NCBI GenBank assembly: GCA_001247695.2
Contig: LGRX02030290.1
Coordinates: 87,411-151,410 of the forward strand
Length of the DNA stretch: 64,000 nt
Source of the DNA: Cymbomonas tetramitiformis
Lineage: Eukaryota; Chlorophyta; Pyramimonadophyceae; Pyramimonadales; Pyramimonadaceae
Reading direction: 5' to 3'
Below the pieces are notes generated by a model that had not been told where the DNA came from, searched no databases, and saw only the letters and a program-made list of their open reading frames with translations. This document shows, piece by piece, positions 1-64,000 of this stretch. Numbering within the stretch: the first letter of the stretch is position 1; every line of letters starts with the position of its first letter. A program made the position numbers and the translations under genes.

Positions 1-202
1 CCCTCGTGGGTGCTGATCATAAAGGTCAGGGGTCAAGAATATAACGATGACCATCGTCGCGTGTAGTGAATCAGTGTAGACTACCACCGCAAACCTCGTG
101 AAAGATCTATCACCGATTGCCATTTGTGCCAATGCGCAGTCGTTTACGTATGCACTCCCGTGCGTTTGTTTCGCATGGCAGTTAGTGTGAGAGCTGTAGA
201 GA

Positions 203-299
203 TTTAGTCGATACTAAGGATATGCATTCCTGCTTTAGTCGATACTACGGTACCGTTCAGTTATATGGTCTTATGACAGCTGGGTAGTCAATACTAAGG
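203..299 (+). repeat. Three copies of a 15-bp motif upstream of the acyl-CoA reductase gene
   Basis: The motif TAGTCGATACTAAGG occurs three times, near 205-219, 236-250 (one mismatch) and 285-299 (one mismatch). All are in the same orientation and 570-670 bp upstream of the first ATG of the reductase gene. The rest of 1-869 shows no convincing gene. The repeats could be promoter elements or chance remnants; nothing else supports a function. Confidence 0.4.
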
Positions 300-828
300 T
301 GTCTTACATGCATCATCGTTCGATGGCAATTTCGATCTCGCGGTCGAATTTAAGTTGCTAAGGAATCTATTTCAAAATGGAGCAGAAGCCAATGGTTTAC
401 TATGAGTTCGGATGAGGCATCGAGCAGAATGCACTCGTTAAAGTGAATCAGCACTGCCTGTCCCCGATTATTGTATATCCGATTGTTTTGGGCGGCGTCT
501 CCTATATTCAGCGCTCGGCGTTTCGTTAAATAAATTGCTGAAATCTGAGCACGAGTCCAAAACTAGATCACACTGAGTTGCGGGCACACAATTTATAGCT
601 GAGGTCTGTGAAAAAGCGGCGGATTCCAACAATTGAGGGTCGCGCCCGTTTGTTAATGCAAAGTGCGCATAGGACAAATGTGCGTTAGCTCGCCCATATT
701 GACGATGCCAAGTCGATGTTGTCCGCGTGTGGCTGCTTACGCCGAGTTGCTCGCTTTCTAAACAAAATGCGATGCGATACGTATTGGGATATGTTATAGT
801 CGAGGAAAGCTTACGATTGAGATACATC

Positions 829-838
829 CATATATAAC
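829..838 (+). promoter_or_regulatory. TATA-like box before the acyl-CoA reductase ORF
   Basis: TATATAA lies about 35 bp upstream of the ATG at 870. If it is the true TATA box, the 5' leader would be only a few bases long. It may therefore be a chance AT-rich match, or the leader may be unusually short. Confidence 0.25.
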
Positions 839-869
839 AATACGCATTTTTACGAAGTAAGCAGTAATA

Positions 870-3800
870 ATGACAGCGTCACCGTGCAAGCAACTCTGTA
901 CAAACCTTCTCATTACTGGAGGAACCGGGTTCGTGGGTAAAGCAGTCCTCCGGCGGGTACTTCAATGCAACCCAAATGTTCGGGTAACTTTGCTGATTAG
1001 GGCGCGACCAAACGCAACTGCTGACCAGCGATTGGGAAAATTGCTCAAAGACGTGTTGTGCGATATGCAAGATGTGCAATCTAACGTATCAGCTCTTGAA
1101 GGGGATTTACAAGACCCTCGACTGTGGCAATCCTTGCCGGCTATGCAGTTGGCTGAGAGACTTACACACGTGGTCCACTGCGGGGCATCGGTAGGTGTTT
1201 GCATACATATGACGTGAATTTCGTACCATTACTCGCTATTTACGTAAGGCCGCTTGTAGCGGCGCCGTGAGTACCACAGCTTGGTATAACATATCCATGC
1301 GATTGTGACAAGTTTTCAACCTACATGGATATCCTTTCATCGAGTTTCCAATTCCAATCGAACTTGACACCATCTTGGATCGCAAGCAGCACAATTTGCT
1401 GGATAAGTTGATGCATATGTTTGTATGATGATGCTTGGCACATCACGCCATTAGCATTTGAGCTTATCTGCTACCGCGAGCTGCTCAACAGTACGAGATC
1501 GCATGCACTGACGCCATCACTATGCAGGCTCTCGCGAACGTGTGGCGGCACGAGACCAGAGCCTGTAGGTTTCGGTGTAATAAACACACACACACACGCA
1601 CACATCCTCCAACGTGCAACCCTGTGTCAATGAGGGCACTGTAATGGAATAATAATGCAAGGGCATTCCATGCCACGTTATGTCCGCGTGATATCGAAAA
1701 CAACTGGTATATACGAGTCCTGATATATAAGTAGAGATTATACACCTGCCACATCTTACGAGATTGTGACTGCAGTCTGGTGCGCTAACTTACTGTTAGA
1801 GCTCGTATGCCATGAAAATCGGGACGCGCAGGATATATAGATATATATATATATATATATATTCTGAATACACCTTGTTGTGCAATATATATAATATATA
1901 CTGCATACGCGCATCTTCCTTGACGACGGATATATACTGTATATGCGACACTACGTGCACTATCGGAAATCACAGTCTGCATCTGAGTAATGATCGTTAT
2001 CTTGGTGGCCTTGTTTGATTGACGAGAAATCAGGTGTATGCGTGTCAAGTTTATATGGTAATGCATGCACTGTGTGTCACCATGGGCGATGGCTGTGACA
2101 GTACTAACACGATGCTGTTGCGTATGATTGTTGGACGACCGGGCACAGTGCCCATATGCGCAATTGTGTATAATCCCGTGGTGCTGATTGTGGCCTTGCA
2201 GGTCAGATTTGACAGCCCCATCGAGGTTGCGATACACGCGAATGTGGCGGCGACCGTTGCACTGCATCGCTACGCCTGCACTGAGTGTCACAGTCTCGTG
2301 GGATTCATTCATATATCGACAGCGTTTGTGTCCGCAAGCAATGGACCTATGCCGATTGCTGCGGAGCCAGTCCCTTGCTTTCCCGCACATGTGCACAACG
2401 CACTGCTTCCACTTCTCGATCCAGTGTTTCCAGATTGGGAAGCGCTTAGCATCGAGCGGGCATCCCCATCCAATGTAGCTGCTGCGCCTCCGCATATGGC
2501 ACGAGACCAGAGTTTGCTGGCCAGTGAATGCGAAGAACGCTGCTCAGCAGTAAAACCAGCTTCCAGCTACATACTTGGAAGCCCAGGACAGTCGGGCGTA
2601 TGCAAAGATTGTATACATATATGTTGGGACGAGTTCCGTGGACACCATCCAAACACATATACGTTCAGGTAAAATGCGAATTGCGAGGTCGATCGAATGA
2701 TCCCACCAAATAAACAAAACAGTGTGATCCATGATATGCACAACACTACACCACACTACATCACCCTACAAAATAGCTACTGTAGCTATATGAAAAAACA
2801 GTGTGTTCAGCTTTTTCTTTTATCATGGGCTTATCATGAAATGCACCTTAATCATGCATACGTGACTAAGTAAGTAAGTATGTGTGTGTGTGTGTGTGTG
2901 TGTGTATTCCTAAATGCGTATCACATATACTGGGATGATACTGGGCTGGTTTTCATTGGCTGCTGCATCACTGTGCTATTATGTGTGTGTGCGAGAGTGT
3001 GTGTAATATGCATGTGATGTGTGTGCGCGCGTGTGTGTGCGCAACATATTCATGTGTGTTTGTATGTGTAATGTAATATTGACGGCGCTTATATGCATCA
3101 TGCGTGGGTGTGTATATCACGCAGTCCCCCAAATATGTGTAAGTGCCATCCATGCTACCAACAGAGGAATATCCTGACATACCAAGACCGCTCAAAAGCT
3201 GTCATACACAAGTTTGAAATGCCATCATGCATATCGTGATGATATGTAATACAATGATAAAGCGGGCATCGCGGCGGTTCGTGATCTATGCTTCATTACC
3301 AACAGGTAGTCAGTCATCAAAGACAATGCTGTTGCGGTTCGCGATATTATTGTCTCGGTGATGGTTAATCGAGGTATAGTTGCATGAAGTGTCGTTAGTT
3401 TCTTTTTTATGCTGAATGTCACGTGGATGATGTGAAATGTGCATGCAAATCACGTATCGCATACACCCCTGGCATTGTTGTTTTGTTAATCGCTTTTGGG
3501 GTATCGACAAATTTTTTGTGCAGACAAACAACACGGCCGTCAATTAAATTATTTCCCGATTGCTTTGTTTGTCGGAACCCCTGATTGGCTGATAGATTTA
3601 ATACATTGTGATTGCTGATGGTCAGTTTGTCGCCCAAAGCGTCGGGCCTCCATCAATGCATTATCGATCGTTTGTTGGTCATTATATCAACTTTCGATCG
3701 AGCCAATCAAATTTCGATCAACTCACCCCTCATCTGTCGTGATTAGAATGCATTCACTTTGCAAGAGGGAAAATCCTGCAGGCGTACTAGAAACCCACGA

Positions 3801-6800
3801 GATCTGCTTTTGTTGTGGGCAATAGTAAAAAGCGGCAAGTGTGTCTGCAGAGCATTTATATCAAGGCATATGTATGTTCGAATGGCAAGTGCAAAATAAT
3901 AGAGTGTGTTCCAATTGAGGGTGAGGCCATCTTCTGGCCGTGGGAGGAGAACAAAAATGATCCTGATGGCAACATATACCAAGGGAGCAGGCACATGAAT
4001 TGCATGCGCTTTTGGCACGCACAAAAAAGTCAGAGCGTGCGTGGAAGGCTTTTGGCATCGAGACTTCTGGACCATGACGGCTTTTGCCTGAGACCTACCA
4101 GTTTTCTTGAAGAGTTATCTGGGGTATATTCCCTCTACTTGTGACGGTATTTTTGGACAAGTGACAGACAGCTGTTTTGTTATTCTTGTACCCAGCAGTA
4201 GTGGGCTCCTCGTGCTTATAAGTTATCCGATTTGGACTAGTTTTCTAGTCTCTGCAAAGCTCACTGATGAGGTCTGTGGGTTGACCGAAAAGCTTATGAG
4301 TAGCCAGCAAGCTCCGGTATGTTTATCGTTATTACACAGCAGTATTATTTTGGTTTATTCATTATTATCAGTGCTGACATATCAAAAAAAGTGTACCACA
4401 AAATCTTGTATCTTCACTTGCTTGACTTCGAGCCGGCACTCGGTCGTATCTGTTTTTACCACACTACTACGTGCATATTTCGAGCACATACCGTACATAC
4501 GCGAAAGTTTTTTATTATAACTAGACTCAGAGTCTGATGACTCTGAGTAAGTTATGCATGGGTCACGTGCCATTAATATATAACATTTTTTGTTTGTTTT
4601 GTCAAACATGCCTGGTAAATAGTGACTTCGCATTAAATCACTATTGGTTGTTTGTTTGTCGGTGAGTGTATTTTGGTTGCCGGATTTAATTTATTATCGA
4701 TTGTTTATTGTGTATTGTCGGGGAATTTCCCACGCTTTGATTTAATTCAATAGATTTAACTATTTTCATTGTAGTCCCTATGCAATTATGGGGGTGTTGA
4801 ATTAATTTGTTCCAGATGCAACAATGCCAGGTGTGTGTGTGTGTGTATGCAGCATGTTTCCTTTTTTGACATGGGGTGTCCATGCTGTGTGGTGTGACTG
4901 CATTCATGACATAACCATGGACCAACAGGTCCCATCCATCGACCGGGAGCCACTGGGGGGCATGCCAGCAGGGTCCGCTTACTCCGTTACCCAGAGACCA
5001 ACAATTGTTGGGCGATGATCGGTCACATCGTATCATCCTTCCATGCTGCCTTGCATCTGGGTTGGGAATATGTATGAGTTTGTGGTATCTTGTCACGGCC
5101 CCGCCCTGCTCTTGATTTGCTTTTCACATCCACTGGGATGATGATGGGCTGGCTTTTGTTGGCCGATCTCATGCCGTTCAGTGTGTGTATGCAGCAGTCC
5201 CTTACACACATGGTGTGGCAGAGAGTATACACAAAATATATATGCAGCAGTGTATGCTACCACCATGCGCACACCGCGGCTGAGCAGGTGTCGCATATGG
5301 CATGGCTCAACTTATTGTCAGACGCATATTCAGCATGAACTGATGTATACAGTAACTTGCATTCAGTAATATTCATTATAAAGTGCCGAAGCTAAGTCAT
5401 GTCGTGTATTTTCAAGGTCATTCCACGCTTACTGGAGGCAAAGACCGCCCATGCTTTGCTCCTAGGCGGGAGCAGGGGGCAAATCCCATCGGACCCTCTC
5501 TCTCCTATACTTCGATTTTGGGTCGTGGAAGGATTAACACCCCCCAGACATTGATTTCCCCTCATGGGGGGCGTTGATCCCCCCTGGTCTTCATTTTCGG
5601 GCGGTGGGGGGTCCGGATCCCCCCCCTCTCTCCAACCCCGCGCGGGTACGGGAGTGCCCCAGCACAGATACCACCACCGGGCGGGAATGTCCCACGTGCG
5701 GATACCACCATCGATCACGCGCGTGGGGGCGGGAGTGCCCCATGCAAGGCGCATTCAAATCTCCCCCCCTCCTAGACTTTGCAATGTCCTTTGCCTAGGA
5801 GCAAAGTGTGGGCAGCCAAAAGTGGTCCCTTGTTATTGAACAGTGTATGTAATGTATGTATGCCACTCGATGTTCACCTGATAGGCAACATTTTGAAAGT
5901 ATTGTTTTGAAAATAGTACTACAAAATACCTGCATATGCATTGGCGCTTTGGCAGCCTGTGACACGTTTGTATGACTCAGTGGTGTTGTTCATATCATGT
6001 GTGGCGGTGTGCATGACTGGGCGGCCACAGCAAGGCGTTTGCAGAGCAGCTTATTACTCAGCAGCACGCACAGCAGAGAGCAAAATTCAAGCTGGTTGTC
6101 GTGCGTCCATCAATAATTGGCAGCTCAACCAAGCTACATGACCCAGGAAACGATTCTCTGTCAGCACTGAATGGAGTCATCGCCACGGCGATGTGCGGCT
6201 TTCTGCATGCTGCCCGCGCGAATGAGGTCGTCAAGCTGAATGTTGTGCCCGTGGATTGTGTTGCTCGGGTGGTGGTTTCAGTCATGTCCGGTATTATACA
6301 TCCTGACAGCAGCAGCAGCAGCAGCCCAAATGTGGACGACGATGTAGGAGATGCGCACCACAAAAATATCGCTGAGGCGCCACAATATTTTAATTGTAAA
6401 GCGCAGCGAATTAGTAAAGAAGAAGCGGAGTGTGGATACTGTGAGGAAGTGGAGATCATTCACGCAACAGTGGATCCTGCGCATTCAATCTCATTCCGCG
6501 ATTTGCTTGAGCAGAACAGCGACAATTGGTTGCGAAGGCTGAAGAAGGTTCCGGGATACATTCCGCTATATCTGCCAAATGGCACTCATCTTATTCGGTT
6601 CTGTGATAGCCGTCCAGGACCGATATTCTACTTATTGAACTTCATTGACACCCTCCCCTTGCGCCTCTTGAGTCATTTCTCCCGAAGTGCAAAATTCCGT
6701 AAAGCTGCCACCAAGGTGACGCACTTGGTATTGATATCATCCATGTGGTGTTGCATTTGATTGCGAAGGAATCTCTCTATCTCATACCTCAGCATAGCAT

Positions 6801-8882
6801 ATGATAATATCACGCATGCCTGCTTATGATATCAAAAACACTGGGAGTAACATTTAACTGCCTCATGCCTGCATGTGTTATCAAGAACACCGGGAATAAT
6901 ATTAAATGCATGCATCACTCTGTCATCTTCCACCAGCAATGCAATACTTCTCTCGTGTGCCTTCGGGAACATTTAAATGGACTGCAGTGAACTAATGCGG
7001 TCACTTGTAAATTCACGTTTTCATTGCGCTACAAGTGTCAACAGAAGTGCCGGGTCACATTTTTGTTAGGAAAACATCACGTTGTCATCTACTGTAACCG
7101 TCGTTCCTGAATGTGCCCAGGCGCTCCACCTTCACCTCCAGTGTGTAACCTTACAAACTTTGCAGACGATTGTGCTATATTGCCACAGGTACTTGAAGCG
7201 ATAACAACTATCAATGACGAGTACACTGGACTTGGATTCTTTGCAAGGTTCTATAACTTCGAGCCCTCTGAGGTATGGCGACATTTGTTCCCCTTCATGC
7301 TCCGGCACTAAATGACAAGAGGCCCGCAGGCAAATACCTTGCGCATTGATACCCCCTACCATATGGTACATGGGATAAAAATAATGTGTTCAGTGTTTGT
7401 GAATTGTGATTGTTGACCTGATGCCGCTGATCGGCCAGCAACCTGCTTGGGTGTTGTTGTTGACTGTGAAAATACAATAATGCGAGTGTGCCTTGAGGAA
7501 ATCTTGAGGTGTGCCCTCTCATTACTTATTGTGAGATTGTCCCATACACGCCGAGTTCCATATATATGTATGGCTACTGCCCGACAGTCCTTGAGATAGG
7601 ACTGAAACCCGTTTCAGTCCTATCTCAAGGACCGATGTTGCTATAATTTTTTTAACCGTCATCTTGGTGTTTTTGGCGCCTAGCCACTGAATGGTAGTCT
7701 CATTAGGACCCAAACTAAGTATCCTTAATCGCCATTTGCCTTATATCTTAATTATGTGTCTATATCCAAAAGTTTTTTTGACGATGAACCCACCAAAATT
7801 TGAATTTCGAAACTTGCAACACATACACAGGCACATACCAAGTGCTAGTGACGCTAGCACACTCCGGTCCTTATGATAGGACCGCCAAATTAATTAAAAT
7901 TCAGCGAAAATACCCCCACCTCTTCACACATAGTAATAACATATCTACATCGAATAAACCACCCAACCAAGGGTCAAAATAATGGTCGGGACACCCAATA
8001 TAGATCCCTAAGCACTCATATGATATGCTTTTCGAAAAAACGGACCTATAGCCCCAATTCGCTTCGGTCCTTGTGGTAGGACTGAAGCTTCGGGCAGTAG
8101 CCATATATGTTTATTTTCCCCACAGTGGTTGATGCCGTCCTGATTATATCTTCCAGGACCGTACTTTTGAGTGGGCGCCCACGTTTCATGTATTGTGTTA
8201 GTGGTTTGTGTGTCGTGTTCCCGTGCGGCAGATGATAATTGCTCCGGTGTCATCCGTAAATCATGTGGTGAGGCAAGGAGCTAATCTACGTAGCATTGCC
8301 TACAATCCTAGCATAAATACGTGCATCTCGCCTGAAATTCCATCATATACCATCAAACAAAAAGAAATATTAGACGACTCTGGTCTCATATATGCAAGAT
8401 ATAGTCACCCCTTGTTCCACTGATAAGCTTATTAAGGCATGCATAAACGCGTCTAGACTTGATAGCCCTATTATTTGCACCCAAGGTCAAATTCTGGCTT
8501 GATTCATCAATGAACTCTGGGGGTCACCTTGAAGGAGGCACGCAATGACACTGGTCACGCCCGGCTCCTTATACCCAATGCATATGTTTTCAATCGAATC
8601 TATGCCTTGAAAACTCATTAGATGAGTGATTGCCAATCAACCAATTATGTATTCCGTTAAGCAATGTTGGGATTGATGCTGCGCTGTCGTTATTCTGTGA
8701 ATGATATCAATCTGGGAGCGAATGGTACGTGCCAGGAATCTATTGATGCACACATTTATGACTACGACTTGCCGTCGTATTTAGAGACCATCACGATGGC
8801 AGTCTTGCACACACTGGAAAAGAAAGGTGTAGTTGAGGTTGACCATAAATATGATGAAGTACCCCAGCCCGCCCTCAATTGA
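870..8882 (+). CDS. Fatty acyl-CoA reductase (male-sterility-2 / FAR family), five exons seen
   Basis: The product should reduce fatty acyl-CoA to fatty alcohol with NADPH, feeding wax and ether-lipid synthesis. Exons seen: 870-1190, 2202-2668, 6031-6715, 7189-7272 and 8736-8882 (stop), all with GT-AG introns and matching phases. Exon 1 has the Rossmann motif TGGTGFVGK near the N-terminus and ends at HCGAS. Exon 2 continues VRFDSPIE and contains HISTAFV. The join of exons 2 and 3 builds the SDR catalytic YxxxK as YTFSK, followed by AFAEQL and VVVRPSIIGSS. Exon 3 also carries NVVPVDCVARVVV and an acidic, serine-rich insertion (about SSSSSS to DDDVGD). Exons 4 and 5 look like the C-terminal sterility domain (FFARFYNFEPSE; IDAHIYDYDLPSYL). 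The spliced length of about 568 residues is slightly above the usual 500-ish. A small exon may be missing between exons 4 and 5. The family call is firm; exons 1-3 are more certain than 4-5. Confidence 0.85.
1191..2201 (+). other. Intron 1 of the acyl-CoA reductase gene
   Basis: The donor GTAGGT at 1191 and acceptor CCTTGCAG ending at 2201 give a phase-0 join that continues the FAR consensus. The intron holds a short CA run near 1583-1600 and an AT microsatellite near 1838-1862. Open frames in it show no coding signal I recognise. Confidence 0.8.
2669..6030 (+). other. Intron 2 of the acyl-CoA reductase gene (3.4 kb, repeat-bearing)
   Basis: The donor GTAAAA at 2669 and acceptor GGCCACAG ending at 6030 split a serine codon inside the YxxxK active-site motif. 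The intron contains a GT microsatellite at about 2880-2905, TG-rich tracts to 3070, and the inverted-repeat segment at 5444-5815. A 109-codon open frame at 3815-4144 is unrecognised and may be a relic. Nothing else in it looks like a gene. Confidence 0.85.
5444..5815. repeat. GC-rich foldback segment inside intron 2
   Basis: The sequence CTTTGCTCCTAGG with its flank near 5453-5465 is repeated in inverted orientation near 5794-5815 (CCTAGGAGCAAAG). The two arms bracket about 330 bp of C/G-rich DNA that contrasts with the AT-rich intron around it. The C-runs make long spurious open frames on both strands. It is probably a small non-autonomous element; no target duplication was resolved. Confidence 0.4.
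7273..8735 (+). other. Intron 4 of the acyl-CoA reductase gene
   Basis: The donor GTATGG follows FEPSE and the acceptor GTGCCAG ends at 8735; both joins are phase 0. Most of the first half is the inverted-repeat element at 7553-8115. The 3' boundary is less certain than in the upstream introns, because the C-terminal domain of this family is weakly conserved. Confidence 0.5.
7553..8115. mobile_element. Intronic inverted-repeat (MITE-like) element with a perfect hairpin
   Basis: The left end (…ATATGTATGGCTACTGCCCGA…) reappears inverted at about 8062-8115 (…CGGGCAGTAGCCATATATG…). The left arm contains a perfect 22-bp inverted repeat with a 2-bp loop at 7587-7632. Related GGTCCTT…AGGAC hairpins recur at about 7863-7882 and 8066-8084. 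No coding capacity is visible. A target duplication was not resolved. Confidence 0.55.
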
Positions 8883-10259
8883 CGGTGCGTAGCCACAGAT
8901 TGCAACAAACAGCCGCTCAGCTTACTTTCATGAATCATTGTGCAACTGTCAATTAAGTCGGTGCACACTCTGTGACTCAACCGCATACCCACTGTTCCCA
9001 TAAATCTTACCTGATGATGCTATCAAGCAGCAGTTTACCGACGTCCGTGACCGCCCAACCAGAACAATGACTGCACATTGAGCCACCATGTCAATGAAGA
9101 TGCATATTGTTGTATAAATAATTATACGCATGTGGTATGTGGATACCTATATTGATACACAGCTTCATCACATTTGCATATTCTGGACGGTCTCTCAATT
9201 TCTTTGTGATTATCATTTGCACTTTTGTATTTTTATGGAGTCATAAGCTGCGGCTTCTGTTGTTATATGGCTACGACTAGATGTGTTATTAGGATCACGC
9301 AGCTCCGCATCAATTTGAGTAAAATCCACTAAAGAGTACTACAGAAGACGGAAATACAACAACGTAGTAATATGGGCAGTGCCAAAATAACTGGCATTTG
9401 TGTTATTGTGAAACGTGCATTAGCAGGTTGCAACTACTCGTGTACACACTAAGCATCATAATTGTTCTGAAATAAACCATGCAAGCACACACACAGAGCT
9501 CCGATTATGAATGCATGGCTTAAAAATCAGTATGCAAACATAATGTACGTGTATGCAAACATAATATTGCACACGCATTCGGCCAACTGTCCAACTGTCC
9601 ATCCATGTATTTATGTGACATGTAGTGTTGATGCAATCATTCATCTATGCATGCATGCATGCATGCATGTGTGGCTGTTGCAATGTTATTATTAGGAGCG
9701 TGGCATTTGCACCGCTATTGGCACGGTGTGACATTTGCAACGTTATCAGCAGTGTGACATTTGCAGGTTATCAGCAGCAGTGTGGCATTTGAAACGTTAT
9801 TCGCAGAGTTACGGTATTACTAGCAAATTGTTGTTGCCATTGGACTCAGGCATTCATTGTGGTTTCTGCTAAAGTCCACACATAGAGATCCTATTTTGCG
9901 GATGGAACATAGACAGCTCCCTGACACGTAGTCACACACACCGCAGCCACACCCCTGAGCAGTATTGGTGTTTGATGCATGTCTCGACCAGATTTGAACG
10001 ACCAACCCGCCCATCAATCACGTAGAAGAGCAACCCAACCTCACAATTGGTAAAGGGCAGCTGTTGGCAAGCTAGCTGGTCCCCCCAGTACATGTGTGTG
10101 TGTGTGTGTGTGTATGTATGCTTATCCTTGCGACTCCTTTGGCACCCCGAAGCCACATGAGACTGCAATATGTACCCACGCCGGGGATCAAAGGATTCAG
10201 CACACACTTCGGGACACTCATCTGGATTCTCCGGAGCTCACTAGTGAAGAATGGGACCC
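8883..10259. other. Intergenic AT-rich stretch, no gene seen
   Basis: After the reductase stop this stretch holds only simple repeats: a TGCA run near 9648-9668, a degenerate 30-40-bp tandem repeat at 9697-9803, and a GT run at about 10091-10112. No conserved open frame was found. Confidence 0.6.
9697..9803. repeat. Degenerate minisatellite with GTGTGACATTTGC units
   Basis: Four imperfect units share TG(G/A)CATTTG(C/A)A followed by a C/G-GTTAT-(C/T)(A/C)GCA tail. They are spaced about 25-37 bp apart. Variation in unit length suggests an old, decaying array. Confidence 0.6.
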
Positions 10260-10586
10260 CCTAAGCGTCGCTGAGCCACCCGAGCCCCTCTGCATCTGAA
10301 CTGCTAGCGCACTGCCACCTTGTGCCTGAAGCCGGTTCATCCCTGCCCCCCGAGCTGCGCGAACCATATATATCTCCACCACCAAGCCCACGTGCAAGAT
10401 CACCCCTCTGCTCCCTGAGCCTCACTGCGCCACCTGAGCCCCTCTGCGGCTGTCCTGCCGGCGCACTGCTGGTGTGTCTCTGGAGCCGGCACACCTCCGC
10501 CAATTGAGCCACCCCTCCACCCCCAAGCCCACATCCCACAACACCCCGCTGCCCCCTACAGCCTGGTCTCAAGAGAGCTTGCCCAC

Positions 10587-12068
10587 CTACGCCACGGCCA
10601 GAATGCCCAAGCGATGTCCCACGGGGTTGAGAATGATGAACTGGGTTGCCCTCATCCAAACTTGCGCATATGCCACCGACTTGCGCCTGTAGCCCTCTAC
10701 CCCCAGCACCAACTCCCCGTGACTGGAGCCCTTGCGCTGATTGCCTTGCGAGGTGGCCGCGAACTTGAGCAATGCGCTCCACACTTGCGCTGTAACTGTC
10801 ACGCGGCACTGTTCCTACTTGGGGTCCCATCCCCACAGTTGCCTGTGTGTCCCAAGCCCTCCCGGTGGCCGATAGTTCACCACCCGGTCGTCGCCTTCCC
10901 GATAGCTGCTCACTGTTAGTTCCGGCACGGGCAGCAACCTCGCCCGGTGGGCACGGAAGCTGATGAGATGCCGTATGCTGCCGTGCAACCTGTTGTAAGT
11001 GGTCATCGCTGCCGGGATGGGCCCCCGGGCTCTGAGGGGCCCCGCGTGTGTCATCTCCACCCGCGGACCTCCCCACATCTCCCCCGTCATCCTCATCAGT
11101 TCCCCCTGCCATCAACCCCCAAGAAGGCCGGCCACCCGCCTGCTCGCCTCCATCAAGGTTGCTACCCCTCCCTCAGCCAAGGCCATTGCTTGCTCCGACG
11201 AGGCCCCACTCTGCTCCTGAGTCCAGACCCCACTCCCCGGGCCCGGCGACAAAAGGTCATCCCACTCATTCAAGATATCAAGGTATGTCTTACGCAAGGT
11301 CGACTTTACACAAAACTTCCGAAAATACTTTTATTCGATAAACATGTCGCTCAAAGCAATCTAAACATATTGCGTACTCCAGGTATGCAATTGACCCAGG
11401 CATTGAAAAGTTATGGTCGATACCGCTCAGTTATCTCCCATACTTAACCATACATAAGCGGAAACTTAAATCGCTTATATCTCACGAACTAGAAAATCAG
11501 AAGTTTTGTGTAAAGTCGACCTCGCGTAAGACATACCTTGATATCCTCGACACGTGCCGCCGCCTGGCTGAGCCCGCCTATGCCTGCCCGTGCCCCTCCA
11601 GATCGCGACTTGGCGGTGCTCCCTCCTTGACCCTCCACAGTGCCCAGACGCTCCACCTCCCGCCGCACGTCCTCCATGCTCTCCAAAAGCCTCGATGCCA
11701 TCGCGCCTGCCTCGCCTGCCTCACCGGAAGCCTACCCAGACCGCTCACGCCGCGTTCCCTCAGATTCATGCGTCCCACCGCCAGACCCATCCTGCGTGGC
11801 ATAGTCTGTCTCCTCGAACACGTCCTCCCACGCTCTGTCCATCAGTGCCAACCTCTCCACCCCTTCCCGTCGGTCCGCCTCCCCCTGATCCAGTCCGGGC
11901 CTATGCCTCCTCTCACACGCTCCGCCAGCCCAACGCCACCCACTTCTGGCCGGACATCGCACTACAGCCCCGCCTGATGATCAGCCCTGCAACCCCCCGT
12001 GCAAGCGCGAAAGAAAGCAGCCGGAGCCACTTCTCCACTTCCAGCCCACCGCCCCGCCACGTGCCACT

Positions 12069-12101
<33 letters not shown>

Positions 12102-12316
12102 CCATTTCTATCCACCTGCTCTCCCCCTTCCGCGTTCGCCTCCATGTACCGCCGCTCCCTGAAGCGCTGCTGCGTCTTCCGAAGGAATCCATATGCTGCA
12201 GGCCCCAGCCCACCGTACACCTCCACCCCAAAGGGGATGAAGTGATGTGGGCGGACATCCCCGTACGTCGCCACCTTGCTCTCCTCTACCTTCTTCGTGT
12301 GTGTGTGTGTGAGCAC
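10587..12316 (-). pseudogene. Broken retroelement-like ORF (possible non-LTR reverse transcriptase C-terminus)
   Basis: On the minus strand, several frames join into one GC-rich relic. Near 12200 the reading YGDVRPHHFIPFGVEVYGG resembles a stretch I associate with the C-terminal part of algal non-LTR retrotransposon polyproteins. It is followed by an Asp-Glu repeat encoded by a CTCGTC tandem (about 12068-12100), and further on by MEDVRREVERLG. After the inserted MITE at 11275-11544 the reading resumes (ILNEWDDLL…). Near 10700 it reads TAQVWSALLKFAATSQGNQR. Stops and shifts occur about every 200-300 bp. The assignment is tentative; it could be a decayed host gene. Confidence 0.35.
11275..11544. 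mobile_element. 270-bp inverted-repeat MITE, copy 1
   Basis: The ends are inverted repeats of about 45 bp: CAAGGTATGTCTTACGC at the left matches GCGTAAGACATACCTTG at the right, and the match runs inward through GTCGACTTTACACAAAACTTC. ATAT flanks both ends. The element interrupts the minus-strand relic at 10587-12316. An internal 65-codon open frame is shared with copy 2 but looks incidental. No transposase is encoded. Confidence 0.85.
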
Positions 12317-13849
12317 TAGCTTAGCACTGTGTGCGAGACATCCATGTGCTCGGGAATATTGTGAATGTAGACGACGAGTCTATGCTAAGCACAAAGTTTG
12401 AGGCATGCGCACGTCTTCTCATGAAAGCATTGTAATTTAGGTGAAATGGTCGGAGCCTATCATTTGAATTTACTTGGTAAACTCCCTACTACTTAGTCAA
12501 ACTGGGAACAGACAACTACACAACGAATGTGACCAAGTGATGAGTCAATTCACTTGGAATATGACGACTTTACCTCTGAGTGGGAAGACGTTCGCCTGGA
12601 CAAGTTTTGCCACACGTTGTCTCCTTCTAAAGGAGAGCCGAAAGACTTCAGCGCTGTCTTCAACAGGATGTACAATACAAAATCCTCAATTTTCCCCCAC
12701 ACCGCCGTTATGTCCTCCCCTCTTTCCTGTGTCCACTGAATTTTCTGAGACACTGAACAAGGATGCATTCATCAGAAAATGTGTGGGCAATGTCCGAGAA
12801 TCTTCGAAAGACACGAGAGCGGCGATGCTTTCCTGATGAAATCAGAATGCCAAGCCATCGGTCGCAAGCTGGCATGCTGCAAGGTCCGTTGTCGTAGAGT
12901 TGAAAAATGTGGCCCAGAATGCGTCTAAATAAGACTGTGTGAGGTGAGGGTCTTGGTGGGTGCGGGCTTCTCTTATCAGTGTGCTAGACGCAGGTTCTTT
13001 GGACTTTGGCCGCACGCGTGATACCTGGCAGACGGTTGACAATTGCCTGTGTTTAGCTAGAGTTAAGAACTACGGAATATGGAAATTACGGCTACGCTCC
13101 AAAAAATGGGTAGTTCAGGATTACGGCGTAGTTCAGGGAGAATACGGTAGAATTACAGTGTAGACCATCGGATGGCATGGGGTTTGGTTACCGAACAAAC
13201 AGACAAGCAAATACTGTATGATGAATATGGTTTCTTCAAAAATTGTAAGCTATAATCCAGGTCGATATATCAAGTAGCTCAGTACTGCATATCACTTGGG
13301 CAACGAGGAACTTTCATCGCATCATCAAGACTATAAAGACAATACTGAATATAAATTTGTAAAAATATTTGAAACCAACGCCGCTTACCAGCGGCTAAGG
13401 CGGCGTCTTTATCTGGATTTTGAGTTATTCGATTATGCCATCTAAAATCAGGAAGCTGTAATAATATTCCTTACTTTCGTTCTCCTACAGAGCAACCCCG
13501 AATAACATATTTTTAACACAAAAATCTGTCCACTACATTCCGCCACAGATGTCATATGCGCACTTCAGACAACATGTCATAGTGAGGACCTTGGACATTT
13601 CGGACAGGCATAAGGCTGGGGATGGACATTTCGGACAGGCGCAGAAAACGATGACAGACGCATCTTTGAGGAACCTTGGGATCGATTTCTGCCGGAAGAT
13701 ATTAAAATATCTGCCACAGTGTCACATCTCACGATCCTCAAAATGTCGCTTTCGCGGTCGCTCCCCCGCTTCAGACGTAATCTTCAGTGTGTCACTGTCA
13801 CTGTCTTTCGGCAATTTCCAGGTTCAATCGTTACTTACTAAATATACAG
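12317..13849. other. No recognisable gene
   Basis: Several short plus-strand frames occur, such as 12554-12739 reading YDDFTSEWEDVRLDKFCHTL, followed in a shifted frame by a Cys-rich reading near 12780-12930. These might be relics of one coding sequence, but no family was recognised. The remainder is unremarkable AT-rich DNA. Confidence 0.35.
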
Positions 13850-13959
13850 TTTTAGGTCAACTGGTATGGCATGTGAGTAAAAGCGCTCTTGCTCAAACAA
13901 GGCGCATACCCCCTTCCTCTAAAAATTAAAATACAGTAAGTAGACATTTTTTCAACGTT

Positions 13960-14145
13960 CGTAACCGATATGTGCATATTCAGTACGAGAATAGCTTTTT
14001 GTAAGCTATCATTTGACCCCATCCACAACCGCATCAGCTTCGTATGCAGTCGCGACTGCAAGCTAAGTTGATGTGGTTTAAGATGGGGTTGACCCATAGC
14101 ATGAAAAGCTTTGCAGCCGAGGGGTTTTCGTGCGTGTTAGCGCAT
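13960..14145. repeat. Imperfect palindrome centred near 14052
   Basis: The centre GCAGTCGCGACTGC is a perfect palindrome. The arms continue with mismatches: ACCCCATCCACAACCGCATCAGCTT on the left pairs with AAGCTAAGTTGATGTGGTTTAAGATGGGGT on the right (mismatched). It looks like a decayed foldback element. Confidence 0.5.
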
Positions 14146-14254
14146 GAATATGACATGGCACTGATATTGCTGATAGTGATATTAGTGCACCCCCTTACAT
14201 GCAAAGACTGTCGTCAAGTATGCACAAAAAGGTCACATCATAACAAAGAGCTTT

Positions 14255-14450
14255 TTGGGTTTGGGTTTTCATGTACCCGAACCCACAAATGCCAAACAGT
14301 CAAGGTCTTCCGGTGCGTTCTAGCACGCGAGACTAGGCTGATATGTTGCCACAATATATATATATATATCTGAAGCACACGGCCAAGGATACATTGCCCT
14401 TGGCTGTTTGGCATATATTGGGTTTGGGTACATTCGAACCCAAACCCAAT
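14255..14450. repeat. Inverted-repeat pair around an AT microsatellite
   Basis: A 45-bp segment containing GGGTTTGGG, TACCCGAACCCA and TGCCAAACAG at about 14255-14300 is repeated inverted at 14403-14450 (CTGTTTGGCA … GGGTTTGGGTAC … GAACCCAAACCC). The loop holds an AT run near 14355-14370. It is a small foldback element or cruciform-prone site. Confidence 0.6.
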
Positions 14451-14544
14451 AAATCTGCCAAAGAAATAAATTGGTTGCTTCGCACACAAGTTATCTCAGA
14501 CCTTGAGCTTCAGGGAACTTAAATATATAAGATATATAAGATAT

Positions 14545-14770
14545 ATATCGCGGTCAAGCGGAAACACAGAAGCGCAGAGGCGAACGTTCACAGTGTGCTA
14601 AGATGAGATAAAATATTGAGAACAGTGTTTTATGTGTCACTAGCAAGTGTGTCACGGACACTGGTGACAGCTCGGGTCGAGGAGTGAATGACGGAGGGCC
14701 CACTGCCCCCCTTACAGTGGGGGATTGGGTTCCCCATGAATGTGCAGAAATTATATGTCACCACTTACAC
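14545..14770. repeat. LTR-like repeat, diverged family member
   Basis: The order of short blocks matches the repeats near 25300 and 36690: ATATATC, an AAGCG/GAGG-rich block, CTAAGATGAGATAA, TTTTAT, GGTCGAGG-GTGA and CTGCCCCCCTTA-(C/T)AG-GGGG. Read on the minus strand, the blocks include a TATA-like segment and AATAAA-like signals, as in an LTR. Similarity is low, so this is a distant copy. Confidence 0.4.
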
Positions 14771-14932
14771 CATATTGGTGCATCACATCACATGAAAAGA
14801 GAAAAGCAGCTCGTAACTCGTAACCTCCATTAAGCCTCAGGCCTCCATCGAAGAATTTAGAAAAATTGATTCAACCGAGAAAAAACCCTACCGCCGGAGG
14901 CTCTGACTTGTGGGAGTAGTCTGAAGTCTCTC

Positions 14933-15970
14933 AACTGCCGCTATCTCTTAAACGTTTCCGAGTTAACCCTCTACTGTATGGAGGGTTAAGATTTCAGATC
15001 AGTCAACGGTGTAGATTGCACTTCTCGACAAGGTTCAGGTACATATATCCAGGAATGGCATACCACCCACGCGTGGGTGGGGGCGGTACGAAACGCGGAA
15101 GAGTGGTTAGCTCGTTTCCCACATATATGTTTGGGCACTCAAGCTTGGGCACTCAGGTTCGAGCCCCGCGGTGGACAAATGGAGCTTACGAGAATACCCT
15201 GGATATCCTATGGATCATGCATACCCTGGCTCATTTTGGGGGGTTTGGCATATATTTTTGGGGGGCAAGGTATGGTGCCATTTAATTCGCATCTTGCGGG
15301 GCTATACGGCGGTCAAATGGCGTGTCATACCATGTATGCCATGTGTATGATATGGTGGCATGCCCCTGTCATACCATCTTTTATCGCTTTGTACACCTCG
15401 GAAATAGCTAGAATGAAGGACCCATGCGGCGGGGGTCCACATGGGCACTCTACTATATCGTTCTAATGCCGGGGTGCACGGTCCTCGCCAAATGCATGCC
15501 TCCCATGAGCTGAGATCGAAAGTGAGCCCACTTCGGACTCCAAAATTTGAGGGATGGTGCACATGGACTGGATAATATCGGCGACTTGACCGGAGCGATG
15601 GCTGCTTTTTCACTTTGAGTACCTTTTGGGACACTCAAATAAAGTTGCTTTAGCCGCTCAGTCTCAAATTTTAAGTGGAAAAAGAAAATCTCGATGAAAC
15701 ACAAAAATATTAGTTAACCCTCCGCGCCCTCGAATTTCGGGTGTTTTTTAAAAATGCGATTTCAAGGCACTTGTGGCACATTTTGAAGCGTGTAATAGGG
15801 ATTTCGCCGGCCACCGGTAGAACCAAAGAAAATTCAACTCTCGACGGTTGATATGAGCCATCGCATGCATGACTCCCCCTAGTACCGCGCCCGCCGTGAG
15901 TCATAGAAATAGTTGGAAAAAAGTTGACCCTCTATAGAGGGTCGGCAACGTTTAAGAGATAAACTGCAGT
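14933..15970. mobile_element. Putative TIR element of about 1 kb
   Basis: CTATCTCTTAAACGTTT followed by GAGTTAACCCTCTA…GAGGGTTAA at 14940-14988 is matched in inverted orientation at 15923-15962 (TTGACCCTCTATAGAGGGTC…AACGTTTAAGAGAT). Each arm also holds its own small hairpin (ACCCTC…GAGGGT). Between them lie an 18-bp perfect palindrome near 15063-15080 and a tRNA-like segment. No transposase frame is seen, so it would be non-autonomous. Confidence 0.55.
15093..15174 (+). other. tRNA-like segment, possibly a SINE head or decayed tRNA
   Basis: GAGTGGTTAGCTCG resembles a pol III A box. About 45 bases later GGTTCGAGCCC fits the B-box consensus exactly. The ends GCGG and CCGC can pair, but the full acceptor and T stems do not form cleanly and no standard anticodon loop is evident. 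I would not call it a functional tRNA. Confidence 0.3.
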
Positions 15971-15977
15971 ACCTACG

Positions 15978-17364
15978 GGCAAGGGGTATAAACTAAGGGG
16001 ATGCCACGCCCAGTATGTAACGCGGCGGCTACAAGACGCACGCCCCACAGCCGTTCGTGTCACCTCTCATTGCAAAATATTTCAGATGCACCGTTAGATC
16101 CCTCTCGAATGCCATTTTCCTCGCTTCTCAGCGTTTTCAGTGTTTTCAGAATCGCTTCCTGGCTTCCATAAATAAAAAATCAGTTCTCGGCGGAAAGTAC
16201 ATACTGCCCTTTCCCGCTGTGATATATTGCAAATTTGTTACTTGAAGTGTGCATATTGCAATACCATCCATCAGCACGTTGCCCTCAACTCTGCCGCATT
16301 GAGCATATTCACATTTCGCACTCTAGTTTTCAGATGTCTTGAGCAATGTGCAAGATCTAGGTTACGATCCAAAAAAATCGGTTCTCTAGCACTATGATTC
16401 TACTTTGCGAGTCACGGGCTGAGTACTGCACCGAACATATCTACCAGCATTCATACGTTATATTTAGCGATGCAACGGGAATATCCCATAGAGGCGAATT
16501 TTTGGACATGCACTTTGCATTTGTTGTTGGCATCCGCCCTTTGGGCATTTCCGCTCGAAATACAAATCAGTCATGCACTTCCCTTGAGGTCACGGGCTCA
16601 AGGGAAGCGCTTGCGTATGACAAATAGTTACTCGAAGAAAGTTCACCGAAATTATGGCGTTCATCCTTTTAGTATGCACCCAAATCCCGCATGCGTCCCT
16701 CAAAAATCGGTTCTCACTCGTGTTTCCAAGGAGCATGCGAGCAGCATTGTGCACGCATGCCCCTCGGAAAAAAAAACACGATATCATTCGAGGGTGTAAG
16801 ATAGCATCCCGCTGAATGCTGTGTGAAAAAATATCATTTACACCATCCCAAGAAATATATCAAGGTATGTCTTACGCAAGGTCGACTTTACACAAAACTT
16901 CCGAAAATATTTTTATTCGATGAACATGTCGCTCAAAGCAATCTAAACATATTGCGTACTCCGGGTATACAATTGTCCCAGACATTGAAAAGTTATGGTC
17001 GATACCGCTCAGTTATCTCCCATACTTAACCATACATAAGCGGAAACTTAAATCGCTTATATCTCACGATCTAGAAAATCAGAAGTTTTGTGTAAAGTCG
17101 ACCTCGCGTAAGACATACCTTGATATGCATACAGCAAGCAGGCCCTCCGTTGTTATCGTTAAAGTGTAAAGAAATATTCGGTCAAAGCTTTGTCGGAACG
17201 CTCAGAAGCGATGAAGTTGGGATTCTGAGACAATCGAGCGGCAAAACTGAACTCTCAGGGTTTTCGAGTAACTCAACCCCGCATCGCATGGCTCTCCCTA
17301 AGTGCGTCTTGTAGTCGCCGCGGGAAACATTGGGCGTGGCATCCCCTTAATTTATACCCCTTGC
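15978..17364. mobile_element. Foldback/TIR element of about 1.4 kb with a nested MITE
   Basis: GGCAAGGGGTATAAACTAAGG…GCCACGCCCA and GGCTACAAGACGCAC at 15978-16042 recur inverted at about 17300-17364. Weaker similarity continues inward (CGCTTCTCAGCGTT near 16120 against AACGCTCAGAAGCG near 17198), so the arms may exceed 150 bp. The interior contains the second copy of the 270-bp MITE and no transposase. Its left end abuts the right arm of the preceding TIR element. Confidence 0.65.
16857..17126. mobile_element. 270-bp inverted-repeat MITE, copy 2
   Basis: It has exactly the same length and the same terminal inverted repeats as copy 1, and differs at only a handful of positions. ATAT flanks both ends, consistent with insertion at an AT-rich target. 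It lies inside the 1.4-kb foldback element, so it is younger than that element. Confidence 0.85.
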
Positions 17365-17856
17365 CTACGGGTGCTCCACCGAATGGAAGGTGCTGTACGG
17401 AGTAATTAAATCGGGCACCGCAAATGGACGGTTCATATATGCTGAAATCTGTATAGGTGGTCCTGATTGGGAGTCCCAGTGCAGGCCCCTATGACAGATA
17501 TTTAGGTAGCCAACTCTGGGCTGACGACCGACCCGTAAGTTCGTGCTGTGACACACCGAGTGTCACAGGTAGCTAGGTCCGAGACCGTTCCGACTTCGAG
17601 ACAGTTCCGGGTATATCTTCTAGCTTAGGGTTTATTTTCTTAAGAGAGTTAATCTATATTGGTTCACTGACTGTCTGCTATCTTGAACCGGGATATTCCA
17701 GTAGGTCGTGGACCCATTCCACGCTATTTTCAACAGCTGATTTGGCAATGATTGGCTAAAACAGCCGCTTGGGGAGGTGGTGCGCGGCTGCGCGTTTGGG
17801 AACCCGCGGGAGTCGTAAGATGAGCGGTTTGCGGTGAGCGACTTTGAGCCGCAGCT

Positions 17857-19375
17857 ATGGAGTTTCGACCTGGACCGGGCTTCGTTGACGCAATGTTCAT
17901 TTACGGTATGATGCTTGCCCTGATCCCGTTTGCCACCGATTCTTGGGTTGGTGTCTGCAGCACCTTCGACCTCGACGACGTCTTCCAATGCCCCTCGCTC
18001 GCATGGCTCTACCGCTCTTTCCGTGACTGTGACGTCGCACGTTCTCCGCGACATTACCCGAACGCGCTCAGGCGTACCACCTTCCCTCAGGCTTTCCAAG
18101 TTATGGGTGTTTACACTAGGGTGAAACGGTCCCTCACGAGGGACTCCGACATTGACGCCTCGCTGAGGCTGACTGACCACGTTCGCAACACGCCGACAGC
18201 GAGTTCGCCGACTGTTACGAACCCCGACCCTGCTTCCAACACCGACGCCGACGTTGCGACGAGGAGGTACTTGCAGGAGCAGTCCAAACTGGTGGACGAG
18301 ATCTACAAGGGGCGGCTGCATCGGACATGGGCCAAGGGTATCCGCGAGGATATCCTTGGCGACGAGAAACATCATTTCAGCGGTACGACCGACGCGAGCC
18401 TCCTCTCCGGTGTGGTGGTTCAGCTGCGTACGGAGTTCGTTCGAGTCCGCTGGACTGGACCTCGTTTCGTTCGACCTTGACGACCCCCCAGGCTCTGGTG
18501 GTGGGCAAGGTGAATGGGCTGCTGTACGACGTGCTTGGTCTCATCATCGAGAAGCACAGCAACGCGCACGTCTGGCTGACAGGTACGGACACGTCTGCCG
18601 ACCGGGATGGGCGGCGAGCGCTGGTGGACATCGTCAAGCGCAGCGTGCCTGTGGCGTTACGGGAGTCCTTCCAGCAGGAGCATGCTTCGCTGAGTTATCC
18701 CGCAAACGTTGACCCGCAGCCGGTTTTGGATCGGGAACAACGTTTGGTGCGGGATAACAAGGCCGCCGACTGGACCCCCACCGAGGAGACCAGGAAGCTC
18801 AGCCTGTACAACAGGCTTGACCCGGTGTTCTACACCGCGGTCAAGGTGCGTTAATATCCCATGGTGGCTGACCTCGCGTCCGTTTCCCTTGTGGCTCTGC
18901 GCTCTTTGGTTGTAGAGATTTATCAGGCATGGGCGCAGACGGACATCGGGAAGACCTTCCTGGCCAAGCCCGCGGACGGTACCACGTCCGCTCTGCTCAC
19001 CAGCAGCGAGCACCAGATGCTGCTGGAGAAGATCGAGAAGGGGTTGACGGAGTTGGTACAGCAGCGGTACGAGGTGGCTCCGCCGGTGGTGCAGCGGCAG
19101 CGGGATCCGCCGGAGCAGCAACACGGGCAGCGGCAACAGCAGGGGCGTCGGCAGCAGCAGCAGCGCGGGCAGTCGCCGCGAGGCTTCCGCACGGGGGTGC
19201 AATCCCCGCCATCGGTGGGCTACGATCCGGTGACGAGCAGCGGGCGAAGCCGCTGTGTGGCCGCTGCAAGAAGTCTGGTAAGGAGCTCTACCACTTCTAC
19301 CGCGACTGCCCTTGTAACAAACGCCGGCTTTTCATGGGACGGAAGCCGGGTTGTCCAGCTGGTGACACATTGTGA
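17857..19375 (+). pseudogene. Decayed retrotransposon gag-like ORF with a zinc knuckle
   Basis: Three successive plus-strand frames read as one protein. The first (to about 18430) contains LQEQSKLVDEIYKGRLHRTW. The second (about 18490-18854) contains ADWTPTEETRKLSLYNRL and stops. The third resumes at 18861 with a Gln/Arg-rich tract, then shifts again to a CX2CX8HX4C zinc-knuckle-like motif (CGRCKKSGKELYHFYRDC) encoded at 19256-19309. Order and composition suit a gag nucleocapsid. At least two frameshifts and one stop separate the parts. No protease or reverse transcriptase follows, and no flanking LTRs were found. Confidence 0.5.
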
Positions 19376-21460
19376 CACAGGTGTGACGTACGCATGCCAG
19401 AGTATCGTATGTGGCACTGGCTTGCTTATGACGTAGTCGCGATGCAGACTGCTGATGACAGTGCATGGCTGGTTTCAGATCGATGTGACAGAGAATGCAG
19501 AGTACAGCCGATGGTGCATGTGGCAGATATTTGGTAGACGATTGACGACGTGAGCACGATCGAAGGAGGCAGTGAGATACTGTGACACAGGTGGTGGTCG
19601 CGCAGAGGTGAGAGCGCGACGCACGGACATGAGACTGGTAGTTTGGAGGTTACGAGTCAGATCTATGGATATGATATTACAGAGTCCGGACGGACAGTTT
19701 TTCAGTAGCACTTTTTCAATTTCTCACGGGACAGCAGATTTTGGTGGTGTGAGCAAAACGCGCAGCGTTACTAAAAAGAAGATTCTACTCACTGGAGAGT
19801 GGGGGCCCAGGCGCGTAAGTCTGGGTCCCCCACTATGGCAGAGAGGCACGCGTGGTGAATGCGCGTAGTTGTCGAGATACAGTGGAGATAGAGGCTGAAT
19901 GAGCCTATGTTACGGACTTGGATATTTCTTGATGGGCTCGTATGCCTAATTTGGACACAGATATTGTGCCCGGAGGCACAACGTGAGCCGATATGCCTAT
20001 GCATCTGTATGTGTGTCATCGGGAGTAATCTGGGATTGACACGATGACAGTGAAATTGGGCTTGAAATCACGATGAGAATGAGTACCAGATGTCCGGGGT
20101 ATGACAGTATGACACTATGACACTATGACACTATGACACTATAGTAGTATGACAGTACTGTGGGGTAGTCATCGTGGCACTTAGTCAGACCCTCGAGGAA
20201 TGGCCAGATTCGCATCAGGATCGGAAAGACAATGAAATCGAATATCAGATGTCGGGGGTATGACAGTATGACAGTATGACAGTACAGTAGTATGACAGTG
20301 CTGTATGACAGTCATCGTGTCAGTCCGTCGACGTAACATCTGAATCGAGAATGACGAATCGGAATTAGAAATGAGATCGGATCGGGAATTGAACGTTGAG
20401 CCGTAGTGTGACATCGGCTGCCGGGTGGTTGACCCTGCAACCTGAGTGACGAGTGAATAAGTAGAGCACTTGAGAAGTGTTTGACCTTCAGAACTCGGAA
20501 CCGAACTATCGTGTGTACCTCAATCTGGCCCTGATCCAGTATATTATAAAATCCGAATTGTGTACCTTTGCACGTTCAATCAAAAACATTATTCCGAGCA
20601 TCTGTCGTACTGCCCACGGGCACATTTGGTATCAATTGCGTTACTTTGAACGTCTCCGCGCGTTCAACCACGGACTTCTCGTAACTTACGGTATACTGAA
20701 GGGGGAGAGTTGTGCTTTTGGGATACTGGGCGCAATTTTTACGTCAAAAAGTCATTTTTTTCGAAGAAGGAATCCAAATAACGTTCCCAAAAGTCACAAA
20801 AAATCAGTATAACTGGGGGCTCAAACGGGCTCGGAAAGGCAAACATTCGTTTTCCGATCTTAAAACCCAAGTCCGTCCCAGGCCACAAACGACCGTCAGG
20901 GATCACCCTGAAGGGTTTCCCCGGTCTATAGTAGCCAGAAAAACCTCGCAGTTCACCTTTCAGAGCCCTAAAAGTAGCTAAAACAGCCAAAAACAGCCCA
21001 AAACAGCAGTTTTAGCCCGTTTTCAGCCTACTCCAAAACCTTCCCCAACAGCTCCCACCACCAAAAACCCTTCCCTCAGACCCCATAGAACGGTCCAAAA
21101 CCCCCCAACACTGCCCTCACGGCCATCAGTAGTCGGGAAAGCCCTCCAAAATAGCGCTTTTAGTGGTTTCTGGACAGCTCCTCTGGCACTCTCTGGCACT
21201 CTCTGGCAGCGCTCTGGTTGGAATATTTCTGGAACATACGGAGCCCGGCTACCTTCTGGGACCTTGCTGAGCCTTTTGTTCGGACCTCACATACCTTCAC
21301 CTGCAGTTTTTTGACCTCTGCCTGCGCACCTGAGCACTTGAAAACTGTGTCGCGGAGCCCTGGCGAAATTTTGAATACGCCGGTGTATATCAGTTCCCCC
21401 ACAAGAGTACAGAAGAGCGTGGTGGAAACATGGGCCACTGAAGTGGGTATTTTATCCAGA
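19376..21460. other. No gene seen; TATGACAC-type tandem repeats
   Basis: Tandem TATGACAC and TATGACAG units occur near 20103-20150 and 20258-20310. A strong hairpin (GTGGGGGCCCAG…CTGGGTCCCCCAC) lies at about 19799-19833, and CTCTGGCA repeats at 21180-21212. Open frames here are short and carry no recognised domain. Confidence 0.5.
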
Positions 21461-21468
21461 CCCTACCT

Positions 21469-21756
21469 TCCCACCTGCAGGCGCCTTCGACCAGGACGGG
21501 CCTCCTTCCCCCTCCTCCTCTGACGACGAAGTGGAGGACAGCTGAACGCCTGGATAACGTCACCCTGGCTATCCCACCAGCGCGCTACAACCGTGAGTGG
21601 TACCAGCAGGGGTACTTCTTCTATTACCCGTACACTCACGATCCAGCAATACCCGTGCTCCCTGGAACATTCGCAATACCCGTGCTCGACGGCGTTCCTC
21701 CGTCTCCAGATATTAGCCCCCCACCTTCTCCTCAAGAAAGCGACACCGAAGAATAA
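21469..21756 (+). pseudogene. ATG-less coding-like fragment ending in an acidic tail
   Basis: A plus-strand frame with no in-frame ATG near its start reads through YNREWYQQGYFFYYPYTHDP and ends SPDISPPPSPQESDTEE-stop. AATAAATAAA follows immediately. The overlapping frame ends in a similar acid-rich tail (SPSSSDDEVEDS-stop). Composition looks coding, and the fragment probably belongs to the same decayed retroelement as the polyglutamine ORF downstream. No family was recognised. Confidence 0.3.
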
Positions 21757-21798
21757 ATAAAAGGCGAGCAGACCCTACCTTCTGCTCACCTGTGGCTT

Positions 21799-22281
21799 TT
21801 GCCACACCCAGCCTTCGATCTGATTAGCTCAGCAGTTAACATGTCGCAGCACACATCAGAGTCTCTTTCCAGCATGGGGGTCAGTGCAGAGCCGCTACGC
21901 CCCCCACTATTCTCACCCCTCACCTTTCCGTCCCCCACCACATACGCTTCCACTTACCCCTTCCCACTCCCGGGCACCACCATGCCCTATACCGCAGTGC
22001 CACGCCCATACACCCTGCCCGATGGCTCCCCCGCACAAGCTGTATGGAATGGCTCCAACTGGGTACTCCCCCAATCAGCGCCCATCGCTGGGGGAGTGTC
22101 CCCGGTGCCATTTACACTGGGGACTCATCACCCCATGGGCTCGTACCCCACGCCGTACCAACAGCAGCTGCAACAACAGCAGCAATGGCTTGCGTACCAG
22201 CAACAGTGGCCACAACAACAACAACCGCTGGAACCAATGCAGCAGCAGCTACAGCAGCAGCAGTTCCAGCAGCAACAGTTA

Positions 22282-22312
<31 letters not shown>

Positions 22313-22974
22313 AGCAGCAACAGCAGCAGCCACGGCCGCAACAGCTGATACTAGCCACCTCGATGCTGTACGACCCTACGGCGGATCCCTCACTGCAGCC
22401 GCCCTTCATCAGCATTGGTGCCGCGATTCTTCCAGACCCTCTGCAGGCACCTTTTGATGGCGGATTCCGACAGGGCGCTCCGAGCGGGGCTTCACTCTTG
22501 GTGCGCCATCTCCCAGCGGTGACAGCCGATCCAGAGGCCCGCAGGCGTCGACGCTCCCGAAGGGAGTCCTCGGGCCCTGCAACGCACGGCAGGCACATCC
22601 CAAGCCTGAGCCGCTCACCAGAGCACTCTGACCCCGAGTCCGGCACGGACGTCAGCCGCACCAGTACGGGGTCCAGGGGGAGCCGGGGCACGCTTGCGCG
22701 GGCAGAGCGCAGGCGGAGAGCTGCCCGCAGGTCCGGGTCTGATTCGGACGCAAGCAGCAGAAGTGAGCACATCCGCAGGGAGGTCCTTGCGGCAGTACAA
22801 GCCCTGGACCTCTCCGCGGTGCTCTCAAGAGGGCTCGTCCCGCCAGGCGCAGCTGTATCTGCGGAAACCCCCCCATCAGGCGACCCCCGGAGCAGTGCAC
22901 AGGGAGCCCTGGCGGCGGATCAGCCCCTCGATGCGGACGCTGCAGACAGCGAGACCCCCCCCCAGAGTCTCTGA
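21799..22974 (+). CDS. Polyglutamine-rich ORF of a retroelement-like cluster
   Basis: A 391-codon open frame. Residues about 30-110 are Pro/Tyr/Ser-rich. Residues about 120-180 form a polyglutamine tract from CAG/CAA repeats (22160-22340). The C-terminal half is Arg/Ser-rich, with clusters such as RRRRSRRESS and ERRRRAARRSGSDSDASSRSE. No catalytic motif is seen. It is followed in two further frames by the ORF at 23025 and the gag-like ORF at 23672, so it may be the N-terminal part of a frameshifted gag polyprotein or a separate ORF1. The mixed CAG/CAA tract argues for some selection on Gln. The start choice is the first ATG; an in-frame ATG at 21841 is an alternative. Confidence 0.45.
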
Positions 22975-23024
22975 CTGTCACTGGAGCGGTCCCCGCTGAG
23001 CCTCCCACTCAGGCCCCCCTTAAC

Positions 23025-23990
23025 ATGATGGTGGCTCGCCGACGACAATCGATGGAGTCAGTGGTGCACGGCGGTGGTAACCCTGATTCAGAGCACAGAG
23101 TCCCCAGCCCAATGAACTCGCCCCCAGGTCCCCCTGATGATCCACCCCCAGACCCTTCTGGCGATCCCGACCGAGGACCAGATCCCTCTTACCCTCAGTA
23201 TCCAGAGGTTCGGGCCCTCTTCATCACCCACGACGGTGGGTCACTGTGGGTACATCAGTCAGCGGGGGTGCGAGGCGCGGCGACTGTCTCCTTACCACGG
23301 GACGAGCGCCGCAGAGCTGGAGTACAGGGCGACACCATCCTCTTCACAATCATGCACCTGCTGGGAGCTCCGCTGACAGCTTATGCACGCATGGGAGGTC
23401 GCCTACACCACACTCCGCTGCCCCTCACCAACCCTCGCGTGGAGACCTGGGTACTCATGGTCGACCGCGAGATCATGGACATGGCCATGGGGGACCCAGC
23501 TGCAGCTAATGTGCGATCTACGAGTATGGGACAGCCGGTGTGGGAGTGGATACCTGCCACTGCGCGGGAGTCTGAGATGCTGCACTTCGACCAGGACGGT
23601 CTCGCCGCGTGGTCTGAGGTTAGCAACTCCGACTGGTACCGAAACATGAGCGTGGTGGCCGCGCAACCCCCATGCCCTTCCACACGCCTCTCCCGCTCCC
23701 CGCTCCATCACCAACACCTGCACCACCGCCCATTCCTGGGCCGCCAACCTCCGTATTACCGCCTGCCTCAACCGCAGTCCCCACAAATTCCGCGCCTGCA
23801 CTCCCACCCGCGCATGCTCCAGGACCACCACCTTCAGCCCGCTTCCCCCACTCCGCCACCGCGAATCCCATCCTCTCTCCCAGCGCCGCCCCCTTTGTAC
23901 CAGGCATCATCCGACTGCCGCAGGGCACTAATCTGCGGGCATCTTCGGACGAGGTCCGCCTGGAGCACAAGACCAAGGAGATGGTGCTGA
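23025..23990 (+). CDS. Unrecognised ORF between polyQ and gag-like ORFs, possible degenerate Nudix-like fold
   Basis: A 321-codon frame. After a Pro-rich N-terminus (PPGPPDDPPPDPSGDPD), residues about 60-210 look like a globular domain: EVRALFITHDGGSLWVH, VSLPRDERRR, VETWVLMVDREIMDM, VWEWIPATARESEMLHFDQ. The spacing recalls a Nudix domain, but the REUXEE catalytic box is absent, so that idea is weak. Beyond about residue 210 the frame is out of register with the gag-like ORF that overlaps it, which suggests a frameshift near 23670. Confidence 0.4.
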   Translation: MMVARRRQSMESVVHGGGNPDSEHRVPSPMNSPPGPPDDPPPDPSGDPDRGPDPSYPQYPEVRALFITHDGGSLWVHQSAGVRGAATVSLPRDERRRAGVQGDTILFTIMHLLGAPLTAYARMGGRLHHTPLPLTNPRVETWVLMVDREIMDMAMGDPAAANVRSTSMGQPVWEWIPATARESEMLHFDQDGLAAWSEVSNSDWYRNMSVVAAQPPCPSTRLSRSPLHHQHLHHRPFLGRQPPYYRLPQPQSPQIPRLHSHPRMLQDHHLQPASPTPPPRIPSSLPAPPPLYQASSDCRRALICGHLRTRSAWSTRPRRWC

Positions 23991-24532
23991 AGCTGATCAG
24001 GGGCGTGACTAGGTTCCCCCGCTCCGCGGCCGACACCAAATCGGCCGACAAGGATGGCCTACTGGCGCAATTGGAGCACTACTCCAACCTGGTGCGGAAG
24101 ACTTTCCAGGAGGCCATCGTGATCGAGGCGCTGACCACTCCCAGCTGTACGCCGTCTGTATCGGAGTACCAGGCGAGCGTGTCGAGCCTCCTCTGGAGCT
24201 TCAAGGAGCACACCCTACAAGACCAGCAGAAGAGGTTCTTAGAGCGTGCGGCGGGGACCTTCGGGTCCGACCAGGCCTGGCACCGGCGCTACGTGGAGTT
24301 GGACGTGTTCTTCAGCGACCTGGCGGTGTGCTCCCTGACACAGGGCTACCTGGAGAACGCGCACGGCGAGGCTATTGCACTGAAGCAGGCGTCGAATGAG
24401 ACCGCGGCGGAGTACTTTTCGCGGTTGGAGACCCGCATGGCTTCAGTCAACTTTCTGGCTGGCAGGGTCCCCAACTGCGTGGAGATGTCCAACCTGTCCA
24501 TGCTCTCCACGTACCGCCGAGGGCTGAAGTAG
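23672..24532 (+). CDS. Retrotransposon gag (capsid)-like ORF
   Basis: A 286-codon frame. The first 90 residues are Pro/Ala-rich linker. From about residue 95 it is helical and charged: EHKTKEMVLKLIRGVTRFP, LLAQLEHYSNLVRKTFQEA, and SNETAAEYFSRLETRMASV near the end, a pattern typical of LTR-retrotransposon capsid C-termini. It stops after STYRRGLK, with no zinc knuckle, protease or polymerase downstream, so the element is truncated. It overlaps the preceding ORF by about 320 bp in another frame. The likely source is a Ty1/Ty3-type element; lineage cannot be told. Confidence 0.5.
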   Translation: MPFHTPLPLPAPSPTPAPPPIPGPPTSVLPPASTAVPTNSAPALPPAHAPGPPPSARFPHSATANPILSPSAAPFVPGIIRLPQGTNLRASSDEVRLEHKTKEMVLKLIRGVTRFPRSAADTKSADKDGLLAQLEHYSNLVRKTFQEAIVIEALTTPSCTPSVSEYQASVSSLLWSFKEHTLQDQQKRFLERAAGTFGSDQAWHRRYVELDVFFSDLAVCSLTQGYLENAHGEAIALKQASNETAAEYFSRLETRMASVNFLAGRVPNCVEMSNLSMLSTYRRGLK

Positions 24533-24935
24533 ACCCACTGGAGTGCAGTGCTGCAAGCTACTACTGTACCGTGAGCATTGTGGTGACGGTGTCCCTCTGG
24601 ACTTTGACCCCGAGTAGCTTTTCTTCTGGCTCTGGCAGTACGCCACTTTTCTAGTGGTGTGCTGAGATGTACTTTGACCTCAACGTGGTCTTCAATTTGG
24701 TTTATGCTTTACTTTGACAACTACAATCTTGAAATCTGGTTTGCTGACACAGTGCCTTTCAGTTGTTTAGCGGGAGCTCCTTGCCCGTAGATTTATGCAC
24801 TTGCTTGTGCTGGCTAGAGGGTTCAAAATTGTGTATAAGAATTGCACAGTTTGATTAGCAGTTAGGTCTGTCAACCTAGCTCCTGCCCTGACTCCACATC
24901 TGGACTTATTTGACTCACCTTGATGGAGAGTGTGA
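24533..24935. other. No gene seen after the gag-like ORF
   Basis: About 400 bp of AT-richer DNA with short frames only. It may be the 3' untranslated remnant of the truncated element upstream. No LTR pair bracketing 17.8-24.9 kb was found. Confidence 0.4.
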
Positions 24936-25135
24936 TATATATATATATATATATGTTACGGTACAAGCGCGCCTTGGTATGAGCGCGCCTGTACCAAAAT
25001 ATTCTGGCACAGGCGCGCTTATACCAACAAGTTTTTTGGTACAGGCGCGCTCATACCAAAATCGGCTGGCGTATGCCAGTGGCGCGCTCATACCGTATGT
25101 AACACACACACACACACATATATATATAATGCATA
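24936..25135. repeat. Cluster of GCGCGC-centred short palindromes between microsatellites
   Basis: Between an (AT)n run and a (CA)n(TA)n run lie five related units of about 20 bp, of the form GGTA(T/C)(A/G)…GCGCGC…TACC, at about 24961-24974, 24976-24995, 25006-25025, 25038-25057 and 25080-25094. Each is nearly self-complementary. Flanking ATGTTACGGTA and TACCGTATGTAACA add an outer inverted repeat, making a nested hairpin array. Confidence 0.7.
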
Positions 25136-25289
25136 CAGTAATCACTCACCTTTAAGAAAACAGGAAATTCACGCCAGCGTACTTTTACATAGAGTTTTTA
25201 AATATGGGGGTGATGTATTAAATATGACGGAGTTTGGAAAAACGCTGGCTGTTTCCTTAACGTCGAGTTTCCTTAACGGTGAGTGATTA

Positions 25290-25560
25290 CTGTATTATAT
25301 ATCACACAGACCGAAGGAAAACGAAGCGTCCGGAGGCAGTCGAAAGGCGGGTGCAAACTCTAAGATGAGATAATGAAATACTTAGGCTGTTTTATTATCG
25401 GAGAGCGAACGATGCAAGGACGACGTGGCACCTCAGGTCGAGGGGTGACTAGAGACGGTACCGCTGCCCCCCTTATAGGGGGCAAAAGTCAGTGCCTCCA
25501 TGACACCACCTCACCATGAAGAGGTGAGGTGCCACAAGAATGCTTCATGCATGAAGACAA
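25290..25560. repeat. LTR-like repeat, copy near the 25-kb mark
   Basis: It shares long near-identical blocks with 36680-36920: CACAGACCGAAGGAAAACG, GCGTCCGGAGGCAGTCGAAA, GAGCGAACGATGCAAGGA and the CTGCCCCCCTTATAGGGGGC end. Read on the minus strand it has CCCCTATAAGGGG (TATA-like) and AATAAAAC, as in an LTR promoter and polyadenylation region. No internal retroelement genes adjoin it. Confidence 0.6.
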
Positions 25561-25700
25561 ACCCAAAACCCTAGCTAATAAATGTCACAGGCCCAAAGGG
25601 GCCTTTTCCAGTCCAACTAGAAGCGGATCCCCGCATGGGCGTTGGCCCGGAACATTCTACAAGGCTAAGGGTGCCAGGCCCCACTACATTCAAAGAATCA

Positions 25701-26620
25701 CTAACTAAATCTAAGGTGCACCACTAGACAGTTGCACACTGACGATCGTGTTGGTGGCGATGTCCTCGATTGCAGCAGAGGTGGTCGTACAATCAATGGG
25801 AAGCCCTCGATCAACCAATGCCCTCGCGATGACATGACCCAAGGCGGCCTGGCACCACCAGAGCGAGCGCACCAACGAGGGTGGTGATAGTAGGCGCGCG
25901 ACGGAAAATGCGGTGTGGACACCTCCTGTTGCACGCGACAGAAGGAGTCCAGGATGGGAAAGGTGCACGAGCACCACCACACACCACCATACACCGGCCA
26001 AGGGGCACGCAGGGTGGGGTGGAGAGTGGAGGATGCCACGGACGCAAACCGTTGTGGTCAGAGTTCTCGTAACTGGCGAAGGCGATAGACTCGATGTTGG
26101 TGCCTGGTGCGCAAGCACCACCAGACACCACCAAACCATAGCCAAGTGTAAAACGCCGTTGATGTACTCGGAGAGATGCCAATGCAGCCCGAATCGCGGC
26201 CACGCGTGCACGTTGGTGCTCAGTGGACATTGCGACAGAAGACCGCAGAATTCTGCAAGCGAAAATTAGGGTTCCAAGAGGGAAAACGCAAATTCCGTAA
26301 AATTCGACAATTCCCAGCGATGAAAATGTCCAATCGGGGTAGATTCCCGCAAGGAAGACGCCGGTCAAGTCAAAAACGTCGTAGGAATACCCAATCTCCC
26401 GCCAGAAGGGGCGCTGCTGACCAAAAAGTCGATAGAACGTTTGGGTTCTCGTCGACAACGTAACTTTTCGAAAAATCAGCGAAATCCAACGATGTAGAAC
26501 TCAATTGTGGGTGAAATTTGACGAGGAAGACGGCGGTCGCGTCAAAAACGTCGAGTGGTAGACCAATTTTCCGGCAGAAGAGGTGCTGCAATTCAGAAAG
26601 GTGTAGGCCTAGTAGATGTT
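25701..26620 (-). other. Tandemly repetitive region with a 215-codon minus-strand frame of unknown nature
   Basis: A minus-strand frame at 25811-26458 and its neighbours are built from diverged repeats. Triplets related to CACCACCAGACACCACCA recur near 25850, 25970 and 26120. A unit of about 135 bp (…AGGAAGACG(C/G)CGGTC…GTCAAAAACGTCG…) occurs twice between about 26290 and 26600. The open frame probably results from the repeats and is not likely to be a host gene. Confidence 0.35.
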
Positions 26621-26755
26621 GTCGTTGAACGCGCTAGCTTCGCGCGCAACCAAAGAACAAATGTAGCCCCAAGCAGATGTAAACCCAGTGGGACAGGCGT
26701 AGCCCCAAGCGGGAGTCAGATGTAATAAAAGAGCGTTGGGCGCTCAGTCAGATGA

Positions 26756-27279
26756 TGTCAGGGCTCGCTATGCGAACGCTATGTTGATGCGGCTGCTATT
26801 GAACAGTAACAGCCGAAAGTAATATTATGGTGGGTTATGAGTGCAGCAGTCTGGTGACCAGAAGTGCTTGCTTGAGCCCAATGCTCCTCATATACTTCCA
26901 GTGCCCTCACACATCTCATGCGTTACCACCATCGGGTTGTGAACCCGAGGGCACTGGGTGAACTACCCGCATCGGCTGGTCGATATAGCCTTTGATGCTC
27001 GCATGCTGTTCATTTCATGCTAGAAGCGAAGACGCGTCTTATCAGGACACTTCGGTTCTTCAAGACTTGTCTTGCTTCGCCATCTCGATGCCATATACTT
27101 GGCCTCTCGCTGACAGATGTCACTCACCTTAGGTGGATGACAGACGTTATGACTGTACATGTCATAGTCGACCGTACTGACAATACTCGACGACTGTATG
27201 TCATTATGACATATGACATGCCATGACATGACATGGTATGACATGTATGATATGTATGTCATCAGTCATATCCCTGACA
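26756..27279 (+). repeat. TGTCAGGG…CCCTGACA repeat, single copy outside the giant palindrome
   Basis: The segment starts TGTCAGGG and ends CCCTGACA. It is nearly identical over its length to 35974-36537 and, inverted, to much of 36937-37430. TG…CA ends would suit a solo LTR and the 8-bp terminal inversion would suit a TIR element. The ORF shared with 36235-36444 is part of the repeat and is probably not a gene. Confidence 0.7.
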
Positions 27280-30200
27280 GATCTCCCCTCTTAGAAGTGT
27301 TGTGACCTCACAATATAAGGTGCATACCTTTGTATATGTCTTTGATGTCTTTGTTGTTGAACTGGCCAGTCTTCTTACACCGATGAGGCGTCCCTCAAGG
27401 TGTTTTAGGATATCGGGGGGAACTGAGTCCACTTTAAACCCTCACCTTAGGCATATAGCCCTACAGTTCTTAGAATGTAGCCCCCCTGATTGCTTTGCGT
27501 TTCGTATTTCAGAGTGACGCTCATGGTATCTTCCGAGGTTTACGTTACGGAGAGATATCGCGCTTGCCGATCGACGATTCGACCCATTGGGTACTTGTTT
27601 CCACGGCCTTATATAGTGCATCCACCCCTTCCTCCCCTCCTGAAGCTGCTATGGAGGTTCATAGGCAGAATGGAGAACCTTTTTTAAGGTTTGTTTTAAT
27701 GCAAACGGAGAAGGCCCTGCTTAACGAGATATTGGACTTTAAATCCTGCACCCAATCTGCCAAACTCCTTTTTTCGGTCCGGTACGCGCGCTCTGACGAA
27801 CATTTCATTGATGGATTCGACAACGTACTAATGTGAATTCGTTTAGTTATGTATGTCAAACACAACTCAGGATCACAAATCCGTCTACCTCAGCATTCCG
27901 GCAGCGCAGAATGACTGGCCATAAGATCCGAATGACAAACCACGGTCTGGCAAAGGCAGTATAGCAGTTTTTTATTATCCACAGATATGGTACCCGCATG
28001 TATGCGTATCTGTGCAAGGGTATGATTTGTACAAGGCTCGCTACACCTCAGCAAGGAAGGATCAATTCCCGCTCCTGTCATATCAATTTGATGCAGGGTA
28101 AAAATGTTAGGGATGTAACCCTGCAGTTCTCGGGATGCAGCCCTGCAGTTCTTGGGATGCAGCCCTGCAGTTCTTGGGATGCAGCCCTGATTATTATTCG
28201 GTCGGCAATCATTGGCCAAAGTCATCGGCTATCAGCTTATTGACTCAGAAGCCACAATGTTATAGAAGCTACGACCTATCGTGACCATATGCGGCACTTA
28301 TGCCTTCAGCATACGTAGACAATATGATTATGTGGAACTTATGATCCCACTTAAGTTGCATCATGATAAATTTATCCATGTCTTAACAAGTGTTCAGGAT
28401 TTGATAAGGGGTTGACGCCCCACATGTCAAAGGTCACTGTCTCGTAAGGCTCGCCTCAAGTGTGCGGCTTCGAGGAACAGCGTCCCGGTGTGGCACAGGC
28501 ATGATGCTTCCTTAACCACAAGGGAGCTGGAAATATAAGAATGCCCAAGATATCCGAAGACAGGAGGGCTCTTTGTTGTCAAGAGTTGCTGTCTAGATGC
28601 TTAACCTCCATGGGGTTGCATTCGGATACAAACTGTGCAACCATACATGTGACTTATGCATTGGTGTATGACTTTGGTGAATTGTCTCTTGTCATGAACC
28701 TGGAAGGAATGATGGGCAAATAGCTAGAGCGGCGGATCTCACTCACTCGGCTTTACTGTTATGGAATTCGATGCCTGAATGGCACAACTGGCAATCCTTT
28801 GGCTCAGATGCTTCCCTTCAGACACTGGCAACAACTTGTGCGCCAGCTTCTCTAGATGTGGGGGAAAACCATGGATTAACAATTCATCAATCAAAACACA
28901 TGTTACCAAGGCTGATTCAACGAATCCTTCAAGTCTTGAAATTCAACAATCAGCATCTCAGGCTGTTGACGTCAAATAATGGTCTTAAGCTTACAATATA
29001 GCTTATTCACATTTAAAAAACCATCGTTCTCCTATGTCAGTGCCCTTCATATAATATGATAGAGCTGGAGAAATATGCATCTATGATTTCTTCATAATGA
29101 AATTCATGTGTCAGTAAGTCAAAGACTTCATTTGATGTTTTATCGGAATGATGTACCGTGTCATCAAACTTTATGACTGCTATACACAGATGCTGGAACT
29201 TTTCATAAGATTTCTCTATTTAATCTTACAAGCAAAATCACAATGATGTAAAATCAAAATGATGTAAATCCATTTTTGGCAGCTGTATGAAGAATGAATG
29301 AATCTATACTCCTTCCTCCCCCTTTAAAAAGAGGTGTATCAAACCAATCAGATGGTGATGAAGAATGCCATTCAATTATTATGTCATGTGAAAAATGGTT
29401 TGATAGAAAATCAGACTGAGATTACTCATCGAATCAAGTGCTTTCGAGGTAACAATGTCAATATGAACACCGATTCTCTCAACGTCGTACCGGCAACATG
29501 CCTGACGCTTTTGAATTTGGCGAATGCCAGATGTTGTCAAATGCCAATGTCAATTCACTTTGATTCAATATGCAGTTTTTGGGTTGCAGCCCACATACAT
29601 TGTTGGTTCAGGGTCACAATAGTGTGCCCAATTTAGACAATGTTTCTGGATAATGATTTTCATAATGAACAACGAAACCAGTGATGGTACCGAAGCGAAT
29701 GGAGATTCAATCATGAATATAAATATCATTTCTCTATTGTCGTCAAAGGCTCACAGATTTAGTGTTTGTAATGACAACAACTTACTACGAGCTGTATTTC
29801 CGTCCTTGATGAATGGCTGGTATGTCATTTCATTGTGACTAGAACATCGCATCGCCTAGTGATATGTGTATATATGAATCTTCTTCAGTACATGATCACT
29901 TATCTCAATGGTGCCCATTTTACTTTTGGGCATACACTATTCAGAGACTTGTCATGGTAAAGAAGTATGAATGATGAATGTGCCATTTCAATACCGACAG
30001 AATTGTGACTTGTTGACGACTATTTGCCATTAATATAAACTTTCTGTCACTTTCCAGAATGAGGATGAACTGCGCTTGGAAACCATCTACAGATTGCGGG
30101 TTCGAGTAGTCCCGCCATGGCTTTTCCCAAATTTCGCGGCCTAATGGACAAGGCGACAAATTTCTAAACATTCCAGAATGAGCTTTCAAAGAGTCATAAT

Positions 30201-30617
30201 TCCTCAATGAAGCATGCGTGTCTTATGTGCCAAAATGATATGAAACCACAAGTATTAATATGTCAATCTATATGTGGATGGTTTGTACCATTGTATGCTA
30301 TTCCACAAATAAGTAGTGATGTCAGAATAAAACTTTGGACAATTGCAACTCAGTACAAACCCGAGTGCATTCAAGTCCACTTGTATGCTCAGAATCTGAA
30401 TCCAATGTACTTTCTATATGCACAGGATAGAATATATTTTCTATGTGATTCTGGATTCAGGAACTAGAGTCAATGAAAAACTCCTTTCCTATTTCAGACG
30501 ATGAAACCTTTATTCCCTTAGGTGCAATACCTTATATTAAGGAATAGTCATTTTTAATACAAATTTCAATCGATTTTCCCAAATCTGTCACCTTTATGAT
30601 GATCAGACTGGTCAATT
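27280..30617. other. AT-rich stretch with no recognised gene
   Basis: The plus-strand frame at 27495-27836 (113 codons; reads GIFRGLRYGEISRLPIDDST) has coding-like composition but no family I recognise. A triple 21-bp tandem repeat lies at 28119-28188. The rest holds only short frames. Confidence 0.4.
28119..28188. repeat. Triple tandem 21-bp repeat, also dispersed nearby
   Basis: Three head-to-tail copies share GTTCT(T/C)GGGATGCAGCCC. Single or paired relatives occur at about 27459-27484, 29571-29592, 31866-31886, 31906-31926 and 33327-33370, always in the same orientation. Confidence 0.7.
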
Positions 30618-31040
30618 TTACAGCATAACCCACTTCCCCTTGCTGAAGGAGATGACGCCCTTTTTAGGGTCATAGGGCGATATGTTGGCTGTTTCATATG
30701 ACACATGGAATACATGAGTGGCTCGTGCCATCTTGGAGAATTTCGTAAAAAGATTCCTGAACTGACCGACCATGCCCAAGAATGATCGAAAGCTAGACTT
30801 GCCATCTTTAGCCATGGGCCGTAGAGGCTGCTTGCCAACAGTTGGGCCATAGGCTGGATAGCTATGATAGCTATATTGGAGGCTGAATAGCCATGACTGC
30901 ACGGATTCTGTCTTCCATGATGGACAGACCTCTGAGATGTGGTGTCCGATAAATCAATACATCTGACAAACAACTCAACCTTAGAAGGTCGGATGAAGAG
31001 CTGATGATCTCTGCTGCTCTGAAAGAACTGGCGAATGAGA
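30618..31040 (-). pseudogene. Short Ty3/gypsy pol relic (end of the reverse transcriptase domain)
   Basis: On the minus strand, one frame reads GLSIMEDRIRAVMAIQPP (about 30895-30945). The neighbouring frame continues KSSFRSFLGMVGQFRNLF followed by TKFSKMARAT (about 30730-30815). This matches the well-known Ty3/gypsy order in which the reverse transcriptase ends and a 'SFLG…Y/F-R-x-F-I…' connection begins before RNase H. At least one frameshift separates the two parts and no catalytic residues are left. Confidence 0.5.
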
Positions 31041-34000
31041 GCAGAGTGTCTCTATAAAGAGTAGAAACAATCATATGCACTGTATTTTTTTTGATGTGCA
31101 CTATCGAAATGCCTCGTGATATAATAATTTCATAGAATAGGCATTGTTCAATGGCGGTATGATCAGATATGTAATGACCAATGAAGATAAGATAACCGGT
31201 ATGGCTTATTCAACAGGCATGACTACCTCTAAGAGATGTCACTACACGGATACATTTCAAGACATAAGGGCAATATAATTGTTATGTAGCCTTCAAAGGC
31301 AGCTAACATTTATGCTGCATTGGTCAGCTCGGTGGCTTTGATCTAGGTGCTGTACTCAGGCCGTAGCCTGCATATTGCATTGAGTACTCTTGACACCTTT
31401 AATGATCCAATCAGATGATATGTATGAAATATCAAGAATGGTTGCCCTTTTTCGGTGATCATCGGTGGCAGAGGCTATGGTGCTTGCACCGAATCAATAT
31501 ACAATTCTAGTCTGGATACAGGCTAGACCAGATGTATACAAATGTCTAGGTCTTCGAAATCAAGCTCATATGTACGTCATGGCTGATGACCTTAGAAATG
31601 TTCGATACATATGTGTGTCAACTTCATGGAGCTCTGCATGGTTCGACTGTATATAGTCACGATTACCAAAACAACAACGATGATGCAACTTACTTGTTTT
31701 TTTTATTTGTCTTTATTATTTATTTGGTTTTTAGTTGTATTTTAGCTTATCATCTTCCCCCCTCAAGGAAGTGTAAATTGCTAGGCGGTTGTCAGGCGCC
31801 GTTTAAATACAACAGAGGTCCGACCTCAGATGTGATGACGTGGTAGCTTACGATGAAGCTGGATAGCAGTTCTCGGGATGCAGCCCATTGCACCGAAGGT
31901 GCATCGCAGTTTTTGGGATGCAGCCCGAATTCACGTCATTAGCGTGGGTCACATAGTGCCCATGTATGTGCTGTACAAGATACAACACTACCCTCCAGTG
32001 GCGAAGTGGTTTGCTATTACCATCACCGTATGCTGTGGGATATCAAATATATAATCAGAGAGCATGGTAATATGTGTACCATGTTGTCAATATCGGAGGA
32101 ACTCTGTCTTCTTTAAACTCCTCATGACTATATGTATAATGGTGTTGTACTGATGTCAACACCTTCTCTCTGAATGATTTATTGATTTCAGATGTGATGA
32201 CGTGGCAGCCAACCTTGTCCGCTCGTACCGGGGGTTGTGTGGAATGCGTCCACGTCATCGGCACGGGTCATCTTGTGCCCATGCATACGCGATCGTAGCG
32301 CAGGTCACATACAGTGCCCAAGCATACGCGATTTTAGCGTAGGTTACGTCACGTCACAAATCTATTACTCATCTTTGTGAGTTTAGACAGCGTTGAACTG
32401 ATTGCAATGCTTTTTCTGATGATTTATATATCACAGATTATACCAAATTTGGAGATCAGTCCAGTGCAAAAATTTGTCAGACACCGGAATGTACAGGGAT
32501 TGTGAATGATTGCAATCCAGCCGGAGGAATAATCTCAGCAGCTGTTCTGTACTAATGAATTCATCGGAGTTATACTCATTTCGACGATTCGAACCCCATG
32601 TCATTTGCAGTGATGACAACGCACATGAATATACAGGGGATTCCTCAGAATGCTTTTATGTGATGTCAACATATTGTATGAACAATTCACCTGCATCCGA
32701 GGACGAAGGAGTTACGCGCTTGGAAGGTTTTGCATGGTGGTCACCCAACAGTTATCAGCTGCTATTCGGGTGCCACATCCTGCCTTCAGTACTGGGATTA
32801 TATCAACCAGTCCTACAGCGATGCACCTGTCCTTCCCACTCTTATGTATTATATGGCTATAGTGCCAAAGTGTATCAGGCGGGATATATATACATTATAT
32901 AACTATCATCTTCTGATTCAATGATGTGCAATTAAGCATGGTATCAGGTTATATGTTATATATATAGTTAAGCATTCCGCCCTTACTCGAAAATGTAAAT
33001 GCTGAGCAATAGTCAACTTATAGTCATTGGGATGTAGTTTCCCACCCGAGTTTACACTTTATTGGTGACGGTGGGTTTAACGTTGTACAGATTTCAACGT
33101 TACTTGTGGATGCAGTGGTCTTATCAAAAGCAATCCATCAGAAATCACCATATCGGTATCATCACACATTAATCCTGAATCTATATAAGTTATAAATAAC
33201 TTCTCGGATATGTGTGTATATCTCATCAGCATTTCACTTCACTTCGAGGAAGAATGAATTACCAGGCAGTTGTTAAGTGCCTAAATACCTCATTAGGTAG
33301 CATGCAATCCTTATAGGAAGCAGCTATACAGTTCTTGGGATGTTGCCCTACAGTTCTTGGGTTGTAGCCCGAAATGCCAGTCATGTATGTGCTGATTTCA
33401 GCATGACCATAATGCCAAATATAGTGTGTTTCACTCATATTTTGTGGCATTTTAGGGTTAATGGGGTTACTATGACCCTAATCACCCGCAGTGACTTTAG
33501 GGTGCTACATGGTATCAGTAACACCTATATATATCAAAATTGAGCAGTATGCATGTTTCTTTGAAGGAAAGAAGCAAAACTGTACTCAGTATGTCACTGT
33601 TTATTATGTGAACACTGAGGTGTATGTTACACCCCTAAGTGTTATCACAAGATTTTTAGGGTGTTACACGAGATGTGAAGTGCTCAGGTATTTTCCCCAG
33701 GTACCTTAATAGGTGTAAAATTGGAATCCGCGAAAAAATTGGACTCAAATTTTCATTTTGAAATCTAACGTATTAGATTTTCACCTATTTCTGCCACTTT
33801 TGGCTTATATATGTATATAAGTCCCAGTGTATACTTATAATGTATACACTTTTCACAACTCTGTAATATATGTCACTTGCACTCGTAAAATTGGAATTGA
33901 TATTTTTTCATGGTGTTCTGTGAAGGTCATTATTTGGGATTTTACTGATTGAAACCCATGATATATAGACCAAACCCTAATATATATAGATTTATCAATA

Positions 34001-34150
34001 GTGACTTGCAGTCACTTAAGTGATATGTCAGATAACTTATCATTTACTTAGGCATATGGTAGTGCACTGGAAGGTTATCAAAACGATACCTCCAGTTACT
34101 AAGTAAATCAGAACAATGCTTGAATAATCAGAGCAGCGGGTCTGTTTAGT
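31041..34150. other. AT-rich stretch with no recognised gene
   Basis: It contains members of the GTTCTTGGGATGCAGCCC repeat, and a repeated phrase (CACGTCAT…GGGTCA…TGTGCCCATG) at about 31930-31965 and 32255-32285. Open frames up to 130 codons (32510-32902) show no recognised domain. It leads into the left arm of the giant inverted repeat. Confidence 0.4.
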
Positions 34151-36537
34151 ATTCTCTATCAGCTACATCAGTGTCAAGATGAGTTCTGAATCTGCGAGAT
34201 TTACTAAGATATGCATTGAAGTGATCAGGTTCTGAATCAACTGTCAAAATGCATAGTAGATGATGGTGTTGCTCCAGCGATAGAATGAAAGGGCATGGAC
34301 AGTGCTCAACAGTGACCAGCTGTTTTTTGAGCACGGTATATTGCCTTCGGGTCTGGAGATATTCTCCATCCAGCCCTTCAGCATGTGGATTGATCCTGCT
34401 CCCCTATCTATCGCCATCACTGACATCCCACACGCACGTGTGTTTGTGGGATGGTATCTATGCATCATACATGGGATATTGATATTATACATTGATCATG
34501 TACACTTACTGACTCAGTGTAATGTCAGTATATATACAACATGTATTAGTGTGAGTACTGTTACATATAGTTTTATAGTGATGGTATACTCTGATGTGAT
34601 CCCATCAGATGGTATACACAGTAACTATATATTGTATATGTACTTACTGATTGAGTACACTGAAGTAAATTGATATAAGTTAATCATACAGGTTTGTATG
34701 TATACCAATGGGCAGCATATCACCAGTATGATGTATATCAATATATATTAGTATACTGCTGTAACCCTGTACATATCATCATAATGAATGATGATTTAAA
34801 TGATAAATTTTCACAAGTAGCTCCGATGAGTATCCAACTTGATTAACAGGAGAACAGATGTCCAATCCCAAATCCTCCGTCATGGAACAACTGTACTAAT
34901 TCCTGTCTTAACAATCAAGACTGGCATCTTATACTACTTGGGTTTTCAATATAGCACTGGACTTGCAAGTTCTAGCAATATGTCACAGTAAATAAGTATG
35001 TATGACAGTATGCACAGCCGCTATCGTGATCAGGCTGTATGCGTGCATGTCAAGCAATAATGCATGGATGTATGTATACCAAGCACAGTAGTAGCAAAGT
35101 ATTTATGCATATGTATGTATACTGGATTATATATGTATATATCTTGCACACAATTACAGTATGCATGCCATGTGATAGTGATCTGTGATAATAATGATAA
35201 GTATGATAACAATAACCATTCATTCACAATCACAGCATTTGTGTGTATGACGATGACGATATCGCACGATCGATCTCTGCACAGCATGTGTGTGTATACC
35301 GATGATGGTGTCGCACACACTATCTCTGCGCAGCATGTGTGTGTATTGTTGGGCCTCATTTTATCATGCGTCGATCTGTCGCTGTATGTGCCCACTTGGT
35401 GCGATATTGTACGAACATCGAGATTTTACACACTATGTATGCGCGTGATACGAATTGTGTATGTCGCAGCCAATCTGCATACTGATGCATGCGTCGCACT
35501 GTACAAAATATGATCATCGCACATCTGCGTCGCACGGTACGAAGTATGATCATCGCACATCTTCATGTATACTGTACGGGTCGCGCGGTACAATTGCGAA
35601 TGTCGCTGTCGCTGATGATGAGATTATGTACATCTCTGTCGCAGTTGATGAAATTATGTGCGCTGACGCTCATTTTTCATATGCGCACTTAATTCTCGCA
35701 CATCGTACCATACCCTGCGATTTTTGACAGCATACATATCTCGTGCGCACACCTCGTCGCAGCATATGCTGAATGCGATTTATGTCGCGCCGATAATTTT
35801 ATTGCACAACTCCGCTGATCGCTGACGATGTATGAAGCGAAAGCTGTCGTGTATGTGCAGATATTCGACGGTATGTATGCGAACTCTGTCGCGCTGTATA
35901 CAAATCAATATACGTATGTGTGTCAAGTCTGCTGCACTTGAGTTCTCGTTCTTCGCCTGGACGAGAATACCAATGTCAGGGCTCGCTATGCGAACGCTAT
36001 GTTGACGCGGCTGCTATTGAACAGTAACAGCCGAAAGTAATATTATGGTGGGTTATGAGTGCAGCAGTCTGGTGACGAGAAGTGCTTGCTTGAGCCCAAT
36101 GCTCCTCATATACTTCCAGTGTTCTCACACATCTCATGCGTTACCACCATCGGATTGTGAACCCGAGGGCACTGGGTGAACTTTCCGCATCGGCTGGTCG
36201 ATATAGCCTTTGATGCTCGCATGCTGTTCATTTCATGCTAGAAGCGAAGACGCGTCTTATCAGGACACTTCGGTTCTTCAAGACTTGGCTTGCTTCGCCA
36301 TCTCGATGCCATATACTTGGCCTCTCGATGACAGATGTCACTCACCTTAGGTGGATGACAGACATTATGACTGTACATGTCATAGTCGACCGTACTGACA
36401 ATACTCGACGACTGTATGTCATTATGGCATATGACATGACATGACATGACATGACATGACCTGACATGACATGAAATGACATGACATGACATGGTATGAC
36501 ATGTATGACACATATGCCATCGGTCATATCCCTGACA
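34151..36537. repeat. Left arm of a giant diverged inverted repeat
   Basis: Read outwards from the centre, the arm pairs with 36937-39608. Anchors include TGTCAGGGATATGACCGATG/inverse at the inner edge, CTCGTTCTTCGCCTG near 35946, CAAATCCTCCGTCA near 34873, GGTCTGGAGATATTCTCCAT near 34350, and GAAGTGATCAG near 34218 at the outer part. A TGACA pentamer array lies at about 36425-36505. Frames in the arm show no conserved protein. Confidence 0.8.
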
Positions 36538-36936
36538 GATGACGCGACGGTGTGTCGCGGTATACCGCAAAGGCTGCGGGATCAAAGGAACGTACGCGAG
36601 CACAATCACCAACCACAGGACAACGGCGATAGCCCATAACCTGATGGAGAGTGATATACATACATATATATATATATATATAATGCATATTGTATATCAC
36701 ACAGACCGAAGGAAAACGAAGCGTCCGGAGGCAGTCGAAAGGCGGGTGCAAACTCTAAGACGAGATAATAAAATACTTAGTTTTATTATCGAAGAGCGAA
36801 CGATGCAAGGAGTGACTAGAGACGGTACCGAGGGGTCGAGGGGTGACTAGAGACTCGAGGGGTGACTAGAGACGGTACCGCTGCCCCCCTTATAGGGGGC
36901 AAACGTGCCTCCATGACACCTGTCAGTCACCACCCA
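36538..36936. repeat. Spacer of the giant inverted repeat containing an LTR-like segment
   Basis: Most of this 399-bp spacer (about 36680-36920) is a second copy of the LTR-like repeat at 25290-25560, with an internal duplication of GAGGGGTGACTAGAGAC. An AT microsatellite lies at about 36663-36682. It may have inserted at the centre of a pre-existing palindrome or have seeded it. Confidence 0.65.
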
Positions 36937-39608
36937 TGTCAGGGATATGACCGATGACATATGTGTCATATGTGTCATACGTGTCATACATGTCATACCA
37001 TGTCATGTCATATGTTATAATGACATACAGTCGTCGAGTATTGTCAATACGGTCGACTATGACATGTACAGTCATAATGTCTGTCATCCACTCACCTTGA
37101 GTGACATCTGTCATCGAGAGGCCAGGTATGGCATCGAGATGGCGAAGCAAGACAAGTTCTTGAAGAACCGAAGAGTTCTGAGAGGACGCGTCTTCGCTTC
37201 AAGCATGAACTGAACAACATGCGAGTATCAATGGCTATTTCGACCAGCCGATACGGTTAGTTCACCCAATGCTCTCGGGTTCACAACCCGATGGTGGTAA
37301 CGCGTATGACGCGTGAGGGCATTGAGGTAATATGAGGAGCATTGTGCTCAAGCGGACACTTCTGGACACCAGAGCGCTGCACTCATGCCCACCAAATATT
37401 GTTGCGTGCTTGCTACAGTTCAATAGCAGCCGCGTAGTCTATCAGGTTCATATAGAACCGTGACAGTGGTATTCTTCCGCTCAGGCGAAGAACGAGGACA
37501 CAAGTGTGTGTGCAGCAGACTGATATATATTGTGTATAGATTTTGTATATTGTGTGTGTGACAGGTTTCGCGCATACATATCGGCGACAGAGCTCGCACA
37601 TATACACATATATCGAATATCTTCAAGCGTACGACAGCATTCGCTGTAATATCGTCAGCGAACGGCGGAGTGCGCAACAAATCATCAGCGCGAACACATT
37701 CGCAGCTAACATCATTCGCAGCAATATCATCAGCAAATAAATAGCGATAAGGTGTGCGCACAGCGTACGGATCGCACATGCATGCTGTCAATATTTCGCA
37801 GGGTTGGTACGGTATGCGAGATACAGACGCGCGAACGAAAAATGATCGTCAGTATGTATGATTTACATCAACTGCGACAGGACGCACGAAATTTCGTTAT
37901 CAGCGCGATCGCATTCATACCATGCGACATACACCGGCGACAGCGACATACTGTGTGAAATAAATTGGCGACAGCGATGTTCGCTAATAATCCGCACGAA
38001 TCGTTCAGTGCAACGCACACATATGATGATTTCGCTATTTTCAAATGATCCGCACGAATCGTTCATCACGACGCGCACGTACGATGATTTTAGCTCGTCA
38101 GTGCGATGCGCACCTGCGATGATTCATCTTATGCAGGGGACGCACGATTTGAGGGCGCATGATCCGTGGTGCATCTACATGCAGCGCGACATACAATATG
38201 TGTTACGCGCGTACATAGTATGCAATCACGATGTTCATTCAATACTCGCAGATGTACATACAATACTTTGCAGTCGGACGCACAGTTTTACATCAGATGA
38301 ACATATGATGCTGCGCAGTGATATGTGTGTTATACCAATCATCAGCATACACACATATGCTGTACAATAATAGTGTGCAATGTCATTACCATTTCACGCA
38401 CATACTGTGGTATACACCATGCAGCGCTATTCCACTATTATAATACATGCTGACAGTGAGTGACAAGTTAACACACTTATGCCACTAATCACAGGTCATC
38501 ATTACTATCACATACTGCAACTTGCCATTATACTGTAACTTGTGCACCATTCACACTGTGATAATAATCCGTTTGGTCACAAATACTTGGCATACATGCA
38601 TACATATGCATATACCAACTTGATCACGATAACAGTTGGCATACACATGCATATACTAACAGTGTAACATAGAAGTATTGCAAGATTAAAAAGTAAGGAC
38701 TTATCTTGAAATCACCATCTAGTTATGTTGATCGATTTGGTGACTGTCTGTCCGCGCCTAACCGACCTTGGGTTTGTACCCCAAGGAACCGGGGGTTTAT
38801 CAAGCAATACAACTATGCTACACTGTAACATGCACATCTTACATACATGCTAGATTTTGCATCAACACACCATTTAGCATACCTGCTGTGCAAGTATAGG
38901 CTATAAATGGAATCCACTTGGTATAAGGTGCCAATCTTGGTCATAAAGACAGTAATTAGCTCGGTTATTCCTGACGGAGGATTTGGGATGGAATAACTGT
39001 TCTACTGTTGATCAAAGATGGAATGCACACCGGAGCCATTTGTGAAATATACCAATCAACTCATCATCCATCATGATGAGAAGTGCAGGATTACAACTTA
39101 TTAACCAAATTGATATGCATCATACTTGCTATATGCTGTCCAGTGGTATACAGATTATCTTGTATGATAAATCATTATCAATTTGCTTAAGTGTACTAAA
39201 TCAGCAAGTACCTGCACAATGCACACATCACTGACATTACTATGTATAATGACACTCACTGACTCAGTAAGTGAAATGATCAACTATAATATCAACTACA
39301 TGTACGATAATATAGATACCATCCAACAAACACATGTGCGTGTTGGATGTCAGTGATTGCGATAGCTAAGGTAAACAGGATAAAACCACATGCTGTAGGG
39401 CTGGATGGAGAATATCTCCAGACCCGAAGGCAGTATACAGTGTTCACAATGCAGCTGGTAACTGCTGAACACTGTTCATACCTTTTCACTATCGCTGGAG
39501 CAACACCATCGTCTACATTGCATTCTGACAGTTGATACAGTTCTGATCACTTCAAATGCATGTAACAAATCTCACAGCTCAGTATTCATTTTGACAGCTG
39601 ATAGAGGT
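36937..39608. repeat. Right arm of the giant diverged inverted repeat
   Basis: It is the inverted partner of 34151-36537. The inner 500 bp is the better conserved part; further out, blocks of 15-25 bp alternate with indels and microsatellite-like GCACA/ATACA tracts. The outer end near 39600 abuts a fragment of the neighbouring retrotransposon. No gene was found. Confidence 0.8.
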
Positions 39609-39612
39609 TATT

Positions 39613-39832
39613 GCTGTCGCGAACTTATGCACGAAGCGTCCACACAAAGCACTACTCTCTAGCCCTACTACTTAACAGTCTTACTTATTGTCAACGCTTC
39701 TACAACACCAGCTCGGCACTGCATATATTGTCTTATGTGGCTGCACAGTTAGCTTCCTACTGCAACCATACGAAATCTCAAAAATTTTGATATCTGCTTT
39801 TCTACAACTTATGCAAGCTCTTTTTCTCAACA
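39613..39832 (-). repeat. Displaced copy of the retrotransposon 3' untranslated segment, outside the LTR
   Basis: This 220-bp stretch is almost identical to 40220-40440, which lies between the last ORF and the left LTR of the element. It therefore sits on the wrong side of that LTR. It looks like the remnant of a second, internally deleted copy in tandem that shares the LTR. Confidence 0.8.
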
Positions 39833-40219
39833 TGTAAAAGACTGTAAATCACAGTTCTGACGCCATAACACAAGAACAAGCCCAATAAATGTATATCTTC
39901 ACAAGCAAAAGAATGCCATATATCATAAATCCTTATATCATAACACTGCTGTTTTCGCGGTCTGAGCGAGCACTTCCTATTTTCGGAATCGCTGTTACGA
40001 AGGCAAAACAAAAATGAGCGTCTGCCTCACCCTGCTATGCCGCCCTACTTATTCTCGCTATCTCTAAACAAGTGTAACACCCATCCGTATTTCCGTATCT
40101 CATCACTGTCGCAACTCCTCGCGCGTATCGTACTGCGCGTGTCATACGTTTGTCACAGAGACTGCTACAGCAAGTGTCACAACCCGGCTAAGGTACACGA
40201 TATGCCGTGGTTTGTGACA
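39833..40219 (-). repeat. 3' LTR of the methyltransferase retrotransposon
   Basis: Intact 387-bp LTR with TG…CA ends. It lacks the insertion present in the other LTR and so shows the empty target site (GCCATATATCAT) for that insertion. It is flanked on both sides by copies of the element's 3' untranslated segment. Confidence 0.85.
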
Positions 40220-40478
40220 GCTGTCGCGAACTTATGCACGAAGCGTCCACACAAAGCACTACTCTCTAGCCCTACTACTAAACAGTCTTACTTATTGTCA
40301 ACGCTTCTACAACACCAGCTCGGCACTGCATATATTGTCTTATGTGGCTGCACAGTTAGCTTCCTACTGCAACCATACGAAATCTCAAAAATTTTGATAT
40401 CTGCTTTTCTACAACTTATGCAAGCTCTTTTTCTCAATATCCCCCATCTGTATCTGCCACTCGCTGGTAGCACAGACG

Positions 40479-41744
40479 TTAAACAAGAGCTTGTTCAGCA
40501 TCTTCTGTAGTCACACCATCCAGCGCGAACTTGCCCATGCTGAAGGTGAACATACCCACTCCAGAAGCTTCTCCCCCTCGTAGCATCCTTGCTCGTGTCA
40601 GAGGATTTCGAAACACCATGACCCACATACATCTTCTACCAATGGGCCCGTGCTCCAAGTGTCCAATCACATGTAGGCGCCCAGCATGACATAACTTACG
40701 AAAGTATTGTGCCCTGCTCTCTGTCATATCTGTCATATAGTGCGATGGCACATGAATGCAAGCCACTACCCTACTGGCCAGCACTGCCAATGGCAACGCA
40801 ATGTCCAGCACTGCGAACCAGGGTGAGGTTACCACTGTGTCACACACCCCATACTTCTCCTTCCAGGCACGATAGTTGCCCGGCTGTAAGGCATTAAGAG
40901 CTTCATGCCATTTCAACTGCGGGTTCCAATCGTTGTTCATGAACTTCAGGTGAGGCCACTCCAGTGACATTACTTTGCCAATAACACCTGTACCAGCCCA
41001 TGGATCCCAGACCTGTGTAACCTTCTCCCAAGTCACCTCGTGTGCCAGACGCCTGACCTCCTGAGGAACTGTCATCACCAGTTCTAAGCCCCAGTCTAAT
41101 TGACTGGCAATCTTCACCTGGGCTCTGCTCAACTGCGTGACATCCCCCCTCTTCTGCACCTCCTCCGGGCTCATGGCCTGCACCGTAGCTGCCTTCCGCA
41201 GGCTCCTCGCACGAGTGTGCTGCTCTGAACACTTTCGACTCAAGATAGTGCGATGACCCTCGTGCCAAAATCCTGGCATCACGTCTGTAATCACTCTGCT
41301 GAGCTCTTCCTGGTTTCCCCAAGCCACTCTGTCAGGGAGATCCCCCATGCTCCCGTCCTTCTTGAGCATCTGTCGCGATGTGAGCGCCTGCCATGGGTGT
41401 TCGCGTCCCGGTCTCACGGCTCGACATGGACCCACGTCTGCAGGTAACAACACCGCCTCTGTACCCAGCTTCTCCCTCAACTGCAGCTCCATGGCAGCCA
41501 TCTTCTCCACAATGGACGTACTCACCACGGCGGCAGCTGCCACTGCGACCACGCCCAAGCATTTGGGGCATTGCCAGTCTCCTTCAGGCACTTCACCCAG
41601 CTTTGGCTCCAGACACCAAATGTGATAGCCACGATTGCAGGTGTCACACAGCAGCATCGCTGCCTCCCCATCTGTTCTCATGCACACCTCGCACGCGAGA
41701 TGTTTGCTAGGGATGGCTGCGCTGCAGTCGTACTGATCCTTCAC
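40479..41744 (-). CDS. PHD finger fused to a putative amino-DNA-methyltransferase, last ORF of the retrotransposon
   Basis: A 421-codon ORF. Residues 18-62 form a textbook C4HC3 PHD finger: C18, C21, C33, C36, H41, C44, C59, C62, with W57 before the last Cys pair (EGDWQCPKC). PHD fingers bind histone H3 tails. Residues about 235-380 look like a Rossmann-type methyltransferase: DPWAGTG at 247-253 (SAM-binding motif I), NNDWNP at 270-275, and VVTSPWF at 304-310, which resembles the catalytic (D/N/S)PP(Y/F/W) motif IV of N6-adenine and N4-cytosine methyltransferases, with W in place of the second P. The ORF begins in a −1 frame overlapping the end of pol by a few bases, and its first codon would be GTG. 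Expression by −1 frameshift, reinitiation or splicing is therefore likely. PHD is certain; methyltransferase activity is inferred. Confidence 0.8.
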   Translation of the reverse strand: MKDQYDCSAAIPSKHLACEVCMRTDGEAAMLLCDTCNRGYHIWCLEPKLGEVPEGDWQCPKCLGVVAVAAAAVVSTSIVEKMAAMELQLREKLGTEAVLLPADVGPCRAVRPGREHPWQALTSRQMLKKDGSMGDLPDRVAWGNQEELSRVITDVMPGFWHEGHRTILSRKCSEQHTRARSLRKAATVQAMSPEEVQKRGDVTQLSRAQVKIASQLDWGLELVMTVPQEVRRLAHEVTWEKVTQVWDPWAGTGVIGKVMSLEWPHLKFMNNDWNPQLKWHEALNALQPGNYRAWKEKYGVCDTVVTSPWFAVLDIALPLAVLASRVVACIHVPSHYMTDMTESRAQYFRKLCHAGRLHVIGHLEHGPIGRRCMWVMVFRNPLTRARMLRGGEASGVGMFTFSMGKFALDGVTTEDAEQALV

Positions 41745-44700
41745 CTGTAGATGACACGGTGCGATGTTCTGTACTGTACTCTTTTCCGCAACTTCGTGCT
41801 GTCCTCCAAGACTACCACTCCATCCCTCTGCACCTTAACCAACTTCAAGATAGCTGGCTTGGTGGTCACCTCCATGCCAGAGCGCGGCTGTTGTCTTATG
41901 TACACGAAATCACCTGCTTTGAACTGGTGCGGCTTCGGCTCGTAGCTGCCACTCCTCCTGTGCTCATATCGCAAGGTGTCGCGGTGCTGAGCGATCTCTA
42001 GGTTGCACCCTGCGTGCACCATGAGCTTCTTCACTATGGCCGCTCGCTGCAGCAAGTCCTCAGCCAGTGTCCTCTCCTCTTGCTTCTCAAAGTCCAACTC
42101 GGGTCGAGCACGAAGGTCTGGTGGCACAGTAGCTTCCTGAGCGAACAGCAGCGTGAACGGTGCCACCCCAGTCGACTGTTGCTTGGCCGCATTGTAACTG
42201 AGCACGAGCGACCAGAGCATCTCATCCCACTCGAAGTCCAGGCCCTTGTCAAGGGCCATCTTCTTGAAGCAGAACTTGAGAGTGCGCACCACTCGCTCCG
42301 TTAAGCCATTGCTCTCCGGGGAACTAGGTGAAGTCACCCTCCGATCGATGAGACACTGCCTGCATAGTGCAGCGAACTCACCTTCGAATTCCGTGCCTCC
42401 ATCCACAAGGCATTCCGCCGGCGCCCCAAACACTGACAGAACGTGACTGCGAAACGCACTGGCGATGGTGGAAGCTTCCTTGTCGGGAATCGGAACACAC
42501 ACGACGAAACGCGTGTATTGCTCAGTCATGACCAAGACACGCTGGTTCCCAGCTTTCGTGATGCGCTTCGTCGGCCAGGCTAAATCCAGGGACCAGCGAT
42601 GCATGAAGGATTTGATCTCCAGCGGCGTAAGCATTGCCTCCTCCCGTGCGTAGTGCGTCTTCACTCTCTGGCAAGTTTGGCACTGAGTGACCACTGCTCG
42701 CACATCCTGTTTCATGCCCACCCAGTAATGACGTTGCCACAACAAGTTCAGCGTTCGCCTGATGCCCCAATGGCCAGTTCTCTCGTGGTGCTCACGCACC
42801 AGCTGAATTCTGTCACAGGGTTTGGGCACTAGAAGCTCCTTGCCACTGACGGTGACCATGTACAGCTCGCCCATGAGCTCGTCCCAGCGGTGACGAGCTG
42901 CTCTCTTCCTTACTCTGTGGTACTCCTCCTTGGGCACCTCCACTCTTCCTCCGGTCTTTATCCACGCGAGGCATAGCTCGTCCTCGTGTATGTCAGGGTA
43001 TTTCTCCCGAAGTGACTCCTGGTGGGTCACACTGGCTACCATAGCAACCATTCTCGTCGTGTCAGTCAGTCCAGGCAGCCTCATTTCTTTCTCCTTCACC
43101 ACTGGTGCCCATTCTGGAGCTGAGCTTACCTCTACTGGCTTGTCCCCAGGTCCTGAAAAAGCTTGGCGATGACGTGCCTCGTAGCCCGCGAGCTTCATGG
43201 AGGCAAGCTTCCACTGTCTGCGACGTGGAACGGCGTCGGCTGTACCGAGTCCCTGAGTGCCTTTCTGCCCTTGGCTGCACATGTGTTGCAGCCGCTCCTC
43301 CCAGTCCTGATGGCTAAGGCGTCGCGCGACTTGCTGAGTGTAGTCGTTGGAACTGGTGATCCACTCTGCCAATCGTGCTCGCACTGGCTCCGTTGTAACT
43401 CCAGAAGTGGTAGCCACCTCGGTAGACTTCACGATGGGGATGGCAGCTAACGCGCCATGCTCCTCCTCCTCGCTCTCCTGACTCTTTGGCAGCTTGGTTG
43501 TGCTGACCTCAGCAACCGCATATAACAGCTCCATTGCTCGGCGATCCATGGCGAGACCGAGTACGCTTGCCAACTCTTCGTCTCTCATGCCATGAGCCAT
43601 GCGTAGCTCACTCGCGTTGTACCCCATGGCAACAGCTTTCTCGTCCAGGTTGACCTCTCTGGTTTCTCCTTTCTCCTCAACATCTTCTTTCCTTACCACA
43701 GTGCCTGCACGGGGTGCACGAAAGGCTCGGGAGTTCTGCGTTGCCAAGATGGTCGGCAGAACCCGCATAGGCTCCCCCACGACGTTGGCGGTGTAGTGAG
43801 GCTTCCTGTCTCCAGTGACTACCTTGCGTGGCTTCCAGCCTCGCTGCAAGATGTCACACACATATCTGTCCGGTGGCCTGTTCACCCCCTCCATCACCAG
43901 ATTGAACTGATGATTCTGAAACAGATTGCTCCAATATGCTCGTAGGCGATGCGCGTATGATCCCGCGCGCGCTGCGTCGAAAGATACCGGCTGGCCCACC
44001 ACACTATTGATGATGGGGAACACTTCCTTCCTGATCTTCGAGTTCTCCCGGTGCGATAACGGGGAGACATTCTCTAGCACATATGCTGGCGGTCGCTGAG
44101 GCTGCAGCTGCTGCAGCGTCGAAAGGATCCGCACTGCCTGATAGAACAGCCTGCCGTGCTTGCCCTCCAAACCAGCTAGCTTGCCGGCTGGTGACAGGTC
44201 CTGACATGGATACCCACACACCATGATCCATTGCTCTCCGCTCAATGCCCCCGCATGCACGAGGCCAATGAGACTGGTGTCCTCGATGTTGCTGGGGAGC
44301 TGCTCCAGGTGAACCGCATCAGCGTGAAACAAGTCAGGATGACGGCGACTGAGCGCCATGCACCTTGCCCTGGCTACCGCCTGGCTGGACTCCGAGGTGT
44401 CCTGGTAGAGGTACTTGTTGACCTTGACGCCACAGCGCAAAAGCATCTCCAGCCCAGCACACAAGCCCCCACAGGGCTCATAGCAGACCACGCCTTCTTC
44501 TCTGGCCTCTCGAAAGAAGCTCTTGTCAATCATTCTCGTGTCGATCTTCTTTGGCACCTTGAGCTTGCCACCCTCCATGGTCTCGTCGCCGTAGATCGCT
44601 GGGGAGCCTCCAGAATGCATGCCCCTGACCGGCTGGACCTGGCTGAGGGCATCCCAGGCGACTCGTGTCAGCCTGCCAGAGCACCTAGCCACCTCTGGGT

Positions 44701-47668
44701 GGTCAGTGTCAAACATGACCCCCTTGTTGCACTCCAACTCCTCTTGGTAGTGTACATCAAACAGTCGATGGATTGCGCTGGTCCCCAGCTGCTCCATGAC
44801 CATCTTCTCGCAGTAGTTGGCCACCTGAGCCTCGGGGCTCACTTCTGATCCAAGCGGTGGCTCCCTGGTCACTTCTAAGCAGATGGTATCTGCGAAGCAG
44901 CGCATCAGCCTCTCGGCGTGCCCCGCTTCCCGCGCGCGGTCCCCTTCTCGGTCCAAGCGGGCACCAGTTTCGTCTGCTGTGCTGGGCAACGGGTACCTGG
45001 ACGGCACATCCGCGTTCTCGTTCTTCGGGCCTGGTCGATACTGGACCGTGAACTCAAACTCCTGAAGACTGATGGCCCAGCGCAGGTGTTGGCCCTGCAA
45101 GTCCCCCTTTTCCATGAGGGTCGTGAGCCGTGAATGGTCGGTGATCAGCGTGAAGTGGATCCCGTGGAGGTACTGGCGCAGAGTGCGGATTGCCCACACC
45201 ACTGCCAGCATCTCACCCTGGAAACTCGCGTACTGTCTCTCGGTCTTCGACAGCGAGCGACTGATCACCACGCAGATGTGCTCTACGCCATTCTCGTCCT
45301 TCTGGCCCAGCACTGCACCAATGCCATGGTTGCTCCAGTCCGTGTAGAGGAAGATGGGCTTACTGTAATCGATGGGCTTCAAACACCTCCCCGAACATAG
45401 AGCATCCTTCAATGCCTGCAACGCCTGGTCCTGCTCCTTCCCCCAAGCTTCTTTGACGTCCAACACATCCTTCCTGAGCAGGTCGTTCAGTGGTCGAGCC
45501 ATCTCTGAGTAATTGGGTCCCATGGGTTCCCCCACCAAGCCCTTGTAGTAGTTCATGAGCCCGAGGATGGAGCGCACCCCAGTCTTGTCCTCGGGCTTGG
45601 GCAACTCTTGGATGGCCTTACACTTGATGTCCTGCGCGCCAATGGTGTTGTGGCCAATGCGGTAGCCCAAGAAGTCCACGGTGGCTGACCCGAAGGTTGA
45701 CTTGCCCGAGTGCAGTCGGATCCCTGCATCCCCCAAGGTGCGAAGCACAGCCTCTACATTCTTGATGTGCTGCTCAGCGGTGTCTGAGTATATGCACACG
45801 TCGTCAACGTACGCCACCGTACAGTGTTGCAGGTGACGCAACTCGTAGTCCATGATCCTGATGTAGGCAGCGGTCGCTCCAGCTGCTCCAAATGGCATGG
45901 AAGTGTAACGATAGAGCTGATTGCCCCACCAGAACGCTGTCTTGTCCCTGTCCTCCTCGGTGGTCATGGGAATCTGGTGGAACGCCTTGGTCGCGTCCAG
46001 AGTAGTCTTGAACTTGGCTTTCGCCACGCGCTGATAGAGCTCTTCTGGACGGTGAGGCAGCGTGTTGTCCTTCAGCGACAACCGGTTCGTGTTCCGTAGG
46101 TCGACACAGAAGCGCGTCGAGGTCCACTGTCCAGTATCATGGTCCTTCTTCCCTGCGACCACCACGTTGCTGGCGTGTCTACAGTGCTGCGAGGCCGGCT
46201 CGATGAAGCCGTACTCCAGTAGCTCCTTGCAGTGCAGATCGATAATCTCCTGCTCCTCTGGGCTGTACTTCCTCGGTCGTTGGTAAGCCACCTTGGTTTC
46301 GTCCTTGAACGGGATGGCGAAGGTTGCATGTGCTGCTCCTCCATGGTAGCCCTTGATGTCCTGTGGTTTGTTGGCGAAGCAATAGCTGCATCTCCTCACC
46401 ACGTTGCGCATCTCCTCCCAGTTCTCCTCAGTGAACTCGGGATGCCCCCCGAAGGTGGCATTGAGCTCGGTGTCCAACCACGCGGCCTCGTCTTTGGTGA
46501 CTCTGGTCGTGCCCCCTGGCTGCAACGTGTCCAGCACCGTGTGCGGAAGCACCTCGCCCCGTTCTGCCACCATGGCTTCCCACCCAGTGTCCCATTGACG
46601 CGAGGACCTCTGGTCCTCCCAGGTGGTCCTGGAAGACCTGTGCAGCGGGTCAGAGCACGAACCCGTAGCGGGCACGCCCCGAAACTCCCCAGGGGTCACA
46701 GTGGCCACCCAAACGGCGACCACGAGTAACAACAAAAGTCTTAAAATTCTGCTGGTTCCCATTGGTTTGACTGGAGGGTGAAGGGTCAGTATGCAAGTCA
46801 GCATCTTCCACCCCCCCTGCATACGGCCCAAACCTCCGCCTGCCGATACGTAGATCACCAGCGCCAGGACCAGCGCCACGTAGGCGTAATGGGCCACCCG
46901 GTAGCAAGTGGTCACGAGCCGCAGGCGCTGCAGACGGGCAGCAAAACGCGGCTTCTGCATGCGGCGCGGGATGGCCGCCAGCGCGGCAGGACCCGCCGCA
47001 GCGACTCGCTGCGCGATTGCCAGCGTGTGGCTCACGCGAGTGCGAAGCGCGGCAAACATAGGAACGCGCGCCAAGCAGAAGCCCGGCAGACCATGCCTCC
47101 CAATGTGAACGGCGACCATCAAGCTGCACCCCAGTGAACCGACTGTGCCCACGAAGCGCATGGCGAGCATGGCAAGCCCAAGCCGAAGCAATGGCACATA
47201 CCATAGCCCGTGCCGGGCATGGTGTAACCCAGCCACCTCACAGGCAACCGTGCTCAGCAACAACAAGTGCCTCGCCAGCTCCGATAGCACACGAAGATGT
47301 AGACGTGGGTGCGCCCACTGCTGTAGCGGCGCGGTACGCACGGCCCACAATGCGCGCGCCATTGCTCTGCGATGCACACCTGCACGACACATCCAGACTG
47401 CTGCCATCTCGCCAAGGCATCTGACCACCTCCATTGCCATCCATATGACCATCACCGCAAAGTGGGGCAGCTGCGGCCATTGTAAGCGCGCGAACACCCC
47501 CACGAATAGGAAGCACACCTGAGCGTGCCCTGCCCACCGCCTGGCGGCAGGCTGTGCACCCGGCTGTATGCCGGGGCTGCTTCTCAATAACGGGTGCGCC
47601 GGGCTGCAGCGGGCCCGGCGCCCCATTGAAAAGGCCCCAGTGCGCTGTCCTTTCTCCGTTCCTCCCAT
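41741..47668 (-). CDS. Pol polyprotein: hydrophobic region, reverse transcriptase, RNase H, C5-DNA methyltransferase, integrase
   Basis: A 1,975-codon ORF without breaks. Residues 1-330 have five or six hydrophobic segments (about 51-80, 132-148, 159-186, 259-277, 308-324). RT spans about 400-740, with YVDD at 620-623. RNase H follows, with D777, E819, D844 and D887. The methyltransferase spans about 1060-1390: motif I EPCGGLCAGLEM, catalytic Cys1155 in GYPCQDLS, ENV at 1199-1201, AHRLRAYWSN near 1239, and a C-terminal LGLAMDRRAMELLYAV. Spacing is DNMT3-like although motif IV is PCQ. Integrase has an HHCC zinc site (H1628, H1633, C1663, C1666), catalytic D1695, D1756 and a Glu about 35 residues later (E1791 in LTERVVRTL), and a C-terminal small barrel-like domain. 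No chromodomain is seen. The frame is closed by TGA two codons upstream of the ATG, supporting this start. Confidence 0.93.
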   Translation of the reverse strand: MGGTEKGQRTGAFSMGRRARCSPAHPLLRSSPGIQPGAQPAARRWAGHAQVCFLFVGVFARLQWPQLPHFAVMVIWMAMEVVRCLGEMAAVWMCRAGVHRRAMARALWAVRTAPLQQWAHPRLHLRVLSELARHLLLLSTVACEVAGLHHARHGLWYVPLLRLGLAMLAMRFVGTVGSLGCSLMVAVHIGRHGLPGFCLARVPMFAALRTRVSHTLAIAQRVAAAGPAALAAIPRRMQKPRFAARLQRLRLVTTCYRVAHYAYVALVLALVIYVSAGGGLGRMQGGWKMLTCILTLHPPVKPMGTSRILRLLLLLVVAVWVATVTPGEFRGVPATGSCSDPLHRSSRTTWEDQRSSRQWDTGWEAMVAERGEVLPHTVLDTLQPGGTTRVTKDEAAWLDTELNATFGGHPEFTEENWEEMRNVVRRCSYCFANKPQDIKGYHGGAAHATFAIPFKDETKVAYQRPRKYSPEEQEIIDLHCKELLEYGFIEPASQHCRHASNVVVAGKKDHDTGQWTSTRFCVDLRNTNRLSLKDNTLPHRPEELYQRVAKAKFKTTLDATKAFHQIPMTTEEDRDKTAFWWGNQLYRYTSMPFGAAGATAAYIRIMDYELRHLQHCTVAYVDDVCIYSDTAEQHIKNVEAVLRTLGDAGIRLHSGKSTFGSATVDFLGYRIGHNTIGAQDIKCKAIQELPKPEDKTGVRSILGLMNYYKGLVGEPMGPNYSEMARPLNDLLRKDVLDVKEAWGKEQDQALQALKDALCSGRCLKPIDYSKPIFLYTDWSNHGIGAVLGQKDENGVEHICVVISRSLSKTERQYASFQGEMLAVVWAIRTLRQYLHGIHFTLITDHSRLTTLMEKGDLQGQHLRWAISLQEFEFTVQYRPGPKNENADVPSRYPLPSTADETGARLDREGDRAREAGHAERLMRCFADTICLEVTREPPLGSEVSPEAQVANYCEKMVMEQLGTSAIHRLFDVHYQEELECNKGVMFDTDHPEVARCSGRLTRVAWDALSQVQPVRGMHSGGSPAIYGDETMEGGKLKVPKKIDTRMIDKSFFREAREEGVVCYEPCGGLCAGLEMLLRCGVKVNKYLYQDTSESSQAVARARCMALSRRHPDLFHADAVHLEQLPSNIEDTSLIGLVHAGALSGEQWIMVCGYPCQDLSPAGKLAGLEGKHGRLFYQAVRILSTLQQLQPQRPPAYVLENVSPLSHRENSKIRKEVFPIINSVVGQPVSFDAARAGSYAHRLRAYWSNLFQNHQFNLVMEGVNRPPDRYVCDILQRGWKPRKVVTGDRKPHYTANVVGEPMRVLPTILATQNSRAFRAPRAGTVVRKEDVEEKGETREVNLDEKAVAMGYNASELRMAHGMRDEELASVLGLAMDRRAMELLYAVAEVSTTKLPKSQESEEEEHGALAAIPIVKSTEVATTSGVTTEPVRARLAEWITSSNDYTQQVARRLSHQDWEERLQHMCSQGQKGTQGLGTADAVPRRRQWKLASMKLAGYEARHRQAFSGPGDKPVEVSSAPEWAPVVKEKEMRLPGLTDTTRMVAMVASVTHQESLREKYPDIHEDELCLAWIKTGGRVEVPKEEYHRVRKRAARHRWDELMGELYMVTVSGKELLVPKPCDRIQLVREHHERTGHWGIRRTLNLLWQRHYWVGMKQDVRAVVTQCQTCQRVKTHYAREEAMLTPLEIKSFMHRWSLDLAWPTKRITKAGNQRVLVMTEQYTRFVVCVPIPDKEASTIASAFRSHVLSVFGAPAECLVDGGTEFEGEFAALCRQCLIDRRVTSPSSPESNGLTERVVRTLKFCFKKMALDKGLDFEWDEMLWSLVLSYNAAKQQSTGVAPFTLLFAQEATVPPDLRARPELDFEKQEERTLAEDLLQRAAIVKKLMVHAGCNLEIAQHRDTLRYEHRRSGSYEPKPHQFKAGDFVYIRQQPRSGMEVTTKPAILKLVKVQRDGVVVLEDSTKLRKRVQYRTSHRVIYR

Positions 47669-47828
47669 ATTTCATCGTAACTCAGCTGCGCGTCTGAAGC
47701 ACGCGGCGCGCTCCTGCCTGCGTGCTCTCTGCGAGCGGCTCCAGGACGCCGGGTCTCCCTCCTGGGGCTCGGTGATCGCCTCCTGCGCTGGCCAGCTCGC
47801 GTTGAGCGCTGCTGTGAGAGCCCTGCGG

Positions 47829-50759
47829 TCAGGTTCTGCCGGCGCACCTCACGATGGCCGTCACGCTGGACTCCGGCGCTCGAGACGCGACCACAGGGCC
47901 GATCTGGGTTGTTGGGCGCTGTGGCGCCAAGGGTTGGTGATGGCACGACTGAGGTGGCCCCCTGGTCCTGTTCAGCTGGAAGCAGAGCTTCAGTCTGTTG
48001 CGTGCAGACGGAACCTGTCGGTGCAAGATGTCACCGACCGTCTGGTGCTCGGACCGCTGCGCAAAGTTGACCCCCAAGCCCTCGGCACGCAGCCCACCGA
48101 GCGCCTGACTAGAGCAGTGCTCCCGTGTAGGTTGTGTTTGTGCACCATGGCGACTGTCCAGGCCAGGGTCGTCGGAGCCTCGCGTGCCAATTCTCGCAGA
48201 TGGACGAGTAGTGGGAGGTCGCGCCTCGTACTCTCTGATGATCTCTGCGCGCACCCTTATTTGTTCCTCAATCGCTGCGATGCTGGCTTCATTCGCCGCG
48301 ATCTCGGCGCGCACCTGCGCCTGGTCGGCAGCCAAACCAACAAACCTCTCGCTGATTTGTCCCACGTCTTGCTCTTCCGAATAAGAACGCTCCGACTGAG
48401 GTGACAGTGTTGCTGCGTAGCGCGGGCTGGAGCCCACACCCTCACCAGCTGCGAGGCCGGGCGAGCGCCTCGAGGCGCTGTCAACCTCTTCATCCTCCTC
48501 TGTCTGTCTGTGATGGGAATCGCCATCCTCCACGGCGGGGTCCAAGCAACGCATGAAGTTGTCACACAGCTGCGTGTGTACCTCAGCTCGTTGTGCGTCA
48601 GCCAGCAGCGCGGGCCCCACAAGGGACGCAAGCTTAGATAATGGCTCCCTGTGCATCACGGCCACCTTGTCCCATGGCACCCAGCTGCAGCGATCGAACT
48701 TGCGCGTCCCGGAGGAGAGGTACTCCAAGGTGAACACGACCCCGTGGGATCCTCGTGCGCGGTAGTAGCGATGGTCCTCACAGAGGTAGTACACGGCCTT
48801 GGAACGGGAGTTGGCTCGCGTCTTGAGCACATGCAGCGTGCCCTGTTGTGGGCCGTCGACCAAATGGCTCGTGGCTATCTCCACAAGCTGCTCGCTCGTG
48901 CCGAGGTGCTCCACATGCATCTGTATGGTGCCAAGGAGTCCACCAGTGCAGCCCTTCGACTGCCCACCCAGCGGCAAACACTCACCTCGCTGCCCCACTG
49001 CTGCTGAGGAGGAGTATTTGTGCATCGTCTGTTTACTGAGTTCGCACGTGTGTAACCCTTTTCCTCGCTCTGCACAGGGCCTCCCAAGCTGGAACTCGAT
49101 CTTGCCCTTGAAGCACCGGTACTGGATGAGGAAAACCGTCTGCCCGTCCAGCGCCGCGAACTCTGAGATCTTCCTTGGGTCCAGCCAGTCGGACTCTCGA
49201 GCGGTGTCTTCGCTGTTGGTGTCCAACTCCGGCTCGTAGGTGCCCTGGAACACCGATGGGTGATAATCCAGCTTCTGAGGGTCAAAAGCCCCGTTGGGCC
49301 ATGTCTGATGCCTCAGGCGCAGCGGCCCCGAGGATGGCGACGGCGCGGAACCAGATGGCCCTGCCCCATCCTTCCTGACAGTCTTGAGTGTGCGGACTGT
49401 AGGCCCTGGTGGCGGGTCTCGCCTAGTCCCGTAGCTAGCTAGCGCGTCATGTGCTTTCTCCTCAGTCTTGCATGCAGCGAGCATCACTCTGCCGTCCCCC
49501 AAGTGTAGGTACTCCACGGCGGCGGCGTTCGTGCTGAACACCTCACCGTCTCCCCCTTCTCCATCAGTCACCGGGTAGAACTTTCCCACTTTGCCAGCTG
49601 CATCTGACAGCGTAAGCAGCGGGATGGCCCGCACACCAGCTACCACCTCATCGTACCTCACCTTAAGGCGAGCTCGGAGGTCAGCGATGTCAACTTTCTG
49701 CACGTACTTCAGGTGTTGGTATTGCCAGCGCTGGTCCTTCTCATAGTAGAAGGGCAGCTGGAATTCGCCAGTCACCTTCCCCATGGGGCTCATGCTGGCA
49801 GTGCCAGCCATGGTGTGACGCACCATGCTCTCCATGAGTTCCCACTGGACGCGAGTCTGCTCACTGAGCACGCAGAACTGACGTGCCATTTTGTCCCACA
49901 TAAGTTTGCCAGTTACGACTCCTGTGGGGTACACCTGCTGGGCGTTGAGCGCCTCCTGAACGTTCGCCATGGTGTATCGCCCAGCTTCTCGATGAGCACC
50001 ACAGTCAGGAAGCGCGACCTGATCGCGGTCCCTCCTGTAACTCGCCCGCGTGGCCCAGGTCTCTGAGGGTACCTTCGTCTCCTTGTCAACCCTCTGGTCC
50101 ACCAGCGTGAAGTCGGGCCACAGCAGCTCCGAATCCAGGATGCTCTTCAATTCCCCACAGCGTGGGAACTTGACCTGCACGAATCCTGCGTCTGGTTCGC
50201 CTCCATCGCCATCTTCACAGAGTGTGCACAAGCGAGCGTAGCCAGTGCGGTCGACGTACAGGCGCTGCTGAGACCAGCTACTCTCCTTGTCCCGATGGTC
50301 CCAAGGGTTCACTGCCATGCCTGCCCACGGTTGCGCACTGGCCAACATGTACTCAGTTTCACTTCCAGCCTCTTGCTCCTGCGTGAGGTCTGGATAGCGA
50401 GGGTCGGTCTGGGTTGTAGTCAGACTGGCTGGCGCGATGGGCACCACATTGACTGGCTCTTCAGCGCCGGACCACTCGTTCCTGGTCGCCACGTTGGCTT
50501 CCCGCTGACTGCGTGATGTCGCTTGCAGCAGGCCCAACATCTGGCCCGTTATGGACGTGCCGGACGCAGGTGGTTCGAACGTTGAGTTCTCGGCGCGCAG
50601 GCTGACCCGTCCAGTGAGCTCCACTTGCATAAGCGAGCTGGGTCGCAGGATGCCCGCTTCCACCATGGACTGGCAGCGTGCCTCAAGCATCTCCCTCTCC
50701 TCTTGGTTGAACCTTTTCAGTCTGAGCTCTTCTAGAAATGATGCCAGGAGGTCAACCAA
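47829..50759 (-). CDS. Large retrotransposon ORF of unknown function between protease and pol
   Basis: A 976-codon ORF that overlaps the end of gag-protease by 28 bp in the −1 frame. This suits ribosomal frameshifting or termination-reinitiation. Visible features: a charged helical N-terminus (EELRLKRFNQEEREMLEARC), a Cys pair with acidic loop (CTLCEDGDG) near residue 180, a globular-looking stretch with FQLPFYYEKDQRWQYQHLKY, an aromatic-rich region near 690-740 (AVYYLCEDHRYYRARGSHG), and a predicted coiled coil at about 810-855 (AQVRAEIAANEASIAAIEEQ). The last 80 residues look low-complexity and less constrained. No reverse transcriptase, protease or nuclease motif was seen. It is probably a structural or chromatin-related accessory protein; its function is unknown. 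Confidence 0.75.
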   Translation of the reverse strand: MVDLLASFLEELRLKRFNQEEREMLEARCQSMVEAGILRPSSLMQVELTGRVSLRAENSTFEPPASGTSITGQMLGLLQATSRSQREANVATRNEWSGAEEPVNVVPIAPASLTTTQTDPRYPDLTQEQEAGSETEYMLASAQPWAGMAVNPWDHRDKESSWSQQRLYVDRTGYARLCTLCEDGDGGEPDAGFVQVKFPRCGELKSILDSELLWPDFTLVDQRVDKETKVPSETWATRASYRRDRDQVALPDCGAHREAGRYTMANVQEALNAQQVYPTGVVTGKLMWDKMARQFCVLSEQTRVQWELMESMVRHTMAGTASMSPMGKVTGEFQLPFYYEKDQRWQYQHLKYVQKVDIADLRARLKVRYDEVVAGVRAIPLLTLSDAAGKVGKFYPVTDGEGGDGEVFSTNAAAVEYLHLGDGRVMLAACKTEEKAHDALASYGTRRDPPPGPTVRTLKTVRKDGAGPSGSAPSPSSGPLRLRHQTWPNGAFDPQKLDYHPSVFQGTYEPELDTNSEDTARESDWLDPRKISEFAALDGQTVFLIQYRCFKGKIEFQLGRPCAERGKGLHTCELSKQTMHKYSSSAAVGQRGECLPLGGQSKGCTGGLLGTIQMHVEHLGTSEQLVEIATSHLVDGPQQGTLHVLKTRANSRSKAVYYLCEDHRYYRARGSHGVVFTLEYLSSGTRKFDRCSWVPWDKVAVMHREPLSKLASLVGPALLADAQRAEVHTQLCDNFMRCLDPAVEDGDSHHRQTEEDEEVDSASRRSPGLAAGEGVGSSPRYAATLSPQSERSYSEEQDVGQISERFVGLAADQAQVRAEIAANEASIAAIEEQIRVRAEIIREYEARPPTTRPSARIGTRGSDDPGLDSRHGAQTQPTREHCSSQALGGLRAEGLGVNFAQRSEHQTVGDILHRQVPSARNRLKLCFQLNRTRGPPQSCHHQPLAPQRPTTQIGPVVASRAPESSVTAIVRCAGRT

Positions 50760-53700
50760 CTCGGGGTGATCTCACATGGTCCAGGTGCACACCTTTCCCC
50801 TGTGAGGGCCAGACGGTCCTCTCCCCTCGTGTCAGGAAGCACAGCCTCGCGTGGAGGTGGAGCACAGTCATCAAAGACAGAGACAAGAGAGCGCTCTGGC
50901 GCGGCACCGTCGTCGAAGATCTCAGTTGCCAAGCACACCCTGGGGTCTTCGTTCCGTTTGCTCCTCGCGTCGGCAGGCGGCGTCAACTCGATCAACGGCA
51001 GCGTGACCTTCTCCCTCATGCCCAGTGACACCGCGGCCTCAGAGGTGGCGATACCCCGGTAGAGGTCGATGGTCAGCTTGAGCGCGTTCTTCAGGGGTCC
51101 CGTGCCCACCAGGAAGTCCCACGTGGTGTCGTTGGTGTACGTGACGAAGGCGTGGAGCCGATGCAGAGTCATGTACGGGGTGCCCGCGGCGAGGATCACG
51201 TCCACGTAGCAGTACTTGGTGAACTCCGCGGGACTGCCGTCGCACCTGGCCACTCTGGCCCCTGTCTCCGCATCAAAGATGGTCAGACCGAGCCGGTTGA
51301 CCGTCCTTATGGGGATGATGTTGCAGTTGGCCCCGGTGTCTAGGAGCAGGGCCTTGTACAACATGAGCAACCCACCAGAGGCTACGAGAGCCATCCCTTG
51401 CGCCAGTGTCTCGTTCAGGAGCTTGCACACGGGCTGGACCTGCGCCATGGCAGTGAGCTGCTCTTCCGTAAGGCCACTGAGCATCCTCTTCTTCAGCAAC
51501 TCGTAGGCTTTGGCCTCCATGGTCCCGGCGTGTAGCTCGCCCTTCCCACTGAAGTCCGTCACCCCGAAGCTCTCCTGGATCGTGGCTGCTGCAGCGGTGA
51601 CACGCACAGTAGTGCTCCTCTTCCTGGGTTGGTCCACCATGTCCTCCGGCATCTCGTCCAGGGGAATCTCTTCTTCATCGCTGTCATCACCCGACTCCAT
51701 GCCTGGGCAGTCATCGTCTTCATCGCTGTCATCACCAGACTCCATTCCTGGGCAGTCGTCGCCTTCGTCATCATCATCATCACCTTCGCCACTGCTCTGA
51801 CAGTCTGCTGCTAAGGCTGCTGGTATGGGGAGCTGACCGGTCTCAGCTAGCTCCACCAAAGTCTCCAAACCCCTGGGGGCTGTTATCCTGCCCTCCGCTA
51901 CGAGTCCAACAGCCAGCTTCCGGAAAGCCGCGCCCAAGCTCTTGATCACGGAGGCCATGAGCTGCACCTTTCTCTGCATCTCGTCCGCTGCTGGCGCCAT
52001 GGGCACCTGCGCATCAGCCTCGTACTCCTCGGGTGTCTTCACTGGGAATCCCCTCATGTGTTGAGTACTACCCAGTGCTACTGCTGGTGCTGCTGTGAAC
52101 TCGGGCTCACCGCCCTTGCTCAGTGTCTCGGGGAGTTCCCCTAGGCCCAAGGTGTTGAGTGCGCTCGAGAGCACTTCCTCGCCCATCTCTTCAGCCAACG
52201 CTGAGAGCAAGCTGGTTGAAGAGCCAGATGACGCTCCTGTTCCTGCGATGTCACGGTGGTTCACCTCGTGCGCGTCAGAGATGTATGTCTCCCTTTCCGC
52301 GACGTTCGCTGTGGCCGGCTCCTCGTCGGACCCTTCGTCCTCGGAGAGCACCTGCGACTTCACGCTGCCAGCACGACTGGCAGTCTTTCGGGCAGCCACC
52401 ATGCCTTGGTACTCAGCCTTCAGTAGTGCTTCCGGATTGCCGGCTGTGCTCTTTGGTTTGTCCGCTGATGGCTGCTTAGCACGGTACTTGTCCTTCTCGT
52501 CGTTGGGCAGCTGCTGCCAATCTGTCACCAGGATGCCCCAGTCTGAGTTCTTGAAACGGTTCTTCAAGTTGTACATCCGCAGAGCAGCGTTCTCCGCATC
52601 CCACCACTTGCTGGACCCAAGCCTGCTCTCGTGGTAACCAGCTGGCATTTTGACATGCTTGTAGCCACTTCTGCACTGCTCGGGATCAGATTCGTGCCAG
52701 CCTCCTCCGAAGCAACGTAGACACTTGGGCTTGTCACTGGTGCGACCGCCCTCTGCCGGTGGCGGCGTCTTGTTGTACGCAAGCTTCTTGGTTCTCTCGG
52801 CGACGTTCACCTCCTTCTTCATCTTTTTGGAAGGCGACGCTTCCCCCTTCTTGTTGTTCTCCGGGTCGCCTGACTGCCCTTCCCCGGCTGACTCTATCTT
52901 CTTGATCGAGTTCTTGATTGCCTTGAGGTCAAGGCCGTGCTGTCGAGCCTCCCAGGTGGAGTACTGGCAGCCACACCGCCTGGTAATCTCCTGCAGGAAG
53001 GTGAGGATCCAGGACTCCGCATCGTTCTTGAGCTTGTCCTGCACCTCGATGATGGCCTCCAGGTCCTTCCAGGTCACCCGATTGGGCGGCGGGAACTGAG
53101 CCCTCAGCTGCTCCTTCACCCGCGTCTGGAAGATCTTGATGCGGAGGTTCTCCACGCAGTCCTCGATGAAGGTGCGCAGCTCCTCGTCGCTCAGCACCTT
53201 CCCGGTGTTGAGCTGCATCTCCCTGCGTTGACACATTTTCATGTATGTTAGACCGTCTTGCCCCAATTCTACTTGTGGCTTCTGGGTCAACAGATCAACT
53301 TTCTCTTGCGTTCCCTTCATCATGAACTTCTTGTCAAGGGCAGCAATGAAGCCCCTGAGTGCGTAGAAGTACTGCATGTCACGGGTGCCGTTTTGTCCCG
53401 TCAACCCTTTCAGCGAAGTCCCATCGGTCTGATACTCGGTGGAAACCTCTCCTTGGGCGTCTTGGTCTGCCGCTGGTCTCGCTATCACCCACGTAGTACC
53501 AACATTCATTTCATTGAAGGGGGGCCTAGCACATGGGATAGAACCCTCAAGTGGGCCATGTTCACTGGTGTCCTTGAGGACCCTGTCCATGTTCGAGGCC
53601 ACTACACCCCCGCTCTCATACAACTCACGCCACCAACTGAGGCTTTGTGAGTTATCACCCGCCAGACATGCGGGAACGATATCCCACAAGGTTTCCCAGT

Positions 53701-53791
53701 CAGGAGGTGTCTCTCTCAGGGCTTTGATCTGTGCCTCGGTGAGATTGGCGCTCGCCACGGACCTGAGCTTCCTCCTGATGTTGGCGTACAA
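50732..53791 (-). CDS. Gag–aspartic protease ORF of the methyltransferase retrotransposon
   Basis: A 1,019-codon ORF. The N-terminal half is helical and charged, as in gag capsid (SDEELRTFIEDCVENLRIKI; VTWKDLEAIIEVQDKL). A zinc-knuckle-like CX2CX5HX6C lies at C357-C373 (CLRCFGGGWHESDPEQC). An acidic region around residues 672-710 repeats DDCPGMESGDDSDE twice. The retroviral-type protease motif LLLDTGANCNII has its catalytic Asp at about residue 818. The first Met listed is probably not the true start: the gag reading begins in the ORF at 53700-54053, one frame over, and the two overlap by 92 bp. Confidence 0.85.
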   Translation of the reverse strand: MYANIRRKLRSVASANLTEAQIKALRETPPDWETLWDIVPACLAGDNSQSLSWWRELYESGGVVASNMDRVLKDTSEHGPLEGSIPCARPPFNEMNVGTTWVIARPAADQDAQGEVSTEYQTDGTSLKGLTGQNGTRDMQYFYALRGFIAALDKKFMMKGTQEKVDLLTQKPQVELGQDGLTYMKMCQRREMQLNTGKVLSDEELRTFIEDCVENLRIKIFQTRVKEQLRAQFPPPNRVTWKDLEAIIEVQDKLKNDAESWILTFLQEITRRCGCQYSTWEARQHGLDLKAIKNSIKKIESAGEGQSGDPENNKKGEASPSKKMKKEVNVAERTKKLAYNKTPPPAEGGRTSDKPKCLRCFGGGWHESDPEQCRSGYKHVKMPAGYHESRLGSSKWWDAENAALRMYNLKNRFKNSDWGILVTDWQQLPNDEKDKYRAKQPSADKPKSTAGNPEALLKAEYQGMVAARKTASRAGSVKSQVLSEDEGSDEEPATANVAERETYISDAHEVNHRDIAGTGASSGSSTSLLSALAEEMGEEVLSSALNTLGLGELPETLSKGGEPEFTAAPAVALGSTQHMRGFPVKTPEEYEADAQVPMAPAADEMQRKVQLMASVIKSLGAAFRKLAVGLVAEGRITAPRGLETLVELAETGQLPIPAALAADCQSSGEGDDDDDEGDDCPGMESGDDSDEDDDCPGMESGDDSDEEEIPLDEMPEDMVDQPRKRSTTVRVTAAAATIQESFGVTDFSGKGELHAGTMEAKAYELLKKRMLSGLTEEQLTAMAQVQPVCKLLNETLAQGMALVASGGLLMLYKALLLDTGANCNIIPIRTVNRLGLTIFDAETGARVARCDGSPAEFTKYCYVDVILAAGTPYMTLHRLHAFVTYTNDTTWDFLVGTGPLKNALKLTIDLYRGIATSEAAVSLGMREKVTLPLIELTPPADARSKRNEDPRVCLATEIFDDGAAPERSLVSVFDDCAPPPREAVLPDTRGEDRLALTGERCAPGPCEITPSWLTSWHHF

Positions 53792-54053
53792 AGTTCTCGC
53801 ACATGAGGGAGAATTCCCTCAAAAACTTGGGCCGGTCTTCCTCCTTGGTACCCGTGTATATAGGCAGCGTACCAAGGGCAAGGCGAGCGGAGTCACTGTA
53901 CTCCATCTCCTCCTCAAATATCACTACAGGCTCTTGGGCTTGAACCTGAGGCTGAATTGGAGCCTGAGCCTGAGGCTGAACTAAGGCTTGGACCTCAGGC
54001 AGGCCTCTGGCAGCCGCTTCCTCTTCTTCCAGCTCTGTGAAGTGCTGGCTCAC
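53700..54053 (-). CDS. N-terminal gag segment in a different frame from the rest of gag
   Basis: A 118-codon frame starting MSQHFTELEEEEAAARG. It has a Gln/Pro-rich stretch and then LPIYTGTKEEDRPKFLREF, which reads like the start of a Ty3-type capsid. Its sense appears to pass into the gag–protease ORF near 53780-53800 with a +1 shift. Either a frameshift mutation inactivated this copy or a programmed +1 shift is used, as known for Ty1 and Ty3 at a different position. Confidence 0.6.
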   Translation of the reverse strand: MSQHFTELEEEEAAARGLPEVQALVQPQAQAPIQPQVQAQEPVVIFEEEMEYSDSARLALGTLPIYTGTKEEDRPKFLREFSLMCENFVRQHQEEAQVRGERQSHRGTDQSPERDTS

Positions 54054-54169
54054 CCGTACCGCTCTCTGGGTACGTCTCTCTGCTCTTTGCTGTTTCTGGC
54101 GATCAGTGTTCGACTCCGTTGCTACGTTCCCGGTAGTGAGAAGGTCCCAATGTGAAGGCTCTTTTCACT

Positions 54170-54720
54170 CCGCACTTCCAAGCTTACCAGTACGGATAAA
54201 TCCGTCCCTGGCCTAACCTTTCAGTACTTCGCTACTAAGTAGCAGTCACTGTAAGGATATTCTCACTCATGAATTACGTGTCGAGTCTCGCAGGTAACTT
54301 GACTCCTGCCTTCCTCCACTCCTTCCAGATAGCCAGCACGGTTGATTTCACTCTCAGTGCAACTGGTCAGTGCTGTGCCTCGGCAGAATGCCAGAATGGG
54401 TCAGGATGCCGAAATGAACGCTGCCGTAATGATAAATACTGACAATCCCGTTTCGCTCTACGCCTTCAGGCGTACCAGTACGGATAAATCCGTCCCTGGC
54501 TTTACCGTCCGGTGCTTTGCTCCAGCAGGATGTCATTTCCCAGAATAGTCCAGAATAACATTCTCAACGCTGTAACCATAATGAACAATGAACCCCCGGT
54601 TTCGCTCTAATTGTTGCCGCTGTGCCTCGCAAGGCTACTGAACTTCGAGTGCCACAACAGTCTGTTTCCCTCAACTTCTTCCAAGCTTACCAGTACGGAT
54701 GAATCCGTCCCTAGCCTCAC
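54170..54720 (-). repeat. Three diverged leader repeats, each with a GGATAAATCC hairpin
   Basis: CCAGTACGGATAAATCCGTC occurs at about 54187-54206, 54474-54493 and 54693-54712 (one change in the last). Each is embedded in longer, weaker similarity (…CTTACCAG…CCCT(G/A)GC…TT(C/T)…). They lie between the 5' LTR and the first gag ATG, that is, in the RNA leader. Each core can fold into an ACGGAT…ATCCGT stem. Confidence 0.7.
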
Positions 54721-54804
54721 CCTTCAGAAGCCTTGTTCTCCAGGACTGCTGTTACGCTCTCAGAATTACAGACGACATGTCTGTAATAAAGCACATTTTT
54801 GTTT

Positions 54805-55865
54805 TGTAAAAGACTGTAAATCACAGTTCTGACGCCATAACACAAGAACAAGTCCAACAAATGTATATCTTCACAAGCAAAAGAATGCCATATTGTCTAT
54901 TGGGCGCACCTTACGGTGGGTTAACCCACCGTAAGAGGTTTTCGGAAACCGCATGCTAGTGCTAGCATATTGTGACAACTTGGCAAACCCATGCTTTTTG
55001 ACACACCTTAGGTGTTGTATTAATGCGTAGACTTGCAAAAAATACTAGACATATCGTATAGGTGTGCCTTATATACGCCCTAATATCAAGGGGTCAAGCA
55101 GAAAAATGCCCCAAATCCTTACGGTGGGTTACCCCATTTTTTCATCTATGGGTAGATTTTAAGAACGCAGTTCGCATCTGGAACATGTATATTAGAATTT
55201 TTCTATCATCTATGGCACCTAGGGGACCTCCCTTAGATGGGGTTCAGTTATCATCTGATTATAGATGGAATTCTGAGGCGGTCTACACGCGGGGGTATGG
55301 CTTGAAAAATGCACTGAATATACATAAATACGGTGTTTCGTTGTTTTCGCTTGCGGTGGCATGTTTTTTTGCTGCCTTGTCGGCGATCTAGCGGTATATT
55401 TTCCATTTCACATGGTGGATATGAGTCTAAAGTCAATGTGTGTCACGTGTATGACCCGATATACTGCTTCATAATGATAATAAATAGCTAAGACCTTAGG
55501 GTATGGTTAACCCACCGTAACGCCTCGTTACGGTGGGTTACCCCACCGTATCCCCAATAGACAATATATCATAAATCCTTATATCATAACACTGCTGTTT
55601 TCGCGGTCTGAGCGAGTACTTCCTATTTTCGGAATCGCTGTTACGAAGGTAAAACAAAAATGAGCGTCTGACTCACCTTGCTATGCCGCCCTACTTATTT
55701 TCGCTATCTCTGAACAAGTGTAACACCCATCCGTATTTCCGTATCTCGTCACTGTCGCAACTCCTCGCGCGTATCGTACTGCGCGTGTCATACGTTTGTC
55801 ACAGAGACTGCTACAGCAAGTGTCACAACCCGGCTAAGGTACACGATAAGCCGTGGTTTGTGACA
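54805..55865 (-). repeat. 5' LTR of the methyltransferase retrotransposon, interrupted by an insertion
   Basis: It has the same ends as the left LTR and carries the insertion at 54893-55564. Without the insertion and its TA duplication it would be the same 387-bp length as the other LTR. Whether it still drives transcription with the insertion present is unknown. Confidence 0.85.
54893..55564. mobile_element. 672-bp TIR element inserted at TA inside the LTR
   Basis: It starts TTGTCTATTGGG and ends CCCAATAGACAA, with TA on both sides. The other LTR shows the empty site with a single TA, which proves a TA target duplication as in Tc1/mariner-type and Stowaway-like elements. Subterminal TTACGGTGGGTTAACCC units form several hairpins. 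An internal 109-codon frame at 55062-55391 is not a recognised transposase, so it is probably non-autonomous. Confidence 0.88.
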
Positions 55866-55866
55866 G

Positions 55867-56190
55867 GACTCGAGAATGGCGAAGCAAGATGCTATCTTGA
55901 AGTACCGAACGGTTCGGAGAAGAAATCATCTTCGCTTCTAGCATGTGCGGAACAAGCATGCGAGTGTCATATGGCGAACGCATCATTCGTTCTGCCGATA
56001 CTCGTAGTCGTTCAACCAATGCCTCGGGTTCACAACCCAATAGCGGTACCATCTGTGAGATGGGAGGCATTCGGTATAGATGAGGTAGCGTTGTGCTACA
56101 GCAGTATCTTCGGACGAAGTCTGCACTCATCACCCGCTCATGAGCTGTGCGCGTGTTACGTGTTCTATAACACCTGCGCTATCTTATTAT
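55867..56190 (-). repeat. Diverged copy of the palindrome-arm repeat next to the LTR
   Basis: ATGGCGAAGCAAGA, TCTTCGCTTC-AGCATG, CGGGTTCACAACCC and GTGCACTCATC-type blocks occur in the same order as in 37137-37420 (right palindrome arm). Similarity is patchy, so this is an older copy of the TGTCAGGG family. Confidence 0.55.
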
Positions 56191-56264
56191 ATCATAATAT
56201 ATCTTAAGGCTCGCGTGTGCGTCCTTATCAGTCCGGGTCAACGATGAATACACGCCAAAATATC

Positions 56265-59200
56265 TGCTGGACTTTAGGTTCAGGGTTATTATTATGGGCT
56301 CTGATAGCCCCTAGCCTGACCCGTCTCTGATCGGAACCGTGACTCCGCTAGTAGCTAGGATGACAGTACAGTAGTACTGTACTGTCAGTCATTACTTCGT
56401 ATTATCCGGGTTTCCGAGATGCATGATAAAAGCACTCGGCCGGACTGTTATGGGAGCTTAGCCAGTTTGTTTTACCGAGCGGAACACCTGTTCTCGCAGG
56501 TTATGCGCGTCACCACTTCCCTAGTAATTCTGATGGCACAGCGCCTAGCTGTTGCCATGTTTGGCTAAGTTTTGACACAGAGATGGGGTGGGCGCCCCCT
56601 TAGGCAGTAGTTGACCTTTTCGCGGTATGGCCTATCCTTGAAGTGGAGATCAGTTTGAGACAATTTTCGGCAGCAGTATCGTCGCTCGCTATGGCTTCTT
56701 TTTACGTTTCACCTGGCCGGTGGAGAGGGCATTCCGCGTATTGTGGGTCGCAACCACTCTTAGGCAATCGGCTCATGACCTGTTTGATGTTGTTCTTATT
56801 GCTGAGGCTTTTGCAGGAATTGGCCGCTGCGTCCACTGATCTCTCTACTGCCGACACACTAGCTGACGCTCCCCATCTCACCGTCATTTTGGAAATGAAT
56901 ACACCGCAAAGGCCACGTACACGCGCTAGGGCGCGTAAGTTGGCGACTATTTTCGATGATGTTGGGGCATTAAATTCGGCTACCCCACAACGCCGCATTT
57001 GGCTTCGGCTGACGAGTCGGCTGCGGCTGCAACGCTCGTGCAGCGGTTACGGAAAGACTCTTTCGATGTTCAGTGCGCGAAGACAGCAGCAACTAAGGTT
57101 CTGGGAGACAAAACGGCAAAATTTCATGGTAGTGAATCGTCGGCTTCGGACATTTTTTCACAGCTGATCTCCGAAATTCAGCAGCTTTTCACGCTGCAGT
57201 CACAGGCAATTGCACCCCTGTTTGAGCTGTCTGCTGCTGATGTCCCTGCCATGCCTGCTGCCAATGAGCTCCTGTACTCTGTGCTGTTGCTGCTGACTGC
57301 GCCAGGGTCTCCTGCCCGTAATTGGGTAGAGGCTTCTGGGGCCGATGTTCCTGCTGACGGCAAACGTGCCACCCTCGAGGTGGTGCGTATGCTTGCTGAT
57401 GATTCGACTCCATTCGAGTCTTTGACTGAGCTGCTTGAGGTGCGAATCTCGGATGAACATGACCCTGACTTTGGCATTCGTCTTTTTAACAGTTGTCTTC
57501 GGGATGCACAGCGTCTGCAGACGCTGCCCGAGGACGCCGTTAAAAGGCAATTCCTCTCTGCCCTGTCTGGGCCGGCTTACGCCACGCTGGTTGACTCGTT
57601 TGCTCGAGCTGACCAGCGTGCGGCTGTGAGTCTGCTCACCCTGCAGGCGCGCGTGCGCGAGCAGTACCGCGGCTCTCGGGCAAGCGCACTGCAGGGCGCC
57701 CCATGTCGGTTGCATCTTGCACCACTGACACTGGCCTGGCTTCGGCCATTGATCGGCTCAGTGCTCAGTTGGTCAAGTTGCAGCGGGATGTGGATTCCCT
57801 TAAGAGGGGTGGCTCCAAGCCGACCCCTGGGAAACACACTCCGCGCAACTTCCACCGACCTGGAGTGCAACCGCTTGCTCACTCCGCCTCTCCGGAGGTG
57901 GCTTTTGACAAGCGGTCTGGCACCTTTGTCCCAGCGTGCAGGCACGACAAGTGCCGCGCCGTTGGGTCAAAGCATTGGCTGAGTGAGTGTCCTCACAAGG
58001 ACACTCACCCTTTGTCCATCTCGGCATCCTACTGCCAAGCCGTCGAGTCTTATGACTCCGACGTGCTTGCCCTTCGTTTTCAGCGGTACTATGACGCTGG
58101 GGATGAGGGGTCCATGGCGCACCTGTGTGCTCTCGTGGGGCAACCTGAAATCTGTGAACTGTCTGCGCATTCCTTTGCTCCAGAGCCTACGGCTCTGCAG
58201 CAGTTCAAGGATGCTGCTGCCTCTGCTGAATCTGCACCTGCTGAGCATCTTTCCATTGGCCGTGTTGCATTTGCTGAGGTCAGCGGTCCGCTTGCTGGTG
58301 GTGTCGCTGAGCCGACCACTGCCAAGCAGCTGCTGCCGAAGGCCTCTGCACCTGTGCATGATGAGCCGGTTGACTTGCGTGAAGTCAACCGTGCCGCCTT
58401 TGTGCCGCCGTCTGCCTCTCTGGCTCTCGGCCCGATGGCTCCTGCTGACAGTTCATTCAAAACATTCAACACTGTCCACCCTGACTGGTTTGACGTTGAC
58501 CCTGAGCCTGTTGAGGTGTGCGACTCCGATGATGATGGGGAGGGCTCCGACTACCCTCCTGGTGTCTGCCTGACTGAAATTGAGTGGGGTGCACCGCCGA
58601 CGGCTGCAGCATTTCGGCGGTTCGGAGTTCCCAGAGGCTCCAGGCCATTTGGCATCGGTGAATTTGCGCTCACTCTTTTCATGGTGGCTACGTTTCTATT
58701 CAGTGCTACGGCGATGCCGACCCTCGTGGTCGGCGGTGGTGTCAGGGGCCTGGTTGAGCCCGGAGCCACCTACGGCTACGGTACAGTTCATCCCGGTGAT
58801 GCATTACTGGATTCTCTTTGCCCGCCTGTGGTTACTGCTGGTTCGTCATTGCCGCCGCGGGATGTGGCACAGTTCTTTTCTCAATCGACCTCAGCGGCTT
58901 TGCAATCTGATGATTTTGCCACTCCACTTTGGGATCCGCCTGACCCACTTGGGTCTGGTGGTGTCAGTGCTTGCAAATTCTCTTCTCAATTGACTTCGGA
59001 TGTTTTTCTTGATTGGAATCCGTCTGCTGAACTCGGCTCTGCCGACCAGCTTTACAGTGGCTAGAGTCTGCTTGATTCAGATCCTGGAGGTGTGATTAGC
59101 CTTAGCCGCAGTGGTGGGTTGTGCCGGGACAAGTCCCCGGGCGCCCAGCTAGAAGTATATCTGTTTCCAGTAAAGTGCTGTTTGTTATCTGTTTAGTTAG

Positions 59201-59482
59201 CTCCGCTTGCCTAGCCCTATTGGCTACGGTCACAGCTCCGGGTGGTGTGCCGGACTTTAGGTTCAGGGTTATTATTATGGGCTCTGATAGCCCCTAGCCT
59301 GACCCGTCTCTGATCGGAACCGTGACTCCGCTAGTAGCTAGGATGACAGTACAGTAGTACTGTACTGTCAGTCATTACTTCGTATTATCCGGGTTTCCGA
59401 GATGCATGATAAAAGCACTCGGCCGGACTGTTTATGGGTGCTTAGCCAGTTTGTTTTACCGAGCGGAACACCTGTTCTCGCA
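56265..59482 (+). mobile_element. Gag-only LTR retrotransposon with 5-bp target duplication
   Basis: The LTRs are 56265-56498 (234 bp) and 59248-59482 (235 bp), with TGC(T/C)GGAC…TTCTCGCA ends. By eye they differ at two bases and one indel, so the insertion is young. ATATC flanks both sides (56260-56264 and 59483-59487). The interior encodes only gag-like sequence in shifted frames and no protease, reverse transcriptase or integrase. That is the layout of TR-GAG-type non-autonomous elements, which use enzymes of a partner. A canonical TGG primer-binding site is not evident. Each LTR contains a perfect palindrome (ACAGTACAGTAGTACTGTACTGT-like). Confidence 0.88.
56896..59064 (+). CDS. Gag-like ORFs of the gag-only element, in overlapping frames
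   Basis: The reading starts in one frame near 56896 (MNTPQRPRTRARARKLATIF), moves to the frame at 56999-57982 (capsid-like: LLEVRISDEHDPDFGIRLFN, LPEDAVKRQFLSALSG), then to 57703-59064. The last part has a coiled-coil-like segment (LSAQLVKLQRDVDSLKRGG), a CX4CX6HX4C zinc knuckle (CRHDKCRAVGSKHWLSEC) and a hydrophobic segment near residue 325 (ALTLFMVATFLFSATAM). The last shift is −1 at about 57700, where the third frame has its own ATG. Given the young LTRs, some shifts may be programmed or use internal initiation; this is not shown. Confidence 0.6.
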
Positions 59483-59487
59483 ATATC

Positions 59488-60036
59488 GCACATTCTGCCT
59501 ATGTAGATGGCTCGAAAATTCAATTACTGTGTCTACATGGCGACAATAGCGAGGTAATCGGTGTGTAAGCGGCATGTGCGCATTCAATATAGCATCCCCG
59601 ACTTCAGACCAAAGCCAAAATTAACCCTTAGATTTTATGACATTTGACTAAAAATGATGGGACAGGTTGATTGGGGTGCAGCTAGATGTGTCCGCTATGA
59701 GGTTATCGACTTGTGCTCTATTCTAAACATGATTGTATATAATGCTACTACTCTTGTCCCCAGAGCTTATGGACGAAAATAAACATTCAGGGTTTGTAAC
59801 TCTGTGGGGTCCAGCCTCTTCGATCAACTGTAACGTCGACCCTCGCGTGTCGCAGGCCGCGCAGCGGCCGCGCTCGGAGAAACTCTGGGAACAAGAGTAA
59901 TAATCATAATGCTACGGTGCTACTGGATCATTGGACGCATGCTCAGCCTCTACTTTATGTATCGGTTAAATATGAATTTTGTTATGAAATTTAATTCCTG
60001 AAAAATGGTTTGAAACCTCCACACCCTACCCTAAAC
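59488..60036. other. No gene seen
   Basis: AT-rich DNA without a recognised coding region between the gag-only element and the hAT-like element. The target of the latter includes ACCCTACCCTAAAC. Confidence 0.5.
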
Positions 60037-60994
60037 CAGGGCCATTCACAGGTAGTCGACTACCTGCGAAAAGTACCTGCGCGCAGGTAGTAGGTACTAC
60101 CTGTACCTGTACCTGTCGCTGATAGGCTAGTACCTGTACCTGTACCTGTGCCCGATTTCGGTCATCCAAAGTACCTGTACCTGTACCTGCGGGCCCGGAT
60201 TTCGACAGGTAATACCTGTCATCCGTAGGTACTCTCTACCAATTGCATCCAATAGGGGCTACTCTCTACCAATTGCGCAATTGGTAGCGGAGCAACCCGA
60301 ATTCTCTTGTTCTCTTGCGTGAACGCGTGATAAAGTACTGTAGCGCGTTTGGCCATTTGCAAGATTGCAACCATGCCGGACAGTGACCCCTGTGAGGAGC
60401 CTTCATCATCCGATACGTTCAATTCTAATGCCGGTTCCAGCGCCAACCCTCCGCCTGCGACTCCTCAGACAGAAGTTTTGGAACCAGAACCAGCTCCAGC
60501 AGCGGCAACAGAAGAAGCGGAGCAGCCTCCCCCGAAGTTTCCTGAGATCGGGCATAAGTTCGCTGCCCGAGACAAAGACTCCGTAGAGCATGTGGTCGAG
60601 ATATGTCTTGCCAAAGGCAAACACGGGAAACCATATCAGGGCGACCATTGAACACGGGAAACCATATCAGGGCGACCATTGGCGTGATGCAGCCACATCA
60701 CGAGGTCCACCAGGACATACAAGGTGGGTCCACCAGCTTCGTCGCGAGCACAATTGAGGCTCTCATGTCACGTTGGCCGAATCTGGTCAGTGCTTCCGGC
60801 TACAAGTACCTGCATAAAGTACCTGTGATACCTGCGGTATTACCTGTACCTGTACCTGCACCTGCGGCAAAGTACCTGTACCTGTACCTGCGTCCATTTC
60901 CCCAAAATTGGATATACCTGTACCTGTACCTGTGCCCAATTCCACAGACCCCCTAGTACCTGCAGGTAGCAGGTACTACCTGTGAATGGCCCTG
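60037..60994. mobile_element. Non-autonomous hAT-like element with 8-bp target duplication
   Basis: The terminal inverted repeats are CAGGGCCATTCACAGGTAGT at the left and its exact inverse at the right. CCCTAAAC is duplicated on both sides (60029-60036 and 60995-61002), as expected for hAT transposition. Subterminal regions are packed with TACCTG/CAGGTA repeats (about 60060-60230 and 60800-60980), plausible transposase binding sites. No hAT transposase core is present. The middle has a 100-codon coding-like frame described separately. Confidence 0.9.
60349..60651 (+). pseudogene. Coding-like frame carried inside the hAT-like element
   Basis: The frame has an acidic, Pro/Ala/Glu-rich N-terminus (EPEPAPAAATEEAEQPPPKF) and then a basic patch (CLAKGKHGKPYQGDH) before a stop. 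The stop arises from a perfect 31-bp tandem duplication (60620-60650 and 60651-60681) that shifts the frame. It may be a remnant of a transposase N-terminus or a captured host exon; no family was recognised. Confidence 0.4.
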
Positions 60995-61437
60995 CCCTAA
61001 ACTCAAAAATAATTTAGAAATAAATTTCTCAATTATTTACACAGGTCTTCCGTTTCTGACAAGGAGAAAACCTTTGAAAACCTATGAACCATTGAACCTT
61101 GGAGTCATTTCTCGTTGAAAATATTAGGAATTCTTATAGCTCTTCTGATCGCCCATTTTCATCGTTCAAGTTTGTTTTCCGTTCGTTTGGACCTCTTGTA
61201 TAAGTCCATCGACTGTCTAAAGCAACACAACGATGTACTTGGGGCGTGCTAGTGTAAAATAAGCTGTGCGTTTTCACTCCGTGCTCGACTTGGACTCAGA
61301 GTCTTCGCGAAGCCGCGGTGTTCGAACACGTCTCATCAATAGAAATATTTAGACTGCTGTTTTGGGATCTCAAAGTACTTCCGAACGAAAAGACTTCACC
61401 CAGCATCAATAAGGTTTTTCACCGGCTGGTATAAAAC
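60995..61437 (+). other. Upstream region of the NAMPT gene
   Basis: About 440 bp with no open frame of note. TATAAAA occurs at 61430-61436, just two bases before the ATG, which is too close to serve as a TATA box for that start. The true promoter element is not evident. Confidence 0.4.
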
Positions 61438-63125
61438 ATGGAGGGGCTTTTCGGAGGTATCCCCATTTCCGTCTTGACAGATTCCTACAAAGCAGGGCAC
61501 AACAAGATGTATCCTGACTGCACGAAGATGGTCGCGGTAAGTTGACACCCCGTCGTATGCGGTCACTCTAACAATTATGTGTGCAGAATCTGAGGGGCCA
61601 AACCGTACTTCTTGTGCGCAGTATGGCGAATTTCGGAAAGGATTCAGGGAGAAGGACGGACACGACACGAAGGACACCCGCCTGGTTGTGTACGGGATCC
61701 GATATATCGTGGAGACATTCATTTCCAAACGGTGGACCATGGAGGACATTGGGGCTGCAGATAAGTTTTACAGGTTTCAACCCCACGCCATGCAAACTTC
61801 GCAATGCTAAGCAATTTTCGCTTCAACTTATCATGTCACGGTCGTTCTTGCGGTTTCTGAAAAAGGTGAATTTGCCTGCTCTAATGTCAGTGGCACGATT
61901 TTGCCTGCTCTAATGTCAGTGCCACCGCCTGTCCCACTGCAGCACCCACGCCGCACCCTTCTTTACCCAGTACCCGTTTCCGAAAGCACTCTTTGAGAAG
62001 TTCGTCACGGAAAACGATGGTGAGCCATAGTACTGCCATTAATCTCGCTTGAAGTCCTCTATCGGTTCCGACTTGGACTGGTTATCCCTGTGTTATCCCT
62101 GTTCAGCGTGCGTCGTACGTGAACATATGTTGGCACCCTTTGGACTGCAGGCTTCTTCCCAATCAAGCTTGAAGCTCTCATGGAAGGCACCGTAGTGCAC
62201 GCGCATGTCCCTGTTTACCAGGTCAGTGCACTCCCAGTCCTTGGGCTTGCGTGCATTAAAGTGAGGTTTGCTTCGCTCGACGTTCCTGACATAAACTCTG
62301 CAAGGAATGCAATCGCGGTGCAGCTTTTGTCGGATCAGTCTGAGGCCTTGCCCTTCCTTGCACTTTTCTTCCACGTCATACGGCCTCGTTGTGCTCATGG
62401 TCCTATGTGCCTCGCGCAGGTCACGTCCGTTGATGAATATGCCCCACTATGCACTTTCTTGGAAACCATTCTCACACACATTTGGTACTCCTGCGCCCGA
62501 GTGTGCTTTGCACCCTCTTATGCCCCGCTCGTGGACTTGCGCCTTTCCTCGCCTACTGTTTTACCTGGTCCGGCACGATTAGAGCCGCTCACAGATGCAA
62601 TCATGTTTCACTCAACGCCGGGTATTTGAGCAGGTACCCGACCACCGTGGCCACCCTCAGTCGAAGATGTAAGGTATGCATCGCTGCGCCGACATCGTAC
62701 ATGCCGCCGATCCTTGAGCAACACTATTCCCAAGCCCAGCCGGCTGCACACTCTCATTTCATGCCCAGCCTGTTGCACGATCTTATCACACGCCCAACCG
62801 GTTGCATACCTTCACTTCAGCGCACAGCCAGCATCAACGTCCAGCCGGCCACACGCCCCACTTCTTTGCCCAGCTCCTGCTCCAGCTGGGCAGTGATTTC
62901 AGGTGGTGACGCTGCCATGGCGTGGAAGTGAGGGCGGAGAATAGGTCTCGTAGACAGGACCCCTAACTTAAGTGAAGCGTTAAGACTGGTTTTAACCTTG
63001 TTGCGAGTGCGCAGGATATCATAGAGGAGGCGTTTGAAAAGACCGTGGACGAGGGGAAGACCAGCCCTTTGATCGGAAGCCGCCTGCATGACTTCGGCTT
63101 CAGGGGCTGCACCTGCGTCGAGCAG
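61438..63125 (+). CDS. Nicotinamide phosphoribosyltransferase (NAMPT/NadV family), first seven exons; 3' end outside or unseen
   Basis: NAMPT makes nicotinamide mononucleotide from nicotinamide and PRPP, the salvage step to NAD. Exons: 61438-61536, 61622-61773, 61943-62019, 62151-62221, 62420-62484, 62634-62673 and 63015-63125, all GT-AG with consistent phases. Translated blocks follow the family in order: ISVLTDSYKAGHNKMYP; YGEFRKGFR; VVYGIRYIVETFISKRWT; THAAPFFTQYPFPKALFEKF; FFPIKLEALMEGTVVHAHVP; YAPLCTFLETILTHIWYPTT (across a junction that splits the Trp codon); SRLHDFGFRGCTCVEQ. The last includes the conserved SRLHDFG-FRG region. The next expected segment (GGxAHLVNF-type) was not found before the window ends. 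Exon identity is strong because every junction restores the family consensus. Confidence 0.93.
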
Positions 63126-64000
63126 GTTGTTCCCACTCCTCCCGCCTGCTCGTAGCCGCTCCTCTGCGAGGCATGGTGCGCGTGGGTCGAATATCCCGTG
63201 TGTGCCTCCCTGTGCGCTCGGCGTGCGCTATAACTCTCCAAGCCGCCACTCCAGAAAACCACACATGCACCTGCAGCCCTAGAACAATTCCATATCAGCA
63301 CTCCTCCATTCTTGTGTTGACGTGTGTCTGTACACAACTCTCCCTCGGGGTCCACCTTGAAACTCTGCTATCAGCATGTGCACGGCAACACGAGCATGAC
63401 AGGTAGCTCATCTTTTGACCTGTGCATCTCCGCACGTCGATGTGCCTTGAAGGTCGTTTTCTTGGAAACTCTGATAAGAGCGTCTGCACGGCAGCACGAG
63501 CACCATTGTTGCCCCTCTGATAGAGACAGAAGCTATATTTCGACATTGCTTGATATGCCGAAGTGCTAGGATGGGGACAGCTCGGCCTGGTGCCGCATGG
63601 GGGCGGCGCGGCCTGGCGCCGCATTGGCGCCACATGGGGGCAGCTCGCCTGGCGCGCATGGGGCGGCTCGGCCTGGCGCGCATGGGGCGCCTCCGGCCTG
63701 GCGCGGTGATGGGGCGGCCCGGCCTGGCGCATGGGGCGGCCCGGCCTGGCGCGATGGGGCAGCCTCGGGCCTGGCGCGCATGGGGCAGCCTGCCTGGCGC
63801 GCATGGGGCAGCTCGGCCTGGCGCGGCATGGGGGCGGGTCGGCATAACGCCGCATGGGGGCGGCTCGGCCTGGCGCAGCATGGGGGCAGCTCGGCCTGGC
63901 GCGGCATGGGGGCGGCTCGGCCTGGCGCCGCATGGGGGCACCTTGGCTGGCGGCCAGGGAGTGGAGTGGAGCAACACGGCCTGGCTCCACAGTGGTGGAT
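63126..64000 (+). other. Intron 7 of the NAMPT gene (partial), with a GC-rich minisatellite
   Basis: After the donor at 63126 no further NAMPT exon was recognised. The second half is a minisatellite. Long minus-strand frames here (up to 231 codons, Ala/Pro/Arg-rich) are products of the repeat and not genes. Confidence 0.6.
63583..63947. repeat. GC-rich minisatellite, units of about 18-27 bp
   Basis: Fifteen or so imperfect units share CGGCCTGGCG-C-GCATGGGG with a variable G(C/G)GGCTC or GCAGCTC link. Unit length varies. No protein is implied. Confidence 0.85.

Follow-up and report, generated by a model that had tools for sequence, protein, structure and literature searches.

A single retrotransposon of Cymbomonas tetramitiformis, at positions 39615–55865 on the minus strand of the 64,000-nucleotide stretch of contig LGRX02030290.1 analysed here (the window), carries reverse transcriptase, RNase H, a DNMT3-type methyltransferase, integrase, a PHD finger and a second methyltransferase, in that order, in its Pol region. 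In our judgement this is probably a Ty3/Gypsy-type element with split direct repeats whose Pol keeps a DNMT3-type C5 methyltransferase, a PHD finger and a D12/N6-adenine-like methyltransferase, a reading that includes the replication and function proposed below. Sequence comparison establishes the order of the domains, the layout of the repeats, the termini and the 4-bp target duplications, as well as how far the element is conserved and spread.

Architecture, termini and insertion sites

The initial annotation described one LTR-bounded minus-strand element with its limit at 39833. The element is indeed single, with all frames on the minus strand, but its ends are not two LTRs: the repeats are split in the order A1-ORFs-B1-A2-B2, and the true end is 39615, since B2 (39615–39832) belongs to the element. 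These split direct repeats (A1...B1-A2-B2, a PAT/Ngaro-like arrangement), the most unusual feature of the structure, had been overlooked. The features are as follows.

39615–55865, minus: whole element as inserted; termini TGTCAC...GCGACA, from repeats and copy ends
54805–55865, minus: repeat A1, 5' terminal; 97% identical to A2; broken by an insertion at 54894–55563
54894–55563, unstranded: MITE-like insertion inside A1, 670 bp; inverted ends TGTCTATTGGG; ATAT duplicated; same insert in copy C16898
53700–54164, minus: start of gag; frame differs from the following part in the window, open in gene model P0049, C1905 and C17782
50732–53818, minus: gag with a weak aspartic-protease match at about 51230–51349 (PF13650 E 0.03, PF13975 E 0.048, both below the curated cut-off)
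47829–50771, minus: 980-amino acid frame; no Pfam match; continues gag-protease in C1905 and C17782
41741–47671, minus: Pol frame, 1976 amino acids
45656–46069, minus: reverse transcriptase, Pol residues 535–672, YVDD (PF00078 E 3.9e-21; Ty3 Gag-Pol E 1.7e-81)
45056–45445, minus: RNase H, Pol residues 743–872 (PF17917 E 7e-32)
43472–44551, minus: DNMT3-type C5 methyltransferase, Pol residues 1041–1400 (DNA_methylase PF00145 E 4.1e-11; motifs; protein matches)
42053–42814, minus: integrase, H2C2 zinc-binding part and DDE core, Pol residues 1620–1873 (PF17921 E 2.1e-16; PF00665 E 1.4e-7, just below cut-off; Ty3 and PFV integrase)
40479–41834, minus: frame with PHD finger and second methyltransferase; in C1905 and C17782 this is the C-terminal end of Pol
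41559–41693, minus: PHD finger (PF00628 E 1.9e-11; PHD fingers of CHD4, MLL3, BAZ2 and KDM5 matched)
40515–41204, minus: second methyltransferase, D12/N6-adenine-like (motifs DPWAGTG, NDWN, TSPWF; profiles of relatives and fold)
40222–40439, minus: repeat B1; 99.5% identical to B2
40216–40225, unstranded: B1-A2 junction, palindromic GACA-GC-TGTC; a 21-base junction word has 656 occurrences genome-wide
39833–40219, minus: repeat A2, equivalent to A1 (54805–55865) minus its insert
39615–39832, minus: repeat B2, 3' terminal, equivalent to B1 (40222–40439)

A frame change in the window copy separates the PHD/methyltransferase end from the rest of Pol; in copies C1905 and C17782, DNMT, integrase, PHD finger and second methyltransferase share one frame. 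What was initially called a downstream PHD/methyltransferase ORF is thus separate in the window copy but not in these two. The same holds for a "large unknown ORF", which does comprise 980 amino acids free of Pfam matches but runs in frame with gag-protease in both copies. The gag-protease assignment was borne out for gag, the aspartic-protease match being weak. Pfam searches of seven other frames in the window gave no matches.

The order reverse transcriptase–RNase H–integrase is that of Ty3/Gypsy elements (Metaviridae), and the best match, to Ty3 Gag-Pol, includes the integrase part. Identical LTRs at both ends, expected of such elements, are replaced in the copies by split direct repeats. 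Target duplications of Ty3/Gypsy elements are usually 4–6 bp; here, perfect 4-bp duplications flank seven of the ten copies readable at both ends, a set that is not wholly independent in that the window copy and C16898 have a common 5' flank, and the flanks of the other three are not perfectly matched. (In reading 5' ends, the start of A was reached in five of 13 first tries, and three more copies were read afterwards.) The duplications lie at the start of A and the end of B, not at two LTRs.

The terminus TTCGCGACA is present in 19 of 20 further copies, the remaining one ending at a contig edge, and A1 is directly followed by AAACAAAAATG. The dinucleotide GC is absent from 22 of 25 inserted 3' ends, which suggests trimming by integrase; it is retained in the window copy, C23118 and C10312, in the last of which it forms part of the target duplication.

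In the window copy the 3' flank does not pair with the 5' flank. Since C16898 combines the same 5' flank (and the same insert) with the duplication GTCC on both sides, the window copy is, on this comparison, recombinant or misassembled at 39614. A check for an empty site within the window found both flanks to fall in repeats, and a repeat near 37123–37134 is matched both by the 3' flank of C16898 and by the 5' flank of the window copy. The target looks as if it had been a copy of this repeat.

Might this be an ordinary LTR retrotransposon, the extra B outside the 3' LTR being a local duplication or misassembly? The window copy taken alone has unmatched flanks, and it is precisely at this end that it was recombined or misassembled. 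Of the 45 matches scored, however, 43 have B2, A2 and B1 as one uninterrupted block (the others being 90–98% identical to the window), albeit with a query that contains all three parts and so favours such copies, and with the best 40 of 1858 candidates scored; target duplications, moreover, flank the start of A and the end of B. The split layout recurs in other copies, B1-A2-B2 being present in five of ten (once interrupted within A2; of these ten, C17782 is truncated by the contig end and C163, C1709, C7657 and C17814 lack a B match), and a plain LTR reading was rejected as very improbable. In one comparison of copies any mutated base led to a junction being scored as absent, and two other genome searches scored the best 123 of 6837 and the best 40 of 1426 candidates. 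We give still less credence, practically none, to a chance nesting or fusion of a gypsy element, a DNMT gene and a PHD gene. Separate frames in the window, and a second methyltransferase that escapes Pfam there, might be taken that way, but the same order is found in dozens of diverged proteins, with congruent distances and low dN/dS. The conserved order led us to reject nesting, and the suggestion that one element holds the full domain set is upheld by its recurrence in the proteins of relatives: these domains are not nested strangers. Identity as a tyrosine recombinase (YR) element of the DIRS, PAT or Ngaro type was likewise rejected: only the split repeats A1-B1-A2-B2 fit, with rve and H2C2 domains present, target duplications in seven of ten copies and no YR match, in that Pfam detected no phage-integrase (tyrosine recombinase) family in the element's five frames up to E 1.

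The methyltransferases and the PHD finger

A DNMT3-like enzyme between RNase H and integrase had been proposed from the letters alone, and both position and type hold: the region around residues 1060–1390 has a PF00145 match, and DNMT3A is its best protein match (E 2e-15), ahead of DNMT3B (1.1e-11), DRM2 (1.2e-7) and HhaI (1.7e-6). The C5-methyltransferase motifs I, IV (C), VI (EN), VIII (R) and X are colinear and closest to those of DNMT3, and none of the 15 sequences aligned departs from the catalytic C, EN and R. The observed/expected CpG ratio over the element is 0.77, compared with 0.85 elsewhere in the window; in repeat A it is 1.24–1.34. Being only mildly low overall, and not low in repeat A, it gives no deamination scar pointing to heavy self-methylation.

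The best solved relatives of the PHD finger include readers of unmodified H3K4. The second methyltransferase, first described as a putative amino-methyltransferase, is D12/N6-adenine-like as judged from the profiles of its relatives (D12 in six of 21, phrog_799 in ten of 21) and its modelled fold. The window copy's own domain matched nothing in D12, PHROG or Pfam; NCBIfam returned one row at chance level, and a PDB sequence-profile search six, also at chance level and none a methyltransferase. Top fold rows include METTL5 (an rRNA m6A enzyme) and KsgA/Dim1, and Foldseek's own ranking includes many small-molecule methyltransferases. Motif IV, expected as [DNS]PP[YFW], could be assigned in 50 of 88 second-methyltransferase domains (SPWF in 26, SPPF in seven, others differing); the remaining 38 fit no pattern tried.

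Spread and selection

Among the matches listed, 64 of 168 related protein clusters contain the whole domain order, and a further arrangement, with reverse transcriptase, DNMT, integrase and PHD finger but no second methyltransferase found, accounts for 58 of the 168 (some perhaps incomplete). Named hosts in this list include Haematococcus, Monoraphidium and Chromochloris; motifs of DNMT and of the second methyltransferase are absent from the Haematococcus copies. On a quick tree, presence of the second methyltransferase changes ten times, and because at least five of these changes are forced by well-supported branches, the domain was lost or gained repeatedly. Three related contigs (L001–L003) have no DNMT between reverse transcriptase and integrase; nor was the second methyltransferase found in them, only L003 extending far enough. 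On the same quick tree L001 and L003 sit among DNMT-bearing rows, which suggests that these two lost the DNMT; support for the placement is modest (89, and 81 for a branch drawn open).

Mean dN over mean dS among Cymbomonas copies is 0.07 for the DNMT, 0.07 for the PHD finger, 0.03 for the second methyltransferase and 0.06 for the integrase, with single-pair maxima of 0.29 (DNMT), 0.65 (PHD) and 0.24 (second methyltransferase); 11 sources were supplied, each counted only if it covered 90% of the domain. One stop each occurs in three of six second-methyltransferase and two of nine integrase copies in this set. Ten Cymbomonas copies had been picked by their PF00145 match, so that intactness was selected for in the DNMT, but not in the second methyltransferase or PHD finger. 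At the sequence level these ratios show that all four domains are kept by purifying selection, which says only that the domains matter. A viral contig collection contained no relatives, and phages no relative of the PHD/methyltransferase frame. Four short matching contigs in bacterial or archaeal MAGs, found in a genome contig search, look like stray algal DNA.

Proposed function and known systems

Restoration of ends from an internal junction has been proposed for PAT-type elements. By analogy, a transcript would start within A1 and end within B2, and the B1-A2 junction would serve as template to restore both missing ends. The linear copy would then end ...GACAGC-3' on both sides, and integrase would strip the GC and insert the CA ends into a target cut 4 bp apart on its two strands. 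The PHD finger, sitting where chromoviruses have a chromodomain, may guide the Pol complex to chosen chromatin, and both methylases would mark either the cDNA ahead of insertion or the new copy soon after or around it; the host might treat a marked copy as its own DNA, or silence it softly. Self-marking of new copies is plausible, and this functional part, taken alone, we advance tentatively.

The methylases could instead act in trans on element RNA or host chromatin (affecting translation, RNA stability or host defence, which would be relaxed) rather than on the element's own DNA. METTL5 and KsgA/Dim1 among the modelled fold matches are consistent with this, and an RNA role is discussed for a LINE-borne DNMT in the text of de Mendoza et al. 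2018 (PMC5890265), but DNMT3-type sequences belong to enzymes that act on DNA, the PHROG and D12 matches are likewise DNA methyltransferases, and we find the idea fairly unlikely. More unlikely still is a mainly structural or particle-assembly role, or defence against DNA viruses (a published speculation, in the text of PMC6338049), with catalysis secondary: many second methyltransferases do have a non-canonical motif IV and some lineages lack domains, yet the DNMT's catalytic residues do not vary.

The closest published element found is KnitGypsy-Dnmt3 of Klebsormidium nitens which, as described by de Mendoza et al. 2018 (PMC5890265), has a Dnmt3-type DNMT in a Gypsy Pol, Gypsy domains with a repeat structure stated as DIRS, and purifying selection (Ka/Ks < 0.2). 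The Cymbomonas element shares the DNMT3 in a Gypsy Pol and the DIRS-like repeats. That paper's main text does not mention a PHD finger, and its section on the element names no second methyltransferase, although the figures may show more. Its host is a charophyte, whereas the element described here occurs in chlorophytes, the two being compared by their descriptions; no Klebsormidium name appears among the matches listed, where most entries are without an organism name. SymbioDIRS-Dnmt3 and SymbioLINE-Dnmt are, in the same account, further DNMT captures by retrotransposons, SymbioDIRS with similar A-coding-B-A-B repeats, but they use a tyrosine recombinase or LINE machinery in place of a DDE integrase (PMC5890265). 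The precedent cited initially was right for Klebsormidium Gypsy; for Symbiodinium Copia it conflicts with that account (DIRS and LINE, Copia lacking DNMTs; PMC5890265), but a 2025 paper states Copia and DIRS.

PAT, Ngaro and other YR retrotransposons also have split direct repeats, and DIRS-group members may bear a methyltransferase domain, but as described in PMC4157794 they have a YR, no integrase and no target duplication. Chromoviruses and other Gypsy elements place a chromodomain or Tudor reader directly after integrase, according to the text of PMC12477816; the Cymbomonas element has a PHD finger there, then a methyltransferase, plus a DNMT upstream of integrase. The PHD finger and second methyltransferase, the deep conservation of both, the chlorophyte breadth and the target duplication/terminus logic appear new.

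A wider view, which we consider doubtful, is of an ancient green-algal integrase lineage with split direct repeats bridging Ty3 and DIRS/PAT, with KnitGypsy-Dnmt3 a member and not an independent capture. Its Pol would be a self-contained reader–writer, the PHD finger reading H3 while two chemically distinct methylases stamp each copy with 5mC and with 6mA or 4mC, and chromatin state would travel with the element.

Split direct repeats need no tyrosine recombinase, because insertion here shows features typical of a DDE integrase, namely CA ends, 4-bp duplications and a dinucleotide missing from most ends, and this bears on the relationship between DIRS-type and LTR-type replication. The family also makes testable why transposons carry an enzyme that usually silences them, since it is abundant, widespread and strongly selected to keep DNMT, reader and often a second methylase. 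Its hundreds of insertions in a repeat family make statistics possible.

Domains of the element and their shared history

The window (contig C20827, 87411-151410) comes from the 851.7 Mb assembly of Cymbomonas tetramitiformis, a marine prasinophyte. Two frames of the element carry its domains beyond gag:

41741-47671, minus strand: Pol frame, with Pfam matches RVT_1, RNase H, DNA_methylase, H2C2 and rve
40479-41834, minus strand: PHD frame, with Pfam match PHD

The aspartic protease in the gag frame is a weak Pfam match and the frame at 47829-50771 has none. Comparison with solved structures showed Pol to be Ty3-like, the sole methyltransferases matched there being DNMT3A/3C. A profile of 15 family members placed DNMT3A (2e-15) and DNMT3B (1.1e-11) ahead of DRM2 (1.2e-7), a chain labelled just 'DNA methyltransferase' (4onj, 1.9e-8) and M.HhaI (1.7e-6). 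The catalytic cysteine, EN pair and motif VIII arginine are invariant in all 15 aligned members and the motif order, unlike that of DRM, is not rearranged. The Pfam match and these best profile matches bear out the C5-methyltransferase (DNMT) that the initial annotation had placed in Pol. Seven more C5-methyltransferase frames of 383-401 aa with similar scores, each on a different contig (C25294, C20845, C8, C6, C2041, C154 and C16883), are possibly another DNMT family, mobile or viral.

The order RT-DNMT-integrase-PHD-MT2, MT2 being the second, D12/N6-adenine-like methyltransferase, was found in 38 of 86 matches in a first protein search and, among the 82 further matches listed by a second (best 120 of 228), in 26; RT-DNMT-integrase-PHD was found in 28 and 30, respectively. 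Among the matches listed, named hosts beyond Cymbomonas are Haematococcus lacustris (its copies show neither DNMT nor MT2 motifs), Monoraphidium neglectum and, by protein identifier, Chromochloris zofingiensis (MT2 absent from that protein), the remainder being mostly metagenome-derived. Two related protein clusters (P0140, P0143) have names resembling transcriptome accessions, hinting at expression. Across the 54 proteins in which integrase, RT and DNMT are all present, their mean distances are similar (integrase 0.54, RT 0.54, DNMT 0.58) and correlate at 0.79-0.84, showing that DNMT has moved along with Pol. The domains had been assigned to a single element, and the order shared by 64 listed relatives, with DNMT distances tracking those of RT and integrase, upholds this. 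MT2 is patchier than DNMT: its label needs 10 changes on a 59-row tree, at least five forced by well-supported branches.

Selection was gauged by dividing mean dN by mean dS between genomic copies, picked through PF00145 matches and thus selected for DNMT intactness. On average, constraint on DNMT, PHD and MT2 equals that on integrase.

Mean dN/mean dS between Cymbomonas copies (copies; pairs; single-pair maximum)
DNMT: 0.07 (10; 45; 0.29)
PHD: 0.07 (8; 28; 0.65)
MT2: 0.03 (6; 15; 0.24)
Integrase: 0.06 (9; 36; 0.17)

Four contigs assigned to MAGs of Halanaerobiaceae, Mollicutes and Halorubrum (L001-L004) carry integrase/PHD relatives; RT is encoded as well in L001-L003, where no DNMT separates it from integrase. 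They are probably algal DNA contaminating the MAGs.

The PHD frame's top protein match (94% identical) is named Cymbomonas tetramitiformis. A 2015 genome paper (PMC5741210) reports, for this alga, three scaffolds at >10,000x coverage with RNase H, cytosine DNA methyltransferase and chromodomain-peptide homology; no description of the element was found in the available passages of that paper. Gypsy elements with a chromodomain or a Tudor domain are reported (PMC12477816). Among the open-licence PMC papers that searches listed, none names in its title or abstract line a retrotransposon combining DNMT and PHD with a second methyltransferase. The element's anatomy is solid; any function is putative.

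Split repeats

The element had been described as LTR-bounded, a description that has to be replaced: in the window the repeats run A1-ORFs-B1-A2-B2, a split arrangement of the kind defined, as A1-B1-A2-B2, in PMC4157794. In ten other copies cut out of the genome, B1-A2-B2 is contiguous in four and interrupted within A2 in one; the other five do not show it, one being cut by a contig end and four having no B match. An 827-bp B2-A2-B1 query gave 45 scored matches (best candidates only), 43 of which, the window counted, start no later than query position 3 and reach at least position 825. The exact B1|A2 junction word occurs 656 times in the genome (reversed control, 0) and the A-start word 1120 times; an exact B end directly precedes 46 of the first 100 of these A starts. 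Paired LTRs at both ends are contradicted by same-strand A starts 13-17 kb apart: in 13 of 14 such pairs the junction is at the downstream A only, as split repeats predict and paired LTRs do not, whilst in the remaining pair (contig C502) it is upstream only. By its published description (PMC5890265), Klebsormidium KnitGypsy-Dnmt3 likewise combines Gypsy domains with DIRS-like repeats.

Tandem B-A units in steps of ~607 bp (C23250:84194-86837, C21727:47933-49363 and C18405:35422-36852) look like the outcome of one end gaining several extra repeat units.

Insertion and the window copy

Nineteen of 20 fetched 3' ends stop at TTCGCGACA, with sequence diverging beyond; the other is cut by a contig end. 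Flanks at both ends were available for ten copies, a perfect 4-bp match being expected by chance in 1/256.

Flanking target-site duplications (TSDs)
C1905: CCCT/CCCT, perfect
C8018: ACCA, perfect
C24244: TGCT, perfect
C5951: TTGC, perfect
C10312: GCAG, perfect
C10823: AACG, perfect
C16898: GTCC, perfect
C5698: GGGT/GGCT, near match
C23849: AGAG/CAGA, near match
Window copy: GTCC/GCAA, no match

Tyrosine recombinase elements are described as lacking integrase and producing no TSD (PMC4157794). All six copies compared have GC at the internal junction, flanked by GACA and TGTC, and 22 of 25 free 3' ends lack it, for which removal by integrase is the simplest reading: cDNA ends would carry GC copied from the B1|A2 junction, and integrase would take it off, much as retroviral integrases trim two bases. 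The three GC-bearing ends are those of the window, C23118 (3' end only read) and C10312, where the GC belongs to the TSD.

The window copy and C16898 have a common 5' flank (99.6% over 1000 bases) as well as a common insertion in A1, and the TSD partner is present at the other end in C16898 only. The window is thus a join of two insertions, made at 39614 by misassembly or recombination. The copy's A1/A2 divergence is 2.6% and B1/B2 0.5%; it changes frame inside gag, ahead of the 980-aa frame and again from integrase to PHD, stretches that are open in C1905 and C17782. The A1 insertion (54894-55563) is MITE-like, with ends TGTCTATTGGG and duplicated ATAT; its outermost TGTC/GACA resemble its host element's own termini.

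Other repeats in the window

A repeat family occurs at 35935-37506 and 26755-27279 (both orientations, 84-96%), and the C16898 insertion target looks like a copy of it. Direct repeats of 235 bp (56265-56498 and 59248-59482, 98.7% identical) flank a long plus-strand frame (57613-59064) with no Pfam match; 56265-59482 is perhaps another element with terminal repeats. MITE-like 273-bp direct repeats at 11272-11544 and 16854-17126 (97% identical) each have inverted ends of ~45 bp, and a GC-rich tandem array with periods of ~26 and 73-78 bp lies at 63571-63952.
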